A stretch of 64,000 bases of DNA from Sipunculus nudus. Its lineage: Eukaryota; Annelida; Sipuncula; Golfingiida; Sipunculidae. A program made the position numbers and the translations under genes. Of this stretch, positions 1-64,000 are shown piece by piece. Numbering within the stretch: the first letter of the stretch is position 1; each line of letters begins with the position of its first letter. The notes beneath the pieces were generated by a model. It was not told where the DNA came from. It saw only the letters and a program-made list of their open reading frames with translations, and made no database searches. The stretch spans positions 41,258,659-41,322,658 of the forward strand of contig CM049313.1 of the NCBI GenBank assembly GCA_026874595.1, given 5' to 3'.

Positions 1-312
1 ACCATTCGAGCAAATTTGAGGGAAATTGTTCCAGGAATCATTTCTGTGAAATATTGGACAATTTGGCAGAACAGTTTCGGAGAAGATTTTAAAAGGTTTT
101 TAGCTTTTTCCCTATAAAATCTAAGAAAATGCAGTTAGCCAAAAAATAAGCAAAATTCGACAGAGTTTTTTAGATGACTAATTTTTTGTATAAAATTTGG
201 TGATGCTAACTCCTGCCGTTTTCTAGATAGTATGGGTTAAAATACAGACGACGGATGACGGTTGACAGACGACGCCACACCATCGCATAAGCTCACAGGT
301 TCGCTAAAAATA
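1..312 (+). repeat. Dispersed repeat, family D, copy 1
   Basis: Starts ACCATTCGAGCAAATTTGAG and ends in a CATCGCATAAGCTCACAGGT-type tail followed by TCGCTAAAAAT, with a GACGACGGATGACGG stretch before the tail. Near-identical sequence recurs at about 44269-44549 and 45557-45858. Non-coding; the left edge is cut by the window. Confidence 0.85.
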
Positions 313-600
313 CAGTTGGCGCCACCAGTCTGCAGAAACTGATGAAACTCCATGATCAAATCCATGCAAAGAATCATGGTGACCAATGCGTTAGTTCTTC
401 AGATACTTGAACTTTTGTATCAAATTTTTCATTATTCTGGGGGTACTTTGGAGTCCCATAGCTTAAAGAATATGGGTAACACAGACCCAAATCCAGGTTT
501 CAAAAGAGACTTTTCATGGGTCTGTCTGGTTAGAAGATTCCAGGTCCAGCGGTTACGATTTGTGCCCTGTTAACAGATGACGGCATCTTTAAAGGTCTCA
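313..600 (+). repeat. Dispersed repeat, family E, copy 1
   Basis: Contains TGGCGCCACC near the start, GGTTTCAAAAGAGACTTTTC and CCAGGTCCAGCGGTTACGAT. Related copies lie at 1337-1475, 1510-1862, 5395-5823 and 9150-9405. It directly abuts the family D copy, so the two may be parts of one composite element. Confidence 0.7.
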
Positions 601-613
601 TTATTAGAGAAAA

Positions 614-647
614 ACAAGGGACCCATGGGTCACATCGATCAGCTGAA
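614..647 (+). repeat. ACAAGGGACCCATGGGTCA repeat head, copy 1
   Basis: The 19-base head is followed by CGATCAGCTGA. The same head occurs at 16136, 33703 (one variant base) and 62958, each followed by GCTCAGCTG. It looks like the conserved 5' edge of a dispersed non-coding element. Confidence 0.7.
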
Positions 648-1336
648 TTTTGGAAAATATTAGTAACTGCAAAATATTTTTATTTCTTTTGGTTTTACAT
701 TTATATTATCATTTGAAAAGCTATGAGAAAATGGCCCTGCTAAAATGAAACTGTAAATTATAGAATAATGGACATGAGCTAAACCATTTAGTGATGCACC
801 AAGGGAAAAAATGGGCCAACGGTAAGTGTTATATAAAAGCAACATTTCATAAACAAATAATGTGTGAAGGTAATTAAGTTTTCATAAGTTAAATATATGC
901 CATATGAGTTAAAAATTAATCCCACAAAGTTTGACCAATATTCCTAATTTTAATACTAGTTAACAGTGTTATTCACACCTAGGCCCCGCCAACTTTAAGG
1001 GATATGAATGAAATGCTACAAATTATTTATATCTTCTTCAATCTCGTCAGTCAGCACTTACATTAGATCCTAATATTTTATCACATTTGAATATTAGAAC
1101 TGAATTCCTGACCATCTTTTTTTTTTCTTAAAAAAAATCAAAATTGCCCAAGTCTAAAAAAAAAGAATTTATTTAACATTAATATTATAAGATTCATTTT
1201 GTTTATTAGTCCTGTGTACTGAAGGGGTGGGTGGGGGGAGGGGTCTCTGTTGTTACTGCTCGTTGTTGAAAAAAATGTTAATTATAAGATTCATCTAGTT
1301 CATTGTACAGGTCTGTCAACAGAACAGAGTTTGGGG

Positions 1337-1862
1337 GGGGGGGGCGGGGGGACCTCTCACCATGTAAAGTTAGAATTTTCCAGGTCCAGTGGTAACGATT
1401 TGTGTCAATTAATGGAAAGACGGCCGGAAGGCCCGACGGACGACGGACAGAGTGATCGCACAGTCAGCTGAGCTAAAAATTAGAAAAAAATATTTTTAAA
1501 AATAAGAAAAAATACAAGTGGCGCAAACACTTTTCGGGAACTGACAAAACTAGTCATGGTAAATATCCAAGGCAAGATTAATGACAATCCATGCATTAAT
1601 TATCAAGATATTGGAGGTTTTGTAACAAATATTTGATTATTCTTGGGGTACATACAAGACCAATAGCTCAGAGGATATCGATCGCAGTGACCTAATTTCA
1701 GGTTTCCAAGGAGATTTTTTATGGACCCTCTATATTTTTTATACAGGCTTCTGGGGTCAGCGGTTACTTTTTGTACCCTGCTAACTGACGGACGGCCAAA
1801 GGGACGATGGATAAAGCACCATACCTATACCCCAGCTGACTTACAGTCAGTTGAGCTAAAAG
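1337..1862 (+). repeat. Family E repeat, two partial copies
   Basis: The first part (to about 1475) starts after a G-tract and runs through CCAGGTCCAGTGGTAACGAT to an ACGGACGACGGACAGAG run and a CAGTCAGCTGAGCTAAAAAT tail. The second (1510-1862) repeats the longer body and the same GTCAGTTGAGCTAAAA tail. No reading frame of note. Confidence 0.75.
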
Positions 1863-2344
1863 TGGGTCTAAATGGACATATTCAAGGTCAAAGTCACTCT
1901 CATGGCAAAGATCATGACCTCATTTTATAATGGCATCGTCCTCTGGGCCATATCTATGCGTAGCAAAATTTGAAAAAAAAAAAATAAGTCAAACCCTTGT
2001 TGATTTATCTCGGTCACCAGATTTGTCTGCAGTGTCGCGACTGCATCAAAACCGTTGTATCCCCCGACTTCTCAATCTGGGGAAAAGGGAAAACTACTGT
2101 GGCTGGAAAAAGTAGGTCTAACACAGGTGACACCGCCTGCAGGATACAATGACTTAACAGGTGCGAACAATTTGGTCAAGAAATCAGCAAATCAAGTGAA
2201 AGATGGGGTACACGTGGGACGGACGAATCCTTGCATATGATTTGACGGTTAAAGTGTTCTTATTTGCCAATTTATCTGAAGGAAAGTGAAAAAGGCCATT
2301 TTAGAGAGCAGAAAGTCATTAAACAGAGGTGGCGCCACCTGCAG

Positions 2345-4297
2345 TTCACAATCACAAGCCAGTCATGTGCTGAGTGAATCTGTAAACTTTGAAGAAGAAA
2401 GCTGGAAGGGTCTTAGATATGTGATAAAAGAATGGGCCGGGACGGACAGCCGGGGTCCATTTTAGTGGTCCTCTCTCCTACTGCGGGGGACTAATTAGTG
2501 AGATTAATCCTGTCCTGAATGGGGGTGGGGTTTTATATCACCAAGGGTCTGTGTTTAATCGGAAATACAGGTGTCCAATCAGCTGAGTTACTTCTATTTG
2601 ACCGTTCAGATGAATTAAATATAACATGTCTTGTGTGTAAATCGTTTTATTTTCATGTATCATGTGACATATCATTTGTCAGCTAACCTCCACGTGAGGT
2701 ACAGATGAAATGCACATTATTACCCCTCCCTTTGGTAAATCACTTTCGTATTTTAACACAAATACAATCTTGTCATTCGTGGAACCTATCAAGGTGACTT
2801 TTTATATGCCAACTTTCTTACCAGTTTGATGTGGACACTGTCACGGTTTATAATCACGGTAACCATGTTATTGTGCAATAAAGATCACTGAAGTTAACAT
2901 GTCTTTTTTCTTATGATAATGTACTGCCGATAACCTGCTTGATGCCATCCTATTACAGCCGTGCTCCCTCTTATGGCCTGCCACCTGGTGTTTAGTCAGG
3001 ATAACCTGGCTGTACTCTGAGATTGTCATGTCATCACCAAACGAACATCAAAAGCGGATTAAAACATGTTCTAACAATTATAACTGTGTCTTTATTAAAC
3101 ACTATAAGCTTGTCATTATCTCTGCATACCTCACATACCAGATAATCCTGTTTAGTTTAACTGAAACTAAAGTAAAAATTATCAATGTCACACAAGGAAA
3201 GATATTCTATGACAACTGATGTTATATGGGTTTGCAAATAAAATTAAAATTAAAATGGTAAAATCACTTGAAATGAATTTGGAACATCAATACTATGAAT
3301 AGCAGTCATGTTGTGTCACAGTGATGATTCAGTTAGCAGAGTGCTGATGTACAAACATTTCAGCATTCGAATCTGCTATCCAGTACATTTGAATTACAAT
3401 TAAAAAGTTTCCAAGTTTTTAATGTGATCAAATGCTTTCTCTGGATCAGATCTTTCAACCATGCTAATCATCTCAGGCACGTCCATGCTTCACTTTAATT
3501 CACATAGTATTTTATTACATAATAACAGAATGTAGTATACAAACTTCATATATAACCTTAAATTATCTGACAAGTGAAATGTTTTAAGGATCTTCAGACA
3601 GCTGCTACCTTTTATGAGATCACCTATGTTATACCACTATCTTTTTTAAAAAATATTAACTTTTTCCAGGTTCTCTCAATTGTTTTAAATGTTAAAACAG
3701 GCATCTCTCTGGTGTGAACAATTCTCTTTTATAGAGGAGAGTAAAGTCTAAGACACACCTTGGTACATGACAATTTGAAGCATGTCTTTTTAGATAAGGT
3801 AAAACTCAGGTTTCACTGTAAGTGCTATCACCGTCTTCACATCCTGTACAGCCATTAATCTCACCCACACCACTGCATGAATATGGAATGTCCCTGAACA
3901 CTTCAAAAAGAAAACCGAGGTCTCCCTTGTCAAATGCTCTCTTAGTATCATAGTTTTGTTTTTAAGTTATAAAAATCTTATCATACCAGGATATCAACAT
4001 CCAGTCTCGTTTTGATTCTGAGTTTTTGTTTTATGTAACTTCAAGTCAGTGGGTCTCTGATGATGGCTGCCACATCACAGTGAATTTTACTGATATTGTC
4101 ATGGTTACCTGAGCATAAACAAGGAACAGACTAATTTCCAATCAATGCTTTCTCTGGCCCTACTACAAAAAAAAATTTGTTTTATATTATTGTTATTATT
4201 TCCTTTGACATTCCTGTGAACTTTCTTCTGGCCTGTTGAGTAAGTTTCTTTTTGTATTTGCCATTTTAATAAACCCTGGAAGGCTACACTTGCCATG
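2345..4297. other. Region downstream of INTS3, no gene recognised
   Basis: A+T-rich sequence with only short chance reading frames on both strands. The only structured item seen is a tRNA-SINE-like remnant near 3320-3395. Part may be INTS3 3' UTR if distal polyadenylation is used. Confidence 0.5.
3322..3395 (+). mobile_element. tRNA-derived SINE-like remnant
   Basis: GATTCAGTTAGCAGAGTGCTG resembles a polymerase III A box region, and GCATTCGAATCTGCTATCC, about 35 bases on, resembles a B box. No clear tail or target duplication was found, so this is a weak call. Confidence 0.35.
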
Positions 4298-4303
4298 TTT
4301 ATT
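4298..4303 (-). other. Candidate INTS3 polyadenylation signal
   Basis: The minus strand reads AATAAA here, about 260 bases after the stop codon, the first such hexamer downstream. Other minus-strand AATAAA copies occur further down (about 3506 and 3092), so the true 3' end is uncertain. Confidence 0.35.
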
Positions 4304-4563
4304 CACTGGGCCATCATAATAGCAACGCATTCCTGGCCTCACTCAAGTTTATATGGCATCTTCACTTTTTTAGTCAAATGGCTGGTCATTCTCTCACTGC
4401 TTGAGCTGTTCACTTTTCCTGGTCATTCTTGAGCCATCAGATTAACAGCGTTCTACACCTGTCATGATCACATGTTATTTACCCAACCATTTAACTAAGA
4501 GTATGACATTATCATTTATCTGATATTTTGGTTTGAAATGATGAACTATCAGTCGTCAGTGGC

Positions 4564-4641
4564 TCAGTCATTATCACTATCATCTTCTACTGCTGCTGTC
4601 ATTTTCTTCCTTTTTGTGGGTCGTTTAATCACCTCTTCCTC
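4564..4641 (-). CDS. INTS3: INTS3 exon 30 with stop codon
   Basis: Twenty-five codons plus [23 protein letters not shown] then DSDND. The acceptor is tgtag, phase 0. It mirrors the human end (EEEDTKPKPTKRKRK... GSDSD), with a basic, nuclear-localisation-like KRPTKRKK followed by an acidic terminus. The exon was found by this homology, well below the last long reading frame. Confidence 0.94.
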   Translation of the reverse strand, partial: EEEVIKRPTKRKKMTAAVEDDSDND

Positions 4642-7600
4642 CTACAATTTAAACAATATCTTTCAATGATCTTGTTTCCAGGTTTTTAGAATCAGTCAAT
4701 GTCACTGAAGAATCATGCATTATGCACTATGGTACAATAATGTAGATTCAAAATTATCTGTCATCTTATTAAATTCCTTTGTGAACTTGTGGGTTAACAA
4801 TTACTACAAATTTACGAACTAAAAAATTTAAGAAAACAGTAGGTACAAAGAATGACCAACATGCTTATAATGACATGTATAACTATGCTTACATTTAATT
4901 ATTATAATAATGAAAAGCATTTTATCACCATCCTCAAGATGATGCTGTAATGCCCTCACATGGTTCTAGTGTGTACAAACAGCCTTAAATCACCACCCTG
5001 AAGAAATTGATTTTTTTAAAGTAAAGTCTTCAATAATATGAACTTCTGACAAAAAGTAAAGAATAGTTTTCCTCAAAAAAGGTAAATAGTGGAAGCACTG
5101 TGTCTCCTACAGGCCACAGACCTATCATTAAACAAGTAACCAACAGGCCATGATGCTCAGCTGAATTTGACATACATGAAATGTATGCATTAATCATTTA
5201 GATACCAGTGTGTGTATGAAAATGTTACTCAAACAGAAAAAATATTGTGAAACTTAACACGCATTAAATAACATTTCTGTAGGACAGAATTAAAGGCAAT
5301 ACATATTATTTCTATGTTGAATTCTAATGCAAAATATTTGTTATACAACCTGGAAACCTAGGAAGAGAGCTTAAAATCAGGTCTTTTGCCCAAAGTTTGC
5401 AGAAAATAGGTTACATGTAACCAAATTTCTGGTTTCAAAGAAGATTCACTGGGAATTGCCTCAATGCCAAGCCTGATGGTAACAATTTTTGCCATATAAC
5501 TTTTCTGTTCTGAAATCATGTTCTTTCACACAACTTGCACAATTTAGGTCACAGTTGTTTAGGTTTCTGAGGAGACTTTTCATGGACCTCTCTGTCTTTT
5601 ATACACAAGATTCAAGGTCTAATGGTTAAAATTTGTACCCTATCATTTATGTTTTTGGCCCATAGCTAGTAGAATAAAGGTCACCATGACCTAATTTCTG
5701 GTTTCCAAGGAGTTTTGCCTGTTTTTAGGTCTAACTTTATGCTTTATGCCCTGTTAACAACAGGACAGACAACAAACAAAGGGTGATCACTATAGGTAAC
5801 ATCCCTTATAGTCAGTTTAGCTGAAACCAACATTTCTGCTTACATCAGTGCTGTCTTCCTCTGACGAGCTGTCCTGGCCCTTGCGGTGTTTATTGTTGCT
5901 GTTAGCAGCTGCTGCCTTGGCCTGCGGATGACTAAGTGTTATGTTTGTGTTTCCTGACCCTGATGCTGCAGATGCTCGTCGGCATGGCAACCCCCTTAGA
6001 ACTCTGGTTGACATCCCCCGAAGGTCTTCAAAGTCTTCTGCTAAAGCCAGGAGGTCACTATACCTGAATTATGAAAAAAGTTGAAAAGATTATGTATCTT
6101 TTTATATGTCAAGGTCACAAAAACTACATTAAATCTAAAATATAAGTGGTCATTTCAAGGATATTTACTTAACACCTTTATCATTTTATTTATTATCTTT
6201 AATTAACATTATATAATAGTTTTATACATCTACTTGCATGTTAACAATGTTTCACCATGTATGGATGATTTTATATATATTGTTACGGAACCTAATATCA
6301 ACAGATCACGTATGTGTGACAAACATAAACTTTGTCATGGAGATAAAAAAATCAGATTCTGTAAAACAAGGCAACGTGAAATGTCTAGGGGAATGAATAA
6401 AGAAGTCAGTGTTTTTTTTGTTAACAAATAACTATAATTTATTCTTAAAACAACCCTAACATTACAATACACAAAATCAATACAATTACACAGTAAAACA
6501 ACAGTACAACAGCAAATCAATACAATCACACAGCATAATAAACAAAGTGCACAGTACCTGGATACCACCACTGTCACAGCGACAAGTCCTTTAAAATGTA
6601 TAAGCCGGATGAACAGTTCACACAAATCTTCTCAGAGAATAACAGTCCAGTTCATTCACAAAATCAATCCATTTTAATCCAAAAGTGAAGTTCTTGGTAT
6701 AATCCTGATCGCAAACTGAAGACTATACAAAATCCGTCACAAGTTTAGAAGAAAATTTATAACTGCCGCACTTATCAGAAAAGGTCCACAACTGATTACA
6801 CTCTTCTGTGTCAGCTGGAATATTTGTCTCCTCTCTCTCTGGCTCTAAAACACAGCCCCCTATTTATAACTTCTCACCCCAAGCCGAGAACTTTCAAATT
6901 CCCGAACAATCCAAAGAACTTAACATGATACACAGTACAGGAAACATCTAGAACAACAAACACCAAGTTTCTACACAGCAGGGTCCACATGTGAGCCGGC
7001 CTGGCTCGGCCAGGCGAGAAAGCCCCAGACTAACATGACCGCTGTGTGTTTACACTTGGGCTGCATGCATGGGCCGGGCTATGCCGGCTTAGCAACGGCC
7101 AATGCTAGAGTTGCACATACACATGTAAGACTGCTGATACAATAAAAGAGACATCTGTAAAGATATTGAATACAGAATTCTAATGATTTTTCAATTAACA
7201 AAAGTTTTCTCTTTTTGGTTAAGCTCAGGCCTTGATATATTATTTTTGTAATCAGTATCTTACTGATCACCGGCACTTCTTCTTCAGCATCCTCTGACTT
7301 ACCTTGTCTTTTGAGCTTCTGTCCCAGACACCTGTACATGCTGCAGTCCTTGCTGTATTGACTCGTGGGTCAGAACTACAATCATCAACATTAAAATTAT
7401 TAAGGAAGCTAATAAAAGCTGCTTAGATACTGTTAATCTGTGGCTGATGATCAAATTTATTTTCCAATACACTCTTTTAAAGTTCTGTATTTCTAATGAC
7501 ACTTCAAAGTTGTACTACATACACATAAACAACTGGAGGAAGATACTAATTTTTACTTAGTCTAGTACACTTATGTACAATGATACATTTAAGTATAGAT

Positions 7601-10600
7601 GTATACTTAAGTACACTGATACACTTAAGTACATTGATATACTTACAAAAACGTGAACATAAGTACACTGATTATACTTACAGGAGATGTTCCTGCAGCT
7701 CTGTCTCATGTGCTCTAGATGTGCAAGTATCTGTTCTACTGAGGGGTTCTCTTTTTTACTTGTTGTCTGTCTACAGGTACAAAATATTGAAAAGGTCAAC
7801 GTGTTATTACATAAGCAGGAACCATGATGAATTTGAATTTAAAATGACTTCTCATTGTCCTTGTTTAGCAATGTAATGAGGATGGTATTAACATTCTGCT
7901 CACTGTGTGGATCTTTACCAGGATTACCAACAGATTTTAACAATCTGATATTCCATGTTCCCCATAATACCAGGTTCACAAATTTCTCTTCAAAATACAA
8001 ACACAATTTAACTTTACCTTCTATAATTATGTGGTAAAATTACAGTAATGTAAATGTATTATCAAATTCATTTTGTCTGTGTTGTATTTACTGTAGAGAG
8101 ATCAACAGTAATAAAACTAATTCTGTTATGTAAATTTGTCTGAAACATATTATTATGATTTGATCTATTTTTGTATTATTTCTTGGTCAATAAAGTGGGT
8201 GTAGAAGTTCATGAAATCTTTTTTGATATATTCACTTGTATTGCAAAATACAAAAGGTGTTTTTCAGTAAACTGTTAAAGACATAAAAACCTGAAAAAAA
8301 ACAAATTGTGCATTTTACCTTTGGCGTTTGCGACTGGGCGTGTTATTGTTCCTGGTGATTTGCGTGTACAGAAGATCGGCCAGGCGGTCCTCACACTCCT
8401 GTGCCCAGTATTTTAATATGGAGACACAGAAGAAATCATTCCTCTTACACTCACGACATAAAATAGGTCGCAACAGGTCAGCTGTTGGCCTGAAATACAG
8501 TATCAAAACAGGTCACTTCAAGTCAGCTGTGTGCCTGAAATACAGTATTTAATAGGTCAAAACATATCAGCTGTAGGCCTGAAATACAGTATCAAAACAG
8601 GTTGCAACAGGTCAGTTGTAGGCCTAAATACAGTATCAAAATAGGTCACAACAAGTCAGTTGTGTGCCTGAAATACAGTATTAAAATGGGACAAGTCACC
8701 TGTAGGCCTGAAATACTGTATCAAAATAGGTTGCAACAGGTCACCTGTACGTCTGATTACAGTATATCAATATTTTATAATTAAATATTATATGTTTACA
8801 AAGAATGAGCACCATGCCTGCAATAAGAAACACTTAACTACCCACGGTAAAGTGTTTTGTATTCCTGACCCACCTAACCCTGGCGTTCTGACATTTGGTA
8901 AGGATGACTTTTTGGAGAGGAGAGGTAAAACGTAAGGGTTCCTTGATGATTTACTAGATGGAGATACGAATGACTTAAGCCAGCATCAAGGACAGAATGA
9001 GAGAAGAGTATAGCCAGTCTTAAACTGAACATCAGCCAACCCACTGAAGAGGAGAAGCACCATATTATAATCAGCTTCAATTTCCTAAGAAGTCTTTTAT
9101 GAATTTATGTCAAGACAACTCCTGAACCCTGACCATGACTGTATCTCCCACAGGTTTCCCAATCTGAGAGGGAGCACTACCCCTATAGCTTGGTGTATAT
9201 ATGTCGCAGTGACCTAATTTCAAGTTTCAAAGGAGATTTTTATTGACCTCCCTGGATTTTCAGTTAGAAGTTTCTAGGTCCAGCAGTTAAGTTATGCACC
9301 ATGCTATCAGAAGGCCGGACAGCCAGCAGAAAGACTATGGACAAAGGGAGATAGCTATGGCTCAACATGACTGAAAGTCATCCAAGCTATAATGATGGCC
9401 TCTCAAATCAGCCCCAGAAGGGGCTACAGGAGGAGACCTCTTGTGGCTCTGAATGAAATTAGTTGTCTAGATAAAAATCTGGAGGTGGTAGTTAAAGCAT
9501 CGTCCAGCAGAGACCTGCATTCAGTCCATATTGTAAAAAATAAGAGTTCAACTTGCTACAGGGTTGTGTAAATTTGCACAAGCCATATTAGTACTAGCAC
9601 GCTGAAATGGTGCCTGAATTATAATTAAAATTAGCACCAGCCAAAAATATCTGCAATTTTTTTTAAAAATAAATGAGAACAAATGTGAACCATTGCACAC
9701 CCCTGTCATAAAATAAAAGAATCCAACAATCTAATAAGCCTGGACATCATACAGGAAACAATGAATATATTGCTGAAGTAAACTGATACCAGGTTTCATG
9801 TGGAGATAACAAATGAGGTGTGAAGATTTCTACTTACGTCACTTGTTTCAGCTGAATCATGATGCTGGTCAGGGCTTCTGCATGTGCTACACAAGATAAA
9901 CAAACAAAAATGTCATCAAGTCCTCTTTTGTTTTACATTACAGTATGTCTGTTATTGTAACACCCTCATGTAAACTGCTCCTCACTCTTCATTCATATAT
10001 AAATAATTTGGTGCAACTGGGAGAAGTTTGTTTTCTAAAATATGAATTATATTAATATACATTGTTGGTACCTATAAAAGTTAGCATCAGAATATATTTC
10101 TACTGTTTCATAATTCTGAATTGTACAATCATTGTACTTTCTCAAACCACCACTGAAAAAGCTTATCTAGGGCCAAATTCAATGTCTACAAGATTTAAAT
10201 GAATCTGTCTGTCATTACCTGTATGTTTACAAAAAAAGGTATATAATAAAAAAAGTTAATACATGATAAACACTGTGTGGCCAATTTATCTGATGGCACA
10301 ACTGACATTCATCTCCCAACTCACAGCTGAGTTATTAAACACTTATTATACACTGTAATTTTCTTTTGTTTTGTATTATTTTTTTTCTTGAAATAATGTA
10401 GTTTCACTGGACAAAGAAATACCATGTATAAAGGAATGACAATGACGTGTGGAACCCCTGAAGTATCCAGTATAAGCCCTCACCTGTGAACTCTAGTTTT
10501 GGTAGGATGGGCATCATGTAGTCTACAGGAATGTTGTGAGCTGCAATCAGTTGCCACAAGAAGTACTGCTCTATTGTTTCCCACTCCAGGCTCGCATCTG

Positions 10601-13600
10601 TCAATCAATGTCAATCAATTAATCAAGATGTGCTATAAATATCGAGCATATTGCTTTAATTACAAAAACACCAAAGGTATTGTATATTCAAAATATATTT
10701 AATTAAAAGAATCTTTCAAATGTTTTTAAGTTTTACTTATAATTTTGCAAAAATTTGCTTTAATTCTTGATATTTTGCAATTAATCAACACAACATTGAG
10801 TCAATTTTCAATACCTTTCAGAATTATTTTAGGGAACCAGGCAAGAACAAAATTTATCAACATTACTGAAGGCAAGGTGCTCATTTGCAAAAAAGAAATG
10901 ATCCATGAAAAACCGAAGCAGTGAACCAGTAGAAAAATTAATTATTTTGGTGTAGCTTAGTAATGAAAGAATACTAGTGCACTGTGGAATTTAGCCAGAG
11001 AGTGCTGGGTAAGTAATGAAGCATGATGGGACTGAATGCACTTACTGAGCACTGACAAGAAGGAGTCTTTTCTGAACATGATCATGTGTCCTTGCAGTAT
11101 CTGGCAGATCAGATCTTGGAGCTGGAGAAGACAAGTGACATCAGATGATTCATTATACAACAGAGTAATACAACATTACAATATGATATGTAACCAAATG
11201 ATTAAAGCAGGAAAAGAATCAAAGGTGACAATCATCAAGCCATCCCCATCTTCTGCAAGTTGCATATGACTTTTACATTTAGATGTCATCAGTGATTATT
11301 TTTTCAAAAAGTTAGGAACTCGACTTTGTTTTGAAAAGACACAGATATAAAGAGAGTAGATTTGAACTTCAAGGATTATGACTCAGACTCTACTGGCCAG
11401 GACACAGCCTTGAACTCTAGACTCAGATAGTGTGGACTCTATACCAATTTTCCGACTATCAAAATCATACATAAGCTAAACACCAACAACTCATAATACA
11501 GCTTATATTTATAACCACACAAAACCAGCATGTGAATCATTTCTAAATCATATTTTTACTATTATGGTTTTATTTGAATTTTTGACCATTTAAACCTAGG
11601 TCTACACACAATATTCGACCAATTATCATGGTTAGTTCTTGAGATATCGAAGAAAATAGAATTTTCGTCAATAGCGGCCCTAATTTGCATATTACAAAAA
11701 ATCTCTAGCTTCATCAATCCTCTTGTTAAGAGAGTAAATATATTTCTTGATTTTTTAAAAAGTGCATTATGTTTGGGCCCATCACTTAAAACAATTACGC
11801 AAGACTGACATCATTTCTGGCATGTGCATAGCGAATGTATAGAAAAATATGTATATTATATATTATCAAAGTCAGATCATTGGTTTTGATATTACGCAGT
11901 CTTAAAGTGTAACAATGGGTTTTCAATGGAAAAATGAAGTTTTTCATTAATATCTTGAAGGAATTAAGTCCAAGTGACCAAATTCCTTGCATGGTAAGGG
12001 ATTTTGGAGACATCAAACTGTATGCCAAATTTAAGGAACTTAGAGCAGAAGTTTGAGAGCTGAGCTCTAGCAAACTGCATAACACTAGCTTGATGTAAGC
12101 AATATGTTACATGGTGCTTGAAAACTTGAATAAAATCTACAGTTTTTGATCAACTGGTTTCAAATTTTTGGTGTTAACAGTTGAAATGCTAACAAAAACA
12201 TGCTTTGAAAAATAAATCCACAGCAGTAACAGAAAAAAACGTGCCATGGTCAAACTTGGGCAAAATTTAAGGTACCAATTTATATTTTTGCCAATATTAA
12301 AAAAAAATTAACAGATTTTGATCTAATTTTTGGTATACAATTAAATTTTGAATAATTAAAGTTGTATTACTGAAAAAAAGTCCCTACCTTTAACACTTTT
12401 GGTCTTAAGTGACGAAATATCTTTCCTGATTTTCTTACAAAGTCCATTAGGTTTGGGCCCATAACTTTTTTAAATTATATAATACTGACTTAATTTCTGG
12501 CATGTACATAGGAACTATATAGAGGAATATTTATGGTAAATATGAAGAAAACCAGATGAGTGGTTTTGATATTAGGCAGTCCTGAAGTGTGAAAATAGAT
12601 TTCTAATAAAAAATTGAGGTTTTTCCTTAATATCTCGAAGGAACGGAGTCCTATTGACCAAATTTTTGGCATGGTAGGAGATTTTGGGGATATCTTACTG
12701 TATGCTGAATTTCAGATTCGTAGGTCTAATGGTGTTGAAACGTGCCAGTCTTATGGACGGACAGCGGATGGACAGACGGACGTTGGACAATGGACCACGA
12801 CTATAGCTCAGATGACCTATAGTCAGCTGAGCTAAAAATTAAGCTCAGCCCACCTCCACTGAAGTAGTACTCAGAACAAACCAGTCGAAAAAGTCCAGTA
12901 AAAATGGCTGCCTTTGACCATAAATTTTGCAGTCAATGGTTGAGCAACAGTTTTCTTTTATATTTAGTCTGTTGAAGTCCACATTGAGCCAGACACTAAC
13001 TAGAATATCAGCAGAAGCTGACTAAAGCCCTCAGCCAAAAGAACAGTGTTTGTAGGTGGTAACAGTAACAAGTATGAAATATTTGTTCTCACATGGATGT
13101 ATATCTGTACATGTCTCAGTTATAAATTTAAACTGGAGAGGTATGTTGTACTTGCAAGTATGGTAAGACCGATCTCATGCAGGACTTAGAGATCATCAAG
13201 GTATATCATTATACCATGTTTCATAAACATCCACCCAGTGGTTCCTGAGAAATAAGCTCCTAAGATTTTTCTATTCTAAGCTGTGAGACCTTGAAAAATT
13301 AGGCCAAGGTCACCTATCTTTGAACTTGACTAAGATTTTGTTAATATGCATCAGCACTGAATAATGAAGTTCCTATGTTAAATACCATTGAAGATATCCT
13401 GCTCACAAGGCCAAAGTTGAAAAATCCAATAAAAATTCACTGAAAATCAGAAATTGTAGGTGGTGCCCAAAAGCTTGTGCAGCAGGTACAGACCATCAGT
13501 CCCAATTATCATAGTAAGTTTTGTGAAAATTCACCCAATGATTCCTGAGAAATTAGCTTCTAAGTGTTTTTCTATAATTAGCTCTAAATCATAGAAAAAT

Positions 13601-16600
13601 ATGTCAAGGTCACCCATCTTCGAACTTGACTGAGATTTGGTTAATATACATCTTCACCAAAGAAATAAAATTCCTACGGTGAATCCTTTTAGAGATATCC
13701 TGCTCACAAGGTAAAAGTTAAGGGACGCCAGACAGACGGATGGACAGACAGCTTGGGTGACAACAACAGCCCATCAGCCTAAGGGCTGAGGGCTTAAAAG
13801 CAACTGAGGAGTCCATTCTTATGGACAACCATATATGAAACCTCACTTGTCTGGCAGACACAAAAATACCAATCATGTGATTGATTCCATTTACTGCTTA
13901 CTACACACAGATTTTATCTGAGCAGACTGAGTAAACAAGGGCGAGGAGTTAATGTAACAGTCACCAGCCTAATATAAAATGAGTAGAGCGGGGGAATGTG
14001 CTACTCATAATCGGTCAAATACGCCTTATAACAACACTGCCTGTGTGGGCAACAGCTGAAGCTTAAAGGAATCAGCTCAATAGGAATGTTAAATAAGGAT
14101 GAAATAAAGTGGTCTCCTTAAATATTATGGTATCTGCCAATTCTCATGCTGAAAATACTGGCTTATTCTTGTACTCTAGTGAAAAAGGAGCCAAACCACA
14201 TCACTTTACAAATCAAGATTTTTTTCAAGCTTCCAACCAGTGCCTCTTGTGTGTTTCTTCTTCTTGTTTTGGAGTTACTGTGCTTTCTCAAGATTATATT
14301 TCAAATCACACAAATAATGTTATTGTAAACACACAAATGTGGTCTGTGTTTACTCACACACAGAACCATAACAAAGTATAAAACAGGTTGACTGGAGAGA
14401 GTAAGTCTATGTGCTGGGATGGCTTGCAAATGAACTACTAGCTTTAAAAAATACACATATTATTGTAAATGTGTATGTACCTTAAAACTGTGTGCGGAAG
14501 TCATTTCAATGTCATTATAAAAGTTTTGATTTTTACTAACTGCAGAAATCAATTTAACAGAGAGAACTTTAACCAATTAAACAGAGAGGATCTAACCTAC
14601 CTGACTGCCATCTATACAAGAGACAATGAGATGTAGCAGATCAGTATTTCCTATGGCAATATTGGGGAACTGGGAAAAAGAAGAAACAAAATATACAAAT
14701 CATGAATAACAAAAAGGAAGTGCTCCAATAAAAGGTGTCATTTTAAGTTTGCTAGATTTTGCTTCTTAAGTGTTGGTCTAGATTTATTCTGTATATAGGT
14801 AAAAAAAGTTAATTTGAATTAAATCACATTCTTATAAATGCAAGTATTCAAATATTCTCTTATCATTTAGCCTTTAAACTTTATCTGAAACTTATCATTT
14901 GAAGATAAATAGTAAGTTACTGTATTCCACACAGTTAGACGCAGTAATTAAGAATACTCTTTTCATTTTCTTTTCTAAAATGGTACATTAGAAATCCTTT
15001 GTTCCCATTACATCCATCCAAACAATCATTTTTTTTTTGTATATTTTTATATTCAATCTATCCCTCCCCCCCCCCCCACTCTGTCCATACATTTTTAACA
15101 GATAATATAAATGATCAAGGGGTCAACAACCATTTGTAACATATTCAAACCTACCTGGGCATATATGTCAGGGATGAGGAAGGAGAACATTCTGACATCA
15201 TCCTCTTGACATAACTGAAAGTAAGATAGAGTACTATAAATCCATGCTTCATAACACAAAACACTGATACATCATTGTGACCTTGTGAAGAGCCTAAATG
15301 TTACAACAAAGTACAACAAATATTTATGGCATCAAATTGACAACAAAATATATATTGCTTCAGCTTTTGTGTTTGAGGCTGGCATTTGATACTGTCACAA
15401 GACTTCTACAGAAAAGCCACAGCACCCAGATTTCTAATTAAACCTGAACTGCTCTGAGGGCTACACTCAGAACTCCCTTAAGACAGGGAGTTTTCTGTGG
15501 TCATACATGCTGCATGTTTAGTATTAAACATTTAAATTAACCTAAAGCAAATCCTCTAACTAGGTAATGTTGAACTTTTGGCAAAGATACCATATTATCT
15601 GAGATAGATATTAACTTTAAAGGAAATATGGTGTCAGGATTTCTACCATATTAAAATTAATCAGTGCAGTAAAGGGGTGTCATAAAAGTTATTCTACCAC
15701 ATCTCAGACTGTGGCATTGAAATTAATACATGTCTATTTACAAGGGATCATGGACAACATATCTCCTAAAGGGAAAAGTCTGTGAACTATCAGAGTTTCA
15801 TGGACAGCTAGCTATTTGACTGACAGGCTGCAGAGTGACTTACTGTCAGGTCTGTCATCAGACACGTCTCCAGGTCCCGGGTATCCATGAAGCTACAGAA
15901 ATCCTTATAGGCCACCATTCTGTCATCATGGATTTGTTTGCTACAAAAAGACAAAATTGCTCATGAATATTCATACCTTTAAGTCCCTATGTGCTCTAAC
16001 CTATTGGAGATTCTCTGCATAATAGCCAATATATAAATAGTATTTTACAAATACATTTATGGGCAATGTATGTTTTAATTACATTATGTTTGTTTCTGTG
16101 TGTTATAATCTGATTTATGTTAGCACTATCCAGAAACAAGGGACCCATGGGTCATGGCGCTCAGCTGATTGTGATAGTTATAACTGCATCACCATAGATT
16201 TTTTGAAGTTGCAATAAAATACTATCCTCAGTGCTCAGGAACTAGGGCTCAATGACTGGGGGAAGAGTTACAACACCTTTGCATTTAAATATAGAATACA
16301 GAATTAAATTCAATGGTGCTAACAGGGACTGGTGGGAGTTATAACACCTCTGCATATATGTAAAGGATAAAATTTAATTTAAATGAAATTATTTTAAATA
16401 TTTGAAAATAAGCAGAGAGATGGAAAACAAAGCAAATAACTTTAATTTCCATTCTACTGAGACAGGAAAATAGTGACAAATTTTTGCATTAGATCCTTTT
16501 TTTTTCTTAAGTCATTTTTTTTAAGGTTTATCAATTTTACTATATATTTACATTATATCATATATAATTGAATATTTAAATTGATTCACAAATCTAAACT

Positions 16601-19600
16601 GCATCAACATTTATACTTCATTTAGTCAGGTAACATCACATTATGCACACAGATATATATTTTTTTTTTGTATAATATATTTTTTAAATTTGCAAAGCAA
16701 TAAATATATGAAAATAACACTCCAGAATTCACAATTTTAAATTACACCTTTATTTATCCATGATTTGTTTCATATATTATCAAATTATGCCTATCATTTA
16801 AAAGGAAATTATTTCTTAAAAATGCTACATCAGAACAATGTGGCATCTCTTGGATTACTTCTTGAATTTATATTTCAAGAAAAGTTTTGCACATTGGATC
16901 AAAAACAGCTTTACATTTAAAGAAATACAGTTGACAATAACAAACCATGTATTGCAAAATAACTGGTGATGGTGGTGGTAGGGGTGTTAGGGTAGGGCCC
17001 ATGAGAATAAGTGTATGTTTATTTTGGCACGGGTGTTCTGCCAGTGCTGCATCACTAATAAGGTTACCTAGGCAAGGCTGTAGTGAGCAAGAGTGGGGTC
17101 TTGGATATACAAAATGCAAATACATTAGAGCATCTAAAAACTTCAATAATTAGAATAATTTTTAGGCTTTAACTTTCAAATTTTAAAATTCAACAGATTA
17201 AATCCATATGTATCCCTGCTGTGAAAAATAAATTTAATATACTTATGAGAAAAAACCATGCCATGGTCAGATTTGGGCAAAATTTTGCTAATATTTTAAA
17301 AAATTTAAAAGATTTTGATATTATTTTGGGTATACAATTAAATTTTGATTAATTAAAGTTATACTACTGAAAAATAGTCCCTAGCTTTAACATTTTTTGT
17401 GTTAAGTGATCAAATATTTTTCCTGATTTTTTACAAAGTGCAATATGTTTGGGTCCATAATTTTTTAAATTATACAATAGAGACCTAATTTCTGGCATTT
17501 ACATAGGAACTATATAGAGGAATATTTATGGTAAATATGAGAATAAAGATGAGCGGTTTTGACATTAGGCAGTCCTGAAGTATGGAAATAGGTTTTTAAT
17601 AAAAAGTTAAGGTTTTTCCTTAATTTCTCAAAGGAAAGAAGTCGCAAAGACCCAGTTTTAGCTTGGTAGGAGATCTTGGGGACATCTAACATTATGCTGA
17701 ATTTAGGATTCCTAGGTCTTACGGTTTCAAAACGTGCCACATCTACTAACAGACAGATGGAAAAATTCAAGAAAAAGACATGAAATCATGATGAAAAATT
17801 TAAAAATTTATTCAGTAAAAACTTGACCTACCTGACTTTGAGGAAGTATAAAAAGTGGTAGCCCACGCGGGGCTGTTTGGAATACATCTCCTCCATAAGG
17901 AGGGAGATGGGCTGCCTGTTCGGGTCCTCATCTTGTCTCTGACATAAGTTTCTGAAGACAGAGCACAGAACATTCATGCAGGTATCTGTTACCTGCCCAG
18001 TAGCAACTCAATTTTAGGGTTAAACATACAGTAATTTATCCTTTTATTTTAATCCTCATGAAAAATTTTAATTAAAATGATGCAGTCACACAGTTGAAGC
18101 TTCCCTTTGAATACACCTACTTTCATTTTTAAACAAAATAAAACTGAAAATTGAACATTTAAAGCTTGTCTCAAACAAATAAGCCCTCCAGGTATACTTT
18201 TGTTTTGTTTCATTTCACCTTATGGTTGATGATTCGAAAGTGCTGCTTTTATTAACTTGTTATATTTTAGATCAATGCCCAAGACTGACTGCTGTGAACA
18301 GCTCAATCACCAATAAAATTTTCACAGATATAAATACATAATGCATTCTTCCGTGGCAAAAGTAAAACAAAATACAAATGAGATCCTTAAAATTATGCAG
18401 TAAAAAAAACAATGTTGATAACATGAAAATACACTTTTGTTATCTAAAAAGAACTATTTGTAAATTGCTGTATTTTTTCAAAAAGATTCTTGTTAATGTA
18501 TAAGTGATTTATGATTATCACATTTGTTCACCTGAATATGACAAACAATGGACACCCTATGGAATCTTCTAAAGATCTGGAAAATGAAAGAAAACATAGT
18601 CATGAACACATTCATGTTGATCACATGTTATCAGCCCAAAACCCAGTGGTCCTCATTACAGATATAAACAATTTATCAACATATTTCCAAAACATGTTTC
18701 AAAGAATTATTTCAACTGATGCTTGCTTAATATTTATTTCAATTATTGTACAGAAAACCCAATTCAATTGCCCATAACAGGACTACATGAATTACCTGCT
18801 GGGGCAGCAATGTTTCAGTTTCTTTTTCTTTTACATTTAATGAATATGGTCTGGGAACCGTTGACATATACATATTCTTAAAGCTGAGCATAAGCTCCAC
18901 AGGGGCCATAATAACCCTTTTCTGCCTGTCTCAGACACGGAGAGGCATTTTTCATTTTGTACCAATCCTTCGGAAAGGTGAACACTTAGATGTTATCCAC
19001 ATTAGTAGCTGATAAGTGTAACAAACATGACACAAAAACAAAGCACCATAGGGTCTTCCACTGACTCCCTATATTTTTTCTATATTTTCCTGTAAAAATG
19101 GTCTATACTTTCTATACTTTAGGCCCTCATCTCCTACATTTTCTGATTTTTTTTCCACTGCACTTCAGTGTGATAAACAGTGTTACTATTGAAATCCTTC
19201 AGTTCTTTTGGCATGAAAGTGTGCACATAGGATGGCATGTAAGATGGCAGAATCAGGTTTACACTGAGCAAAGTATGACTGAAAGTCTGAATTGATGGTG
19301 AATGCATCTTTAGCGGAAAGGCAAATTTTTCTGCAGAAAGACAAACCTTCATAAATGCCTTTCCCTTGGAAAGCTAAAAATGTCAAAGTATGATGATCCC
19401 TGCTCTACATTATGAAATATAGAAACTTCATGAAAAATGGAGTTTTCCAGTACTTGGCGATATCATTATGATTAAAAATTTTCATTAATTTGCTAGATTT
19501 TTCTTCATATTCATTTATTCCAGCATTGGGAACAAGATTATAAATTCTGGGCTACAAAAGATGAAAATCCATCACAGAACAACACATCAGTGGTATGTAG

Positions 19601-22600
19601 ACACTGGTTTAAAATAATGCTATATAAAGTATGGATACCACTGGGAGTGTGTGAGGTTTAGCTTTTTTATTATTTTTAGTTATCCTTCAATTATAAAACA
19701 AAGACTAGTCTCACTCTTCATCCAGCTCTGCTGGTAAGATGGTTCGGTTAAAATGGTCAATCAGCAGCTGACAAACACACGTAGCCAAGACTGACGATAA
19801 TTCCGAGTCAAAATCCTCCTGTAAAACACAGAAATTATCATCAATCACTGGTTGACTCAGCCAGGGAAATCCCAATAATTTATATAACAATTCCTCCCTT
19901 AATGTAAACTGACCCAGTTAATACACAAATAAACAAATAACACCTCTGATTTTTAGTTTACTGTTACAGTAGACTTTACAAGTCCCATGTAAAAAGTGGG
20001 TATAATATTCTTATTGAGCAACATATCCATAAACATTAATACATTTTTATCATATACAATAAATTCTGTCAAGACTATATTCTCTTGAGGAAGCAGAATT
20101 TATTGAAAAGAAGTGAACTGATTACTGATCGAACAGTCTTCACTTAAACCTCCAAGTCCTCTTTTTATATGAAACAGGGGTGTTTCTAGAGGCTTTTTGC
20201 CTCAGTGACAGGCCAACATTCTGAATCTTTTACAGATGACCAGATGTATCACAAGCCCGAGGCTTAAGTACCATGTTAGACCACTAGTTTTCATCAACAC
20301 AAAATATTACTTTATAACCAAATGTTTTGATTGAGACATAAATCTAAAAGGATGTCATTATTATTATGAATAGCTGCCAAAAGCAATTGTTTCACTCTTT
20401 TTGTCCATTTGATCTTACCTGTAACATTGTTTGTACAAGTCGATCCATCAATTCACAACGCAGTTCATTGTCTCTGGAAATATAAAGGGAAACTGAATTA
20501 CTGAGACACAACAACAGAAGTAGTCAGAAATAGTAAGAAACAGGGCGCAGTGCTGACCCACATGAAGTAGTATATACTAAGAGCTGTGAAAGAGGTTTCT
20601 CATGTATTAATAAACTAGGGCTGAAACAGGTACAAAATTTTGGACTCGAGTACCCGATAGGTATTACCTGACTCAGACTCGAGTACTGGTTACCATGGCA
20701 ACGCTGTGAAGATAAAACGAACATCTGTTTACTGATGCAAAATATGCATAAATTTGACTTAGTGACGGCTTAACTTTATCGCAACGAAGGAATAGATATA
20801 TGTCAAAACAAGACCTCGATTAATTTGACTAGCATATGTTTAGAGCCCTACGCCAGGCTACGACAATGGATAAATAATTCTACAGACTGTCCTAAAATTT
20901 GCAGTAATATACATATATGCATGTACATACAAGAGTACTCGAGTCCAAATCTTGGACTCGAGTACTCAGTAAGTATTACCCGGACTTGAGTACTCGAGTA
21001 CTCCTTTCAGCCCTATAATAAACAAGTTTATAACCTCAATAAGCTAAAACATGCTTTCCTGGCCTTAAATAATTAATTATAACAAATGCCTTCTTTCAAT
21101 TGGGATCATAATTTCATCAAGGTTTGAATTTTTTTTTCAATTTTCAAATATTCAGAGGCACAATTTAAAGGACTATATTCATGTGAAGTATATTGTTTCC
21201 CTATATATTCATTATTCAACGTCAAAACAAGAGATACAATTCATTTAGCTTTACATGTGGTCTTATAACCTTCTCTGTGCTCTCTCCTTTGTGTTCTTAG
21301 TGTTTTCAGGTACATTTAATGATTTGATAAGTTTAAAAATAAATATTAAATTTTAACTGTTCTGGAACCTTACAATTAAAGAGGAAATGCTAATCATAAG
21401 TCATGAAAGGTAAACAGCATCACTTCTCCATATGCCATCAATTCAAAATAAACAAACAAACACAATTGTACATTTATACACACTACTGCATCCCTCCTCT
21501 TAAAGGCTGGAAATTTGTTGTATTTACCTGGATGCCATTGTATTAACCTGGATGTTGTTTCATTTACCTGGATGTTGTTGTATTTACCTGGATGTTGTTG
21601 TATTTACCTGGATGTTGTTGTATTTACCTGGATATTGTTGTATTTACCTGGATGTTGTTGCATTTACCTGGGTGTTGCTGTATTTACCTGGGTGTTGTTG
21701 TATTTACCTGGATGTTGTTGCATTTACCTGGGTGTTGCTGTATTTTCCTGGATGTTGTTGTATTATCCTTGATGTTGTTATATTTACCTGGATGTTGTAT
21801 TCACGTGGATGTTGTTGTATTTACCTGGATGTTGTTGTATATACTTGGAAGTTTTTGTACTTACCTGGATGTTGTTGTATTTACTTGGATGTTGTTGCAT
21901 TTACCTGATGTTGTTGTATTTACCTGGATGTTGTTTAATTAACTTTGATGATGTGGTTTTTACCTGTATCTTGTTTTATTAAACTGGATGTTTTATTTAC
22001 CTCGACATTGTTGTATTTACCTTGATGTTGTTAAATTTACCTGGATGATGTATATACCTGGATGTCACATTTACCTGGCTGATATGGTATTTACCTGGAT
22101 GTTGTTGTATTTACCTTTCTGTTTGGATCTCTAGCACAAGCTCCTTCATCTCCCCATCTAGCTGCTCCACATGTTCTGTGATGTTGATGGGGATGAAGCA
22201 AGGGGCCTCGGGGATGGTCCGGAACATGATGTCATTCTTGGTTTTCTCTGTAAAACAATGGTTTTGACTGAGCTAATGTATGTTGTTGAATCATTTACAA
22301 CTAGTTATTTCATAAAATACATGAAGATTATCCTTGTAGTTGAAGTTATTTTGAACAGTGACCCGCTTGACAGATTGAGCTGTATGAACTTCTCATTGCT
22401 CTTGTTACAAAGTACTGCTTGTCCCACTCATTTAAGGGCATAAATGGGGTCCACATCTACTATTTATTATAAACTGAGAAAACAAGCCAAGACAGTCCCC
22501 TATTAAAGACAGGACTTCACAAATTTGTAAGAATTACTTAATCTGGGCAAAATACATACACCGTATGACTCTATGATTAAATTTTAACTCCTGGAATATA

Positions 22601-25600
22601 CAGACACATTTGAATATGAAAACCTTCAGTGCCTCCTTCTTGATTATCAATTAGACATGTTGAGTGATGTAGGACTAGGTCCAGACTATTGTTCAATCAG
22701 GTGAACTCACTTTGAAGTTTGATACATGTGAACTATTGACAGAACAATTGTAAGTTTTATTGCTGCGTTAGGAGCTAAATGTAATAAATATTTGATATAT
22801 ATGTAAACTAACACAGAAATACACACCTGAATATCAAAGTTAATTTTAAGAGCTTTTAATCAAGATATTTTCAATAGACTCTGACTCCAGTTCCAAAAGA
22901 CTTATCAAAGAATGTTGACTTGGACAAAGGCTTCAATATTCATGTCTATGCTTGAACTTAGACTGTCACTCTGACACTGTGGCGCCATCTACATTCATCT
23001 TCTGTAGTTTTACATCATTCTACTGACCTACAGCGGGCTCCTCTTCCTCGTCACTAAACTCGGCGACCTCACTCAGGTTGTTAGCATCAGTCATGTGATT
23101 ATCCTCTGTTTCACCTTCCCTGTCCTTCACTACAAGGCCTGGGTCCTCTTTAACTAATTTCAGACAATAATATACCTACATGCAGGTCAACTGACTGATA
23201 AACCACTCTTAAAATTTATCACTGATCACACAAATCCCAACAAAATATGTTCAGACAAGAATACTTATTTATTATGTAATCCAGTTACATAAAGACTTTA
23301 TCTCGTTTAAAAAGATTTAATTTGAAATCTTTAAAATCCTCTTTTGGTTATTTTGTTCAATACAAAGATCTTTTAAAAACATTATGAATTATTCTCTGAA
23401 CCATAAAATGAAAATATTAAGATACCAACTGACCGATTTGTTCTGTTTTGTGATATAAAGTTCTACAACAGCTCAGCGTTATATAAAGTGCCAGAGTCTA
23501 ATGAGAAACAGAACCTCCATCTCACCTTCACAGAACTCAATGAAATGTTCTCTGATTGTGGTTCTCAATTCTCTGTCCAATTTAGGGTTGTCAAACAGTG
23601 GCGACAGTGACCTGAAACAGGGATGGTGGAAAAAAAACCTAAAATTTTGATCATCATGTGTTTTTATATGAGGACTTTTCATAGATTATAAATTACCCTC
23701 ACTTTAACAATGAAAATGATCAGTAACAAATATTCAGCCTATATTAAATACTGAGAGTAGTCCAATGAGATGGTTCAGGTATATTGGACTGTGGAACTGT
23801 AGGTCCTGAGTCTGATCCCTGCCACAAAAACAAATTTTCCATCTACAGAAACTCAGAAACCCACTCTGATGACTAGATTTATTCCAAGCCCTTTTCACAC
23901 AAACTGTATTTCTATATGGATGCAAGGTAAAATTCAGCAGTAACTTTACAAATCAAGTTCAACAAAGTAAACTGCAGTTATTGAGGTATCAGCCTTAAAA
24001 ACTAAAATAAAACTATCACCATATATAACAAACGATTTAAGAAATTCAATGACACCACTATCTGGGGAAGCAGTCTTTTTTTCACAACATCTCAGTCCCA
24101 CTGATGAAGGTCAAGGGTCTCAGAGAACTTCTTTATAGAAGCTGCTCATCAAATTTTTATTGTCATAAATATTATTAAATGTAACAAAATAAGGTTGACA
24201 ACCTCTAGGAGAAGCCATGTCACATTTGACAAGGCCAAGAATATTCAAGGTTGTAAAATATAAATGTTGCTTCTTGTCATTAAGTTTTCCCATCTGATAT
24301 TAGGCCTTTAATCACTCATTCACTTTACTGTCAAATGGTGTGACAATATTTAGGGTTGACAGAATATTCACCAAATTTCAACGGTCACTCACTCAAATGA
24401 GGCATCTTGGGTGTTAACTCAACACTAATACTTACTGCAAAACTCTTTTATCAAGTATGCTCCGCAAGGATGTGAAGATTCCCTGCTTTATCTTGTCTGA
24501 TAGGGGTGGGTGGAAATTAGTCATGATCTGCAAAATTCATACAAATATATAAGACTCTACAGCATACTTCAAATCTGAAACAGAATACTGTCGTGTGACA
24601 AGAAATATTGAACATTACCCTTTTTAGGTCATTTTAGTTGATGAATTGGTACTATATATGACAGTGTTGGAGACAGCAAAATTGATGTGAAATTATAAGT
24701 GATTATAAGTATCTTAAGGTATGGCAGGCTGTAAAAATAATGATGTTAGATGAATGGTTTATGCTGATAAGTGTCTTAGAAAGCAGGTTCAATATATTAA
24801 CATTTAAAATATTACTGAACTACACAGTTTAAGCTGATAAGTTGTAAGGCTCAGAGATTGCTTTGATATTTTCAAGGATTCAACTAGTCAAAATTAAGCT
24901 CAGCTAAAAATTCCATGACTCTATTATTATTGTCTTTGTCCTGACCTAATAGACCAAGCCTCGGACCTTTGAAGCTTGCAAGGATAAAATAACTTACACG
25001 ACACATGAAGTCAAGGAGGGTGGCAGTGATGGCGGGATGAGGCCGTATGGAGTGGTACATCACCAGGACACATGGCTCTAAAATCACAAACATAATACAT
25101 ACAGCTTCATACTTTCTGTCTACACATGCAGGCATCTTATAAAAAACCTGACATTTGAATGAACAGTTTGCTCCTTGTACATAGTATGACAGTCACTCGA
25201 TCCTAGCAGGAACATCAAGAGGTATAAGTTTTCTAAAGAATGCAGTGGTATATCATGTCAGGAAATATATATCTCATCTATAATAACTTTAATAACTTCA
25301 TAACCAACCCTCACGAAAGTCCACTATCGGTTACCTTATTTGTACATACTAGTCTTTGCTCTAATAAATTTGTACTCAAAACAGTTCATTATACTTAATT
25401 TGTACTCAGCAATAATCATGTTACTCAATAAATTGTGTTCAATATACTCCATTGCTAATGTCCATTACGCCTTCTTTTCACTCACAATATGCATTACATC
25501 TTATTCAATTTGTACTCACCAATGGTCATTATGTTCATTTTGTTTATATTCAAATCCTTATATTCATTTTTCATTATATTCAATCTGTGCTGACAAAAGT

Positions 25601-28600
25601 TCACTATGCTCCACTTGTACATAAAAAAGTTTTACTCATTTTGTACAAACACCTATGTTCATTATACTGTATGAACATGCTTATTATTAAAGTTGTACTC
25701 ACCAATGTTCATTATACTTTCTTTCTCTGGGTCAAAGAAGAACCAGTCATAGAATAAGGACAACTTTGCATTGGTGGCTGCAACATTTGACTGAAAACAG
25801 GAAAATCATAATCAGCAAACAATGAATGATGTTGAGATGTACCCACTGGCTTTGTATTTTTCTATTTATTCTTTGTTTTTTTGCTTTGTTCACTGTTATG
25901 TATATAGTTAATTTAGCTAAACCCTGCATTAATAATATACAAATATATCTTTAGAAAATATTAACCTTCTCTCTTTGATATTCTCAAATAGGAAATAAAA
26001 CCATATTAAACTAGAATACAGGTAGTAGACAAGCAACTACATGTATCTGCAAAAATTAGAGTGGAATGGGTGAAGCAAGGCATGGATTGAGTGGCAAGGG
26101 GAAATAGAGTGAGGTGTGTTGCATATTAGCATGGATGTCTGCAGCTGAAATCTGTACTAGGTGGTGCCACCTACCAAAAAATCGAGAAAGCTATCCAAGA
26201 TGTATGAACATGCAAAATTTTAGGCAGATAAGTCAAACCACTACTAAGATACGAGTGTTTTAAGCCCACGGCAGACAAACAGACGGACGCAGTGCAAAAA
26301 TGGTTGCAGGTAGTCCCTCCAGTTTTGTGAATGATAAAGAGCTATGTGAGATCTATACACATGCAAAATTTTGGCCCAATCAGTCAAACGGTTCCCGAGA
26401 TATAAGCTTGGATGTATGCAGCATAAACTAGAATGTAGGTGGTGCCACCTGTCATAAAATCAAGAAAGCTGTCCAGGTTGTATAAACCTGCAAATTTTAG
26501 GCAGACATGTCAAACCACTGTCGAAATATGAGTGATTTTATCTCACGGCAGACAAACAGACGGACGCTGTGCAATAATGGTTGCAGGTGGCGCCACCAGT
26601 TTTGCGTATGATAAAGAGCTATGTGAGATCTATACACATGCAAATTTTCAGGAAGATACGTCAAACCAGTCCAGAGATATAAGCATGGATGTCTGCAGCA
26701 TGAACGTGAATGTAGGTGGCGCTGTCTGTCATAAAATCAAGAAAGCTACCCAGGATGTATACGCATGCCTAATTTTCAGGTGAATTAGTCAAACCACTGC
26801 AGAGATATGAGTGATTTAAACCCAAAGAAGATGAACAGATGGACATTGTGCAAACATGGTTGCAGTAATTGTTAAGTATGTTTCTTACTGTGCATGTGGT
26901 TAGGAGCCAACCAATCACAGCCCAGCGTGGTATGACATCAGACTGCAGGAGCTCATTAGACGGGTGAAATACAGCACATATGTAGCGAATAAGATCACAG
27001 CGTAATGACTGACTCTCTGGTGTGGACAAATACTACAACATAAATAAAGTGCACATACAAATAACAAATACCAAAGAAATATGAGATACAGAGTATATAC
27101 TCATACCAGGTGTTCATGTGAAATTGTTTACAAATACCACAAAAATAAACAGAATAAAGTATTTGTATGATTATTTAACAATTATTTTTTCAAATTGTCA
27201 TTAAGGGTATTAATTTTGAAATTAATGGGCTCAGATTACAAAATATTCTCAAATGACAGGTGGTGAACTATTCAGGTGTGGCTGCATTCTGTATTTCTAT
27301 CATTAAGTTCTAAGTTATATAATTTATAATGTACCACCCATTATAATGTACAAACCATTAAAACTACATTAACTAAATAAGTGTAATAAATAACTGATGA
27401 TCAACTAAAATGTCAGTAAAATCTTAGCACCCTATATTTTAGAGAGCTATTTTTAGGATTACTTGACATCAAATGCTACCCTATATTAAGCTTCACAGTA
27501 ATAAAACAGTCTTGGATTAACAGTACATCCTACATACCTGTCTCTGAAACCAGTCTTGATATCTCTTGTGGTTACCAAATTTTACCTGCAAGATTGAATT
27601 GATATTAAAAATTTATGAATACCATAAAACTGTATGAATGACACATAAGGAGCACAACATAAATGAAGGCTCATACTTTACAAGATATGCATTAATAATG
27701 GTAATGATTTTTTTCCCTTTCAGCTTGATTCATTCACATAATCATAAAATAAGCTGTATTGGAACCTCAATTTTTTATTCAAATCTCTTTTAAGGGCTTT
27801 AGACATTTAAAAAAAAATGATAAAAAATATTATTTTTCCAAACAATTCTGGCACTAATTATGGTTTTTAGAATAATATACTTAAATACAAGCAGGTACTA
27901 CTGTCTATAATCAGATCCACTCACTTTGGTGGTGAGAAAGATGAGTTTATTCTCCATATCAGGAGTAAGACGACAAACAATAAACTTCCTGGATGTCCTC
28001 ATCTGCATAAGCTGCAAGATGCCTGCAATAAATTAAACAGAAAACAGATACATAGTCTGAAATATATAACAAGATGCCTGAAATAAAGTAAACATATATA
28101 AAGTATGAAATATATGAGAATGACAAACATACACATTGATTTTTTTTCAAACAATTCTTATACTAAGTTATGGTTTGTTATAATCTGAATTTGAAAAAAA
28201 TTCTCCAGGTTATTCCTGCTTTTTATTTCCCACTAAGATATAAGCCATTTTAACCAGTGAATCCTGCTTTCATATGAATCTACATCAAATGTTTGATCAG
28301 TTTGCTAGAGTTTCCCACTGTTAGTACAGACCTGTGAATGTAGGTGACAGCACTGATGGGTTGTAGAGTATGTCTTGCCAGAGCTGTTCAAACTCTGGTA
28401 TTCTGGTTACATCCTGTAACAGCCTCACTAAGTCTCTCCCAATGGTCATACAGTCATTCCACTGAAATGAAAGAAAACATACCTAGTTCAAGAAACATAC
28501 CTTAATATGAATGTCTATAAAATCTTTTAGTCATGCTGGTCTAAGATACTAAATATCTGAACAGCATGAAGATCATGCAATTTGTTTGGATGATAAAGGT

Positions 28601-31600
28601 TGTGAGTAAACAATAGCTGCAACAACCTGACTCAGTAGGCAATCAGATATTAGGGATGGTAAGGCTACTAAAGTCGTGATACAAGTAATATCGAGGAATG
28701 TATCACGGTGGTCTTGCATCAGGTTGCATTCATAGTGTGGTAAAGACCCATAATTTCAATTTTATACTAAGAATGATAAATTGACACAATAGTATACATG
28801 TGAGCTCACAACCCAAACTGAAACACCGTCTCCATGGACACGGGTCATTTCCTGTATTGTCTGTAAGCTGCCTGCATCCTGTAATCTGTGCGAGCCATGC
28901 TTGTGTTCATGCAGTCATAAATTCAACAAACATGCCGAGGGGTTCACCAATGTGCTGGATTAAAACTGAACTTTTCTTGCTCATGTTTGGCATTATTAGA
29001 AAGTACACAAAAAATGCTAACGACTGGTCTGGTCTATGTTGATTGACAGTGTACCTGTAGACCATGAAGCGTTGTCAGAAATGACGAAAATATTTGCATC
29101 TCCAACAGGCCTTATAATGCGTTCCTCAGACCTAGATGTAAAGACACTCTGGCGCCAGAAATCTGGTCATAATGCCAGAGAGTCGATATGACGCCAAGTA
29201 AACACAAGACCAAGAGATCTAATTTTCACTCTGTGCCATACTGTGTATGCTGGTGGTTGATCAAGCATTAAAGAAGTTTAACATCAGTTGCAGCATTAAA
29301 AGATTAATTCTTCATATTCATCATGATCAATAAGTCTGTAAAGTTTCATGATGACAGATGCAATGGCTGCTGATGTATTTGGTAACAAATTGGGATCTAG
29401 GAAGCTGGATGCTGTGCCATCCCATCAGTTCACAGAGTAATCTGACAAGGTCTGCCATTTAAACAGCTTGCTCTGTTGGTACATGGATATATTAATGTCA
29501 GTAAGTGTTAGTTACATTTGTACCATTTCCTCATAGACTTCAATTTAAGAATTTTATCAAATATAAAATATTCTAAAGCATAAAATAATCTATGTAAATA
29601 TGAGATATTGAGGAATCAAAACATAATGATTTTTTTCAACTTTATTAAAAAAAACTCACTTTTTCTCTTAAGCTCTGTATACAGAAATCTACCTCCCTCT
29701 GTCTCAGCACACTGAAGGTTGTCGTCGTGTGGTCCACTATCACCCGCAGATACGTGTATACAGCCGTCTGTAGCAGCACTGGGTACTTGTCTAACCACGT
29801 TCTGAAGCAAAGGGAATTTTTAAAGTACATTCAATCAGACTGATTAACATCAGTCATCAGCCTGCAGACATGGGGTAATAGTAATAAGTAATAGACTATT
29901 ACAGCTTTTTCCATGTATTAGTAAAATTTGAGCTGTAATAGTAATAGTAATAGAAACAGAAGGCAAAGTAATAGAGTAATACATATTACTTTCTATTACT
30001 TCCTGTGAGCCCCTTGATCATTAAGCATATCAGCAAATAATGCTGAACAGACTCAGTTCTTGTCCAGTAACTGCCCAGGATGTGCCTATTGTTGAGGCAA
30101 GCATGGGCCAGCTGCCACATTGCTGGTGACCATTGGTGCTAATTACATAAGAGTACTGGACAGAGTAGGTCACTGCCAAATAAGTTACCTGGCACAATCT
30201 GACCTTTGATTAGTAAACCATGGATAAGCAGAGGCATGTTTGATGTTAAGAGACAGATAAATATAGTGTTTTATTATTGTGACATGTACATCTTATCTCA
30301 CATCCATCAATCCATATGCATATTCTGAAATGTACTTAGATTTGTTTTCACAAGCCAGTTTGCATTTTAATCATACAAATTGCAATAATACACTTTCAAG
30401 AAAAATATAATATGGAACCAGATACAGTGCAGACCCAAAATGTTCATGATAAGCTTATGGTGTTTTCACTACCCATAATGTACTGAAGCCTACAATGCTA
30501 TAAACTCAGACCAGTACTACAATCACTTGGATAAAGTCATACTGCAGGCACATGTATTATCTAGTTAATTTATATACATATTCTTTTAAAACTATTCTTT
30601 TAATACTTGTCTGTTATTTCATAGAACCAATTTTGCAGACCTTCATTCAGTATCTAAAATTATGTTAATTTATATTTTAAAAATTAAATGAACCATTTTT
30701 TCATGATATTAATTTATTTGATTTTATAATATGAGAATATAAGTAACTGTTCATATTTTATTATTTAATATCTGAAATTTTGATATCAAATAATTAGATC
30801 CTGTTATGTACTAAATTTAAAGTACAAGATTGTTTAATACCAAATTTATTGTGAAAATGATTTAAATAATATTTTTTTGTTTTGTAAAATTGATGTAAGT
30901 TTAAATCACTCTCTATATTCCTAAATCATCCTATGCTTGTTTTGCTGCAATGAAGAAGGGCATGCCTGAAGAATAAAAGCCATGCTTGCTTCCATTATTG
31001 TAAAGTTTACCACCTCTCTGTTCACTCTCCAGATGTATTATGTGATGGAATAAAACATGGCATCACATCCAAATGAACATATACACCAAGAAGATGGGGT
31101 ACTTTTGTCTCCAGTTTGGTTCTGTCCAGAATCTTGACATAAACAGTATTATTATTGGATATATTTATAAGGATTTGGAAACAGGACAAAGCCCTACATA
31201 AATTCCTATCCTGATACATACATAAAGGATTGAATTGTCAGCTTTGATACTAAATAATAATATGCAATAATCATGAATAATTTCTCTGGAGACAATTTTA
31301 GTTACACTGAAATTTTTTATTTATTGACTATGAGAACGAAGATTAAATTGAAACAGAAGTATGTACCGGTACTATAAAATAAATTGATGTGAAATATATA
31401 TGAAAATAATATAAAATGAACAAGCATGCATATAATTATAAATCAATATTTTACATATGCCAAGGCCTTTACAATGGGTTGCTTTAAATTACATGTATTC
31501 ATGAGTTCATACAATTATCTTATAAAATCAACTTGAAACACCCCAATAAGGATCAGTGAGGTTTCAAAATATTAAAAAATACAGAATTAAAGAAGCTGAA

Positions 31601-33598
31601 ATAATTAAGATCTCCAGTATTATTAGGCTTCTTGTAAATGACAAACACAGTATAAGAAAATTGTATAGGTAACTGGATGATATAGTTGCTTTTAATATTA
31701 TTTAAACATGTGATTGTAGTGCTAGTTTATAGCACTCATGGCTGCGCAAGGTCTAGAATCCTACCATTAGTTTAAGTACATGTAATAGTAATAGTAATAG
31801 TAATAGATACCCCAGTAATAGTAATAGTAATAGTAATAGAAGATAAAATGTGGTAATAGTAATAGTAATAGTAATATCAGAAATTGAAAGTAATAGTAAT
31901 AGTAATAGTAATAGAACAACTGTAATAGACCCCATGTCTGTCAGCCTGTACTAATTTTCTACCCAATTTGCATGCATCACAGAGTCTTTTAAATACACAT
32001 GTATATCACATGGTCTTTTAAATATGCATGTAGGTCACAGGGTCCTATAAATATGCATGTAGGTCATTAGAGGTGAACATACATCCTGCAGTGAATGGTT
32101 CTGTTGCCTGTTCAGGTTGAAAGAGAGCTCCAGGGCTTGTTTTTTTAACAATTTTTTATGTCCCCTGAAAAAAATGGGCAGTGTGGCATAGTACTGCTTT
32201 AAAATGAAGCAGTTAACACATAACATCCAACTCTAGCCCACATTTCTTGTTAAGACAAACCTTTAACAGGAAAAAGTCAGAATTTAGGTGTGAAATTGTC
32301 CAAAAATAAACAGGATCACTGTAGGAGGGCATGATTTCCTTGTCCAAAGTCTTGTGACCTCTGACCTCATTAAACTAATAGAAAATTTTGCCAAGAATCC
32401 AACTAAGGTGACATATTTTACAGTAAAACATTGATACAGCGTTTCATTAAAATACATACAATTTCTGGTATGTTATTAAGGTAACACCTGAGTCTGTTGA
32501 CCTCTAACCTAATTAATATGTACAGATTTAGTTGAAAATCCCACTAGTCAATATTGGTAGATATGTATAGAGATTTAAAAACATCCATCAAATATTTAGA
32601 AAAAGTTTGATAAAAATCCTACTAATTCCTGGTTAGTTATAACAGCAATATCAAAGGTAACTATAATGGTTTTGTTTTGCAGGTGCAAAAACAGATACAA
32701 GTCTCCCCTAGAGGTGTGGACCAAACCACTTGGACCTATCCTGTTCACAATTTTGAGCTGGACCAGACTGCTAACACAAAATACTGGAACACTTATCCCT
32801 GGACAGGACCAGTCTGGACCACTCTATCTAATTTTAAAGGTTTATGATAGTTTCAACTTACAAATATTGCTATGAAGAAGGTGTAGTTAACCCATCAAAT
32901 AAAAACTCTTTAGCATTGTAAAATGTAATTAAAGTAATGGCAGCTGCAATAATATAATTATACATATATGTTATTTTATATTTTTGTTCTGTGTGTATCA
33001 GTAAATGGTCAGTTTTTGTTATTAACTTATGACTGAAGTAACATGCTCAGCATAAGATCATTGTCACCTGCTGTATTGCACAGTGATGATGCTTTTCGTT
33101 TGTATCACTGTGTATCAAAATATAATAAGAAAAGTTTCTATACATTAAATGCATCAAGTACATAGGCCTATATATATTAAATCATTCACATTAGATGCAT
33201 AAGCTTTGTATTTTCAATTGCACTATATATCTTTTCAATTCAAAACCACAATATCACTTTTCAGCTTATTATAACCTGCAGCCATCCCCACCCAACAAAT
33301 TCTTTGAATCAGCTGAACCAACCCTGCACAATTTGGTATATTCTAACCTACATGCGTCGCACAGTAACACAAAATATTCCATTGTTGTCACATTATTAAC
33401 CAAGATTGTGATTTTAAATTTGTTTAAATTCATTAAAAAATGTTGCCATTCATGTACAGATTATAATATAACATGTATTGAACAGTTTCCTGTGTAAGTG
33501 ATAATTGTTTTTTGATAAATGGATTGGACCGCTTAGACCAGTCTACCTACCGGACTGGACCACCTACAGCTGGAGAGGACCAGGATGGGACCACATAT

Positions 33599-33640
<42 letters not shown>

Positions 33641-36600
33641 GATGGATGCTACCCATACATTATAGCCCTCATCACATTTGATGTGAACCTCACTGCAACA
33701 TAAACAAGGGACCTATGGGTCACGACGCTCAGCTGTTATATATGATCAAAAAATATGATTTAGAAATGAGGCACATGCTGGTTTTGTGTGGTAATAAATA
33801 TAAGCTGTATTATGAGTTGTTGTTGTTTAGCTTATGTATGATTTTGATAGTACCTTTGGAGACAGGGAAGAGGATTGATTTCATTTATTTTATAAACAAA
33901 TGGAGTACTACTGTCACACAAATTTTGACTTGGCCATATAACTTATAAGCCGAACATATAATATAAAAATTACAAATATTGTCCCAAATATAATTTTTAT
34001 TAAAAATAATAAGAGAATCTTTTGATTTTTTAAAATGAAATATAACTGATATGATTATTAAAATATATTAAAGAATATATTCATGAATGCATTCATGAAT
34101 ACATTTTGAAAGTATTTGCACTGGTATTCATATACTTTCATTTTTATCTGAATTCCCATTCTTTATGCAAGAAATTTTATAATGGAGTACATAATCATAT
34201 TTGTATTTAAATACAATTACAAAGTATTTGCACCATGTCTGGTATTTATTCAGTTTTCACCAAACAATGATGTTGAGAATCCAGAATATTCAAAATTCAC
34301 ACATTTAAATAATGATCATAAGTACCTGGTTTTATGGCTTTTATTTATATTAAAAAATAACTGTAAAAAAAATTCATTTTGGACTAATTTCACATCAATG
34401 TACACACTAGACACAGTAGGAATCTAGATTAATATTATCAACTGCATCTTTGTCTATCATTAATTTCCTTCATATAATCCCTAATGATTAGTAATGAATA
34501 ATATGATTTACTTCTTTATCATTAAAAATTGAACTGAAAAATGCCATAGGTGACTGCATGGTGTTATTTGGAATATGTGACATTCTACCCATCGATACAA
34601 GATTCTTATATCATCAGTTACTGCAAGTTAATTTCCTGTTATTATAAACTAACAAATTCCTTTTCTATTTTTCTTTAATTTGTTTTTAAAAACCAATAAA
34701 AATTTATTGATTTATTGTTTATTGTTATGTTGTTGGTTAAAACTACTAGATGAGTTGGGTCGGACACCTGGATCAACTGTGGCTGGCCATAAGCTGCCTG
34801 GATTCTCGCCTCAAGCGTGCATAATTTGATGAAAGGTCAACAAGGTCAACATACAGGTGACTCAAAGAGGGGCTGGAGAGAGCCAAAGTCTACCAGGGTC
34901 TCATAAAAAACATTAATAAAAGCTAAAATATTTGGCCAATTTCTTTCAGCTTTCTAAACTACAAAGATGAAATCCTTATGTGTGCATGATATGAAATTTA
35001 TATCAACAGTGCTCACGGGAAACAAACGTGCCATGGTCACAGTTGGGCAAAATTTAAGGTACTAATTTTATATTTATACTAATAACTTATAAAATTTGAA
35101 AAATTCAGAACTAATTTTGGGTATTCAATTGAATCTTGATTAAATAATGTTACATCCCTGACAAAAAAATCTCTAGCTTCAGCAATGCCCTTGTTAAGGG
35201 AGTAAATATATTTCTTGATTTTTTACAAAGTGCATTATGTTTGGGCCCATAACTTAAAAAAATACACAATACTGACATCATTTCTGGCATGTGCATAGCG
35301 AATGTATAGAAAAATATGTATATTAGAAATGATCAAAGTCAGATCAGTGGTTTTGATATTAGGCAGTCTTAAAGTGTAACAATGGGTTTTTTAAGGAAAA
35401 ATGAAGTTTTTCATTGATATCTCGAAGGAATTAAGTCCTAGTGACCAAATTCTTGGCATGGTAGGGGATTTTGGAGAAATCTAACTGTATGCCAAATTTA
35501 AGGAACTTAGAGCTGAAGCTTGGGAGCTGAGCTCTAGCAAACTGCATAACACTAGCAATATGTGACATAGTGCTTGAAAACTTGAATAAAATCTACAGTT
35601 TTTGATCAACTGGTTTCAAATTTTTAATGTTAACAGTTGAAATGCTAACAAAAACATGCTGTGAAAATTAAATCCACAGCAGTTACAGCAAAAAAACGTG
35701 CCATGGTCAAAGTTGGGCAAAATTTAAGGTACCAATTTTTTATTTTTGCTAATATTTTAAAAAATTTAAAAGATTTTGATCTAATTTTGGGTATACAATT
35801 TAATTTTGATTAATAAAAGAATTATTACTGGAAAAAAAGTGCTTAGCTTTAACAAGTTTTGTGTTAAGTGATAAAATTTCTTTCCTGATTATTTACAAAA
35901 TGCATTATGTTTGGGCCCATAACTTTTTTAAATTATATAATACAGACCTAATTTCTGGCATGTACATAGGAATTATATAGAGGATTATTTATAGGAAATA
36001 TGACGAAAAACAGATGAGTGGTTTTGATATTAGGCAGTCCTGAAGTGTGAAAATAGGTTTTTAATAAAAAATTGAGGTTTTTCCTTAATTTCTCAAAGGA
36101 ATGAAGTCGCAAAGACCCAGTTTTCGGCTTGGTAGGAGATCTTGGGGACATCTAACATTATGCTGAATTTTGGATTCCTAAGTCTTACGGTTTCAAAACA
36201 TGCCACATTTACGGACGGACGGACGGACGGACGGACGGACGACGGACAATGGACCACGACTATAGCTCAGATGACTTATAGTCAGCTGAGCTAAAAATCA
36301 GCCAGGTTGCTGTTGGAACTTTGTGAGGTCCCCTTGAGCTCTGTAGGGGCACTATGGTGATTTGGTGTGGTCCCCATAGTCGCCGCAAATTTTTGAACAA
36401 GCTCAAAACAAGCACTGTTAGGTCACCAAGAACTAACTTGGTGTAGGGTCCCTTCTTGTGGCCCCTTAGGAACTCAATGAGCACCTAGCATGGAAGTAGG
36501 GTCACCACAAATCTCAAGCCTCGCAAAGTGCCCTGGTCAGACAGTGTGTGCAACGGCAGCATCTTAGTAGAGCTGTTAACATGCCTAGGTCACAGCATCA

Positions 36601-39600
36601 TCTTTGTATGGTCATTTGTGGTCCTAGTACCTCACACTGTTGGCACCACAGGGGTGCTGTAATGTCATGCTAACAAATACATAGCAGCGGGAATGCCAAA
36701 GAGTGCCCAAAGGTCACGGAAATTTCGCAAAAATTAACAATTCAATGGCCCATAACAGCACAGTAGGGTGTCCACTGCAGTCACACAGGTCACCTGCACA
36801 GATTTTTCCCATTTTTTTGGTGATCATTAAGCGACCTGGATGATTTTTTACATGGCACAGTGAGATCACCATCCTGTGTGATGGGGGCTTATTACAACCC
36901 AGTTATAAAACTTCTCATAAATCTCACACAAGAAATTTAAATGGAAACATATAACATTAAATTCATTCTTCTGAAAAAAGATTACAGAATTTGTTGGATT
37001 TCTTTAATACTATAGAAACTTTCATTTAAATGCCTTGCTGCTAATTAGGTGTAAGTCTTTGGAGTTCCCTTAGGACTCTTTTTCACTGGTAAACCAGTCC
37101 TGACAGACACCTGACTACCTATTTGTATTTACTGGACTTCTCTTACTACAAAGACATACCTGTTCTCACCCAAGATATCAAGGACAGACTCTGCTAGCCA
37201 TATGTTCTTTGGTGAGATGTCTCCTCCTGGCAACAAAAGCATTATCCCATTATAATCAGACAAAATCATCGTAAAGTGATACTCAAGTATACCAGTGCAT
37301 TTGATCATTAAACACTAATTTGATGTAAATTAATGTTATTCAAAACTAGTGTTTTTAAAGGAACTATAATTTCATTTTTCATAAACATTTGTCATGTTTA
37401 CAAAGTGATGCTGATCTTGTAAAGGAAGAAACACCAGTGATGTGAACACTCAAGCCAACCTGGATGTGAAACAAAGGATCTTTACCTATACATAACATCA
37501 TACATTCACTATACAAATTACCACTGACTGGTCCAGAACATAAACAGTTGTGAATCCCTTTACGAGTGGCCTATTAAGAATATGTACTTCTTCTTTCTTA
37601 AACATTGATTAGAATGATCAGCCTTGGTAAATATTACATAAAGTACTGTGCACGCTCCTTGAGATTATCCGTGGTACAGATAAACACCCCTCACCAGATA
37701 TCTGTCTGATCAGCGAATGAAGCAGGCTGTCTGATCCTGGTGCAGAGTTGCGAACAAGTTCCTTAGCGAGCCAGACAAGCTGAGTGCGAGGGGTATCCTG
37801 TAGTTTAATCCACTTCTCATGGACGAGCTGATTGGCCCTTGTCAGCACTGATGTCAAGCCATCTCGGCTGATTAAAACCATATCACGATAACTCTGTAAA
37901 AAGTTCAATATATCCTAAATTCACAAAGAAATGGCTCAGTTCAAATTTAAAATTTTACAGTAATACTGTGGTTGCCTTTTTGTTCGCGAGGGTTTTAATT
38001 TCACGATATTCGCGAATGGGAAATAATCGCGAAAATGAAATCCTCGGGAATAATCGGCCAATTGAGAATGTTCTTCTTATTTAGTGTAATCAATACTTGT
38101 ATGGTAATAGGTTAGAACAGAGAGAATTTTTTTAATAAATTACATCCTTGCAGGTATAGGGAAATTTAAACCTTAAATTTGAACTAAACCACCTATGCTG
38201 TGTGTACTGGCCCATCATTATATAAGAAAATGTCACAAACGCATGACCTATTCTCATTTTATAAAACACAAAGGTATATGGTTTTGCCAAAGATTTGATA
38301 TACTAGTAGGTTCTTGTGAGATCGCAAAAATGAAACCCTCGCAAAACATTAAAAATGGAAAAATCGCGAAATTTCAGCCTCGCGAATATGAAGCCAACCA
38401 CAGTATGTGCCTTATAAGGACTGACATACAGGTATTTAAATTGTGATTTTAAGTTCCAGCCTTTTCAGGAAGAACAACAAACATTACAAATGGGCAGCAC
38501 AAGGTACTGTATTACTGTACAGCAAATTACAGCTGTGGACATAAACATCAACTTGCTTAAGCATTGATGATTTCTACTAACCTTCTGAGCCGTTTTTGGA
38601 TCCACGAGGATTCCGTAAAACAGCCCCATCTGGACCTCTTCATGTTGAGACTGTCCTTTACATACCTGTAAAGATCACACCATTATGTCATAATTAATGT
38701 GCCTGTTGGATACCCCATTAGTCATCAGCAAAATCTGTGCAGTAATGGCATAATTAATGTCAACTTTAAAATTCAAGATTGGAAAGAAATGAGAGAGAGT
38801 AAAATAACATCTGCAGCACAGACTGATTTTACTTAAATAAATTTTCAAATAACTAGAATGCGGGTAGTCAACAAGTGACTACGTGTATCTGCCAAAATCA
38901 GAGAAGGACGGGTTAAGTGAGGCATGGATTGAGTGGCAAGGGGAAATAGAGTTACATGTGTTACATATTAGAATGGATCTCTGCCATATAAACATGATTG
39001 TAGGTGGCGCCACCTGTTATTTGAACGAGAAACTATCCAAATTGTATAAACATGCAAAATTTCATGTGGAAAAGTCAAACCACTGCAGAGATATGAGTGA
39101 TTTTATCCCACAGCAGACAAACAGATGGATGCTGAGCAAAAATGGCTGCAGGTGATGCACCATTTTTGTGTATGTTGTAAAGATATCCAAGGGCTACATT
39201 TGTGTAAATTTTTTTTCCTGATTTGTCAAACGAGTCCGGAGATATAAGCATTAATGTCTGCAGCCTGAACATGAATGTAGGTGGCGCCACCTGGCATAAA
39301 ATCAAGAAAGCTATGCGGGATGTATACACATGCCAAATTTCATGCCATTTGGTCAAACCACTGCAGAGATATGAGTGATTTTAACCCAAGGCAGACAAAC
39401 AGATGGACGCTGTGCGAAAATGGCTGCAGGTGGCGCCACCATTTTTGTGTATGTTATAAAGCTATCCAAGGGCCACATTTGTGTAAAGTTTTTTTTCCTG
39501 ATTGGTCAAACGGTTCCTGAGATATGAGCTTGGATGTCTGCAGCTTGAACGTGAAGGTAGGTGGCGCCACCTTCATAAATCAAGAAAGCTATCTAGGATA

Positions 39601-42600
39601 TATACGCATGCGGAATTTCAGGTGAATTAGTCAAACCACTGCAGAGATATGAGTGATTTTAACCCAAGGCAGACAAACAGATGGACACTGTGCAAAAATG
39701 GCTGCTGGTGGCGCCACCATTTTTGTATATGTTTTAAAGCTATCCCAGGGCTACATTTGTGTAAATTTTTTTTCTGATCGGTCAATCGGTTCCTGAGATA
39801 TGTTGGTTCATGTGTGGAAACAGACGCACAAATGGAAGCTGGGCAGGGGAAAGGTCAGAGGTCAAGGTCACTTGGTTAGGCACCAGTTCACATGTGACCA
39901 GATAATTTGTGTAAGTTTCGGAAAAATCCGTCCAGTAGTCTCAGAGGAGTTCTCTGGAAACGAACACGGCGGCGGCGGCGAAACCCGATCAAAAACATAG
40001 TATCCGCAAAACTTTGTTTTGGCAGATACAAATATTATCAAAATTCAATACTAATTCCAAAAAAAGTTCTGAAAAAAACATTCAAATAATTTTTTTTTCA
40101 AACTCTGCATGGTTACAAATACTTAGGTGTGCATCATACAAAAACACTAATATTTCTTTTTCAATACCAATCATTTTCTGGTAAGATCATACTCAGGTGT
40201 GACTCAAATCATGACCGCACTTATTTCATGATAATTAAAGGGTGATAAAGGGAATTACTAGTAACACAACTGGTCCACAGCAACAGACTGATCTATAAGG
40301 GGTGTGCTTTTATGAGTATATGCTTGAAAAACACTCATGATTTTTTAACTGGGGTGTTTCCATGTGTCTGACAGCGTATATGCTCGAAAAGCGTCACTGG
40401 TGTGATTTTCACGCTTAGAGTCTGCATGAATCAGGGTTTGGGGGTAAAATTATGTCACTTCACCATCTTTTTGTGGAAGGCCTGGTTGATCCACAGTACA
40501 GATTTATCTAAGTCTGCCAGTTCACACATAAAAGCACACACTGAAACACACCTCTTTCTTTACACATACACACATATGCGCCCATGGAAACACATTTAAA
40601 AGTCAAAGATGATTTCATCTTATCCTGAACAAGAGACATTTTAAATGTCCATGATTAATCTTTTGGTTCTGACAAACTGGAGCTTTTTGTGGAAGGCCTG
40701 GTTGATCCACAGTACAGATTTATCTAAGTCTGCCAGTTCACACATAAAAGCACACATTGAAACACACCTCTTTCTTTACACATACACACATATGCGCCCA
40801 TGGAAACACATTTAAAAATCAAAGATGATTTCATCTTATCCTGAACAAGAGACATTTTAAATGTCCATGATTAATCTTTTAGTTCTGACAAACTGGAGCT
40901 TTTGTAGAAAGTTTAACTCAAAATGGACTGATTATAGGGAAAAATTCCCAAAGTTATTTTCATTTTTAAAGAACTGGTTGGACAATTTCTTCTTTTAAAT
41001 GAGCCCAATAGGGATATATATATATGTGTTAATGAGACATTACTTCAAATCTAAGATGGTGAATATCTTCAGCAATACTGAACACCACTAAGAGTCTGTC
41101 TCTCAAGGTGCCCTAACAGTATTTTCATTCGGTGCTTTATAGTGATCACTCAATTTCAAATTTCAAACATCATTTCAAACTTTTTATCACAATTACATGG
41201 CTGAAGCAGTCACAGAATCAAATTAACAATGGAAAAAAGATCCCCTGCAATGGGTCAACATCACTAAACTTTGGTTGAGCTGGGAATGGTGAGTTATACC
41301 AAATCCACAGGCAACATCAGATTATTATCTTTTATCAAACACAATTTCAGTTATCAGTAATTTCCGACATTTGCCTTTCTAACTTCAATTTCCTTTGCAA
41401 AAAACTGCTGTTCTAATTCTCTTAATTGCAATTAATTCTAAACTCCTGATTAAACTGTCATTTTAACTGCTATAGTAATATCCTGAACACCCAACATCCA
41501 TAAATTCAAGCACTGGCTTAGACTGGGAGGCAATACACATACTGAGATATTCTGACATTTTAAATAAAATGGAGGAAAATGTTGCAAGCTGTCTGAATAT
41601 CCTTCTCTAAATACATACAAAAGCAGGCCTGGGGTCAATTCAAATTTGTCAATTCCAATTCAAGAACGTTTATGAAACTTCAATTTCAATTCAATTCAAT
41701 TCAGAGTAACAGAAGCACAATGCACAGGCCAACTTCTGGGTAAGTGATATTAACCATGAATGTAGATTCAATCTTATGTCCTGTTTTACTGATGGTAAAT
41801 AGATGAACCATATTTTTAAGTTACAGGATAAACATACAGGGCACTTGTGTGTATTCTGTGTGATGTAATTATGTTGATGGAGGATCAAAGATGCTGAACA
41901 TTATGAATCTACATTTGGATTGAGTCCACACCTAATGGGTTCTAGATTATGCACAAACTGACAATAACATAAAAATTGGTGTTAAGAAAACCCTACTTCT
42001 AGATCCCTTTTTCTAATCATGCTAAAGGACAACCTCACAAACATGGGTGACAACATATAAAACCTTTCACCTCCTTATTCAGGAAGCTTTGTTAGCAGTA
42101 TTTTCAAGTGAAAGTGTAGAAATTTAGTAGACTGTTTTAATATTTAAAATAATGCCAGATACATGGTAGGAGAAACAGCATACAATAAGAAGTGAGAGCT
42201 TTCACAAATCATTGAAATTAAAATGTAGACCTCATTCAATCATACATAAACATTACAAGCACTTTTTCAGTTCCTATTGGATCATATACCAGTATTCTGA
42301 CTGAATATTTAGGCTTATTCAATCTTAAAAGCAAAAGTCTCATATCATACACCAGATGACATACTGAAACAGGCTATATGAGCTTCATTAATATAACACT
42401 GCAATTATATACAATACAAAAATGAAAATCATCACAGACAATCAAGAGCAAATTACATACCAGGTCACTCCCAGATAAAACATCCCTTCACCCATCATAT
42501 ATGACCTTGACCTTCAGAGCCTACTAACCTGATTAACTACTTCCCTCAGTAAGAACTACAGCCAGCGTAGCCATTTTTATGACAGGCCTCTTGGTTCCCC

Positions 42601-45600
42601 AGGCAGACAATTAAGTCAAGCCATTTGTAATGATTCTGTATATAAGCTGGTCTCAAACAAGTGAGGTACGAGACCGCGGGTATCTTTGTATAAATACTGG
42701 TAACGGCCACCAAGGTACAACTTATCATTACTCACATTACATAAGGGCCCAAGCTTTTTCCCGATAATGGAGGAAAGCAGACAATTAATTTTACTGTGAT
42801 GGTAGTGACTGGCTTTTTCTCTCTAGGGAATAAGGCAAACCTAATTCTGAATCTGAGATACTGCCAGTCATTACAAAATTATCATCCATACAATATTGAA
42901 TTCAGATAAACCACAATTGGCCTTTTCTCTGTTTAATAGTATCTCTTCAGGTTTGTCAGATGATTACAAGATGGTGTCTTAAATATACTTCACTGTCACA
43001 GAGATTTCTAACACCTGCTGCTACACTCTGTGTCCTTTACAACATTGAATGAAACTTTAAAATAAAAACCACATTTGTAATTCCACAAAATCATTTTTAT
43101 CTGTTGATGCTTGTTTTTGAAAACTTAACAAGGCCTACAGGCCTAATGCAAATCTGTGCATTGGGAAATACACCAGGTATAATGCTTCAATGCTGGACCA
43201 TTACTTTTCATGTATATGAACAATGCAAGTACTAACTATTTTGAATATGGAACAATTACACAAAGATCACTGCTGAAATTCTGGCATGGGTGCACACAAC
43301 ACAGAAATGATTGTAGCTGGCACCACCAGTCTTGTATACAACAAAGCTATCAAGGATATATACATATGCCCAATTTCAGACTGATATATCAAACCCCTCC
43401 TAAGAAAACGCAGGGACACAAACTGTGCAAAAGTCATTGTAGGTGGAGACACCTGTCTTGTGAGCGAGAAAGCCATCAAAGTCACATAGACAGGTCATTA
43501 TATTAGGCCAATACATCAAACTTACCTTGAGTCTGATGCATGGGGCTGACCAAGCTTAGGTGAGAAAGGCAGTTGCCCCGAGTGAACTGTGACAAATTGC
43601 TTGCCAAGGCTACTGCACTGAGTGAACTCATGACCTGCACCTGGCTAGACTGAGTAAACTTTTGACCTGTACCTGGCTGCACTGAGTGAACTCTTGACCT
43701 GTTGCATAATCTGACACAGTTGGCAGTCTGCCAAAGCTATAAATAGATCCAGGCTGAACTTTGGTGTCAAATCTGATGCAGTGGGCAGTCTACCACTGCT
43801 ATAAATAGAATGCAGCTACTGCACAGAGTGAACTCCTGACCTATACCTGGCTGCACTGAGTGAACTCTTGACCTGTTGCCTAATCTGAAATAGTAGCCAC
43901 ACCATTGCATAAGCTCTCAGATTGGCTCCACATGCAGCCCTGAGGGGCATGACACACATGAGGTGATCACATGATACTCATGAGTTGATCACATGCTACC
44001 TATGAGGTTATCACATGGTGCCCATGAGGTGTTCACATGTCACCCATGAGGTGATCACATGCCTTGTGCTTGGCTGCACTGATTGAACTCTTGACCTATA
44101 TCTGGCTGCACTGAATGAACTCTTGATCTGTTGCCAAATCTGAAACAGTTGGCAGTTTCTCAACCTATTTAAAATTACAGACACAATCTTGGCCTGTTGG
44201 TAAATATGTTAACACATACTGAAAGACTTTGGCTAAAATACTTTTTAATCTTTTATATCATACTTGAACCATTCGAACATACTTGTAAGATATGATATAA
44301 AAGATTATTTCTGTGAAATACTGAACAATTTGGCTTGACAGTTTCGTCGGAGAAGATTTTTAAAGAAGGTTTTTAAATTTTTTCTCGTTAAAATCTAAGA
44401 AAATGCAGAGTTTTTCAGATGGCTAATTTTTTACATTACATTTCATGATGCTAGCTCCAGTCTTTTTCGAATAGTATGGGTCAACTTACAGAAGATGGAC
44501 TATGGACGCCGCCACAACATCAAATTAGCTCACAGGCTCACTAAAAATTACTACAGATGCATATTGAATGCAAAATAATAATACAGATACATCTCACTGA
44601 TGGCAAAATCTTGAATTAAGTTGAGTATGGATACCAATTATTTATAATCTATGTATAGCCGTCTTTATATACCCACACAGAGCTGTATACCTGTGATTGT
44701 TAACATTGCCTGGTATGAAGTATATCTAAAATCATAAATCTACATTTTTTAAAAGCTTTTATTAACCATAGTTAACCTGAAATCTGAAGGTCTAGAGGCA
44801 TGATGTAAGGGATGCTGATAAACTGGTGCTAGGCGAGCTGAATCTGCTTTACACAGCTACCATATATGGGAAAATGACTTAATTCAATCTTTATAATTCA
44901 GCCATAATTCATTCTTTGGAACCATAAAAGATAATCATTTTAAGAATTATTCAGGGGACTATTCTTGTAAAATATTAAACAAATTGGCCTCAGTGGCGTC
45001 AGTCTCAAAATGTTTTGCAGGTTTATAACTCATATGGGAAAATACAGCAAAATGGCTAAGTTAAGCTACCCATAACTCAGCCAAAAATCACTGAACCAAA
45101 ACCATTTGAACAAACTTGAATTATCAATATCTAAGGATAATTAATGTGTGAGATTTAAGACTTCAGCCCAGTGGTTTTTGAGAAGAAGATTTTTGTAGCC
45201 ACTTAGCTAAAATGGGCTGTTATGGTATATGACTAAATTCAGCTTCCCATAACTTAGCCAAAAGTCACTGAACTGAGACCATTTGAACAAACTTCAGAAA
45301 GCACTACCCTAGGATCATTTCTGTGCGATATTAAACAATTTGGCCATATCATTTCAGAGACAAAGTTATTTGTAGCTGTCAGTATGATACGAGCACTGAT
45401 AACCCCGTACAAAAAAGGCAGATGCAGGTGGCGCCACCAATACCTCAATTTAAGATATGACTCATGTGACCAACATTGGCATAAAATTTTAGTATGCTTT
45501 TTTGGACAGATGACTAAGTTCAACTAGCTTTTACTCAGCCAAAAATCCCCGAACTTAAACCATTCAAACAAACTTGAGAGAAATTGTTCCAGGGATCATT

Positions 45601-48600
45601 TCTGTGAAATATTGGACAATTTGGCTGAACAGTTTCGGAGAAAAAGATTTTTAAAGCTTTTTTAGCTTTTCCCTATAAAATCTAAGAAAATGCAGTTAGC
45701 CAAAAAATAAGCAAAATCCGATAGAGTTTTTCAGATGACTAATTTTTTGCATAAAATTTTGTGATGCTAACTCTTGCCGTTTTCAAGTTAGTATGGGTTA
45801 ACGTACAGACGACGGACGACGCCACACCATCGCATAAGCTCACAGGTTCGCTAAAAACCTCATCCACCTCTTTATTTTAATGGTTTAATAGACAGCAATG
45901 TGGAATTCTAGTGGAAACCTCTCCTTACAAACACCTCTTTGTTAAGGCCACTTTTTTACTAAAAAAAATACCATGACCTCCCTAATAGTAATACAGGCAC
46001 CTCTATATTACAGGCAAAGGCCATGTCCCTTCAGGGTCTGTTATATGGGGGTTTTAATGAATACAAAGAAAACTAGATGTTACTGGACCATGATCCTCAG
46101 AGGGCCCCGCAGTGAGAAATAGTGTATTTAGGTGTTACTTGAAAACAGTGGTAAGTAAAGCTCATGAACACTTGGTGTTGTTAAGGTGTGAAGAAAAGAC
46201 AATCATCCCTGTGAATTTGGGAAAGCTGTTGTATGTCATTGTTGAGTTATTGCATGCAAAAGAAAATCAGCGATTGGGCTGTGGTAGCCATATTAGAATT
46301 CCGATAGGTCTGTAATTCAATTGGGTCTGGAGCCCTTGTATGTACCATTCATCCCCATGAATTTGGAAAAGCTGAAGTATGTTGCTATTCAGTTATTGTG
46401 CAATTGAAAATCAGCAATTGGGCTGTGGCAGCTATCTTGGAATTCTGATAGGTCTGTAATTTAATAGATCTAGAGCCCTTAAAGGTACCAATCATCCCTG
46501 TGAATTGGAAAAGCTGAAGTATGTTGTTGGTTAGTTATCGTGCACGAAAGAAATTTAAGTGATTGGGCTGTGGTTGGCATATTGGAATCCTGACAGGTGT
46601 TTTATTCAATAGGTCTGGAACCCTCATATGTACAAATCATCCCTATGAATTTGGGAAAGCTGAAGTATGTTGCTGTTGAGTTATTGCATGAAAGAAAGTC
46701 AGTGAATGGGCTCTGGTAGCCATATTGGAATCCCGACAGGTGTGGAATTCAATAGATCTGAAACCCTCATATGTACCAATCATCCTTGTTAATCTGAGAA
46801 AGCTGAAATATGTTGCGTGAAAGAAAGTGTCACTGATGGAAGGATGGAAGTACGGAAGGACAGACACCCTGACTCCCACAGTCAAACACCCTGACTCCCA
46901 TAGTCAAATACCCTGACTCCCACGGTCAAACACCCTGACTCCCATGGTTAAACACCCTGATTCCCACAGTCAAACACCCTGACTCGCATGGTCAAACACC
47001 CTGACTCCCATAGTCAAATACCCTGACTCCCACGGTCAAACACCCTGACTCCCATGGTTAAACACCCTGATTCCCACAGTCAAACACCCTGACTCGCATG
47101 GTCAAATAACTTGAATCCCATGGTCAAATACCCTGACTCCCACAGTCAAACACCCGACTCCCACTTTATATTTTGGTTGCATACATGTCAACTTTATTTA
47201 AGGAATTTTTTTTAAGGGAAGTGCCACTATTATTTCTGGAATTGATAATCACCTGAAACTTTTATACTTTGTGCTTAAGGTTGATTTATGTTGGAAATCA
47301 AACTGATCAAGGGTGGTCACCATGCATTTTGGCAAGATATGACCATTTAACAAGATGGTGGTCAACTGGATTTTATGATGGAATGAAGAAAAATCAGTTA
47401 AATATGATTTTTGTTTGAATGATTTATTGACACAATACATAGTAAGTACATTCATGTGATATTCTACCTAAGCACATATATAAATATAAACATGTATCAA
47501 TAGATTGAGCGCAAGCTACTTAAAGCTTATGAAGCTCGCTCCTGAATTCTAAAGTGGTAATTTTCTGATGCATGGCAAGGGGGGGGGGGGTGTGATGTTA
47601 ACATATTGATGACTGGAGTATCATGGAAGATGTGGATAGCATAATGACTATGTTTTTAGTTGTGATTTGGAAAGTGTAAGGTGCCAGTTGAGAGGAGAGA
47701 GAGAGTTTTGGTGGGTGTGGGATGAGTTTGTCAAAATCGTCAAATTATTTTATGTTAGAATCTGTTTGAGTTTTCAATAAAGTTTGCTACTGATTTGAAT
47801 ATTTCCTTGTTTGATTTGTCATCTATTTTTGGGTTACCAAAAAGTAAAACTTTTAATGGGGTATCCCTAGGTAAGCATGTTTTCCTAGTGGAGTTATAGA
47901 GGTGGCATTGCAGTAGGTAGTGGTTGGGATCTTCTGATGGGTGGCCACATTGACATTTTTTGGTGTCGCTAATATGTCTTGTGTACATATGATAATTTAG
48001 ATCACTACATTTCATTCTCATGCGTGCATGGATTATTTGTGATTTTCTGGTTCCTGAGTTGTAGTACGTAGGTGTTTTAGTTCTTAGAGCTGATTTTTTC
48101 AATTGGTAGTTTAATGAGGCACTTGTTAAGCAAGCTTTCTTATCAAGATCCATTTGGTTCCATAATCTGATTGATTTTGGGAGAAAAGAGTTGAAATATA
48201 AATCAGTTCTTGCTTGTATTGGAGTAAGGTTGTGTATTACAAATCTGGTTTCGTATATGTTACTATGCGGAGGTGGAATAAGAATGCGTAGATACTGCGG
48301 ACTTTCGTTGTTAATCATTTTATGTACAAGGAGGATTTGTTTGTTTTCTCTTCTCTTTTGGAGAGTTTCCCATCCTGATTCAAGATATAAGAGTTCATGT
48401 GATGTTCCTTTTACCCCTCCCGTTACAATTCTTGCAGCTATCAGTTGTATTTTTTCAAGTGTCTGGTCTTGTTCCTGGGTACAGTTGCTCCATAAGATGT
48501 TTCCATATTCTAAGAGGGGTCTGATATATGAGAAATATATATTTTGTAAGGTTGTTCTATCTAGGAGATGTTTTAACTTGCTTAAGATTAGAAGTTTGTT

Positions 48601-51600
48601 CATTGCTTTAGCTGCAATGTAGTTTATATGTTCTTGCCATTTGCAATTATGGCTAAGGATTATTCCTAAATGTTTGTGCATTTTGAGTCTAGTTATTTTT
48701 GTTTTATTTAGGTATAAGTCAGGGAGGTTTACAGGTGCTGTTTTCCTTGAAAAGAGTACCGATTCAGTTTTTCCTGCATTGAAAGTGACTAGCCATTTCC
48801 TTGACCACTGGTAAATCTTTTCAAGGTCAGCATTTAGGATCTGGGCTGCTCGGATGGGATTTTCTATGGCTAGGTATAACATTGTATCGTCCGCAAAGAG
48901 ACGAATATTACTTGTGAGTTTTTCTCCTATGTCGTCGATAAAGACTAAGAAGAGCAGGGGTCCTAGGATCGATCCTTGTGGTACCCCTGCCTGTAGGAAT
49001 TTCCATTCCGAGGGAGCATTTTCTATAATAACTCGTTGTTGTCTATTTGTTAAATAGTTGTATAACCATCTGTGCAGTTTACCTGTTATTCCTGCTGAGA
49101 GTAGCTTACTGAGAAGGCCATCTGTCCAGACTTTATCAAAAGCCTTACTTATATCTAGAAAGATTCCTATTCCTTCTTTTCCATTGTCTAAATCATAGGT
49201 GATAGTATTGTACAAGTCTGTTAATTGATACACTGCAGAGTCTCTAGGTAAAAATCCTGATTGGTATGCTGATATAATTCTGTTTTCTTTAAAGAAGTTA
49301 AGCATTCTGGCAAATATAATTTTCTCTATTATTTTACATATACAGCTTGTTAGTGATATGGGTCTGTAGTTTACTGGTTGTTTAGGATCACCACTTTTAA
49401 AGATAGGTGTGACATTTGCCTTTTTCCATAGGGTGGGTAGTTTTCCTGTGTTAAAGGAAAGTTCAGCGATTTTTTTAATAGGGTATGATAATTCTTTATA
49501 ACATGTCTTTAGAATGAAGGGATGTATATCATCTGGTCCCTTAGATTTACTTGTATCTAGGGATTTCATAATTGATTCTATATCATTTATTTCGAATTGT
49601 ACTTCTCCTAATTTGTTATTTGTTTTTCTTGGTGTTAAGGGAACATGGTTGCTATTGTGGTTAAGTATTGTTTGTTGTATAAATTGGTTGTTTAACAGTT
49701 CTGCTTTTTCTTTGGGTAGTGTAACATACAATTCATTTCCTTTGTTAAATATGATAAGCTACAGAATTGCAAAAGTGTAATTTGAAAACTTAAAAAAAAA
49801 GTGAACAAATCATTTTTTGATGATATAAAGAAATTTTATCATAAAAACATAAAAATATATTGCCAAATTTCATATATAATAAAAATAAATACCTGGCGGA
49901 AATGACCAGAATACATCACTCCTCTGCAGGAATAAAATAAAATTTACAAAAACTAGAATTGATTTCTTATTTTACTTTGGTCTATGAATCACTTATACAA
50001 TATGATAAATTCCCCCCCCCCCAAAAAAAATATGGGGTCATCACAGATCTAGGGCAGTCAAACACTAGTTTCTGAATTTCAATAATATAAAAAATTGCAT
50101 AAAAATGATGCATATATCTATAAAAGTATTTATCCTTAGCATGATGACATAAAACTTTTGAGATAAGTGACTAAGCAGGAGTGGTATTGTATACAGAGTT
50201 GTGTGGAGGGCAATAAAGTAAGCAGCAGTAGGCAATTAATTATCGATCTGCCTCCTCCAATTATTTCCTATTTTATTCACTAAATAAAGTGGCAATTGTA
50301 TGATATAGTGCTACATTAATCTGTGGTCCTAACTATTATCTAAAACATGAAATTTAAATCCATTTGAAGATAATGGTTTTACCAGTTCAAATAAAAATTA
50401 AACACTTGAACAGTAGCAGGAGTAAACATTACGTCTACGGTACTTTTATTATATTGCCTTTTATAAGACCATCCCAAAAACTGTAATTAACGCTTGAAAA
50501 TTGGACTATTTTACGTTTTAAATTGTGTACACAGTTATGTGATTGTCTAATTTAACATTACCAGTAAAATGAGAAATATATAACTTGTAATGGAGTGTTA
50601 ATGCATTTTGATTAGGGCCCAGGAGACGTATGTCGAGAAAGTTGACCGTCTGTCAGACCATATGTTTTAGTGAGGTATCAGCTTAATTTTCCAAACTTTA
50701 GTTACCTTTCTGGTGTCTATGGCTAGATTACTGTCCATTCTATTATAAACAACTATAGAAAGTGTAAAATACGCATAAAATAAGTATGATACGGCTGTTT
50801 TCTGTGGGCCTGGGTTTTCTGACAGCCAAAAATAAAGGCATTTTAACTATTATTAAGAGTAATAAATTACCACTAAAAATAAGGATTATCAGATAAATTT
50901 TTATTATATAGGGAAGGGATAAACCCAATCTTAATCATTAACTCAGCATCAAGATCGATTCTATTACGTAAGGGTCTTTTTTCATGTGTTGTATTAGGCC
51001 CTGGTTTCTCATTCTGGGCCTGGCTTTCAGTGTGTCCCAATACCAAGTGCACCAGTAGCTGCACATCCGCAATGCACAGTAGCAAGGGTGGCACTTCCCT
51101 TTAATAAGGTAATTTTATAAATTATCACTCCAAAGAACTTGTCTCTTCCTTGTGTGTTCTAAAGTCTTACCTGAAGTTTCATAACCTCAATACAGATTTG
51201 TGCCGTAGTATCCCCAGATATTGGCAACAGGTCTTTTCTTGTGAAGCATATGTTACATAATATACTGATATGCTAAAACTTCAAAGTCTCATTCATCATA
51301 TAAACCTCTCTAATGTGAGGTTCTGACCTACACCAAGCACATGCCAAATTCACAGACACGTGATTTATTTATTTCCTTCAGATTATTAACTCTAGGAGAT
51401 ATAGATCTACAATTTAAGTGTTGTTTTACTTATGTACAAGATTTTTTATGAGCTGTTACCTACAACTGTAAATGAATTATTTTGTAAAACCTCAGACATA
51501 CGTCATTAGAGAACAGGAAGAATACATTTTTTTCTCTGTACCAGTATACATGTAAAACTTCAGCCTACAGTAAAACTTTAAGATTTAAAGGGGTTAGATT

Positions 51601-54600
51601 TTGGAATAATATTATTAGTGACATTAATCCTTGTTGAACAATGCAATAAATCAACATATAGAAGCTGTCTGAAAGAATATTTTTCCTTCACTTAAAAAAT
51701 CATATTAATTTTATTTAAATTAAATTTTGAAAACATATATATTATTTTGAAATCTCCACTATGAAATGTTGAAACCTATTTTACTGACTGCAATGTGTCT
51801 GCACCATATAACCTACAATATAAAATGTTAATATTGAGAGGACTTGTACTTTATGAGTCCGTACTCTTTGTCGCATGTACAGTTTTATTTATAAATGAAC
51901 TTCTTAATTTGTAATATGAATATTCTTACGGGGGAAAAATTAAATGAATCAAAGGAAACCAGTCTAGATAAAGTTTTAATCTCTTTAGTCACACATAATT
52001 TTAAGCCATTCCCACCATCCATACTTCAGTTCTGTAATGCTGTCACCATATATCATATGGCTCTATTTATTCAGACTTCATAATCCAACCTATATTTTTG
52101 CAAATGCACAATTTAAAAGACATCTGTTTGTTAAATTTTAAGGCTTAAATTAAGCTACTTTACTGCCTTACAGTTAAGGTCAAGAACAAAATTTAAATAT
52201 TCCTTGTCCTCTATGCCATTTCTATGGACAAGTTAAGTCTGCAAAAAATCATTTGAATAACATTTTTTTAGTTTTTGCACGAGCATGAACTTTTTTTGTG
52301 GTGGCAGGAAGATCAAGCTGAAACCATGGTATCCCAGAATTTTCAGTCCAGGAGTACAATGACAATGTCAACTATGAGCCGTTGCATGTGGAAAGGTGTA
52401 CTTAACGGTAATTGATGTTAATAAATTTGTGTGGGTCAACACTAAGAGCAATCTTATTTTCAGATACCAACTGCATATCAGATTTCACTCTATCATTAGC
52501 TTGTTTTTTTTAACATTTTTATATAGATTCATAAATACCTTTCATGACAGTTCCCTGACACAGAGGTATTAGAGCACAGTGGGTTCTATTTAAATTGCAA
52601 AATCAAACAGTGATTGATCATAGAAGAAAACACCACACAGAGGTCTGAATCTTATACTGCTGTTCCAAATGTCACTTGGGAAACATAGTAGGAATATACC
52701 ATTTCAAAAATACCAAGCAGATGTTATTTTTAGCATGTTTATTATAGGCTGAATAAAAGTAAGTAGTCTTCTCAGTAAAGATGCCACGAAACAAGATAAT
52801 GCAGAACACAGTTACAAATACACAGCAATTTACTTGCCATAATTATTGATTTAAAGAACAAAAGACATTTTTTCAATCACATTAAACACAACCACTCATT
52901 CATCAGATGTTTGTCCATGGAGAGCCATGAAAGATAAAGCCTGATGCCCTGTCACCTCGGAAGATGAAAACATAATTTTCATGAAACCCATCAACAACTG
53001 AGCTTTGATCAGCTGAGGAGATTCCGGGCTACAGATCCACAAAGCATGAACCTTAGTCAGTCATCAAACATCAAAGGCCCTCTGCTGTGTTCATAAAGTG
53101 CTTCCAACAGGGACTTTCTACTGTACTTTGTCTGGTATTAATAGCTCCAGGAAGATTTCTTTAAAACTCTGCTTCCAGACCTTAGTACCTTGTGGCCAAT
53201 GACATCTCTTTAAAATGAAAGGCTCTGATTCTATCTATGGAAGATTATTTTACCCATAAACATGGATCTGAGGAAATCTGAAAATGTCTTCTGTGACTAA
53301 AAATAGCTTGTGATTTCAGAAACTTATTACACACATGATAAAGGGCATGGAAAGTCAGCAAATGAGACTGAAAATACAAATTATGGGATGTAAACTTCAC
53401 TAGAAATCTTTTCCATGAGCATGTTGACTGGACAACATGAGCATGCCAACTGGACAACATGAGCATGCCAACTGGAAAACATGGGCATGTTGGCCGGAAA
53501 ACATGAGCATGCTTACATGACAACATGAGCAAGCCAACCTGACAACATGAGCATGCCAACTGGAAAACATAAGCATGCCAACTAGACTGCATGAGCATGC
53601 TGACCAGACAACATGAGCAAGCCAAAAAGACAACATGAGCATGCCAACTGGAAAACATGAGCATGCCAACTGGAAAACATGAGCATGCCAACTGGAAAAC
53701 ATGAGCATGCCTACTGGAAAACATGGGCATGTTGGCCGGAAAACATGAGCATGCCTACATGACAACATGAGCAAGCCAACTGGAAAACATGAGCATGCCA
53801 ACTGGAAAACATGAGCATGCCAACTGGAAAACATGGGCATGTTGGCCGGAAAACATGAGCAAGCCAAAAAGACAACATGAGCATGCCAACTGGAAAACTT
53901 GAGCATGCCATCTGGAAAACATGGGCATGTTGGCCGGAAAACATGAGAATGCCAACATGACAACATGAGCAAGCCAAACTGACAACATGAGCATGCCAAC
54001 TGGAAAACATGAGCATGCCAACTGGAAAACATGAGCATGCCAACTGGAAAACATGGGCATGTTGGCCGGAAAACATGAGCATGCCTACATGACAACATGA
54101 GCAAGCCAACTGGAAAACATGAGCATGCCAACTGGAAAACATGAGCATGCCAACTGGAAAACATGGGCATGTTGGCCGGAAAACATGAGCAAGCCAAAAA
54201 GACAACATGAGCATGCCAACTGGAAAACTTGAGCATGCCATCTGGAAAACATGGGCATGTTGGCCGGAAAACATGAGAATGCCAACATGACAACATGAGC
54301 AAGCCAAACTGACAACATGAGCATGCCAACTGGAAAACATGAGCATGCCAACTGGAAAACATGAGCATGTCAACTGGAAAACATGGGCATGCCTACTAGA
54401 CAACAGGAGCCAGCTGTTAGATAACATGAGCATGCCAACAAGACAACATGAGCAAGCCAACCAGACAACATGAGCATGCCAACCTGACAACATGAGCAGG
54501 CCAATTAACTGGACAACATGAGAATGCTGACTGGATGACATGACCATGCTGACCAGACAATGTCTTTCAGGATATATGACCCTCACTCAGCGTTTTTTTT

Positions 54601-55322
54601 CTGCAGTCGTTCAAAATCATTTTCATTATACCCGCTGCATTGTATTGCAAGATTCTCTTGGTTAGACCAACAGGGCTTGCACGGAACAAACAATTGTAAT
54701 CACACCAATGAGAGCACAGTATTGCATTGTGCATCCAACTCCAAATTTTATTAATCTGCAACGCCCTGCTCTAGTTTTCTGATTCTTGGCTTTCTACCAG
54801 TCCTGGTGCTGAATGAAGGAGCAGTTAAAATGATGGAGAATGGGAACTGCTGGAGTGTATAACCGCTGTATGAGGAGTGTATTCAGATTGTAATAAGGAT
54901 ATGACTTTATTTACTTTTGTCATTTGACATGTGACAAACATACTGGTAGTTATTATAAGGGCTCCCCTTGTTGTGTCAGTCATCACCTACAGATGTCACT
55001 AGAGAGTGGTGATAAAGGTCAACTGGGTACACACTACAAAAATCTACTGAATTGGATGCTGCTGCTTGCAACAACTGGTCTTTGAGTTTCCCTTCTGGCC
55101 TCAACACTTACATGTAAACTATTGGGTGTAATAACTAGATATCATGAGCGTATAAAAGGTGGTCATGAGTAAAATCATAACAAGTGTATCATCCCACAGA
55201 GCAGGATAACACTGTTCATCCCACTCACAACTACTTACATGTTGTGTGAGCACATCATTAGCTTCTCGGTCAGACAGCCCCGTGGTCAAGTTGCTGATCA
55301 TAGACAGACATCTTTCTAATCT
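4564..55322 (-). CDS. INTS3: Integrator complex subunit 3 (INTS3), 30 spliced coding exons, 5' exon missing
   Basis: INTS3 is a nuclear subunit of the Integrator complex, which cleaves nascent snRNA and other RNA polymerase II transcripts. It is also the scaffold of the SOSS single-strand-DNA repair complex with SSB1/2 and INIP; the C-terminal region binds INTS6. Thirty minus-strand exons (listed separately) join with matching phases into 1006 codons and a TGA. They follow human INTS3 in order, as recalled from memory: RLERC, SRDGL..KLQDTCRTQLVWL-like, [65 protein letters not shown], an acidic linker, [44 protein letters not shown], and an acidic tail with a KRPTKRKK basic patch. The helical HEAT-like body fits the family. 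Length is close to human (about 1040) given that the N-terminal leader is absent. Exon joins are inferred from splice sites and homology, not from transcripts. Confidence 0.96.
5395..5823 (+). repeat. Family E repeat in the last INTS3 intron
   Basis: Two tandem-like submodules, each with ACCTAATTTCTGGTTTCCAAGG-like text, ending with GACAGACAACAAACAAAGGG and GTCAGTTTAGCTGAAA. The rest of the intron (4642-5394) shows nothing recognisable. Confidence 0.6.
5844..6063 (-). CDS. INTS3: INTS3 exon 29 (low-complexity C-terminal region)
   Basis: Phase 2 to 0, 73 full codons; starts [16 protein letters not shown], as in human FSDLFSLAEEYED, then a poorly conserved Arg/Ala/Ser/Asn-rich linker ending [13 protein letters not shown]. 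The acceptor is ttcag and the donor GTAAGC. If the last intron is retained the frame continues eight codons to a TAA at about 5817, giving an alternative C-terminus without the basic tail. Confidence 0.92.
6279..7060 (-). mobile_element. Possible solo LTR or LTR-like promoter block
   Basis: On the minus strand there is a TATAAATA box (6861-6868) in more G+C-rich sequence, then about 420 bases later an AATAAA (6438-6443), and the block ends ...GGTTCCGTAACA at 6279. This order resembles U3-R-U5 of a Gypsy-type LTR. I could not find a matching 5' terminus with a target duplication, and no retroelement protein is adjacent. It sits in the INTS3 intron between exons 28 and 29. Confidence 0.35.
7303..7375 (-). 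CDS. INTS3: INTS3 exon 28
   Basis: Phase 1 to 2; [20 protein letters not shown] then AQKT. The acceptor is tgtag with a poor pyrimidine tract; the donor is GTAAGT. Matches human FFSQTPILQALQHVQASCDEAHK. Confidence 0.92.
7563..7681. repeat. Degenerate tandem repeat at the exon 27 donor
   Basis: On the minus strand the true donor GTAAGTATAATCAGTGTACT is followed 35 bases later by GTAAGTATATCAATGTACTT and then by several TACTTAAGTGTATCA-type units of 18-20 bases. The array begins exactly at the splice site. Confidence 0.7.
7682..7770 (-). CDS. INTS3: INTS3 exon 27
   Basis: Phase 2 to 1; [20 protein letters not shown] then MRQSCRNIS. The acceptor is tgtag and the donor GTAAGT. Matches human LTLEQILEHLDNLRLN. 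The intron side of the donor is a short degenerate tandem array. Confidence 0.93.
8319..8489 (-). CDS. INTS3: INTS3 exon 26
   Basis: Phase 2 to 2, 56 full codons; [20 protein letters not shown]..., SILKYWAQ and a C-terminal PSRKRQ. The acceptor is tttcag and the donor GTAAAA. The acceptor with the first 30 or so coding bases is copied about six more times upstream in the intron; the copy examined reaches a TGA within about eight codons. Confidence 0.95.
8455..8770. repeat. 45-bp tandem repeat copying the exon 26 splice acceptor
   Basis: About seven units of 40-47 bases. On the minus strand each carries CTGTATTTCAG followed by a version of GCCAACAGCTGACCTGTTGC, that is, the real acceptor and first coding bases of exon 26, whose true copy is the lowest-coordinate one (boundary at 8489). 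Acceptor-like copies fall near 8535, 8579, 8621, 8668, 8707 and 8752; the later ones are degraded. Confidence 0.9.
9150..9405 (+). repeat. Family E repeat copy
   Basis: GACCTAATTTCAAGTTTCAAAGGAG, then AGGTCCAGCAG and a GGCCGGACAGCC run with a tail ATGGCTCAACATGACTGAAAGTCATCC. More diverged than the other copies. Lies in the intron between exons 25 and 26. Confidence 0.6.
9838..9886 (-). CDS. INTS3: INTS3 exon 25 (49-nt small exon)
   Basis: Phase 1 to 2; [16 protein letters not shown]. The acceptor is tgtag and the donor GTAAGT. Matches human HPEALSCLLLQLRRE. Confidence 0.92.
10484..10597 (-). CDS. INTS3: INTS3 exon 24
   Basis: Phase 1 to 1; [20 protein letters not shown] then [17 protein letters not shown]. 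The acceptor is gacag and the donor GTGAGG. Matches human SLDWETFEQYCAWQLFLAHNIPL. The acceptor is preceded by a perfect 10-bp tandem copy of the branch/acceptor region (TTGATTGACA). Confidence 0.96.
11046..11121 (-). CDS. INTS3: INTS3 exon 23
   Basis: Phase 0 to 1; [20 protein letters not shown] then FLSVL. The acceptor is tccag and the donor GTAAGT. Matches human LQELVCHVMMGNLVMFRKDSVLNIL. Confidence 0.95.
11590..12839 (+). repeat. Composite non-coding repeat, family A, copy 1
   Basis: Two related halves, each with a TTTGGGCCCAT..AACTT block, then GGTTTTGATATTA(C/G)GCAGTC and ATATCTCGAAGGAA-like text. A spacer carries AACGTGCCATGGTCAAACTTG, and the end is a GACGGACAGCGGATGGACAG run with GTCAGCTGAGCTAAAAATT. 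The same order recurs at about 34995-36298. Probably a non-autonomous element; no protein coding. Confidence 0.85.
12995..13797 (+). repeat. Dispersed repeat, family C, copy 1
   Basis: Starts AACTAGAATATCAGCAGAAGC; carries two internal modules with CCTGAGAAATAAGCTCC / CCTGAGAAATTAGCTTC and CAAGGTCACC(T/C)ATCTT, and ends with a GACAGACGGATGGACAGACAG run and CAGCCTAAGGGCTGAGGGCTT. A second copy begins at 63318. Confidence 0.85.
13798..14600. other. Intron sequence without recognised features
   Basis: Remainder of the 3.5-kb intron between exons 22 and 23. The short plus-strand frame near 14109-14381 has no homology I recognise and lacks splice or family context. Confidence 0.4.
14601..14669 (-). 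CDS. INTS3: INTS3 exon 22 (69 nt)
   Basis: Phase 0 to 0; [20 protein letters not shown] then GSQ. The acceptor is cccag and the donor GTAGGT. Matches human FPDETLRSGELLNMIVAVIDSAQ. Confidence 0.93.
15155..15214 (-). CDS. INTS3: INTS3 exon 21 (60 nt)
   Basis: Twenty codons, [20 protein letters not shown], phase 0 to 0. The acceptor is tttcag and the donor GTAGGT. Matches human ACQEDDVRLLCHLTPSIYTE. Confidence 0.94.
15844..15940 (-). CDS. INTS3: INTS3 exon 20
   Basis: Phase 2 to 0; [20 protein letters not shown] then [12 protein letters not shown]. The acceptor is tgtag and the donor GTAAGT. Corresponds to human KMNLYESFAQATQLGDLHTCLMMDM. Confidence 0.93.
16136..16170 (+). repeat. ACAAGGGACCCATGGGTCA repeat head, copy 2
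   Basis: Head followed by TGGCGCTCAGCTGA. The following 250 bases contain two similar (A/C)TCAATGGTGCTAACAGGGAC / ACTGGGGGAAGAGTTACAAC modules, but no long element could be delimited. Confidence 0.6.
17243..17765 (+). repeat. Family A repeat, partial copy 2
   Basis: Corresponds to the second half of the family A unit, from AACCATGCCATGGTCAGATTTGGG to CAAAACGTGCCACATCTACT, then a short ACAGACAGATGG end without the usual GCTGAGCTAAAAAT tail. Lies in the intron just above exon 19. Confidence 0.8.
17832..17951 (-). CDS. INTS3: INTS3 exon 19
   Basis: Phase 2 to 2; [20 protein letters not shown]... then [15 protein letters not shown]. The acceptor is cttcag after a long pyrimidine tract; the donor is GTAGGT. 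Matches human FRNLCQMQEDN...KIGYHLLYYLRAS. Confidence 0.95.
18532..18576 (-). CDS. INTS3: INTS3 exon 18 (45-nt microexon)
   Basis: Phase 2 to 2; reads [16 protein letters not shown] after joining neighbours. The acceptor is ttccag and the donor GTGAAC. It fits human ESLEESVGKPLYLIFR exactly and supplies the frame that exons 17 and 19 need. Confidence 0.94.
18577..19714. other. Intron between exons 17 and 18, nothing recognised
   Basis: No repeats or coding similarity seen. A minus-strand GAGTCAGTGGAAGACC near 19050 superficially resembles the exon 18 peptide but lacks frame and splice sites. Confidence 0.4.
19715..19818 (-). CDS. INTS3: INTS3 exon 17
   Basis: Phase 0 to 2; starts [14 protein letters not shown] and ends LPAELDE plus GA. 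The acceptor is ttacag and the donor GTGAGA. Matches human EEDFDSEQLSVLASC...LPEEITE. Confidence 0.94.
19819..20418. other. Intron between exons 16 and 17, nothing recognised
   Basis: Six hundred bases of A+T-rich sequence with no repeat array, inverted ends or reading frame that I can support. Confidence 0.4.
20419..20473 (-). CDS. INTS3: INTS3 exon 16 (55-nt small exon)
   Basis: Phase 2 to 0; [19 protein letters not shown]. The acceptor is ttccag and the donor GTAAGA. Corresponds to the human segment with TEAQCEVMQEIVDQVL. Confidence 0.92.
20616..21015. mobile_element. 400-bp hAT-type MITE with 8-bp target duplication
   Basis: Terminal inverted repeats TAGGGCTGAAA at 20616 and TTTCAGCCCTA ending at 21015. 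They are flanked by a perfect 8-bp direct repeat TAATAAAC (20608-20615 and 21016-21023). Both subterminal regions are rich in the palindromes ACTCGAGT and GAGTACTC. The 8-bp duplication and TAGGGCTG-type ends are typical of the hAT superfamily. No transposase is encoded, so it needs a helper. It sits between exons 15 and 16 of INTS3. Confidence 0.92.
21518..22114. repeat. 20-bp minisatellite of splice-donor copies below exon 15
   Basis: About 29 units of TATTTACCTGGATGTTGTTG (plus strand). On the minus strand each unit reads CAG|GTAAATA, a strong 5' splice-site match, and the genuine exon 15 donor at 22114/22113 is the first member. Units near the exon are more diverged; units at 21550-21740 are nearly identical, suggesting recent expansion there. 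Plus-strand frames of 85-118 residues across it are repeat artefacts. Confidence 0.95.
22115..22247 (-). CDS. INTS3: INTS3 exon 15
   Basis: Phase 1 to 2; [20 protein letters not shown]... ending LVLEIQTE plus AG. The acceptor is ttacag. The donor is GTAAAT and is the first member of a roughly 29-copy array of donor-like repeats lying immediately below it. Use of any later copy would read AGG TAA, an immediate stop. Confidence 0.94.
22248..23027. other. Intron between exons 14 and 15, nothing recognised
   Basis: No repeat or coding feature seen apart from short A+T-rich tracts. Confidence 0.4.
23028..23153 (-). CDS. INTS3: INTS3 exon 14 (acidic linker)
   Basis: Phase 1 to 1; [20 protein letters not shown] then an acidic stretch [10 protein letters not shown]. 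The acceptor is attag and the donor GTCAGT. It matches the human linker that contains NHMSDKDE and FSDDEED. Confidence 0.92.
23526..23611 (-). CDS. INTS3: INTS3 exon 13
   Basis: Phase 2 to 1; [20 protein letters not shown] then EHFIEFCE. The acceptor is tttcag and the donor GTGAGA. The end of the N-terminal folded domain, with the near-identical [14 protein letters not shown] of human INTS3. Confidence 0.97.
23755..23832 (+). mobile_element. tRNA-SINE-like remnant
   Basis: GAGATGGTTCAGGTATATTGGA (A-box-like) and GGTCCTGAGTCTGATCCCTGCC (B-box-like), 30-odd bases apart. Resembles a tRNA-derived SINE head; no tail or target duplication identified. Lies between exons 12 and 13. Confidence 0.35.
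24436..24527 (-). CDS. INTS3: INTS3 exon 12
   Basis: Phase 0 to 2; [20 protein letters not shown]... ending DKRVL plus two bases. The acceptor is ttgcag and the donor GTAAGT. Corresponds to human IIPNFYPPLEGHVRQGVFSS. Confidence 0.95.
24998..25077 (-). CDS. INTS3: INTS3 exon 11
   Basis: Phase 1 to 0; [20 protein letters not shown] then LLDFMCR. The acceptor is tttag and the donor GTAAGT. The [15 protein letters not shown] string is identical to human INTS3. Confidence 0.97.
25330..25702. repeat. Degenerate tandem repeat copying the exon 10 donor
   Basis: Units of roughly 40-60 bases built on (plus strand) TTTGTACTCACCAATG-TTCATTAT. The clearest copy at 25509-25534 reads, on the minus strand, AATGACCATTGGTGAGTACA, matching the real junction AATGAACATTG|GTGAGTACA. 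Other units keep TTTGTAC and TTCATTA but have lost the donor. Confidence 0.75.
25703..25790 (-). CDS. INTS3: INTS3 exon 10
   Basis: Phase 0 to 1; [20 protein letters not shown]... ending ESIMNI. The acceptor is tttcag and the donor GTGAGT. The intron just downstream carries degenerate copies of this exon-intron boundary. Confidence 0.95.
26090..26870 (+). repeat. Family B repeat, about 278-bp modules with GGTGGCGCCACC
   Basis: Roughly three modules with GTAGGTGGTGCCACCT-like palindromes near 26160, 26440 and 26715. Each contains CAGACAAACAGACGGACGC, a second palindrome copy, and AGATATAAGC.TGGATGT. Related to 38850-39990. Confidence 0.85.
26889..27032 (-). CDS. INTS3: INTS3 exon 9
   Basis: Forty-eight codons, [19 protein letters not shown]... 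ending GWLLTTCT, phase 0 to 0. The acceptor is tgtag and the donor GTAAGA. It is nearly identical to the human core block containing [13 protein letters not shown]. Confidence 0.97.
27538..27585 (-). CDS. INTS3: INTS3 exon 8 (48-nt small exon)
   Basis: Sixteen codons, [16 protein letters not shown], phase 0 to 0; matches human [16 protein letters not shown]. The acceptor is ttgcag and the donor GTATGT. It is too short to appear in an ordinary open-reading-frame scan. Confidence 0.95.
27925..28022 (-). CDS. INTS3: INTS3 exon 7
   Basis: Phase 1 to 0; [14 protein letters not shown]... ending FLTTK. The acceptor is ttgcag and the donor GTGAGT. The acceptor and first exon bases are duplicated about 56 bp upstream in the intron (see the repeat at 28015-28126). 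Confidence 0.95.
28015..28126. repeat. 56-bp duplication of the exon 7 acceptor
   Basis: The plus-strand unit CAAGATGCCTGCAATAAATT...GATACATAGTCTGAAATATATAA occurs twice in tandem. On the minus strand the copies read TTTATTGCAG|GCATCTTG (true) and TTTATTTCAG|GCATCTTG (decoy). Confidence 0.85.
28332..28461 (-). CDS. INTS3: INTS3 exon 6
   Basis: Phase 0 to 1; starts [18 protein letters not shown] and contains [12 protein letters not shown]. The acceptor is tttcag. The donor is a non-optimal GTCTGT but gives the correct frame into exon 7. Confidence 0.95.
28462..29659. other. Intron between exons 5 and 6, no feature recognised
   Basis: Contains short chance frames only. A less A+T-rich stretch at 28800-29200 has no recognisable domain or repeat partner in the window. 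Confidence 0.4.
29660..29801 (-). CDS. INTS3: INTS3 exon 5
   Basis: Phase 2 to 0, 47 full codons: [20 protein letters not shown]... ending IQSLREK. The acceptor is cttcag and the donor GTGAGT. It contains the family signature AVYTYLRxIVDH and the RQREVDFCI block. Confidence 0.96.
29865..31940. mobile_element. 2.08-kb non-autonomous hAT-type element with 8-bp target duplication
   Basis: Ends are CAGACATGGGGT at 29865 and its inverse ACCCCATGTCTG ending at 31940. They are flanked by a perfect 8-bp direct repeat TCAGCCTG (29857-29864 and 31941-31948). Subterminal TAATAG/TAATAC arrays lie just inside both ends. The interior is A+T-rich with no transposase reading frame. Superfamily assigned from the 8-bp duplication and CAG-type termini. 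Inserted in the INTS3 intron between exons 4 and 5. Confidence 0.88.
31782..31927 (+). repeat. TAATAG microsatellite array
   Basis: Four blocks of (TAATAG)n separated by short unique bits, inside the right end of the 2.08-kb hAT-type element; related TAATAG stretches lie at 29875-29990 inside the left end. The leucine-rich minus-strand frame here is a repeat artefact. Confidence 0.9.
31950..33600. other. Intron sequence, only weak structure
   Basis: GGACCA-rich text occurs at 32715-32830 and 33520-33595 (GTGTGGACCAAACCACTTGG, GACTGGACCACC), perhaps one element interrupted by A+T-rich sequence. Its ends could not be defined and no coding was found. Confidence 0.3.
33603..33636. repeat. (TA)n microsatellite
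   Basis: Uninterrupted alternating TA run of about 34 bases. Confidence 0.95.
33703..33737 (+). repeat. ACAAGGGACCTATGGGTCA repeat head, copy 3
   Basis: Head with one base change, followed by CGACGCTCAGCTG. No matching tail was delimited. Confidence 0.6.
34995..36298 (+). repeat. Family A composite repeat, copy 3
   Basis: Full-length partner of 11590-12839 in the same order, ending with a (GGAC)n run at 36211-36247 and GTCAGCTGAGCTAAAAAT. Contains the CCATGGTCA spacer twice. Non-coding; lies in the 7.4-kb intron. Confidence 0.88.
36299..37159. other. Intron sequence beside exon 4, unassigned
   Basis: A less A+T-rich stretch (36300-36900) with GGTCCCC/GGGTCACC-rich text that looks like part of an old repeat, but with no partner elsewhere in the window. 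No coding signal. Confidence 0.3.
37160..37226 (-). CDS. INTS3: INTS3 exon 4
   Basis: Phase 1 to 2; encodes [20 protein letters not shown]. The acceptor is gccag and the donor GTATGT. Joining exon 3 restores the GGD that matches human AGGDVTAKNIW. A 7.4-kb intron with two transposable-element insertions follows. Confidence 0.95.
37695..37893 (-). CDS. INTS3: INTS3 exon 3
   Basis: Sixty-six codons plus one base, phase 0 to 1, starting [12 protein letters not shown] and containing [13 protein letters not shown]. The acceptor is ttacag and the donor GTGAGG. It is one of the most conserved blocks of the N-terminal helical domain. Confidence 0.96.
37976..38403. mobile_element. 430-bp TA-flanked MITE
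   Basis: Left end CTGTGGTTGCCTTTTTGTTCG and right end (inverse) CTGTGGTTGGCTTCATATTCG, with further inverted similarity (CGCGAGGGTTTTAATTTC against CGCGAGGCTGAAATTTC). TA flanks each end (37974-37975 and 38404-38405). It contains several CGCGAA motifs and no reading frame. Probably a Tc1/mariner-like MITE. It makes up most of the 688-base intron between exons 2 and 3. Confidence 0.85.
38582..38665 (-). CDS. INTS3: INTS3 exon 2
   Basis: The 28 codons start [11 protein letters not shown] and end DPKTAQK, phase 0 to 0, and align without gaps to human VCKGLPQHEEI...AQAQK. The acceptor is ttacag. The donor is the weaker GTTAGT, which might allow skipping; skipping would keep the frame (84 nt). 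Confidence 0.94.
38850..39990 (+). repeat. Family B repeat, three to four 278-bp modules
   Basis: GTAGGTGGCGCCACCT lies near 39000, 39277 and 39560, and CTGCAGGTGGCGCCACCATT-like copies near 39427 and 39707. Period about 277-280 bases. Each module has CAAACCACTGCAGAGATATG and GGCAGACAAACAGATGGACGC. It ends with a CGGCGGCGGCG run near 39968. Confidence 0.9.
40467..40904 (+). repeat. 216-bp perfect-looking tandem duplication
   Basis: The unit starting CTTTTTGTGGAAGGCCTGGT at 40467 restarts at 40683 and differs at only a few bases, so it is a recent duplication. Non-coding. Confidence 0.95.
40905..43200. other. Interior of the 16.6-kb intron, nothing recognised
   Basis: No repeat family, array or coding similarity detected; short frames only. 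Confidence 0.4.
43250..43520 (+). repeat. Family B-like repeat, diverged copy
   Basis: GATTGTAGCTGGCACCACCAGTC, GGATATATACATATGCCCAATTTCAG and CATTGTAGGTGGAGACACCTG follow the family B order, but the palindromes are eroded. Confidence 0.6.
43540..44150 (+). repeat. Diverged tandem repeat with GCACTGAGTGAACTC units
   Basis: CTGCACTGAGTGAACTCTTGACC recurs at least five times with irregular spacing (about 60-220 bases), with AGTTGGCAGTCTGCCA.AGCTATAAATAGA in between. A 22-bp array (43957-44066, CATGAGGTGATCACATG units) is embedded. Confidence 0.8.
43957..44066 (+). repeat. 22-bp tandem array, five copies
   Basis: Units of CATGAGGTGATCACATGNNNCC type, each carrying the TGATCA palindrome (two copies mutated). 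Confidence 0.85.
44269..44549 (+). repeat. Family D repeat, copy 2
   Basis: From ACCATTCGAACATACTTG to CAAATTAGCTCACAGGCTCACTAAAAAT; about 85% similar by eye to the copy at 1-312, with one internal deletion. Confidence 0.85.
44860..45858 (+). repeat. Family D repeat, copy 3 with upstream tandem modules
   Basis: Diverged modules built on CATAACTCAGCCAAAAATCACTGAACC...ACCATTTGAACAAACTTG recur at about 44890, 45070, 45245 and 45535. The last continues into the standard family D end (45557-45858). A GGTGGCGCCACC palindrome lies at about 45428. Confidence 0.8.
46075..46835 (+). repeat. 145-bp diverged tandem repeat, about five copies
   Basis: ATCATCCCTGTGAATTTGGG recurs near 46201, 46347, 46490, 46636 and 46778, followed each time by AAGCTGAAGTATGTTG, a GGGCTGTGGTAGCCATATTGG-like block and AGGTCTG.A.CCCT.ATATGTACC. 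Confidence 0.88.
46860..47165 (+). repeat. 22-bp minisatellite, about 14 copies
   Basis: Unit CACCCTGACTCCCA(C/T)(A/G)GTCAAA. A five-unit block of 110 bases is repeated almost exactly (about 46868-46977 and 46978-47087), showing higher-order structure. Confidence 0.93.
47166..47754. other. Sequence below the reverse transcriptase ORF, possible LINE 3' UTR
   Basis: Contains a G-tract (47580-47590), AG-repeats and A+T-rich text. A clear poly(A) or tail repeat marking the LINE 3' end was not seen. Confidence 0.3.
47755..49731 (-). CDS. Non-LTR retrotransposon reverse transcriptase, 5'-truncated
   Basis: An uninterrupted 658-codon frame. The reverse-transcriptase domain spans roughly residues 90-330: [11 protein letters not shown] near 65, NYRPISLTS near 121, the first catalytic Asp in [12 protein letters not shown] (D193), [13 protein letters not shown] near 248, and the catalytic pair in LFADDT (D281, D282). 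A thumb-like region follows, and a C-terminal CxC...H....C cluster ([17 protein letters not shown]) near 615 resembles the terminal zinc knuckle of jockey/CR1-type elements. The frame opens with TTG after an upstream TAG at about 49757, and no endonuclease domain is found above it. It is therefore most likely a 5'-truncated LINE copy, young because no stops or frameshifts interrupt it. It lies in the INTS3 16.6-kb intron, in the same orientation as the gene. Plus-strand frames across it are shadows. Confidence 0.92.
   Translation of the reverse strand: MYVTLPKEKAELLNNQFIQQTILNHNSNHVPLTPRKTNNKLGEVQFEINDIESIMKSLDTSKSKGPDDIHPFILKTCYKELSYPIKKIAELSFNTGKLPTLWKKANVTPIFKSGDPKQPVNYRPISLTSCICKIIEKIIFARMLNFFKENRIISAYQSGFLPRDSAVYQLTDLYNTITYDLDNGKEGIGIFLDISKAFDKVWTDGLLSKLLSAGITGKLHRWLYNYLTNRQQRVIIENAPSEWKFLQAGVPQGSILGPLLFLVFIDDIGEKLTSNIRLFADDTMLYLAIENPIRAAQILNADLEKIYQWSRKWLVTFNAGKTESVLFSRKTAPVNLPDLYLNKTKITRLKMHKHLGIILSHNCKWQEHINYIAAKAMNKLLILSKLKHLLDRTTLQNIYFSYIRPLLEYGNILWSNCTQEQDQTLEKIQLIAARIVTGGVKGTSHELLYLESGWETLQKRRENKQILLVHKMINNESPQYLRILIPPPHSNIYETRFVIHNLTPIQARTDLYFNSFLPKSIRLWNQMDLDKKACLTSASLNYQLKKSALRTKTPTYYNSGTRKSQIIHARMRMKCSDLNYHMYTRHISDTKKCQCGHPSEDPNHYLLQCHLYNSTRKTCLPRDTPLKVLLFGNPKIDDKSNKEIFKSVANFIENSNRF
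49760..53230. other. Interior of the 16.6-kb intron, nothing recognised
   Basis: A+T-rich, with short frames only; a C-tract at about 50012. A splice-like block at 51161-51280 was examined as an exon and rejected. Confidence 0.4.
53402..54545. repeat. 22-bp minisatellite with 330-bp higher-order repeat
   Basis: About 52 units of GAGCATGCCAACTGGAAAACAT type, with variants GAGCAAGCCAAAAAGACAACAT and GGGCATGTTGGCCGGAAAACAT. A 15-unit block of 330 bases is duplicated almost exactly (for example GAGCATGCCTACATGAC at 53747 and 54077). Because 22 is not a multiple of three and no stops occur, all three minus-strand frames stay open (up to 322 residues). These are artefacts, not proteins. Confidence 0.95.
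54546..55238. other. Intron sequence next to exon 1, nothing recognised
   Basis: No repeat partner or coding similarity found. Confidence 0.4.
55239..55322 (-). CDS. INTS3: INTS3 exon 1 of 30 seen
   Basis: The 28 codons start [11 protein letters not shown] and end NDVLTQH, phase 0 to 0. The acceptor is ttacag and the donor GTAAGT. It matches the human RLERCMSIMTS...DREANDALNAY segment, so at least one more 5' exon carrying the initiator ATG must lie upstream (higher coordinates). The 16.6-kb intron to the next exon is the longest in the gene. Confidence 0.93.
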
Positions 55323-56750
55323 CTGTAAAGATAAAAGAACAAGAGGATGAATATCATGTGTCAAAACAATCTCTGCTTGTTTATAGTGAATCAATTATAA
55401 ATGACTTGCAGGTCAATGCAGGAAAAGGCTGGGATGGTAACCTGTAAAAGTCCTGTATCCTCCATAATCACAGTACCTGACAGTGGTGATAACTACTGTA
55501 TACCATGAACTTCCGCATTATCATGACATCATGTGAAATGTCTTTTGTCTATGGTTAAGGTAACATGCACAACCTAAGGTGTATTTGCTGAAAATTTTGG
55601 CACCACTTGGGTGTGTCTTTGTTCAGAATAGCAATTATTTTTAAGAATAACAATTATTTTTATTATTAACTTTTATTTTAATTAACTGCATTGATTTCAG
55701 TACTTGTGTGGAACTGCATCGTTAACAACTCTGGAAATATTGGGAAGTTGGCTATTTTACCAGGTACATACTTGAGAAATAACATTATAAAAGAGCAATA
55801 TATATTTAAGATTAATTATTAAAATTTACTATTAAAATTCATTCAGAACTAATGTGCCTCTTGTCTAGTACTGTCTACAGTAATTTTTGTTTCTCATTCT
55901 TAAAACTGCCAACTGAAATACTGAATTACTGATGCTGATTTCATGGTATGAAACAGTATATTTTATATCAAATTCAGGATGTGAAAAAAGTGGTGTTATC
56001 ACAACAATAATGTAAGTCAACCAGCTGATATTATTATGGCACTGATATGGACCAATATTATTATCTATAAGAGACTGACTACAATTAATGCAATTACTGA
56101 TGGTGCTGAGGATATTCTTGGTTCACTTGTGATGGTTATATATGTATATATATTTATCCTGAGATAATGAATCATTAGAGCCAAGTTTAGTTTTTACATA
56201 ACCCTGTATTAATTATAGAGAGACAAATGTAACATCACTTTAAAATAATAAACATTCCACATGCAGGACTTGGTGACCTGTGACATTTCAATCATGAATA
56301 TCTGATCCTGACTGAGAGGACACTGAATTTATTACACACATTACAGTCTAGAATAAACACATAAACATAACATCATCACACTCAGTATCAGGGACTAACA
56401 CCTCCAAACAAGGAAGGTAAACTCAGCTGTTTCCTGTTGAACTCTAATTGTATCTGGCACTTAGTCGATCATAAATTCTCATACAAAATAGTGACAGGAC
56501 CACTACTGCAGTTTAATGTATTGTATAATTTTAGCCTATGTACATGTGTCTATGTGTGCTACACAGTTGTCTTTATAATTCAGTTTTAATTGTAAATGTT
56601 ATGCTAGAGCTTGTCTAGTCCTGGAACTTAAAAGCATCCTGTGAGTGTAAAGCTCCATTACCTTGACAACATACATTTATGCCTAAAATTAAAAAAAAAA
56701 AAAAAAACATAAAAAATAATTAAGTTTATTCTTGGCCCATGTTTCACTCT
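55323..56750. other. Upstream or intron 1 sequence, nothing recognised
   Basis: The missing INTS3 leader exon was looked for here and upstream as an ATG frame ending in acidic residues at a phase-0 GT donor; no convincing candidate was found. Confidence 0.4.
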
Positions 56751-56754
56751 TACT

Positions 56755-58215
56755 GTCACAAAAGGACCTTTTTGAGTCTGTAAATGTGATGTTCTACAAA
56801 AGTCTATAAGTGTGATGATCCCCTGGAGTCTGTCACTGTGATGTTATAATAGATTCTGTAACTGTGATGTACAACTGGAGTCTGTGAGTGTGATGTTCCC
56901 TTGGAGTCTGTCAGTGTGATGTTATAATAGATTCTCTAACTGTGATGATGACCTGGAGTCTGTGAGTGTGATGTTCCCCTGGAGTCTGTCAGTGTCACTG
57001 TGATGTTATAATAGACTCTGTAACTGTGATGTTCAACTGAAATTTGTGAGTGTGATGTTCCCCTTGGGTCTGTCAGTGTGATGTTATAATAGATTCTGTA
57101 ACTATGATGTTCAACTAGAGTCTGTGAGTGTGATGTTCCCTTGGAGACTGTCAGTGTGATGTTATAATAGATTCTGTAACTGTGATGTTCATCTGGAGTC
57201 TGTGAGTGTGATGTTCAACAGGAGCCTGTCAGGTGCTGTTATAATAGATTCTGTAACTGTGATGTTCAACTGGAATTTGTGAGTGTGATGTTCCCCTTGG
57301 GTCTGTCAGTGTGATATTATAATAGATTCTGTAACTATGATGTTCAACTAGAGTCTGTGAGTGTGATGTTCCCTTGGAGACTGTCAGTGTGATGTTATAA
57401 TAGATTCTGTAACTGTGATGTTCATCTGGAGTCTGTGAGTGTGATGTTCAACAGGAGCCTGTCAGGTGCTGTTATAATAGATTCTGTAACTGTGATGTTC
57501 AACTGGAATTTGTGAGTGTGATGTTATAATAGATTCTGTAACTATGATGTTCAAATAGGGTCTGTGAGTGTGGTGTTCCCCTGGAGTCTGTAAGTGTGAT
57601 GTTATAATAGATTCTGTAACTGTGATGTTCAACTGGAGTCTGTGAGTGTGATGTTCCCTTGGAGACTGTCAGTGTGATGTTATAATAGATTCTGTAACTG
57701 TGATGTTCATCTGGAGTCTGTGAGTGTGATGTTCAACAGGAGCCTGTCAGGTGCTGTTATAATAGATTCTGTAACTGTGATGTTCAACTGGAATTTGTAA
57801 GTGTGATGTTATAATAGATTCTGTAACTATGATGTTCAAATAGGGTCTGTGAGTGTGGTGTTCCCCTGGAGTCTGTAAGTGTGATGTTATAATAGATTCT
57901 GTAACTGTGATGTTCAACTGGAGTCTGTGAGTGTGATGATCCCCTAGAGTCTGTAAGTGTGATGTTATAATATATTCTGTAACTGTGATGTTCAACTGGA
58001 GTCCTTGAGTGTGGTGTTCCCCTGGAGTCTGTCAGTGTGATGTTATAATAGATTTTGTAACTGTGATGTTCTACTGGAGTCTGTAACTGTGATGTTCAAC
58101 AGGAGTCTGTAACTGTGATGTTCAACAGGAGTCTCTAACTGTGATGTTCTACTGAGTCTCTAACTGTGATGTTCAACTGTAGCCTGTAACTGTGATGTTC
58201 TACTGAGTCTGCAAG
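56755..58215. repeat. 26-bp minisatellite in a 78-bp higher-order repeat
   Basis: Basic unit CTGTNAGTGTGATGTTCNNCTGGAGT (26 bases). Three variant units form a 78-base block in which the third reads GTGATGTTATAATAGATTCTG. Longer blocks also repeat: CAGGAGCCTGTCAGGTGCTG recurs at 57220, 57453 and 57738. The short minus-strand frame here is an artefact. Confidence 0.94.
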
Positions 58216-60069
58216 TATGATTGGAGTTACCACTTTTACACTTTAATCCATTTCACACAAATCCTCCAGAGGAAGACACAAGACAAAGAGGAATCACCAC
58301 AAAACATTCATGACTAAACATTAGCAGGACAAACAAGCTGCTTGGCCTTCAGAGATACATGCTTATTGCTGTGAACCTTGAGCCCTTGACATTTCTGGAA
58401 GCAGCTACTATACACAGCCCTGAATGGACACACAAAGAACAAGTTCAAAGAAAGCAATAACAGTAACTCCATGATGGTTCTTTAGAAAAACATGACACCA
58501 TGAAAAATGTCTGATAAATTGTATGCAAAACAAAACAACCAAAACAAAACAATGGTAACAATAATGGTATGGATTCCAAAAAGAAACTGGCAAAATTGAA
58601 AGGTTGGGAAAACATGAGTACATTTATTTTACATTTACTGTACTTTTACAGTGCTTCATGGACTGTACTAATAAGCATATCTTAAGCAATTATTTCAAAG
58701 AGTAGCCATGCAGGGTTATTTTTTTTAAATTAACTGCTGCAACTTTTCATCAGAATTATCAGAATGACTGTGCAGATTATTTTATAGCATTTTCTCACCA
58801 TAAAATTCATCAATAAAGAGGAATATTAAAACATAACTGTTGTAAAAGTAAATAGCATTACCAGCCTTTGTCTCACCCATAACAGTCCTCCATAGACATT
58901 CTTTTGGCAAATTTGACAAATTTCTCATATTAAATTCTAAAAAGAAATATACTGTGCCTTGATTTTCAATAGTCCATGGCATATTTAAGATTTGTGACTT
59001 ATTTTATTGTCTTTTTAGTGTATAAATTTGATGTTAATATTAATTAAAACTACATTTCTATCAAATATGTCCCACCGGTAACACTTTTTATCTAAACATA
59101 TTTAATAGTAAGACTATTGAGTTGAACTTATTCTACCTATCAGGTGTCTCATTGCCTCAGGTACATGCAAGTTGAAAGAAAGTTCCCATCAAGTAAAACC
59201 TGGGACCAGCAAGGTAGAACACTGTGTGTGTTACGGGTGGGACAGATTATGATGACTTTGTAATATTGATTTATCATTATCTAACCATGGAGGAACGTGG
59301 GAGCTGGGAGATTTCTGAGATAAGTATACCAGATTATGTACATGTATAAAAGATAAATAATTAAGATTTCTATTACAATAAATATTGGTGTTACGGGTGG
59401 GACATAAATGTACAGAAATATCGCAATTGGCCCATTTAGGTGATAAATCTTTGATCTGTGGGTAACAGACTGAACTTGGTACATTTGTTAATGTCATTAT
59501 TCATATATCGGAATAGCAAATCTTATGGATTTAGATGTTGGAGGCACAGATTGATATACATCATTGATCAGTGATTTCTTACCTATGTGGATGAGGGTCT
59601 TGTTTTTGTGAGGACTTCCTCTTATCATGAATTTTAAACCCCTGCCAACCATAATCCAAGCACAGTATTCACTTAGAATAAGTTGAAAAAGTAAACCATT
59701 AGCTACATACAGTCAGTTGAAAGCTATAGACTTAACTGCTAATTCATTGAGAGGAACACCATTGGAAATTTGGCAATTAAAACATTAATGACCTTCACCT
59801 TTCTCTGCGGAGGGGGAGGAGGGGTTTTGTTGATGCTTTCTCTGTGTGGAGTTCATGTCTTGTCTGATATCATTAATATCTACTGTGTCTGTATTAATGT
59901 CCAATAAACCATCAGTCATAAAACATAGTCACACACTGACAGTGTGCAGGCAAACAGCAGTGCTGGACCATCAATCATAAAATGAGTAATATTGCTGCGC
60001 TGTAAATCTCAAAATTACTGATAATATAGAAAGCATGAGGGGTCAGAGGTCACAATAGTTACAGCTTGG

Positions 60070-60215
60070 GCTTCCCGGGACAAATGAGAATTCCAGTCTC
60101 TCCCAGGAAAATTGAGAATTCCCATTCTTCCCAGGAGAGATTGGAATTCAGTTTTGAAATTCAAACCTGGGAAAAATGAGAATTCTCATTCTTCCCGGGA
60201 AGAATGGGAATTATT
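60070..60215. repeat. TTCCCGGGAA palindrome cluster A
   Basis: Alternating CCCGGG (or CCCAGG) and GAATTC palindromes separated by AAAATGAGAATT-type arms, giving several overlapping inverted repeats. Confidence 0.8.
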
Positions 60216-60392
60216 GATGCCAACTTAACTCTTTTAATTTTTTTTCATACTTATTTCTCTTTCTCACGAAAAAACTTTGATAATCTTTTTTTTAACAATA
60301 ATTCTGAACTGTTCAAGTGTTAAAAAAGAAATAAATAGCACACTCACACAAAACAGCAATATGTGAATAAAATATGAAGCTGACAAAAGTGT

Positions 60393-60394
60393 TG

Positions 60395-60459
<65 letters not shown>
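60393..60459. repeat. (TA)n microsatellite
   Basis: About 66 bases of alternating TA with one TTT interruption near 60421; the isoleucine/tyrosine frame over it is an artefact. Confidence 0.95.
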
Positions 60460-60462
<3 letters not shown>

Positions 60463-60764
60463 AAGTTCCTTCATTTTTTGTTATAATATTATAATAATAG
60501 CTAGGTCAGGTTTCTGAGATGAGGTTCCCAGGGAATAAAAAAAATAAATTATGTTTAAAGGGCTTAGGAATAACTACACTTGTTGACATAAAGTATTATG
60601 ATGCTATTTGTGTGTTTGTTGATCTGACCCCTTTGATCAATAAACATCAATCAGTGTTGATTGAGATGCAGATAACATAAAAGTTTGGTTATAATACTGT
60701 AGTAAAATATGCAAACTTAACCCACCTTAACTATTAAAAGGATATCATTTAACAAATTGGAGCT

Positions 60765-60985
60765 ATCTGGGAAAAATAAGAATTCTGGTTCTTCCCGGGA
60801 AAAATCAGAATTCTCATTCTTCCCAGGAAAAATGAGAATCAAATCATAGTATGAAATGATTCTCATTTTTCCCGGGAAGAATGGGAATTCCAATTATTCC
60901 CGGGAGAAATCAGAATTCTCATTTTTCCCGGGAAAAATCAGAATTCTCATTTTTCCCGGGAGGATTCGAGATCTTCCCAGATTCT
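60765..60985. repeat. TTCCCGGGAA palindrome cluster B
   Basis: At least six TTCCCGGGA(A/G) or TTCCCAGGAA sites with intervening AAAATCAGAATTCTCATT arms. Both palindromes make this stretch highly self-complementary. Confidence 0.85.
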
Positions 60986-62464
60986 CATTCTTCCGTCGAC
61001 ATATATATGTCTTTATCAACTAATTTACTAAAACATCTGTCATTATATGCAGTTTCCCTTTATTATTTACTTATATTTTAAATGATTTAAATAATATATA
61101 ATGTTGAAAACATAATAAATGAATTTAAATCCAGAATGATCCAGGGAAAGAAAATGTTTGGCATTAAATATAAATAAATAACAATATGATTAATTGCCTT
61201 CCTGAAAATCCTAATTATTAAACAAAGAAGGCCTAAAAAGTATATTAAAACATATATTAAAAGTACAGTATTACCTTTAAAATGATTTGAAGAAGATACC
61301 ATCAAAGTTAACATGAAAGGAGTAATTCAATCTTATTTAATCTGCAGCAAGCAATATTCTTTGCCTTGTTACGGGTGGGACAATGTTACGGGTGGGACAC
61401 GTTACGGGTGGGACAAAATGATGTATCTTTGATATGCTGTATAATAAATTCAGAGGACAGGCATATAAATTAGGCATGACAAAACAGTTCAGGTTGAGCT
61501 TTTCAGCATAAAGGTTTAAGGTTTATCTTGTCTCTAATTTCACACTGCTATTCCACTGTTATGGGTATGACAGTTATGATTGACGATACCAACCTTTTTG
61601 GATGAAACACTTGATTCTGATTTGTCAGAGTTACATGTACCCCCGAAACATATGAAATATTAATCTCACTTCTATTCTGGTCAGTGTAACATAAAATGCA
61701 GTTCTTGGTTAATAATCATGACAATTGCAGTGCTACCTGTAAGGGTGGGACAAAAAAAAATATTTTATTTTGACCAAGACATCATAATAGGTACCAAAAT
61801 CCAAGTTTTGGATTTCTGTATCCCAGTTACCTCTTCATGTAAACTTTCAACCCTACTACACTTTTTAAATTCATTCAACAGCATGTATGCAGCTGATTTT
61901 TAAGGATTGCATGGTCATAAAACTTATAGGTTTAACTGTGGACATGTTACGGGTGGGACAAATTGGCCCATTATTTTCTGCAAGTGGATAGAAATATCTT
62001 TTCTATCACACTAAAAAGTAATGTATGTTACTGTCTGCATCATCTGTGATATTCTTAATTAGTAACTGCATGACAAACAGCCTTATTTTTCTTTCTTTAA
62101 CCTCAGACACTGTCATGTACAGATTTAGCGCAATTGGCCCAAATAATACCTAAATAATTCATATTACTGCCTAAAATTAACAAGAACGGTCACTCATTCC
62201 AGGCACTTTGGTCCTGTTCAAACATGTTCATAATTTTGCACATGTATCAAATTATAAATAAATAATAAATATAAACTTTGTAGTTTTCTAAATGGTAAGA
62301 ACTCAAAATGGAAACCTCTTGAATGACTGAAAGTGAAAATCTCAAGAACTAAACCCAGGGGATATGAAGGCAACCACAGTATGCAGTCAGATGATGTCTG
62401 ACAATCAATGTCCAGACCAATCATGGTCAATATCACTTTTAATCATCAACATAAGCTTTTCCAT

Positions 62465-62680
62465 AAGTGCGTAGTCCGTATGCGTAGGCGGCAAAAATCA
62501 CTTTGTAGACTTTTTAACTGGGCCGGGTCCATTTATCTGCATGCCTAGTACGTATGCGTAGTTAGTATTTTCGTAGTCCATATCCACACAGTGCCGGGAG
62601 CGATTTTAGCGCACTACGCATACCAATCATTGTGTCGATTTCAGGTTAAGCATAGAGTTTTCCCATTAAGGCCGTGCTAT
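62465..62680. other. CpG-rich patch with GTATGCGTAG motifs
   Basis: The otherwise CpG-poor flank has GTCCGTATGCGTAGGCGGC, TAGTACGTATGCGTAGTTAG and the inverse GCACTACGCATACC within about 170 bases. It could be a small repeat or a regulatory patch; no exon fits. Confidence 0.3.
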
Positions 62681-62957
62681 GTGCACAGTCTCTATGTCCA
62701 ACTTGTATGAATGTCATTTACTGGAATCAGTTTTCCTGAAAACCAAACATATTGGCAATTTGCTGAATTTTTGTTCCTTAATTCTTTATCACAGACAACA
62801 TGTTTTTAAATTATTGAAGGGTAAACATCACTGTCCTGCATAAAATATTACTAATTATGATCTTTTAAAAATGTTATTATTTAATTTTGTTTTAACTCTT
62901 GATGTTAATATATACAAATGTACAATAAATATATGATGAAATGGCTTGCAAAAAAAG

Positions 62958-62992
62958 ACAAGTGACCCATGGGTCATGAGGCTCAGCTGCCA
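62958..62992 (+). repeat. ACAAGTGACCCATGGGTCA repeat head, copy 4
   Basis: One base differs from the consensus head; followed by TGAGGCTCAGCTG. Confidence 0.6.
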
Positions 62993-63317
62993 AGCATGAC
63001 CTGCGACATCATGTGCTGCGATTCACAACTAGTGAAATTGTTGCAGAACCTATATGCCAATTTTGTTTAAACTTTCTACATTGCCATAAATTCTTATCAT
63101 ATGTCTGGTTAAAACATAGTGAACTAGATATTTCTTGGCACCGCAGGTGCCAGAGTATCCCCAGACATAGTAGGCCCCCCCCCCTTTAAGAATAGGCCCC
63201 CATTTTTAGCAGCATATACCGACACTTGGCAAGCAATTATTGTTTCTTCCATCTATCAATCCACAATCTTTTTGAAGATGTTGGTCCTGTGACCTTAACC
63301 TTTGACCTCATGACCCA

Positions 63318-64000
63318 ACTAGAATATCAGCAGAAGCTGACAAAAGCCCTCAGCCAAAAGAACAGTGTTAACAGGTGGTAACAGTAACAAGTACTAAATA
63401 TCTGTTCTCACATGGATGTATATCCGTACATGTCTCAGTTATAAATTTAAAATGGAGAGGTATGCACCATGATTCATAACAATCCACCAAATGCTTCCTG
63501 AAAAATAAGTTTTATTCTATTACAAGCTATGTGACCTTGAAAAGTAGGTCAAGGTCACCCATCTTCGAACTGGACCGAGATTTTGTCGATATACATCGTC
63601 ACCAAAGAAATAAAATTCCTATTGTGAATCCTTTTAGAGATATCCTGCTCACAAGGCCAAAGTTGAAAAATTTAAGAAAAATTCATTAAAAATCAGAAAT
63701 TGCAGGTGGCGCCCCCAAACTTGTGCAGCAGTTACAGACCATCAGTCCCTATGATCATAGTAAGTATTGTGAAAACCCACCCAATTGTCCTGAGAAATAA
63801 GCTTCTAAATGTTTTTTCTATAATCAGCTCTAAAACGTAGAAAAATAGGTCAAGGTCACCCATCTTCGAACTTGACCGAGATTTTGTCAATGTACATCTT
63901 CACCGAAAAAATAAAAAACCTACGGTGAATCCTTTTAGAGATATCCTGCTCACAAGCCCAAAGTTGAAAAATCCGATAAAAATTCATTTAAAATCAGAAA
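63318..64000 (+). repeat. Family C repeat, copy 2, cut by the window edge
   Basis: Begins AACTAGAATATCAGCAGAAGC like 12995 and keeps both internal modules (CCTGAGAAATAAGCTTCTAA, GTCAAGGTCACCCATCTTCG). It continues past the window end, so the tail is not visible. Confidence 0.85.

Follow-up and report, generated by a model that had tools for sequence, protein, structure and literature searches.

Does tandem duplication in a genome favour splice junctions, or do its traces lie beside them for some other reason? The question is raised by a stretch of 64,000 nucleotides of the Sipunculus nudus genome (the window), in which an earlier note had described tandem copies of exon-intron junctions at six places of one gene. 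Two causes had been offered there: duplication by some process peculiar to the lineage and biased towards splice junctions, or selection that tolerates growth on the intron side only. We have examined the six junctions, measured junction copying in a sample of other genes, and compared the splice sites carried by the copies with the rest of the repeat units.

Materials and methods

Exons of the gene in the window were assembled from open frames with AG/GT borders and are numbered one higher here than in the earlier note (E16 is its exon 15). The test of junction preference was fixed before other loci were fetched. The first sample comprised 200 exons (65 myosin, 90 kinesin, 25 HECT and 20 dynein) among 299 exon matches listed (75 + 126 + 68 + 30 from four listings); the exclusions were matches of low strength, one member of a near-identical pair of HECT copies, and the larger part of a cluster of repeated myosin exons, and each sampled exon was fetched with 600 bp on either side. 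Boundaries were predicted from the reading frame and from a weight matrix for splice sites, for which INTS3 served as training set and the sample for refinement. Exon ends scoring above 4 were used, which gave 363 junctions from 400 ends (25 donors and 12 acceptors, 37 in all, were dropped). A second sample of 13 later exons (26 ends, 3 dropped) supplied 23 junctions. The sample as a whole covers four protein families in one species and amounts to about 0.3 Mb out of 1.43 Gb.

In the copy test, the 28-mer at each junction (12 exonic and 16 intronic bases) was compared with the next 350 intron bases, and a copy was counted at an SW score of at least 16; the interior controls were 28-mers beginning 40–164 bases into the intron. 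Seven arrays were extended beyond the first fetch before their copies were counted. For the core test, the splice core was defined as positions +1 to +6 of a donor or -6 to -1 of an acceptor, and copies were aligned to the consensus of their own unit, the working copy being excluded. Seven of the 11 loci at which TRF arrays span a junction entered this test (L024, L039, L108, L112, L116, L122 and L134), having about three or more copies and clear exon overlap; L001, L026, L035 and L078, with few copies or little overlap, were left out.

Junction copies in the gene of the window

Judged by its predicted product, the gene is INTS3, on the minus strand of the window. Exons 2 to 30 (5820..55322) were recovered, that is 29 exons, 28 of them with AG/GT borders plus the last exon, which together read as a single open frame 989 residues long; exon 1 did not come to light when the gene model was built on the minus strand of the window. 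Residues 1-601, the part searched against the PDB (the other 388 are C-terminal), align end to end with 8rbz_c, the known structure of Integrator complex subunit 3 (E 9.1e-246). The Pfam profiles PF10189 and PF24566, followed exon by exon, gave seven and six matches, all within this gene and none elsewhere in the genome, and the N-terminal and C-terminal HEAT domains of Ints3 are both present. The frame is intact only when the exon-proximal splice copy is used, and on this basis INTS3 would be spliced at that copy.

Four of the six claimed junction copies are real and include copied exonic bases; all INTS3 features given below lie on the minus strand. The donor copies claimed for exon 15 (E16, exon 22247-22115) were borne out: the working donor after 22115 belongs to an array at 21515..22140 with a 20-bp unit in about 31 copies (TRF array 21515-22116, 30.8 copies), GT is intact in 27 of 30 decoys, and an in-frame stop follows right after the exon. 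The same holds for the acceptor of exon 26 (E27, first base 8489), where the array at 8455..8765 consists of seven copies of a 45-bp unit (TRF array 8460-8765), the working acceptor stands before 8489, and AG is intact in six of six decoys. The copies of the exon 10 donor (E11; 25330..25718, working donor after 25703), though old and diverged, are also real and contain exonic bases, with GT intact in two of the four recognisable copies; TRF reported no array at these copies, and their splice cores are not better preserved than the rest of the unit (rank 0.825). At the exon 7 acceptor (E8; 28015..28126, working acceptor before 28022), the duplication exists as one old copy, with a period of 55 instead of the 56 bp that had been given; 34 of 56 bases match overall, and the junction 28-mer is better matched (SW 20).

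The other two resemble background. Near the donor of exon 27 (E28; 7566..7682, last exonic base 7682), an 18-bp TRF array (7566-7645) leaves a gap of 37 bp before the junction. The best copy of the junction segment scores SW 12, a score also attained at 61 of the 448 interior positions of INTS3 used as controls; the copy at +35 holds the first intron bases only, its alignment beginning one base before the junction with hardly any exonic sequence. The repeat at the exon 24 acceptor (E25, first base 10597; 10597..10619) is a trivial 10-mer in 2.1 TRF copies without exonic bases, one of many short two-copy TRF rows in the window, and the E25 20-mer occurs once in the genome.

In INTS3, 3 of the 26 arrays reported by TRF begin or end no more than 10 bp from a junction (p 0.003, 0.02 and 0.04 when random placement allows no exon overlap, 15 nt and 30 nt, respectively). 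These edges would suggest a lineage-specific process, repair or replication at transcription-linked structures, that targets splice junctions for duplication. The clustering is nominal, however, since the gene was chosen for this very feature, and it has no counterpart in the sample. In the copy test, INTS3 showed no clear excess (copies at 4 of 56 junctions, the interior rate being 5.3%) and did not differ clearly from the sample (4/56 vs 10/363, Fisher p 0.10); it is not exceptional in junction copying. A genome-wide count of donor consensus triples (CAGGTAAGT, with 8–38 bp spacers) points the same way as the edges, with 265 occurrences against 133 of the reversed pattern, but we draw no conclusion from it: an array contributes many triples that overlap one another, which inflates the tally, and the frequency of the single motif was left uncorrected.

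Junction preference in other genes

Copies of the junction segment were found at 10 of 363 junctions (2.8%), compared with 5.4% of intron-interior positions, a ratio of 0.51 (0.25–0.82 by bootstrap over junctions) that became 0.56 with a complexity filter and 0.55 with a stricter score (8/363). When the segment was moved across the boundary, the copy rate rose smoothly from 0.8% (segment all exonic) through 2.8% at the junction to about 5% from +40, with no peak at the boundary among the 363 junctions of the 200 exons. The second sample gave copies at 2 of 23 junctions and at 50 of 729 interior positions (6.9%).

TRF reported 120 merged arrays in the sample. Their edges fell within 10 bp of a junction in 6 cases, where 7.7 were expected, so that the enrichment at this distance which the earlier note had put forward as its test was absent here; within 30 bp there were 22 edges against 19.2 expected. 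Arrays spanned 11 junctions, fewer than the 25.3 expected under free placement and close to the 10.4 or 14.1 expected if an exon overlap of up to 15 or 30 nt is allowed. A null without any exon overlap yields an excess in the sample too, both of edges within 30 bp (22 vs 13.8) and of spanned junctions (11 vs 5.0), and this, like the nominal clustering in INTS3, speaks against a generic origin of the arrays. Neither repeat edges nor copies are thus enriched at junctions, as far as these 363 junctions and 120 arrays go.

A junction preference of tandem duplication is rejected in this sample by both measures, the copy rate at half that of the intron interior with no peak at offset 0, and the edges. 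The lineage-specific process is accordingly unsupported, and we consider targeting of splice junctions highly improbable. The second cause that had been offered, selection tolerating growth on the intron side only, fits the offset profile and the placement with 15–30 nt of overlap, combined with ordinary turnover of intronic repeats.

We hold it probable that generic intronic tandem repeats sometimes straddle junctions, and that purifying selection, not junction seeking, sets their exon-side edge; exon-side edges set in this way agree with random placement, which yields edges and overlaps like those observed once arrays may cover 15–30 nt of exon. Minisatellites, which are abundant in the introns of this genome, would arise by generic tandem duplication, presumably slippage or unequal exchange, and some duplications would by chance straddle an exon-intron boundary, copying 14–49 exonic nucleotides together with the splice site. 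Since the exon-proximal unit must preserve the reading frame, the array could grow into the intron only; purifying selection would fix the exon-side edge without any junction-seeking process, and the outcome would be a tandem array of decoy sites, donor or acceptor, equal in appearance to the working one.

The generic origin is supported by the same architecture in unrelated genes, junction-spanning arrays being common and carried by myosin, kinesin, dynein and HECT genes. Donor arrays were found in a HECT gene (L108, 52-bp unit, at least 69 copies, reaching the end of the 3.6 kb fetched), a dynein gene (L122, 35 bp, 41 copies), a myosin gene (L134, 36 bp, 28 copies) and a kinesin gene (L116, 52 bp, 15 copies), and acceptor arrays at two kinesin loci (L024, 31 bp, 23 copies; L039, 72 bp, 9 copies). 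Between 14 and 49 nt of exon are covered by the TRF arrays of E27, L024, L134, L108, L039, L116, L122 and L112. The match of an array to its own junction is close, at 20 to 28 of 28 bases. In 11 arrays (the L arrays, E16 and E27), the splice dinucleotide is intact in 218 of 233 decoys and 201 score above 4; each of 12 arrays has one or more decoys with a score as high as that of the working site. The arrays are splice-site-bearing minisatellites at exon boundaries, with units that hold exonic bases and an intact-looking site, and such junction-spanning minisatellites are a regular by-product of introns full of tandem repeats. Because the units of most arrays are not multiples of three (lengths include 20, 31, 35, 46, 52 and 59 bp), use of a decoy would usually shift the frame, and in the donor arrays displayed read-through runs into stops.

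Mismatches in decoy splice cores

Between copies, mismatches fall in the six-base splice core at roughly half the rate seen in the remainder of the unit, a result that is suggestive and not proven. In 12 arrays (E11 included), core mismatches numbered 51 against 110.6 expected (p 0.00014, column permutation), with a mean core rank of 0.279 (p 0.003); without E11, the 11 remaining arrays gave 44 against 104.7 (p 5e-5, random-column draws). An earlier version of the test (12 arrays, shorter flanks) had given 48 vs 75 (p 0.0018) and, for the dinucleotides, 15 vs 25 (p 0.047). The raw rates were 51/1425 in the core, 255/2853 in the adjacent exonic 12 nt and 250/2894 in the adjacent intronic 12 nt, and neither flank showed a reduction of mismatches in the 12 arrays. 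The stretch of few mismatches in donor arrays extends from +1 to +6 and is sharply bounded at both ends.

Detection bias does not account for these cores: the flanks, which lie inside the detection window, are unconserved, and all seven qualifying TRF-spanning loci were used. Mutability does not account for them in donors, the expectation remaining at 108.6 against 44 observed after correction for trinucleotide context (11 arrays). In 28 control arrays, which lie away from junctions, the best donor-like site had a ratio of 1.05 and a mean rank of 0.486. For acceptors it may be a partial cause, as the best acceptor-like site of the same control arrays gave a ratio of 0.71.

Another reading is that decoy cores look conserved only because they were copied from a constrained working site. 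The closeness of the arrays to their own junctions speaks for it, but the exonic part of the unit, which is also constrained in the working copy, is no better kept than the intronic part. We do not favour this source-copy effect, since the exonic unit positions are unconserved, and regard it as unlikely.

Neutral decoys alone do not explain the conserved-looking cores. It is possible, though we would not call it probable, that decoy sites are retained by selection or by a unit-level drive, through being used, through binding U1 or other factors, or because only units with an intact core are amplified. The deficit of core mismatches relative to both flanks, its sharp limits at +1 and +6 in donor arrays, the lack of any reduction at donor-like sites of the control arrays, and its persistence after the context correction and under leave-one-out (core ratio 0.38–0.50 over 11 arrays) all argue for such retention. 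Against it, the 12 arrays were found post hoc and partly by junction similarity, and a width of six bases fits best, other widths giving weaker results (rank p 0.0055 to 0.087). The comparison of core rank with control sites is significant overall (p 0.0099) and for donors (0.026) but not for acceptors (0.22), and the acceptor-like control sites, like antisense sites within the junction arrays (ratio 0.78), are themselves somewhat low. Moreover, L112 (rank 0.91) and the old E11 array (0.82) behave in the opposite way, and variability in donor arrays is above average at positions -2 (2.69) and -1 (2.04), which U1 pairing alone would not predict.

Our tentative proposal for the later history of the arrays is that they were born by chance and might then be maintained by constraint on the six-base core, through selection or unit-level drive, with tens of functional-looking sites standing beside one exon edge of a gene that would still be spliced at the exon-proximal one. 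Should the retention of decoy cores hold in a larger set, the decoys would matter either to the cell or to the spread of the repeat itself.

If the sample holds, about 2–3% of splice junctions have copies in the intron next to them, in some cases ten to seventy intact sites. Where decoys are no weaker than the real site, site strength cannot mark the exon edge, and boundaries in such genomes are prone to misplacement by splice-site predictors and annotation pipelines. The arrays make the choice of a splice site among identical neighbours testable in natural genes and, if the decoys are constrained, are natural experiments on the selection of one such site. Some mammalian constructs in which the donor is duplicated favour the copy on the intron side; if that preference applies here, the arrays are puzzling.

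Comparison with known systems

Splice-site-bearing repeats at exon boundaries are already a known kind. The titles and opening lines of abstracts covered by our literature search held nothing on molluscan or bivalve tandem repeats at splice junctions, which is no proof of absence, and no description of how frequent such arrays are in a comparable genome or of constraint on decoys. A minisatellite reported in 1995 is said, by the title of that study, to supply multiple donors in a transcript. Its units and those of the present donor arrays are alike in that each carries a donor; the 1995 case concerns multiple donors in a transcript, and in our arrays, known as DNA, the frame requires the exon-proximal copy.

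De Grassi and Ciccarelli (2009; PMC2812944) have described internal tandem repeats located where exons and introns of human paralogs meet. These repeats resemble the present arrays in spanning the boundary and affecting splice structure; they are variable, lie in recently duplicated primate genes, and create new introns or exon repeats, whereas the arrays described here are long intronic decoy arrays in conserved genes. The dual-specific splice-site arrays of the UBC type (Duan et al. 2024; PMC10809524) likewise consist of tandem units with a splice site, but those units are coding and bounded by AGGT, which serves as both types of site. In our donor arrays, AG precedes GT in four of seven unit consensuses and is absent in three, so dual-specific AG|GT splicing is unlikely as a general rule here; unlike the UBC type as presented there, the present set thus includes donor arrays without AG|GT, and acceptor arrays occur alongside them.

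Other repeated and probable mobile sequences

Within intron 2 of INTS3, an open frame of 667 codons on the minus strand (47758-49758) matches the reverse transcriptase domain RVT_1 at E 8.6e-33 and is probably a non-LTR retrotransposon. A dispersed element of one kind was also present in the window in two copies (26009-26865 and 38851-39889), both consisting of a common 134-nt flank (84% identity) followed by two to three tandem copies of a 277/278-bp unit; it resembles a mobile element that carries tandem repeats internally, and the first copy ends 24 bp from the donor of INTS3 exon E10.

Near or upstream of INTS3 exon E2, TRF identified two large minisatellites (22 bp x51 at 53414-54549; 26 bp x56, with higher-order periods, at 56774-58221), and a pair of 216-bp units at 40467-40903 (98% match) is a tandem duplication of recent origin.

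Elsewhere in the genome assembly, tandem arrays were observed in which every unit carries the perfect donor motif CAGGTAAGT, examples being C7:75038247-75040411, C4:88723147-88724890 and C6:81597891-81599189 (contig:positions). On contig 2 (44848559-44854198), several successive myosin-head matches correspond to one stretch of the profile (approximately positions 90-153), and this row is likely an alternative-exon cluster.
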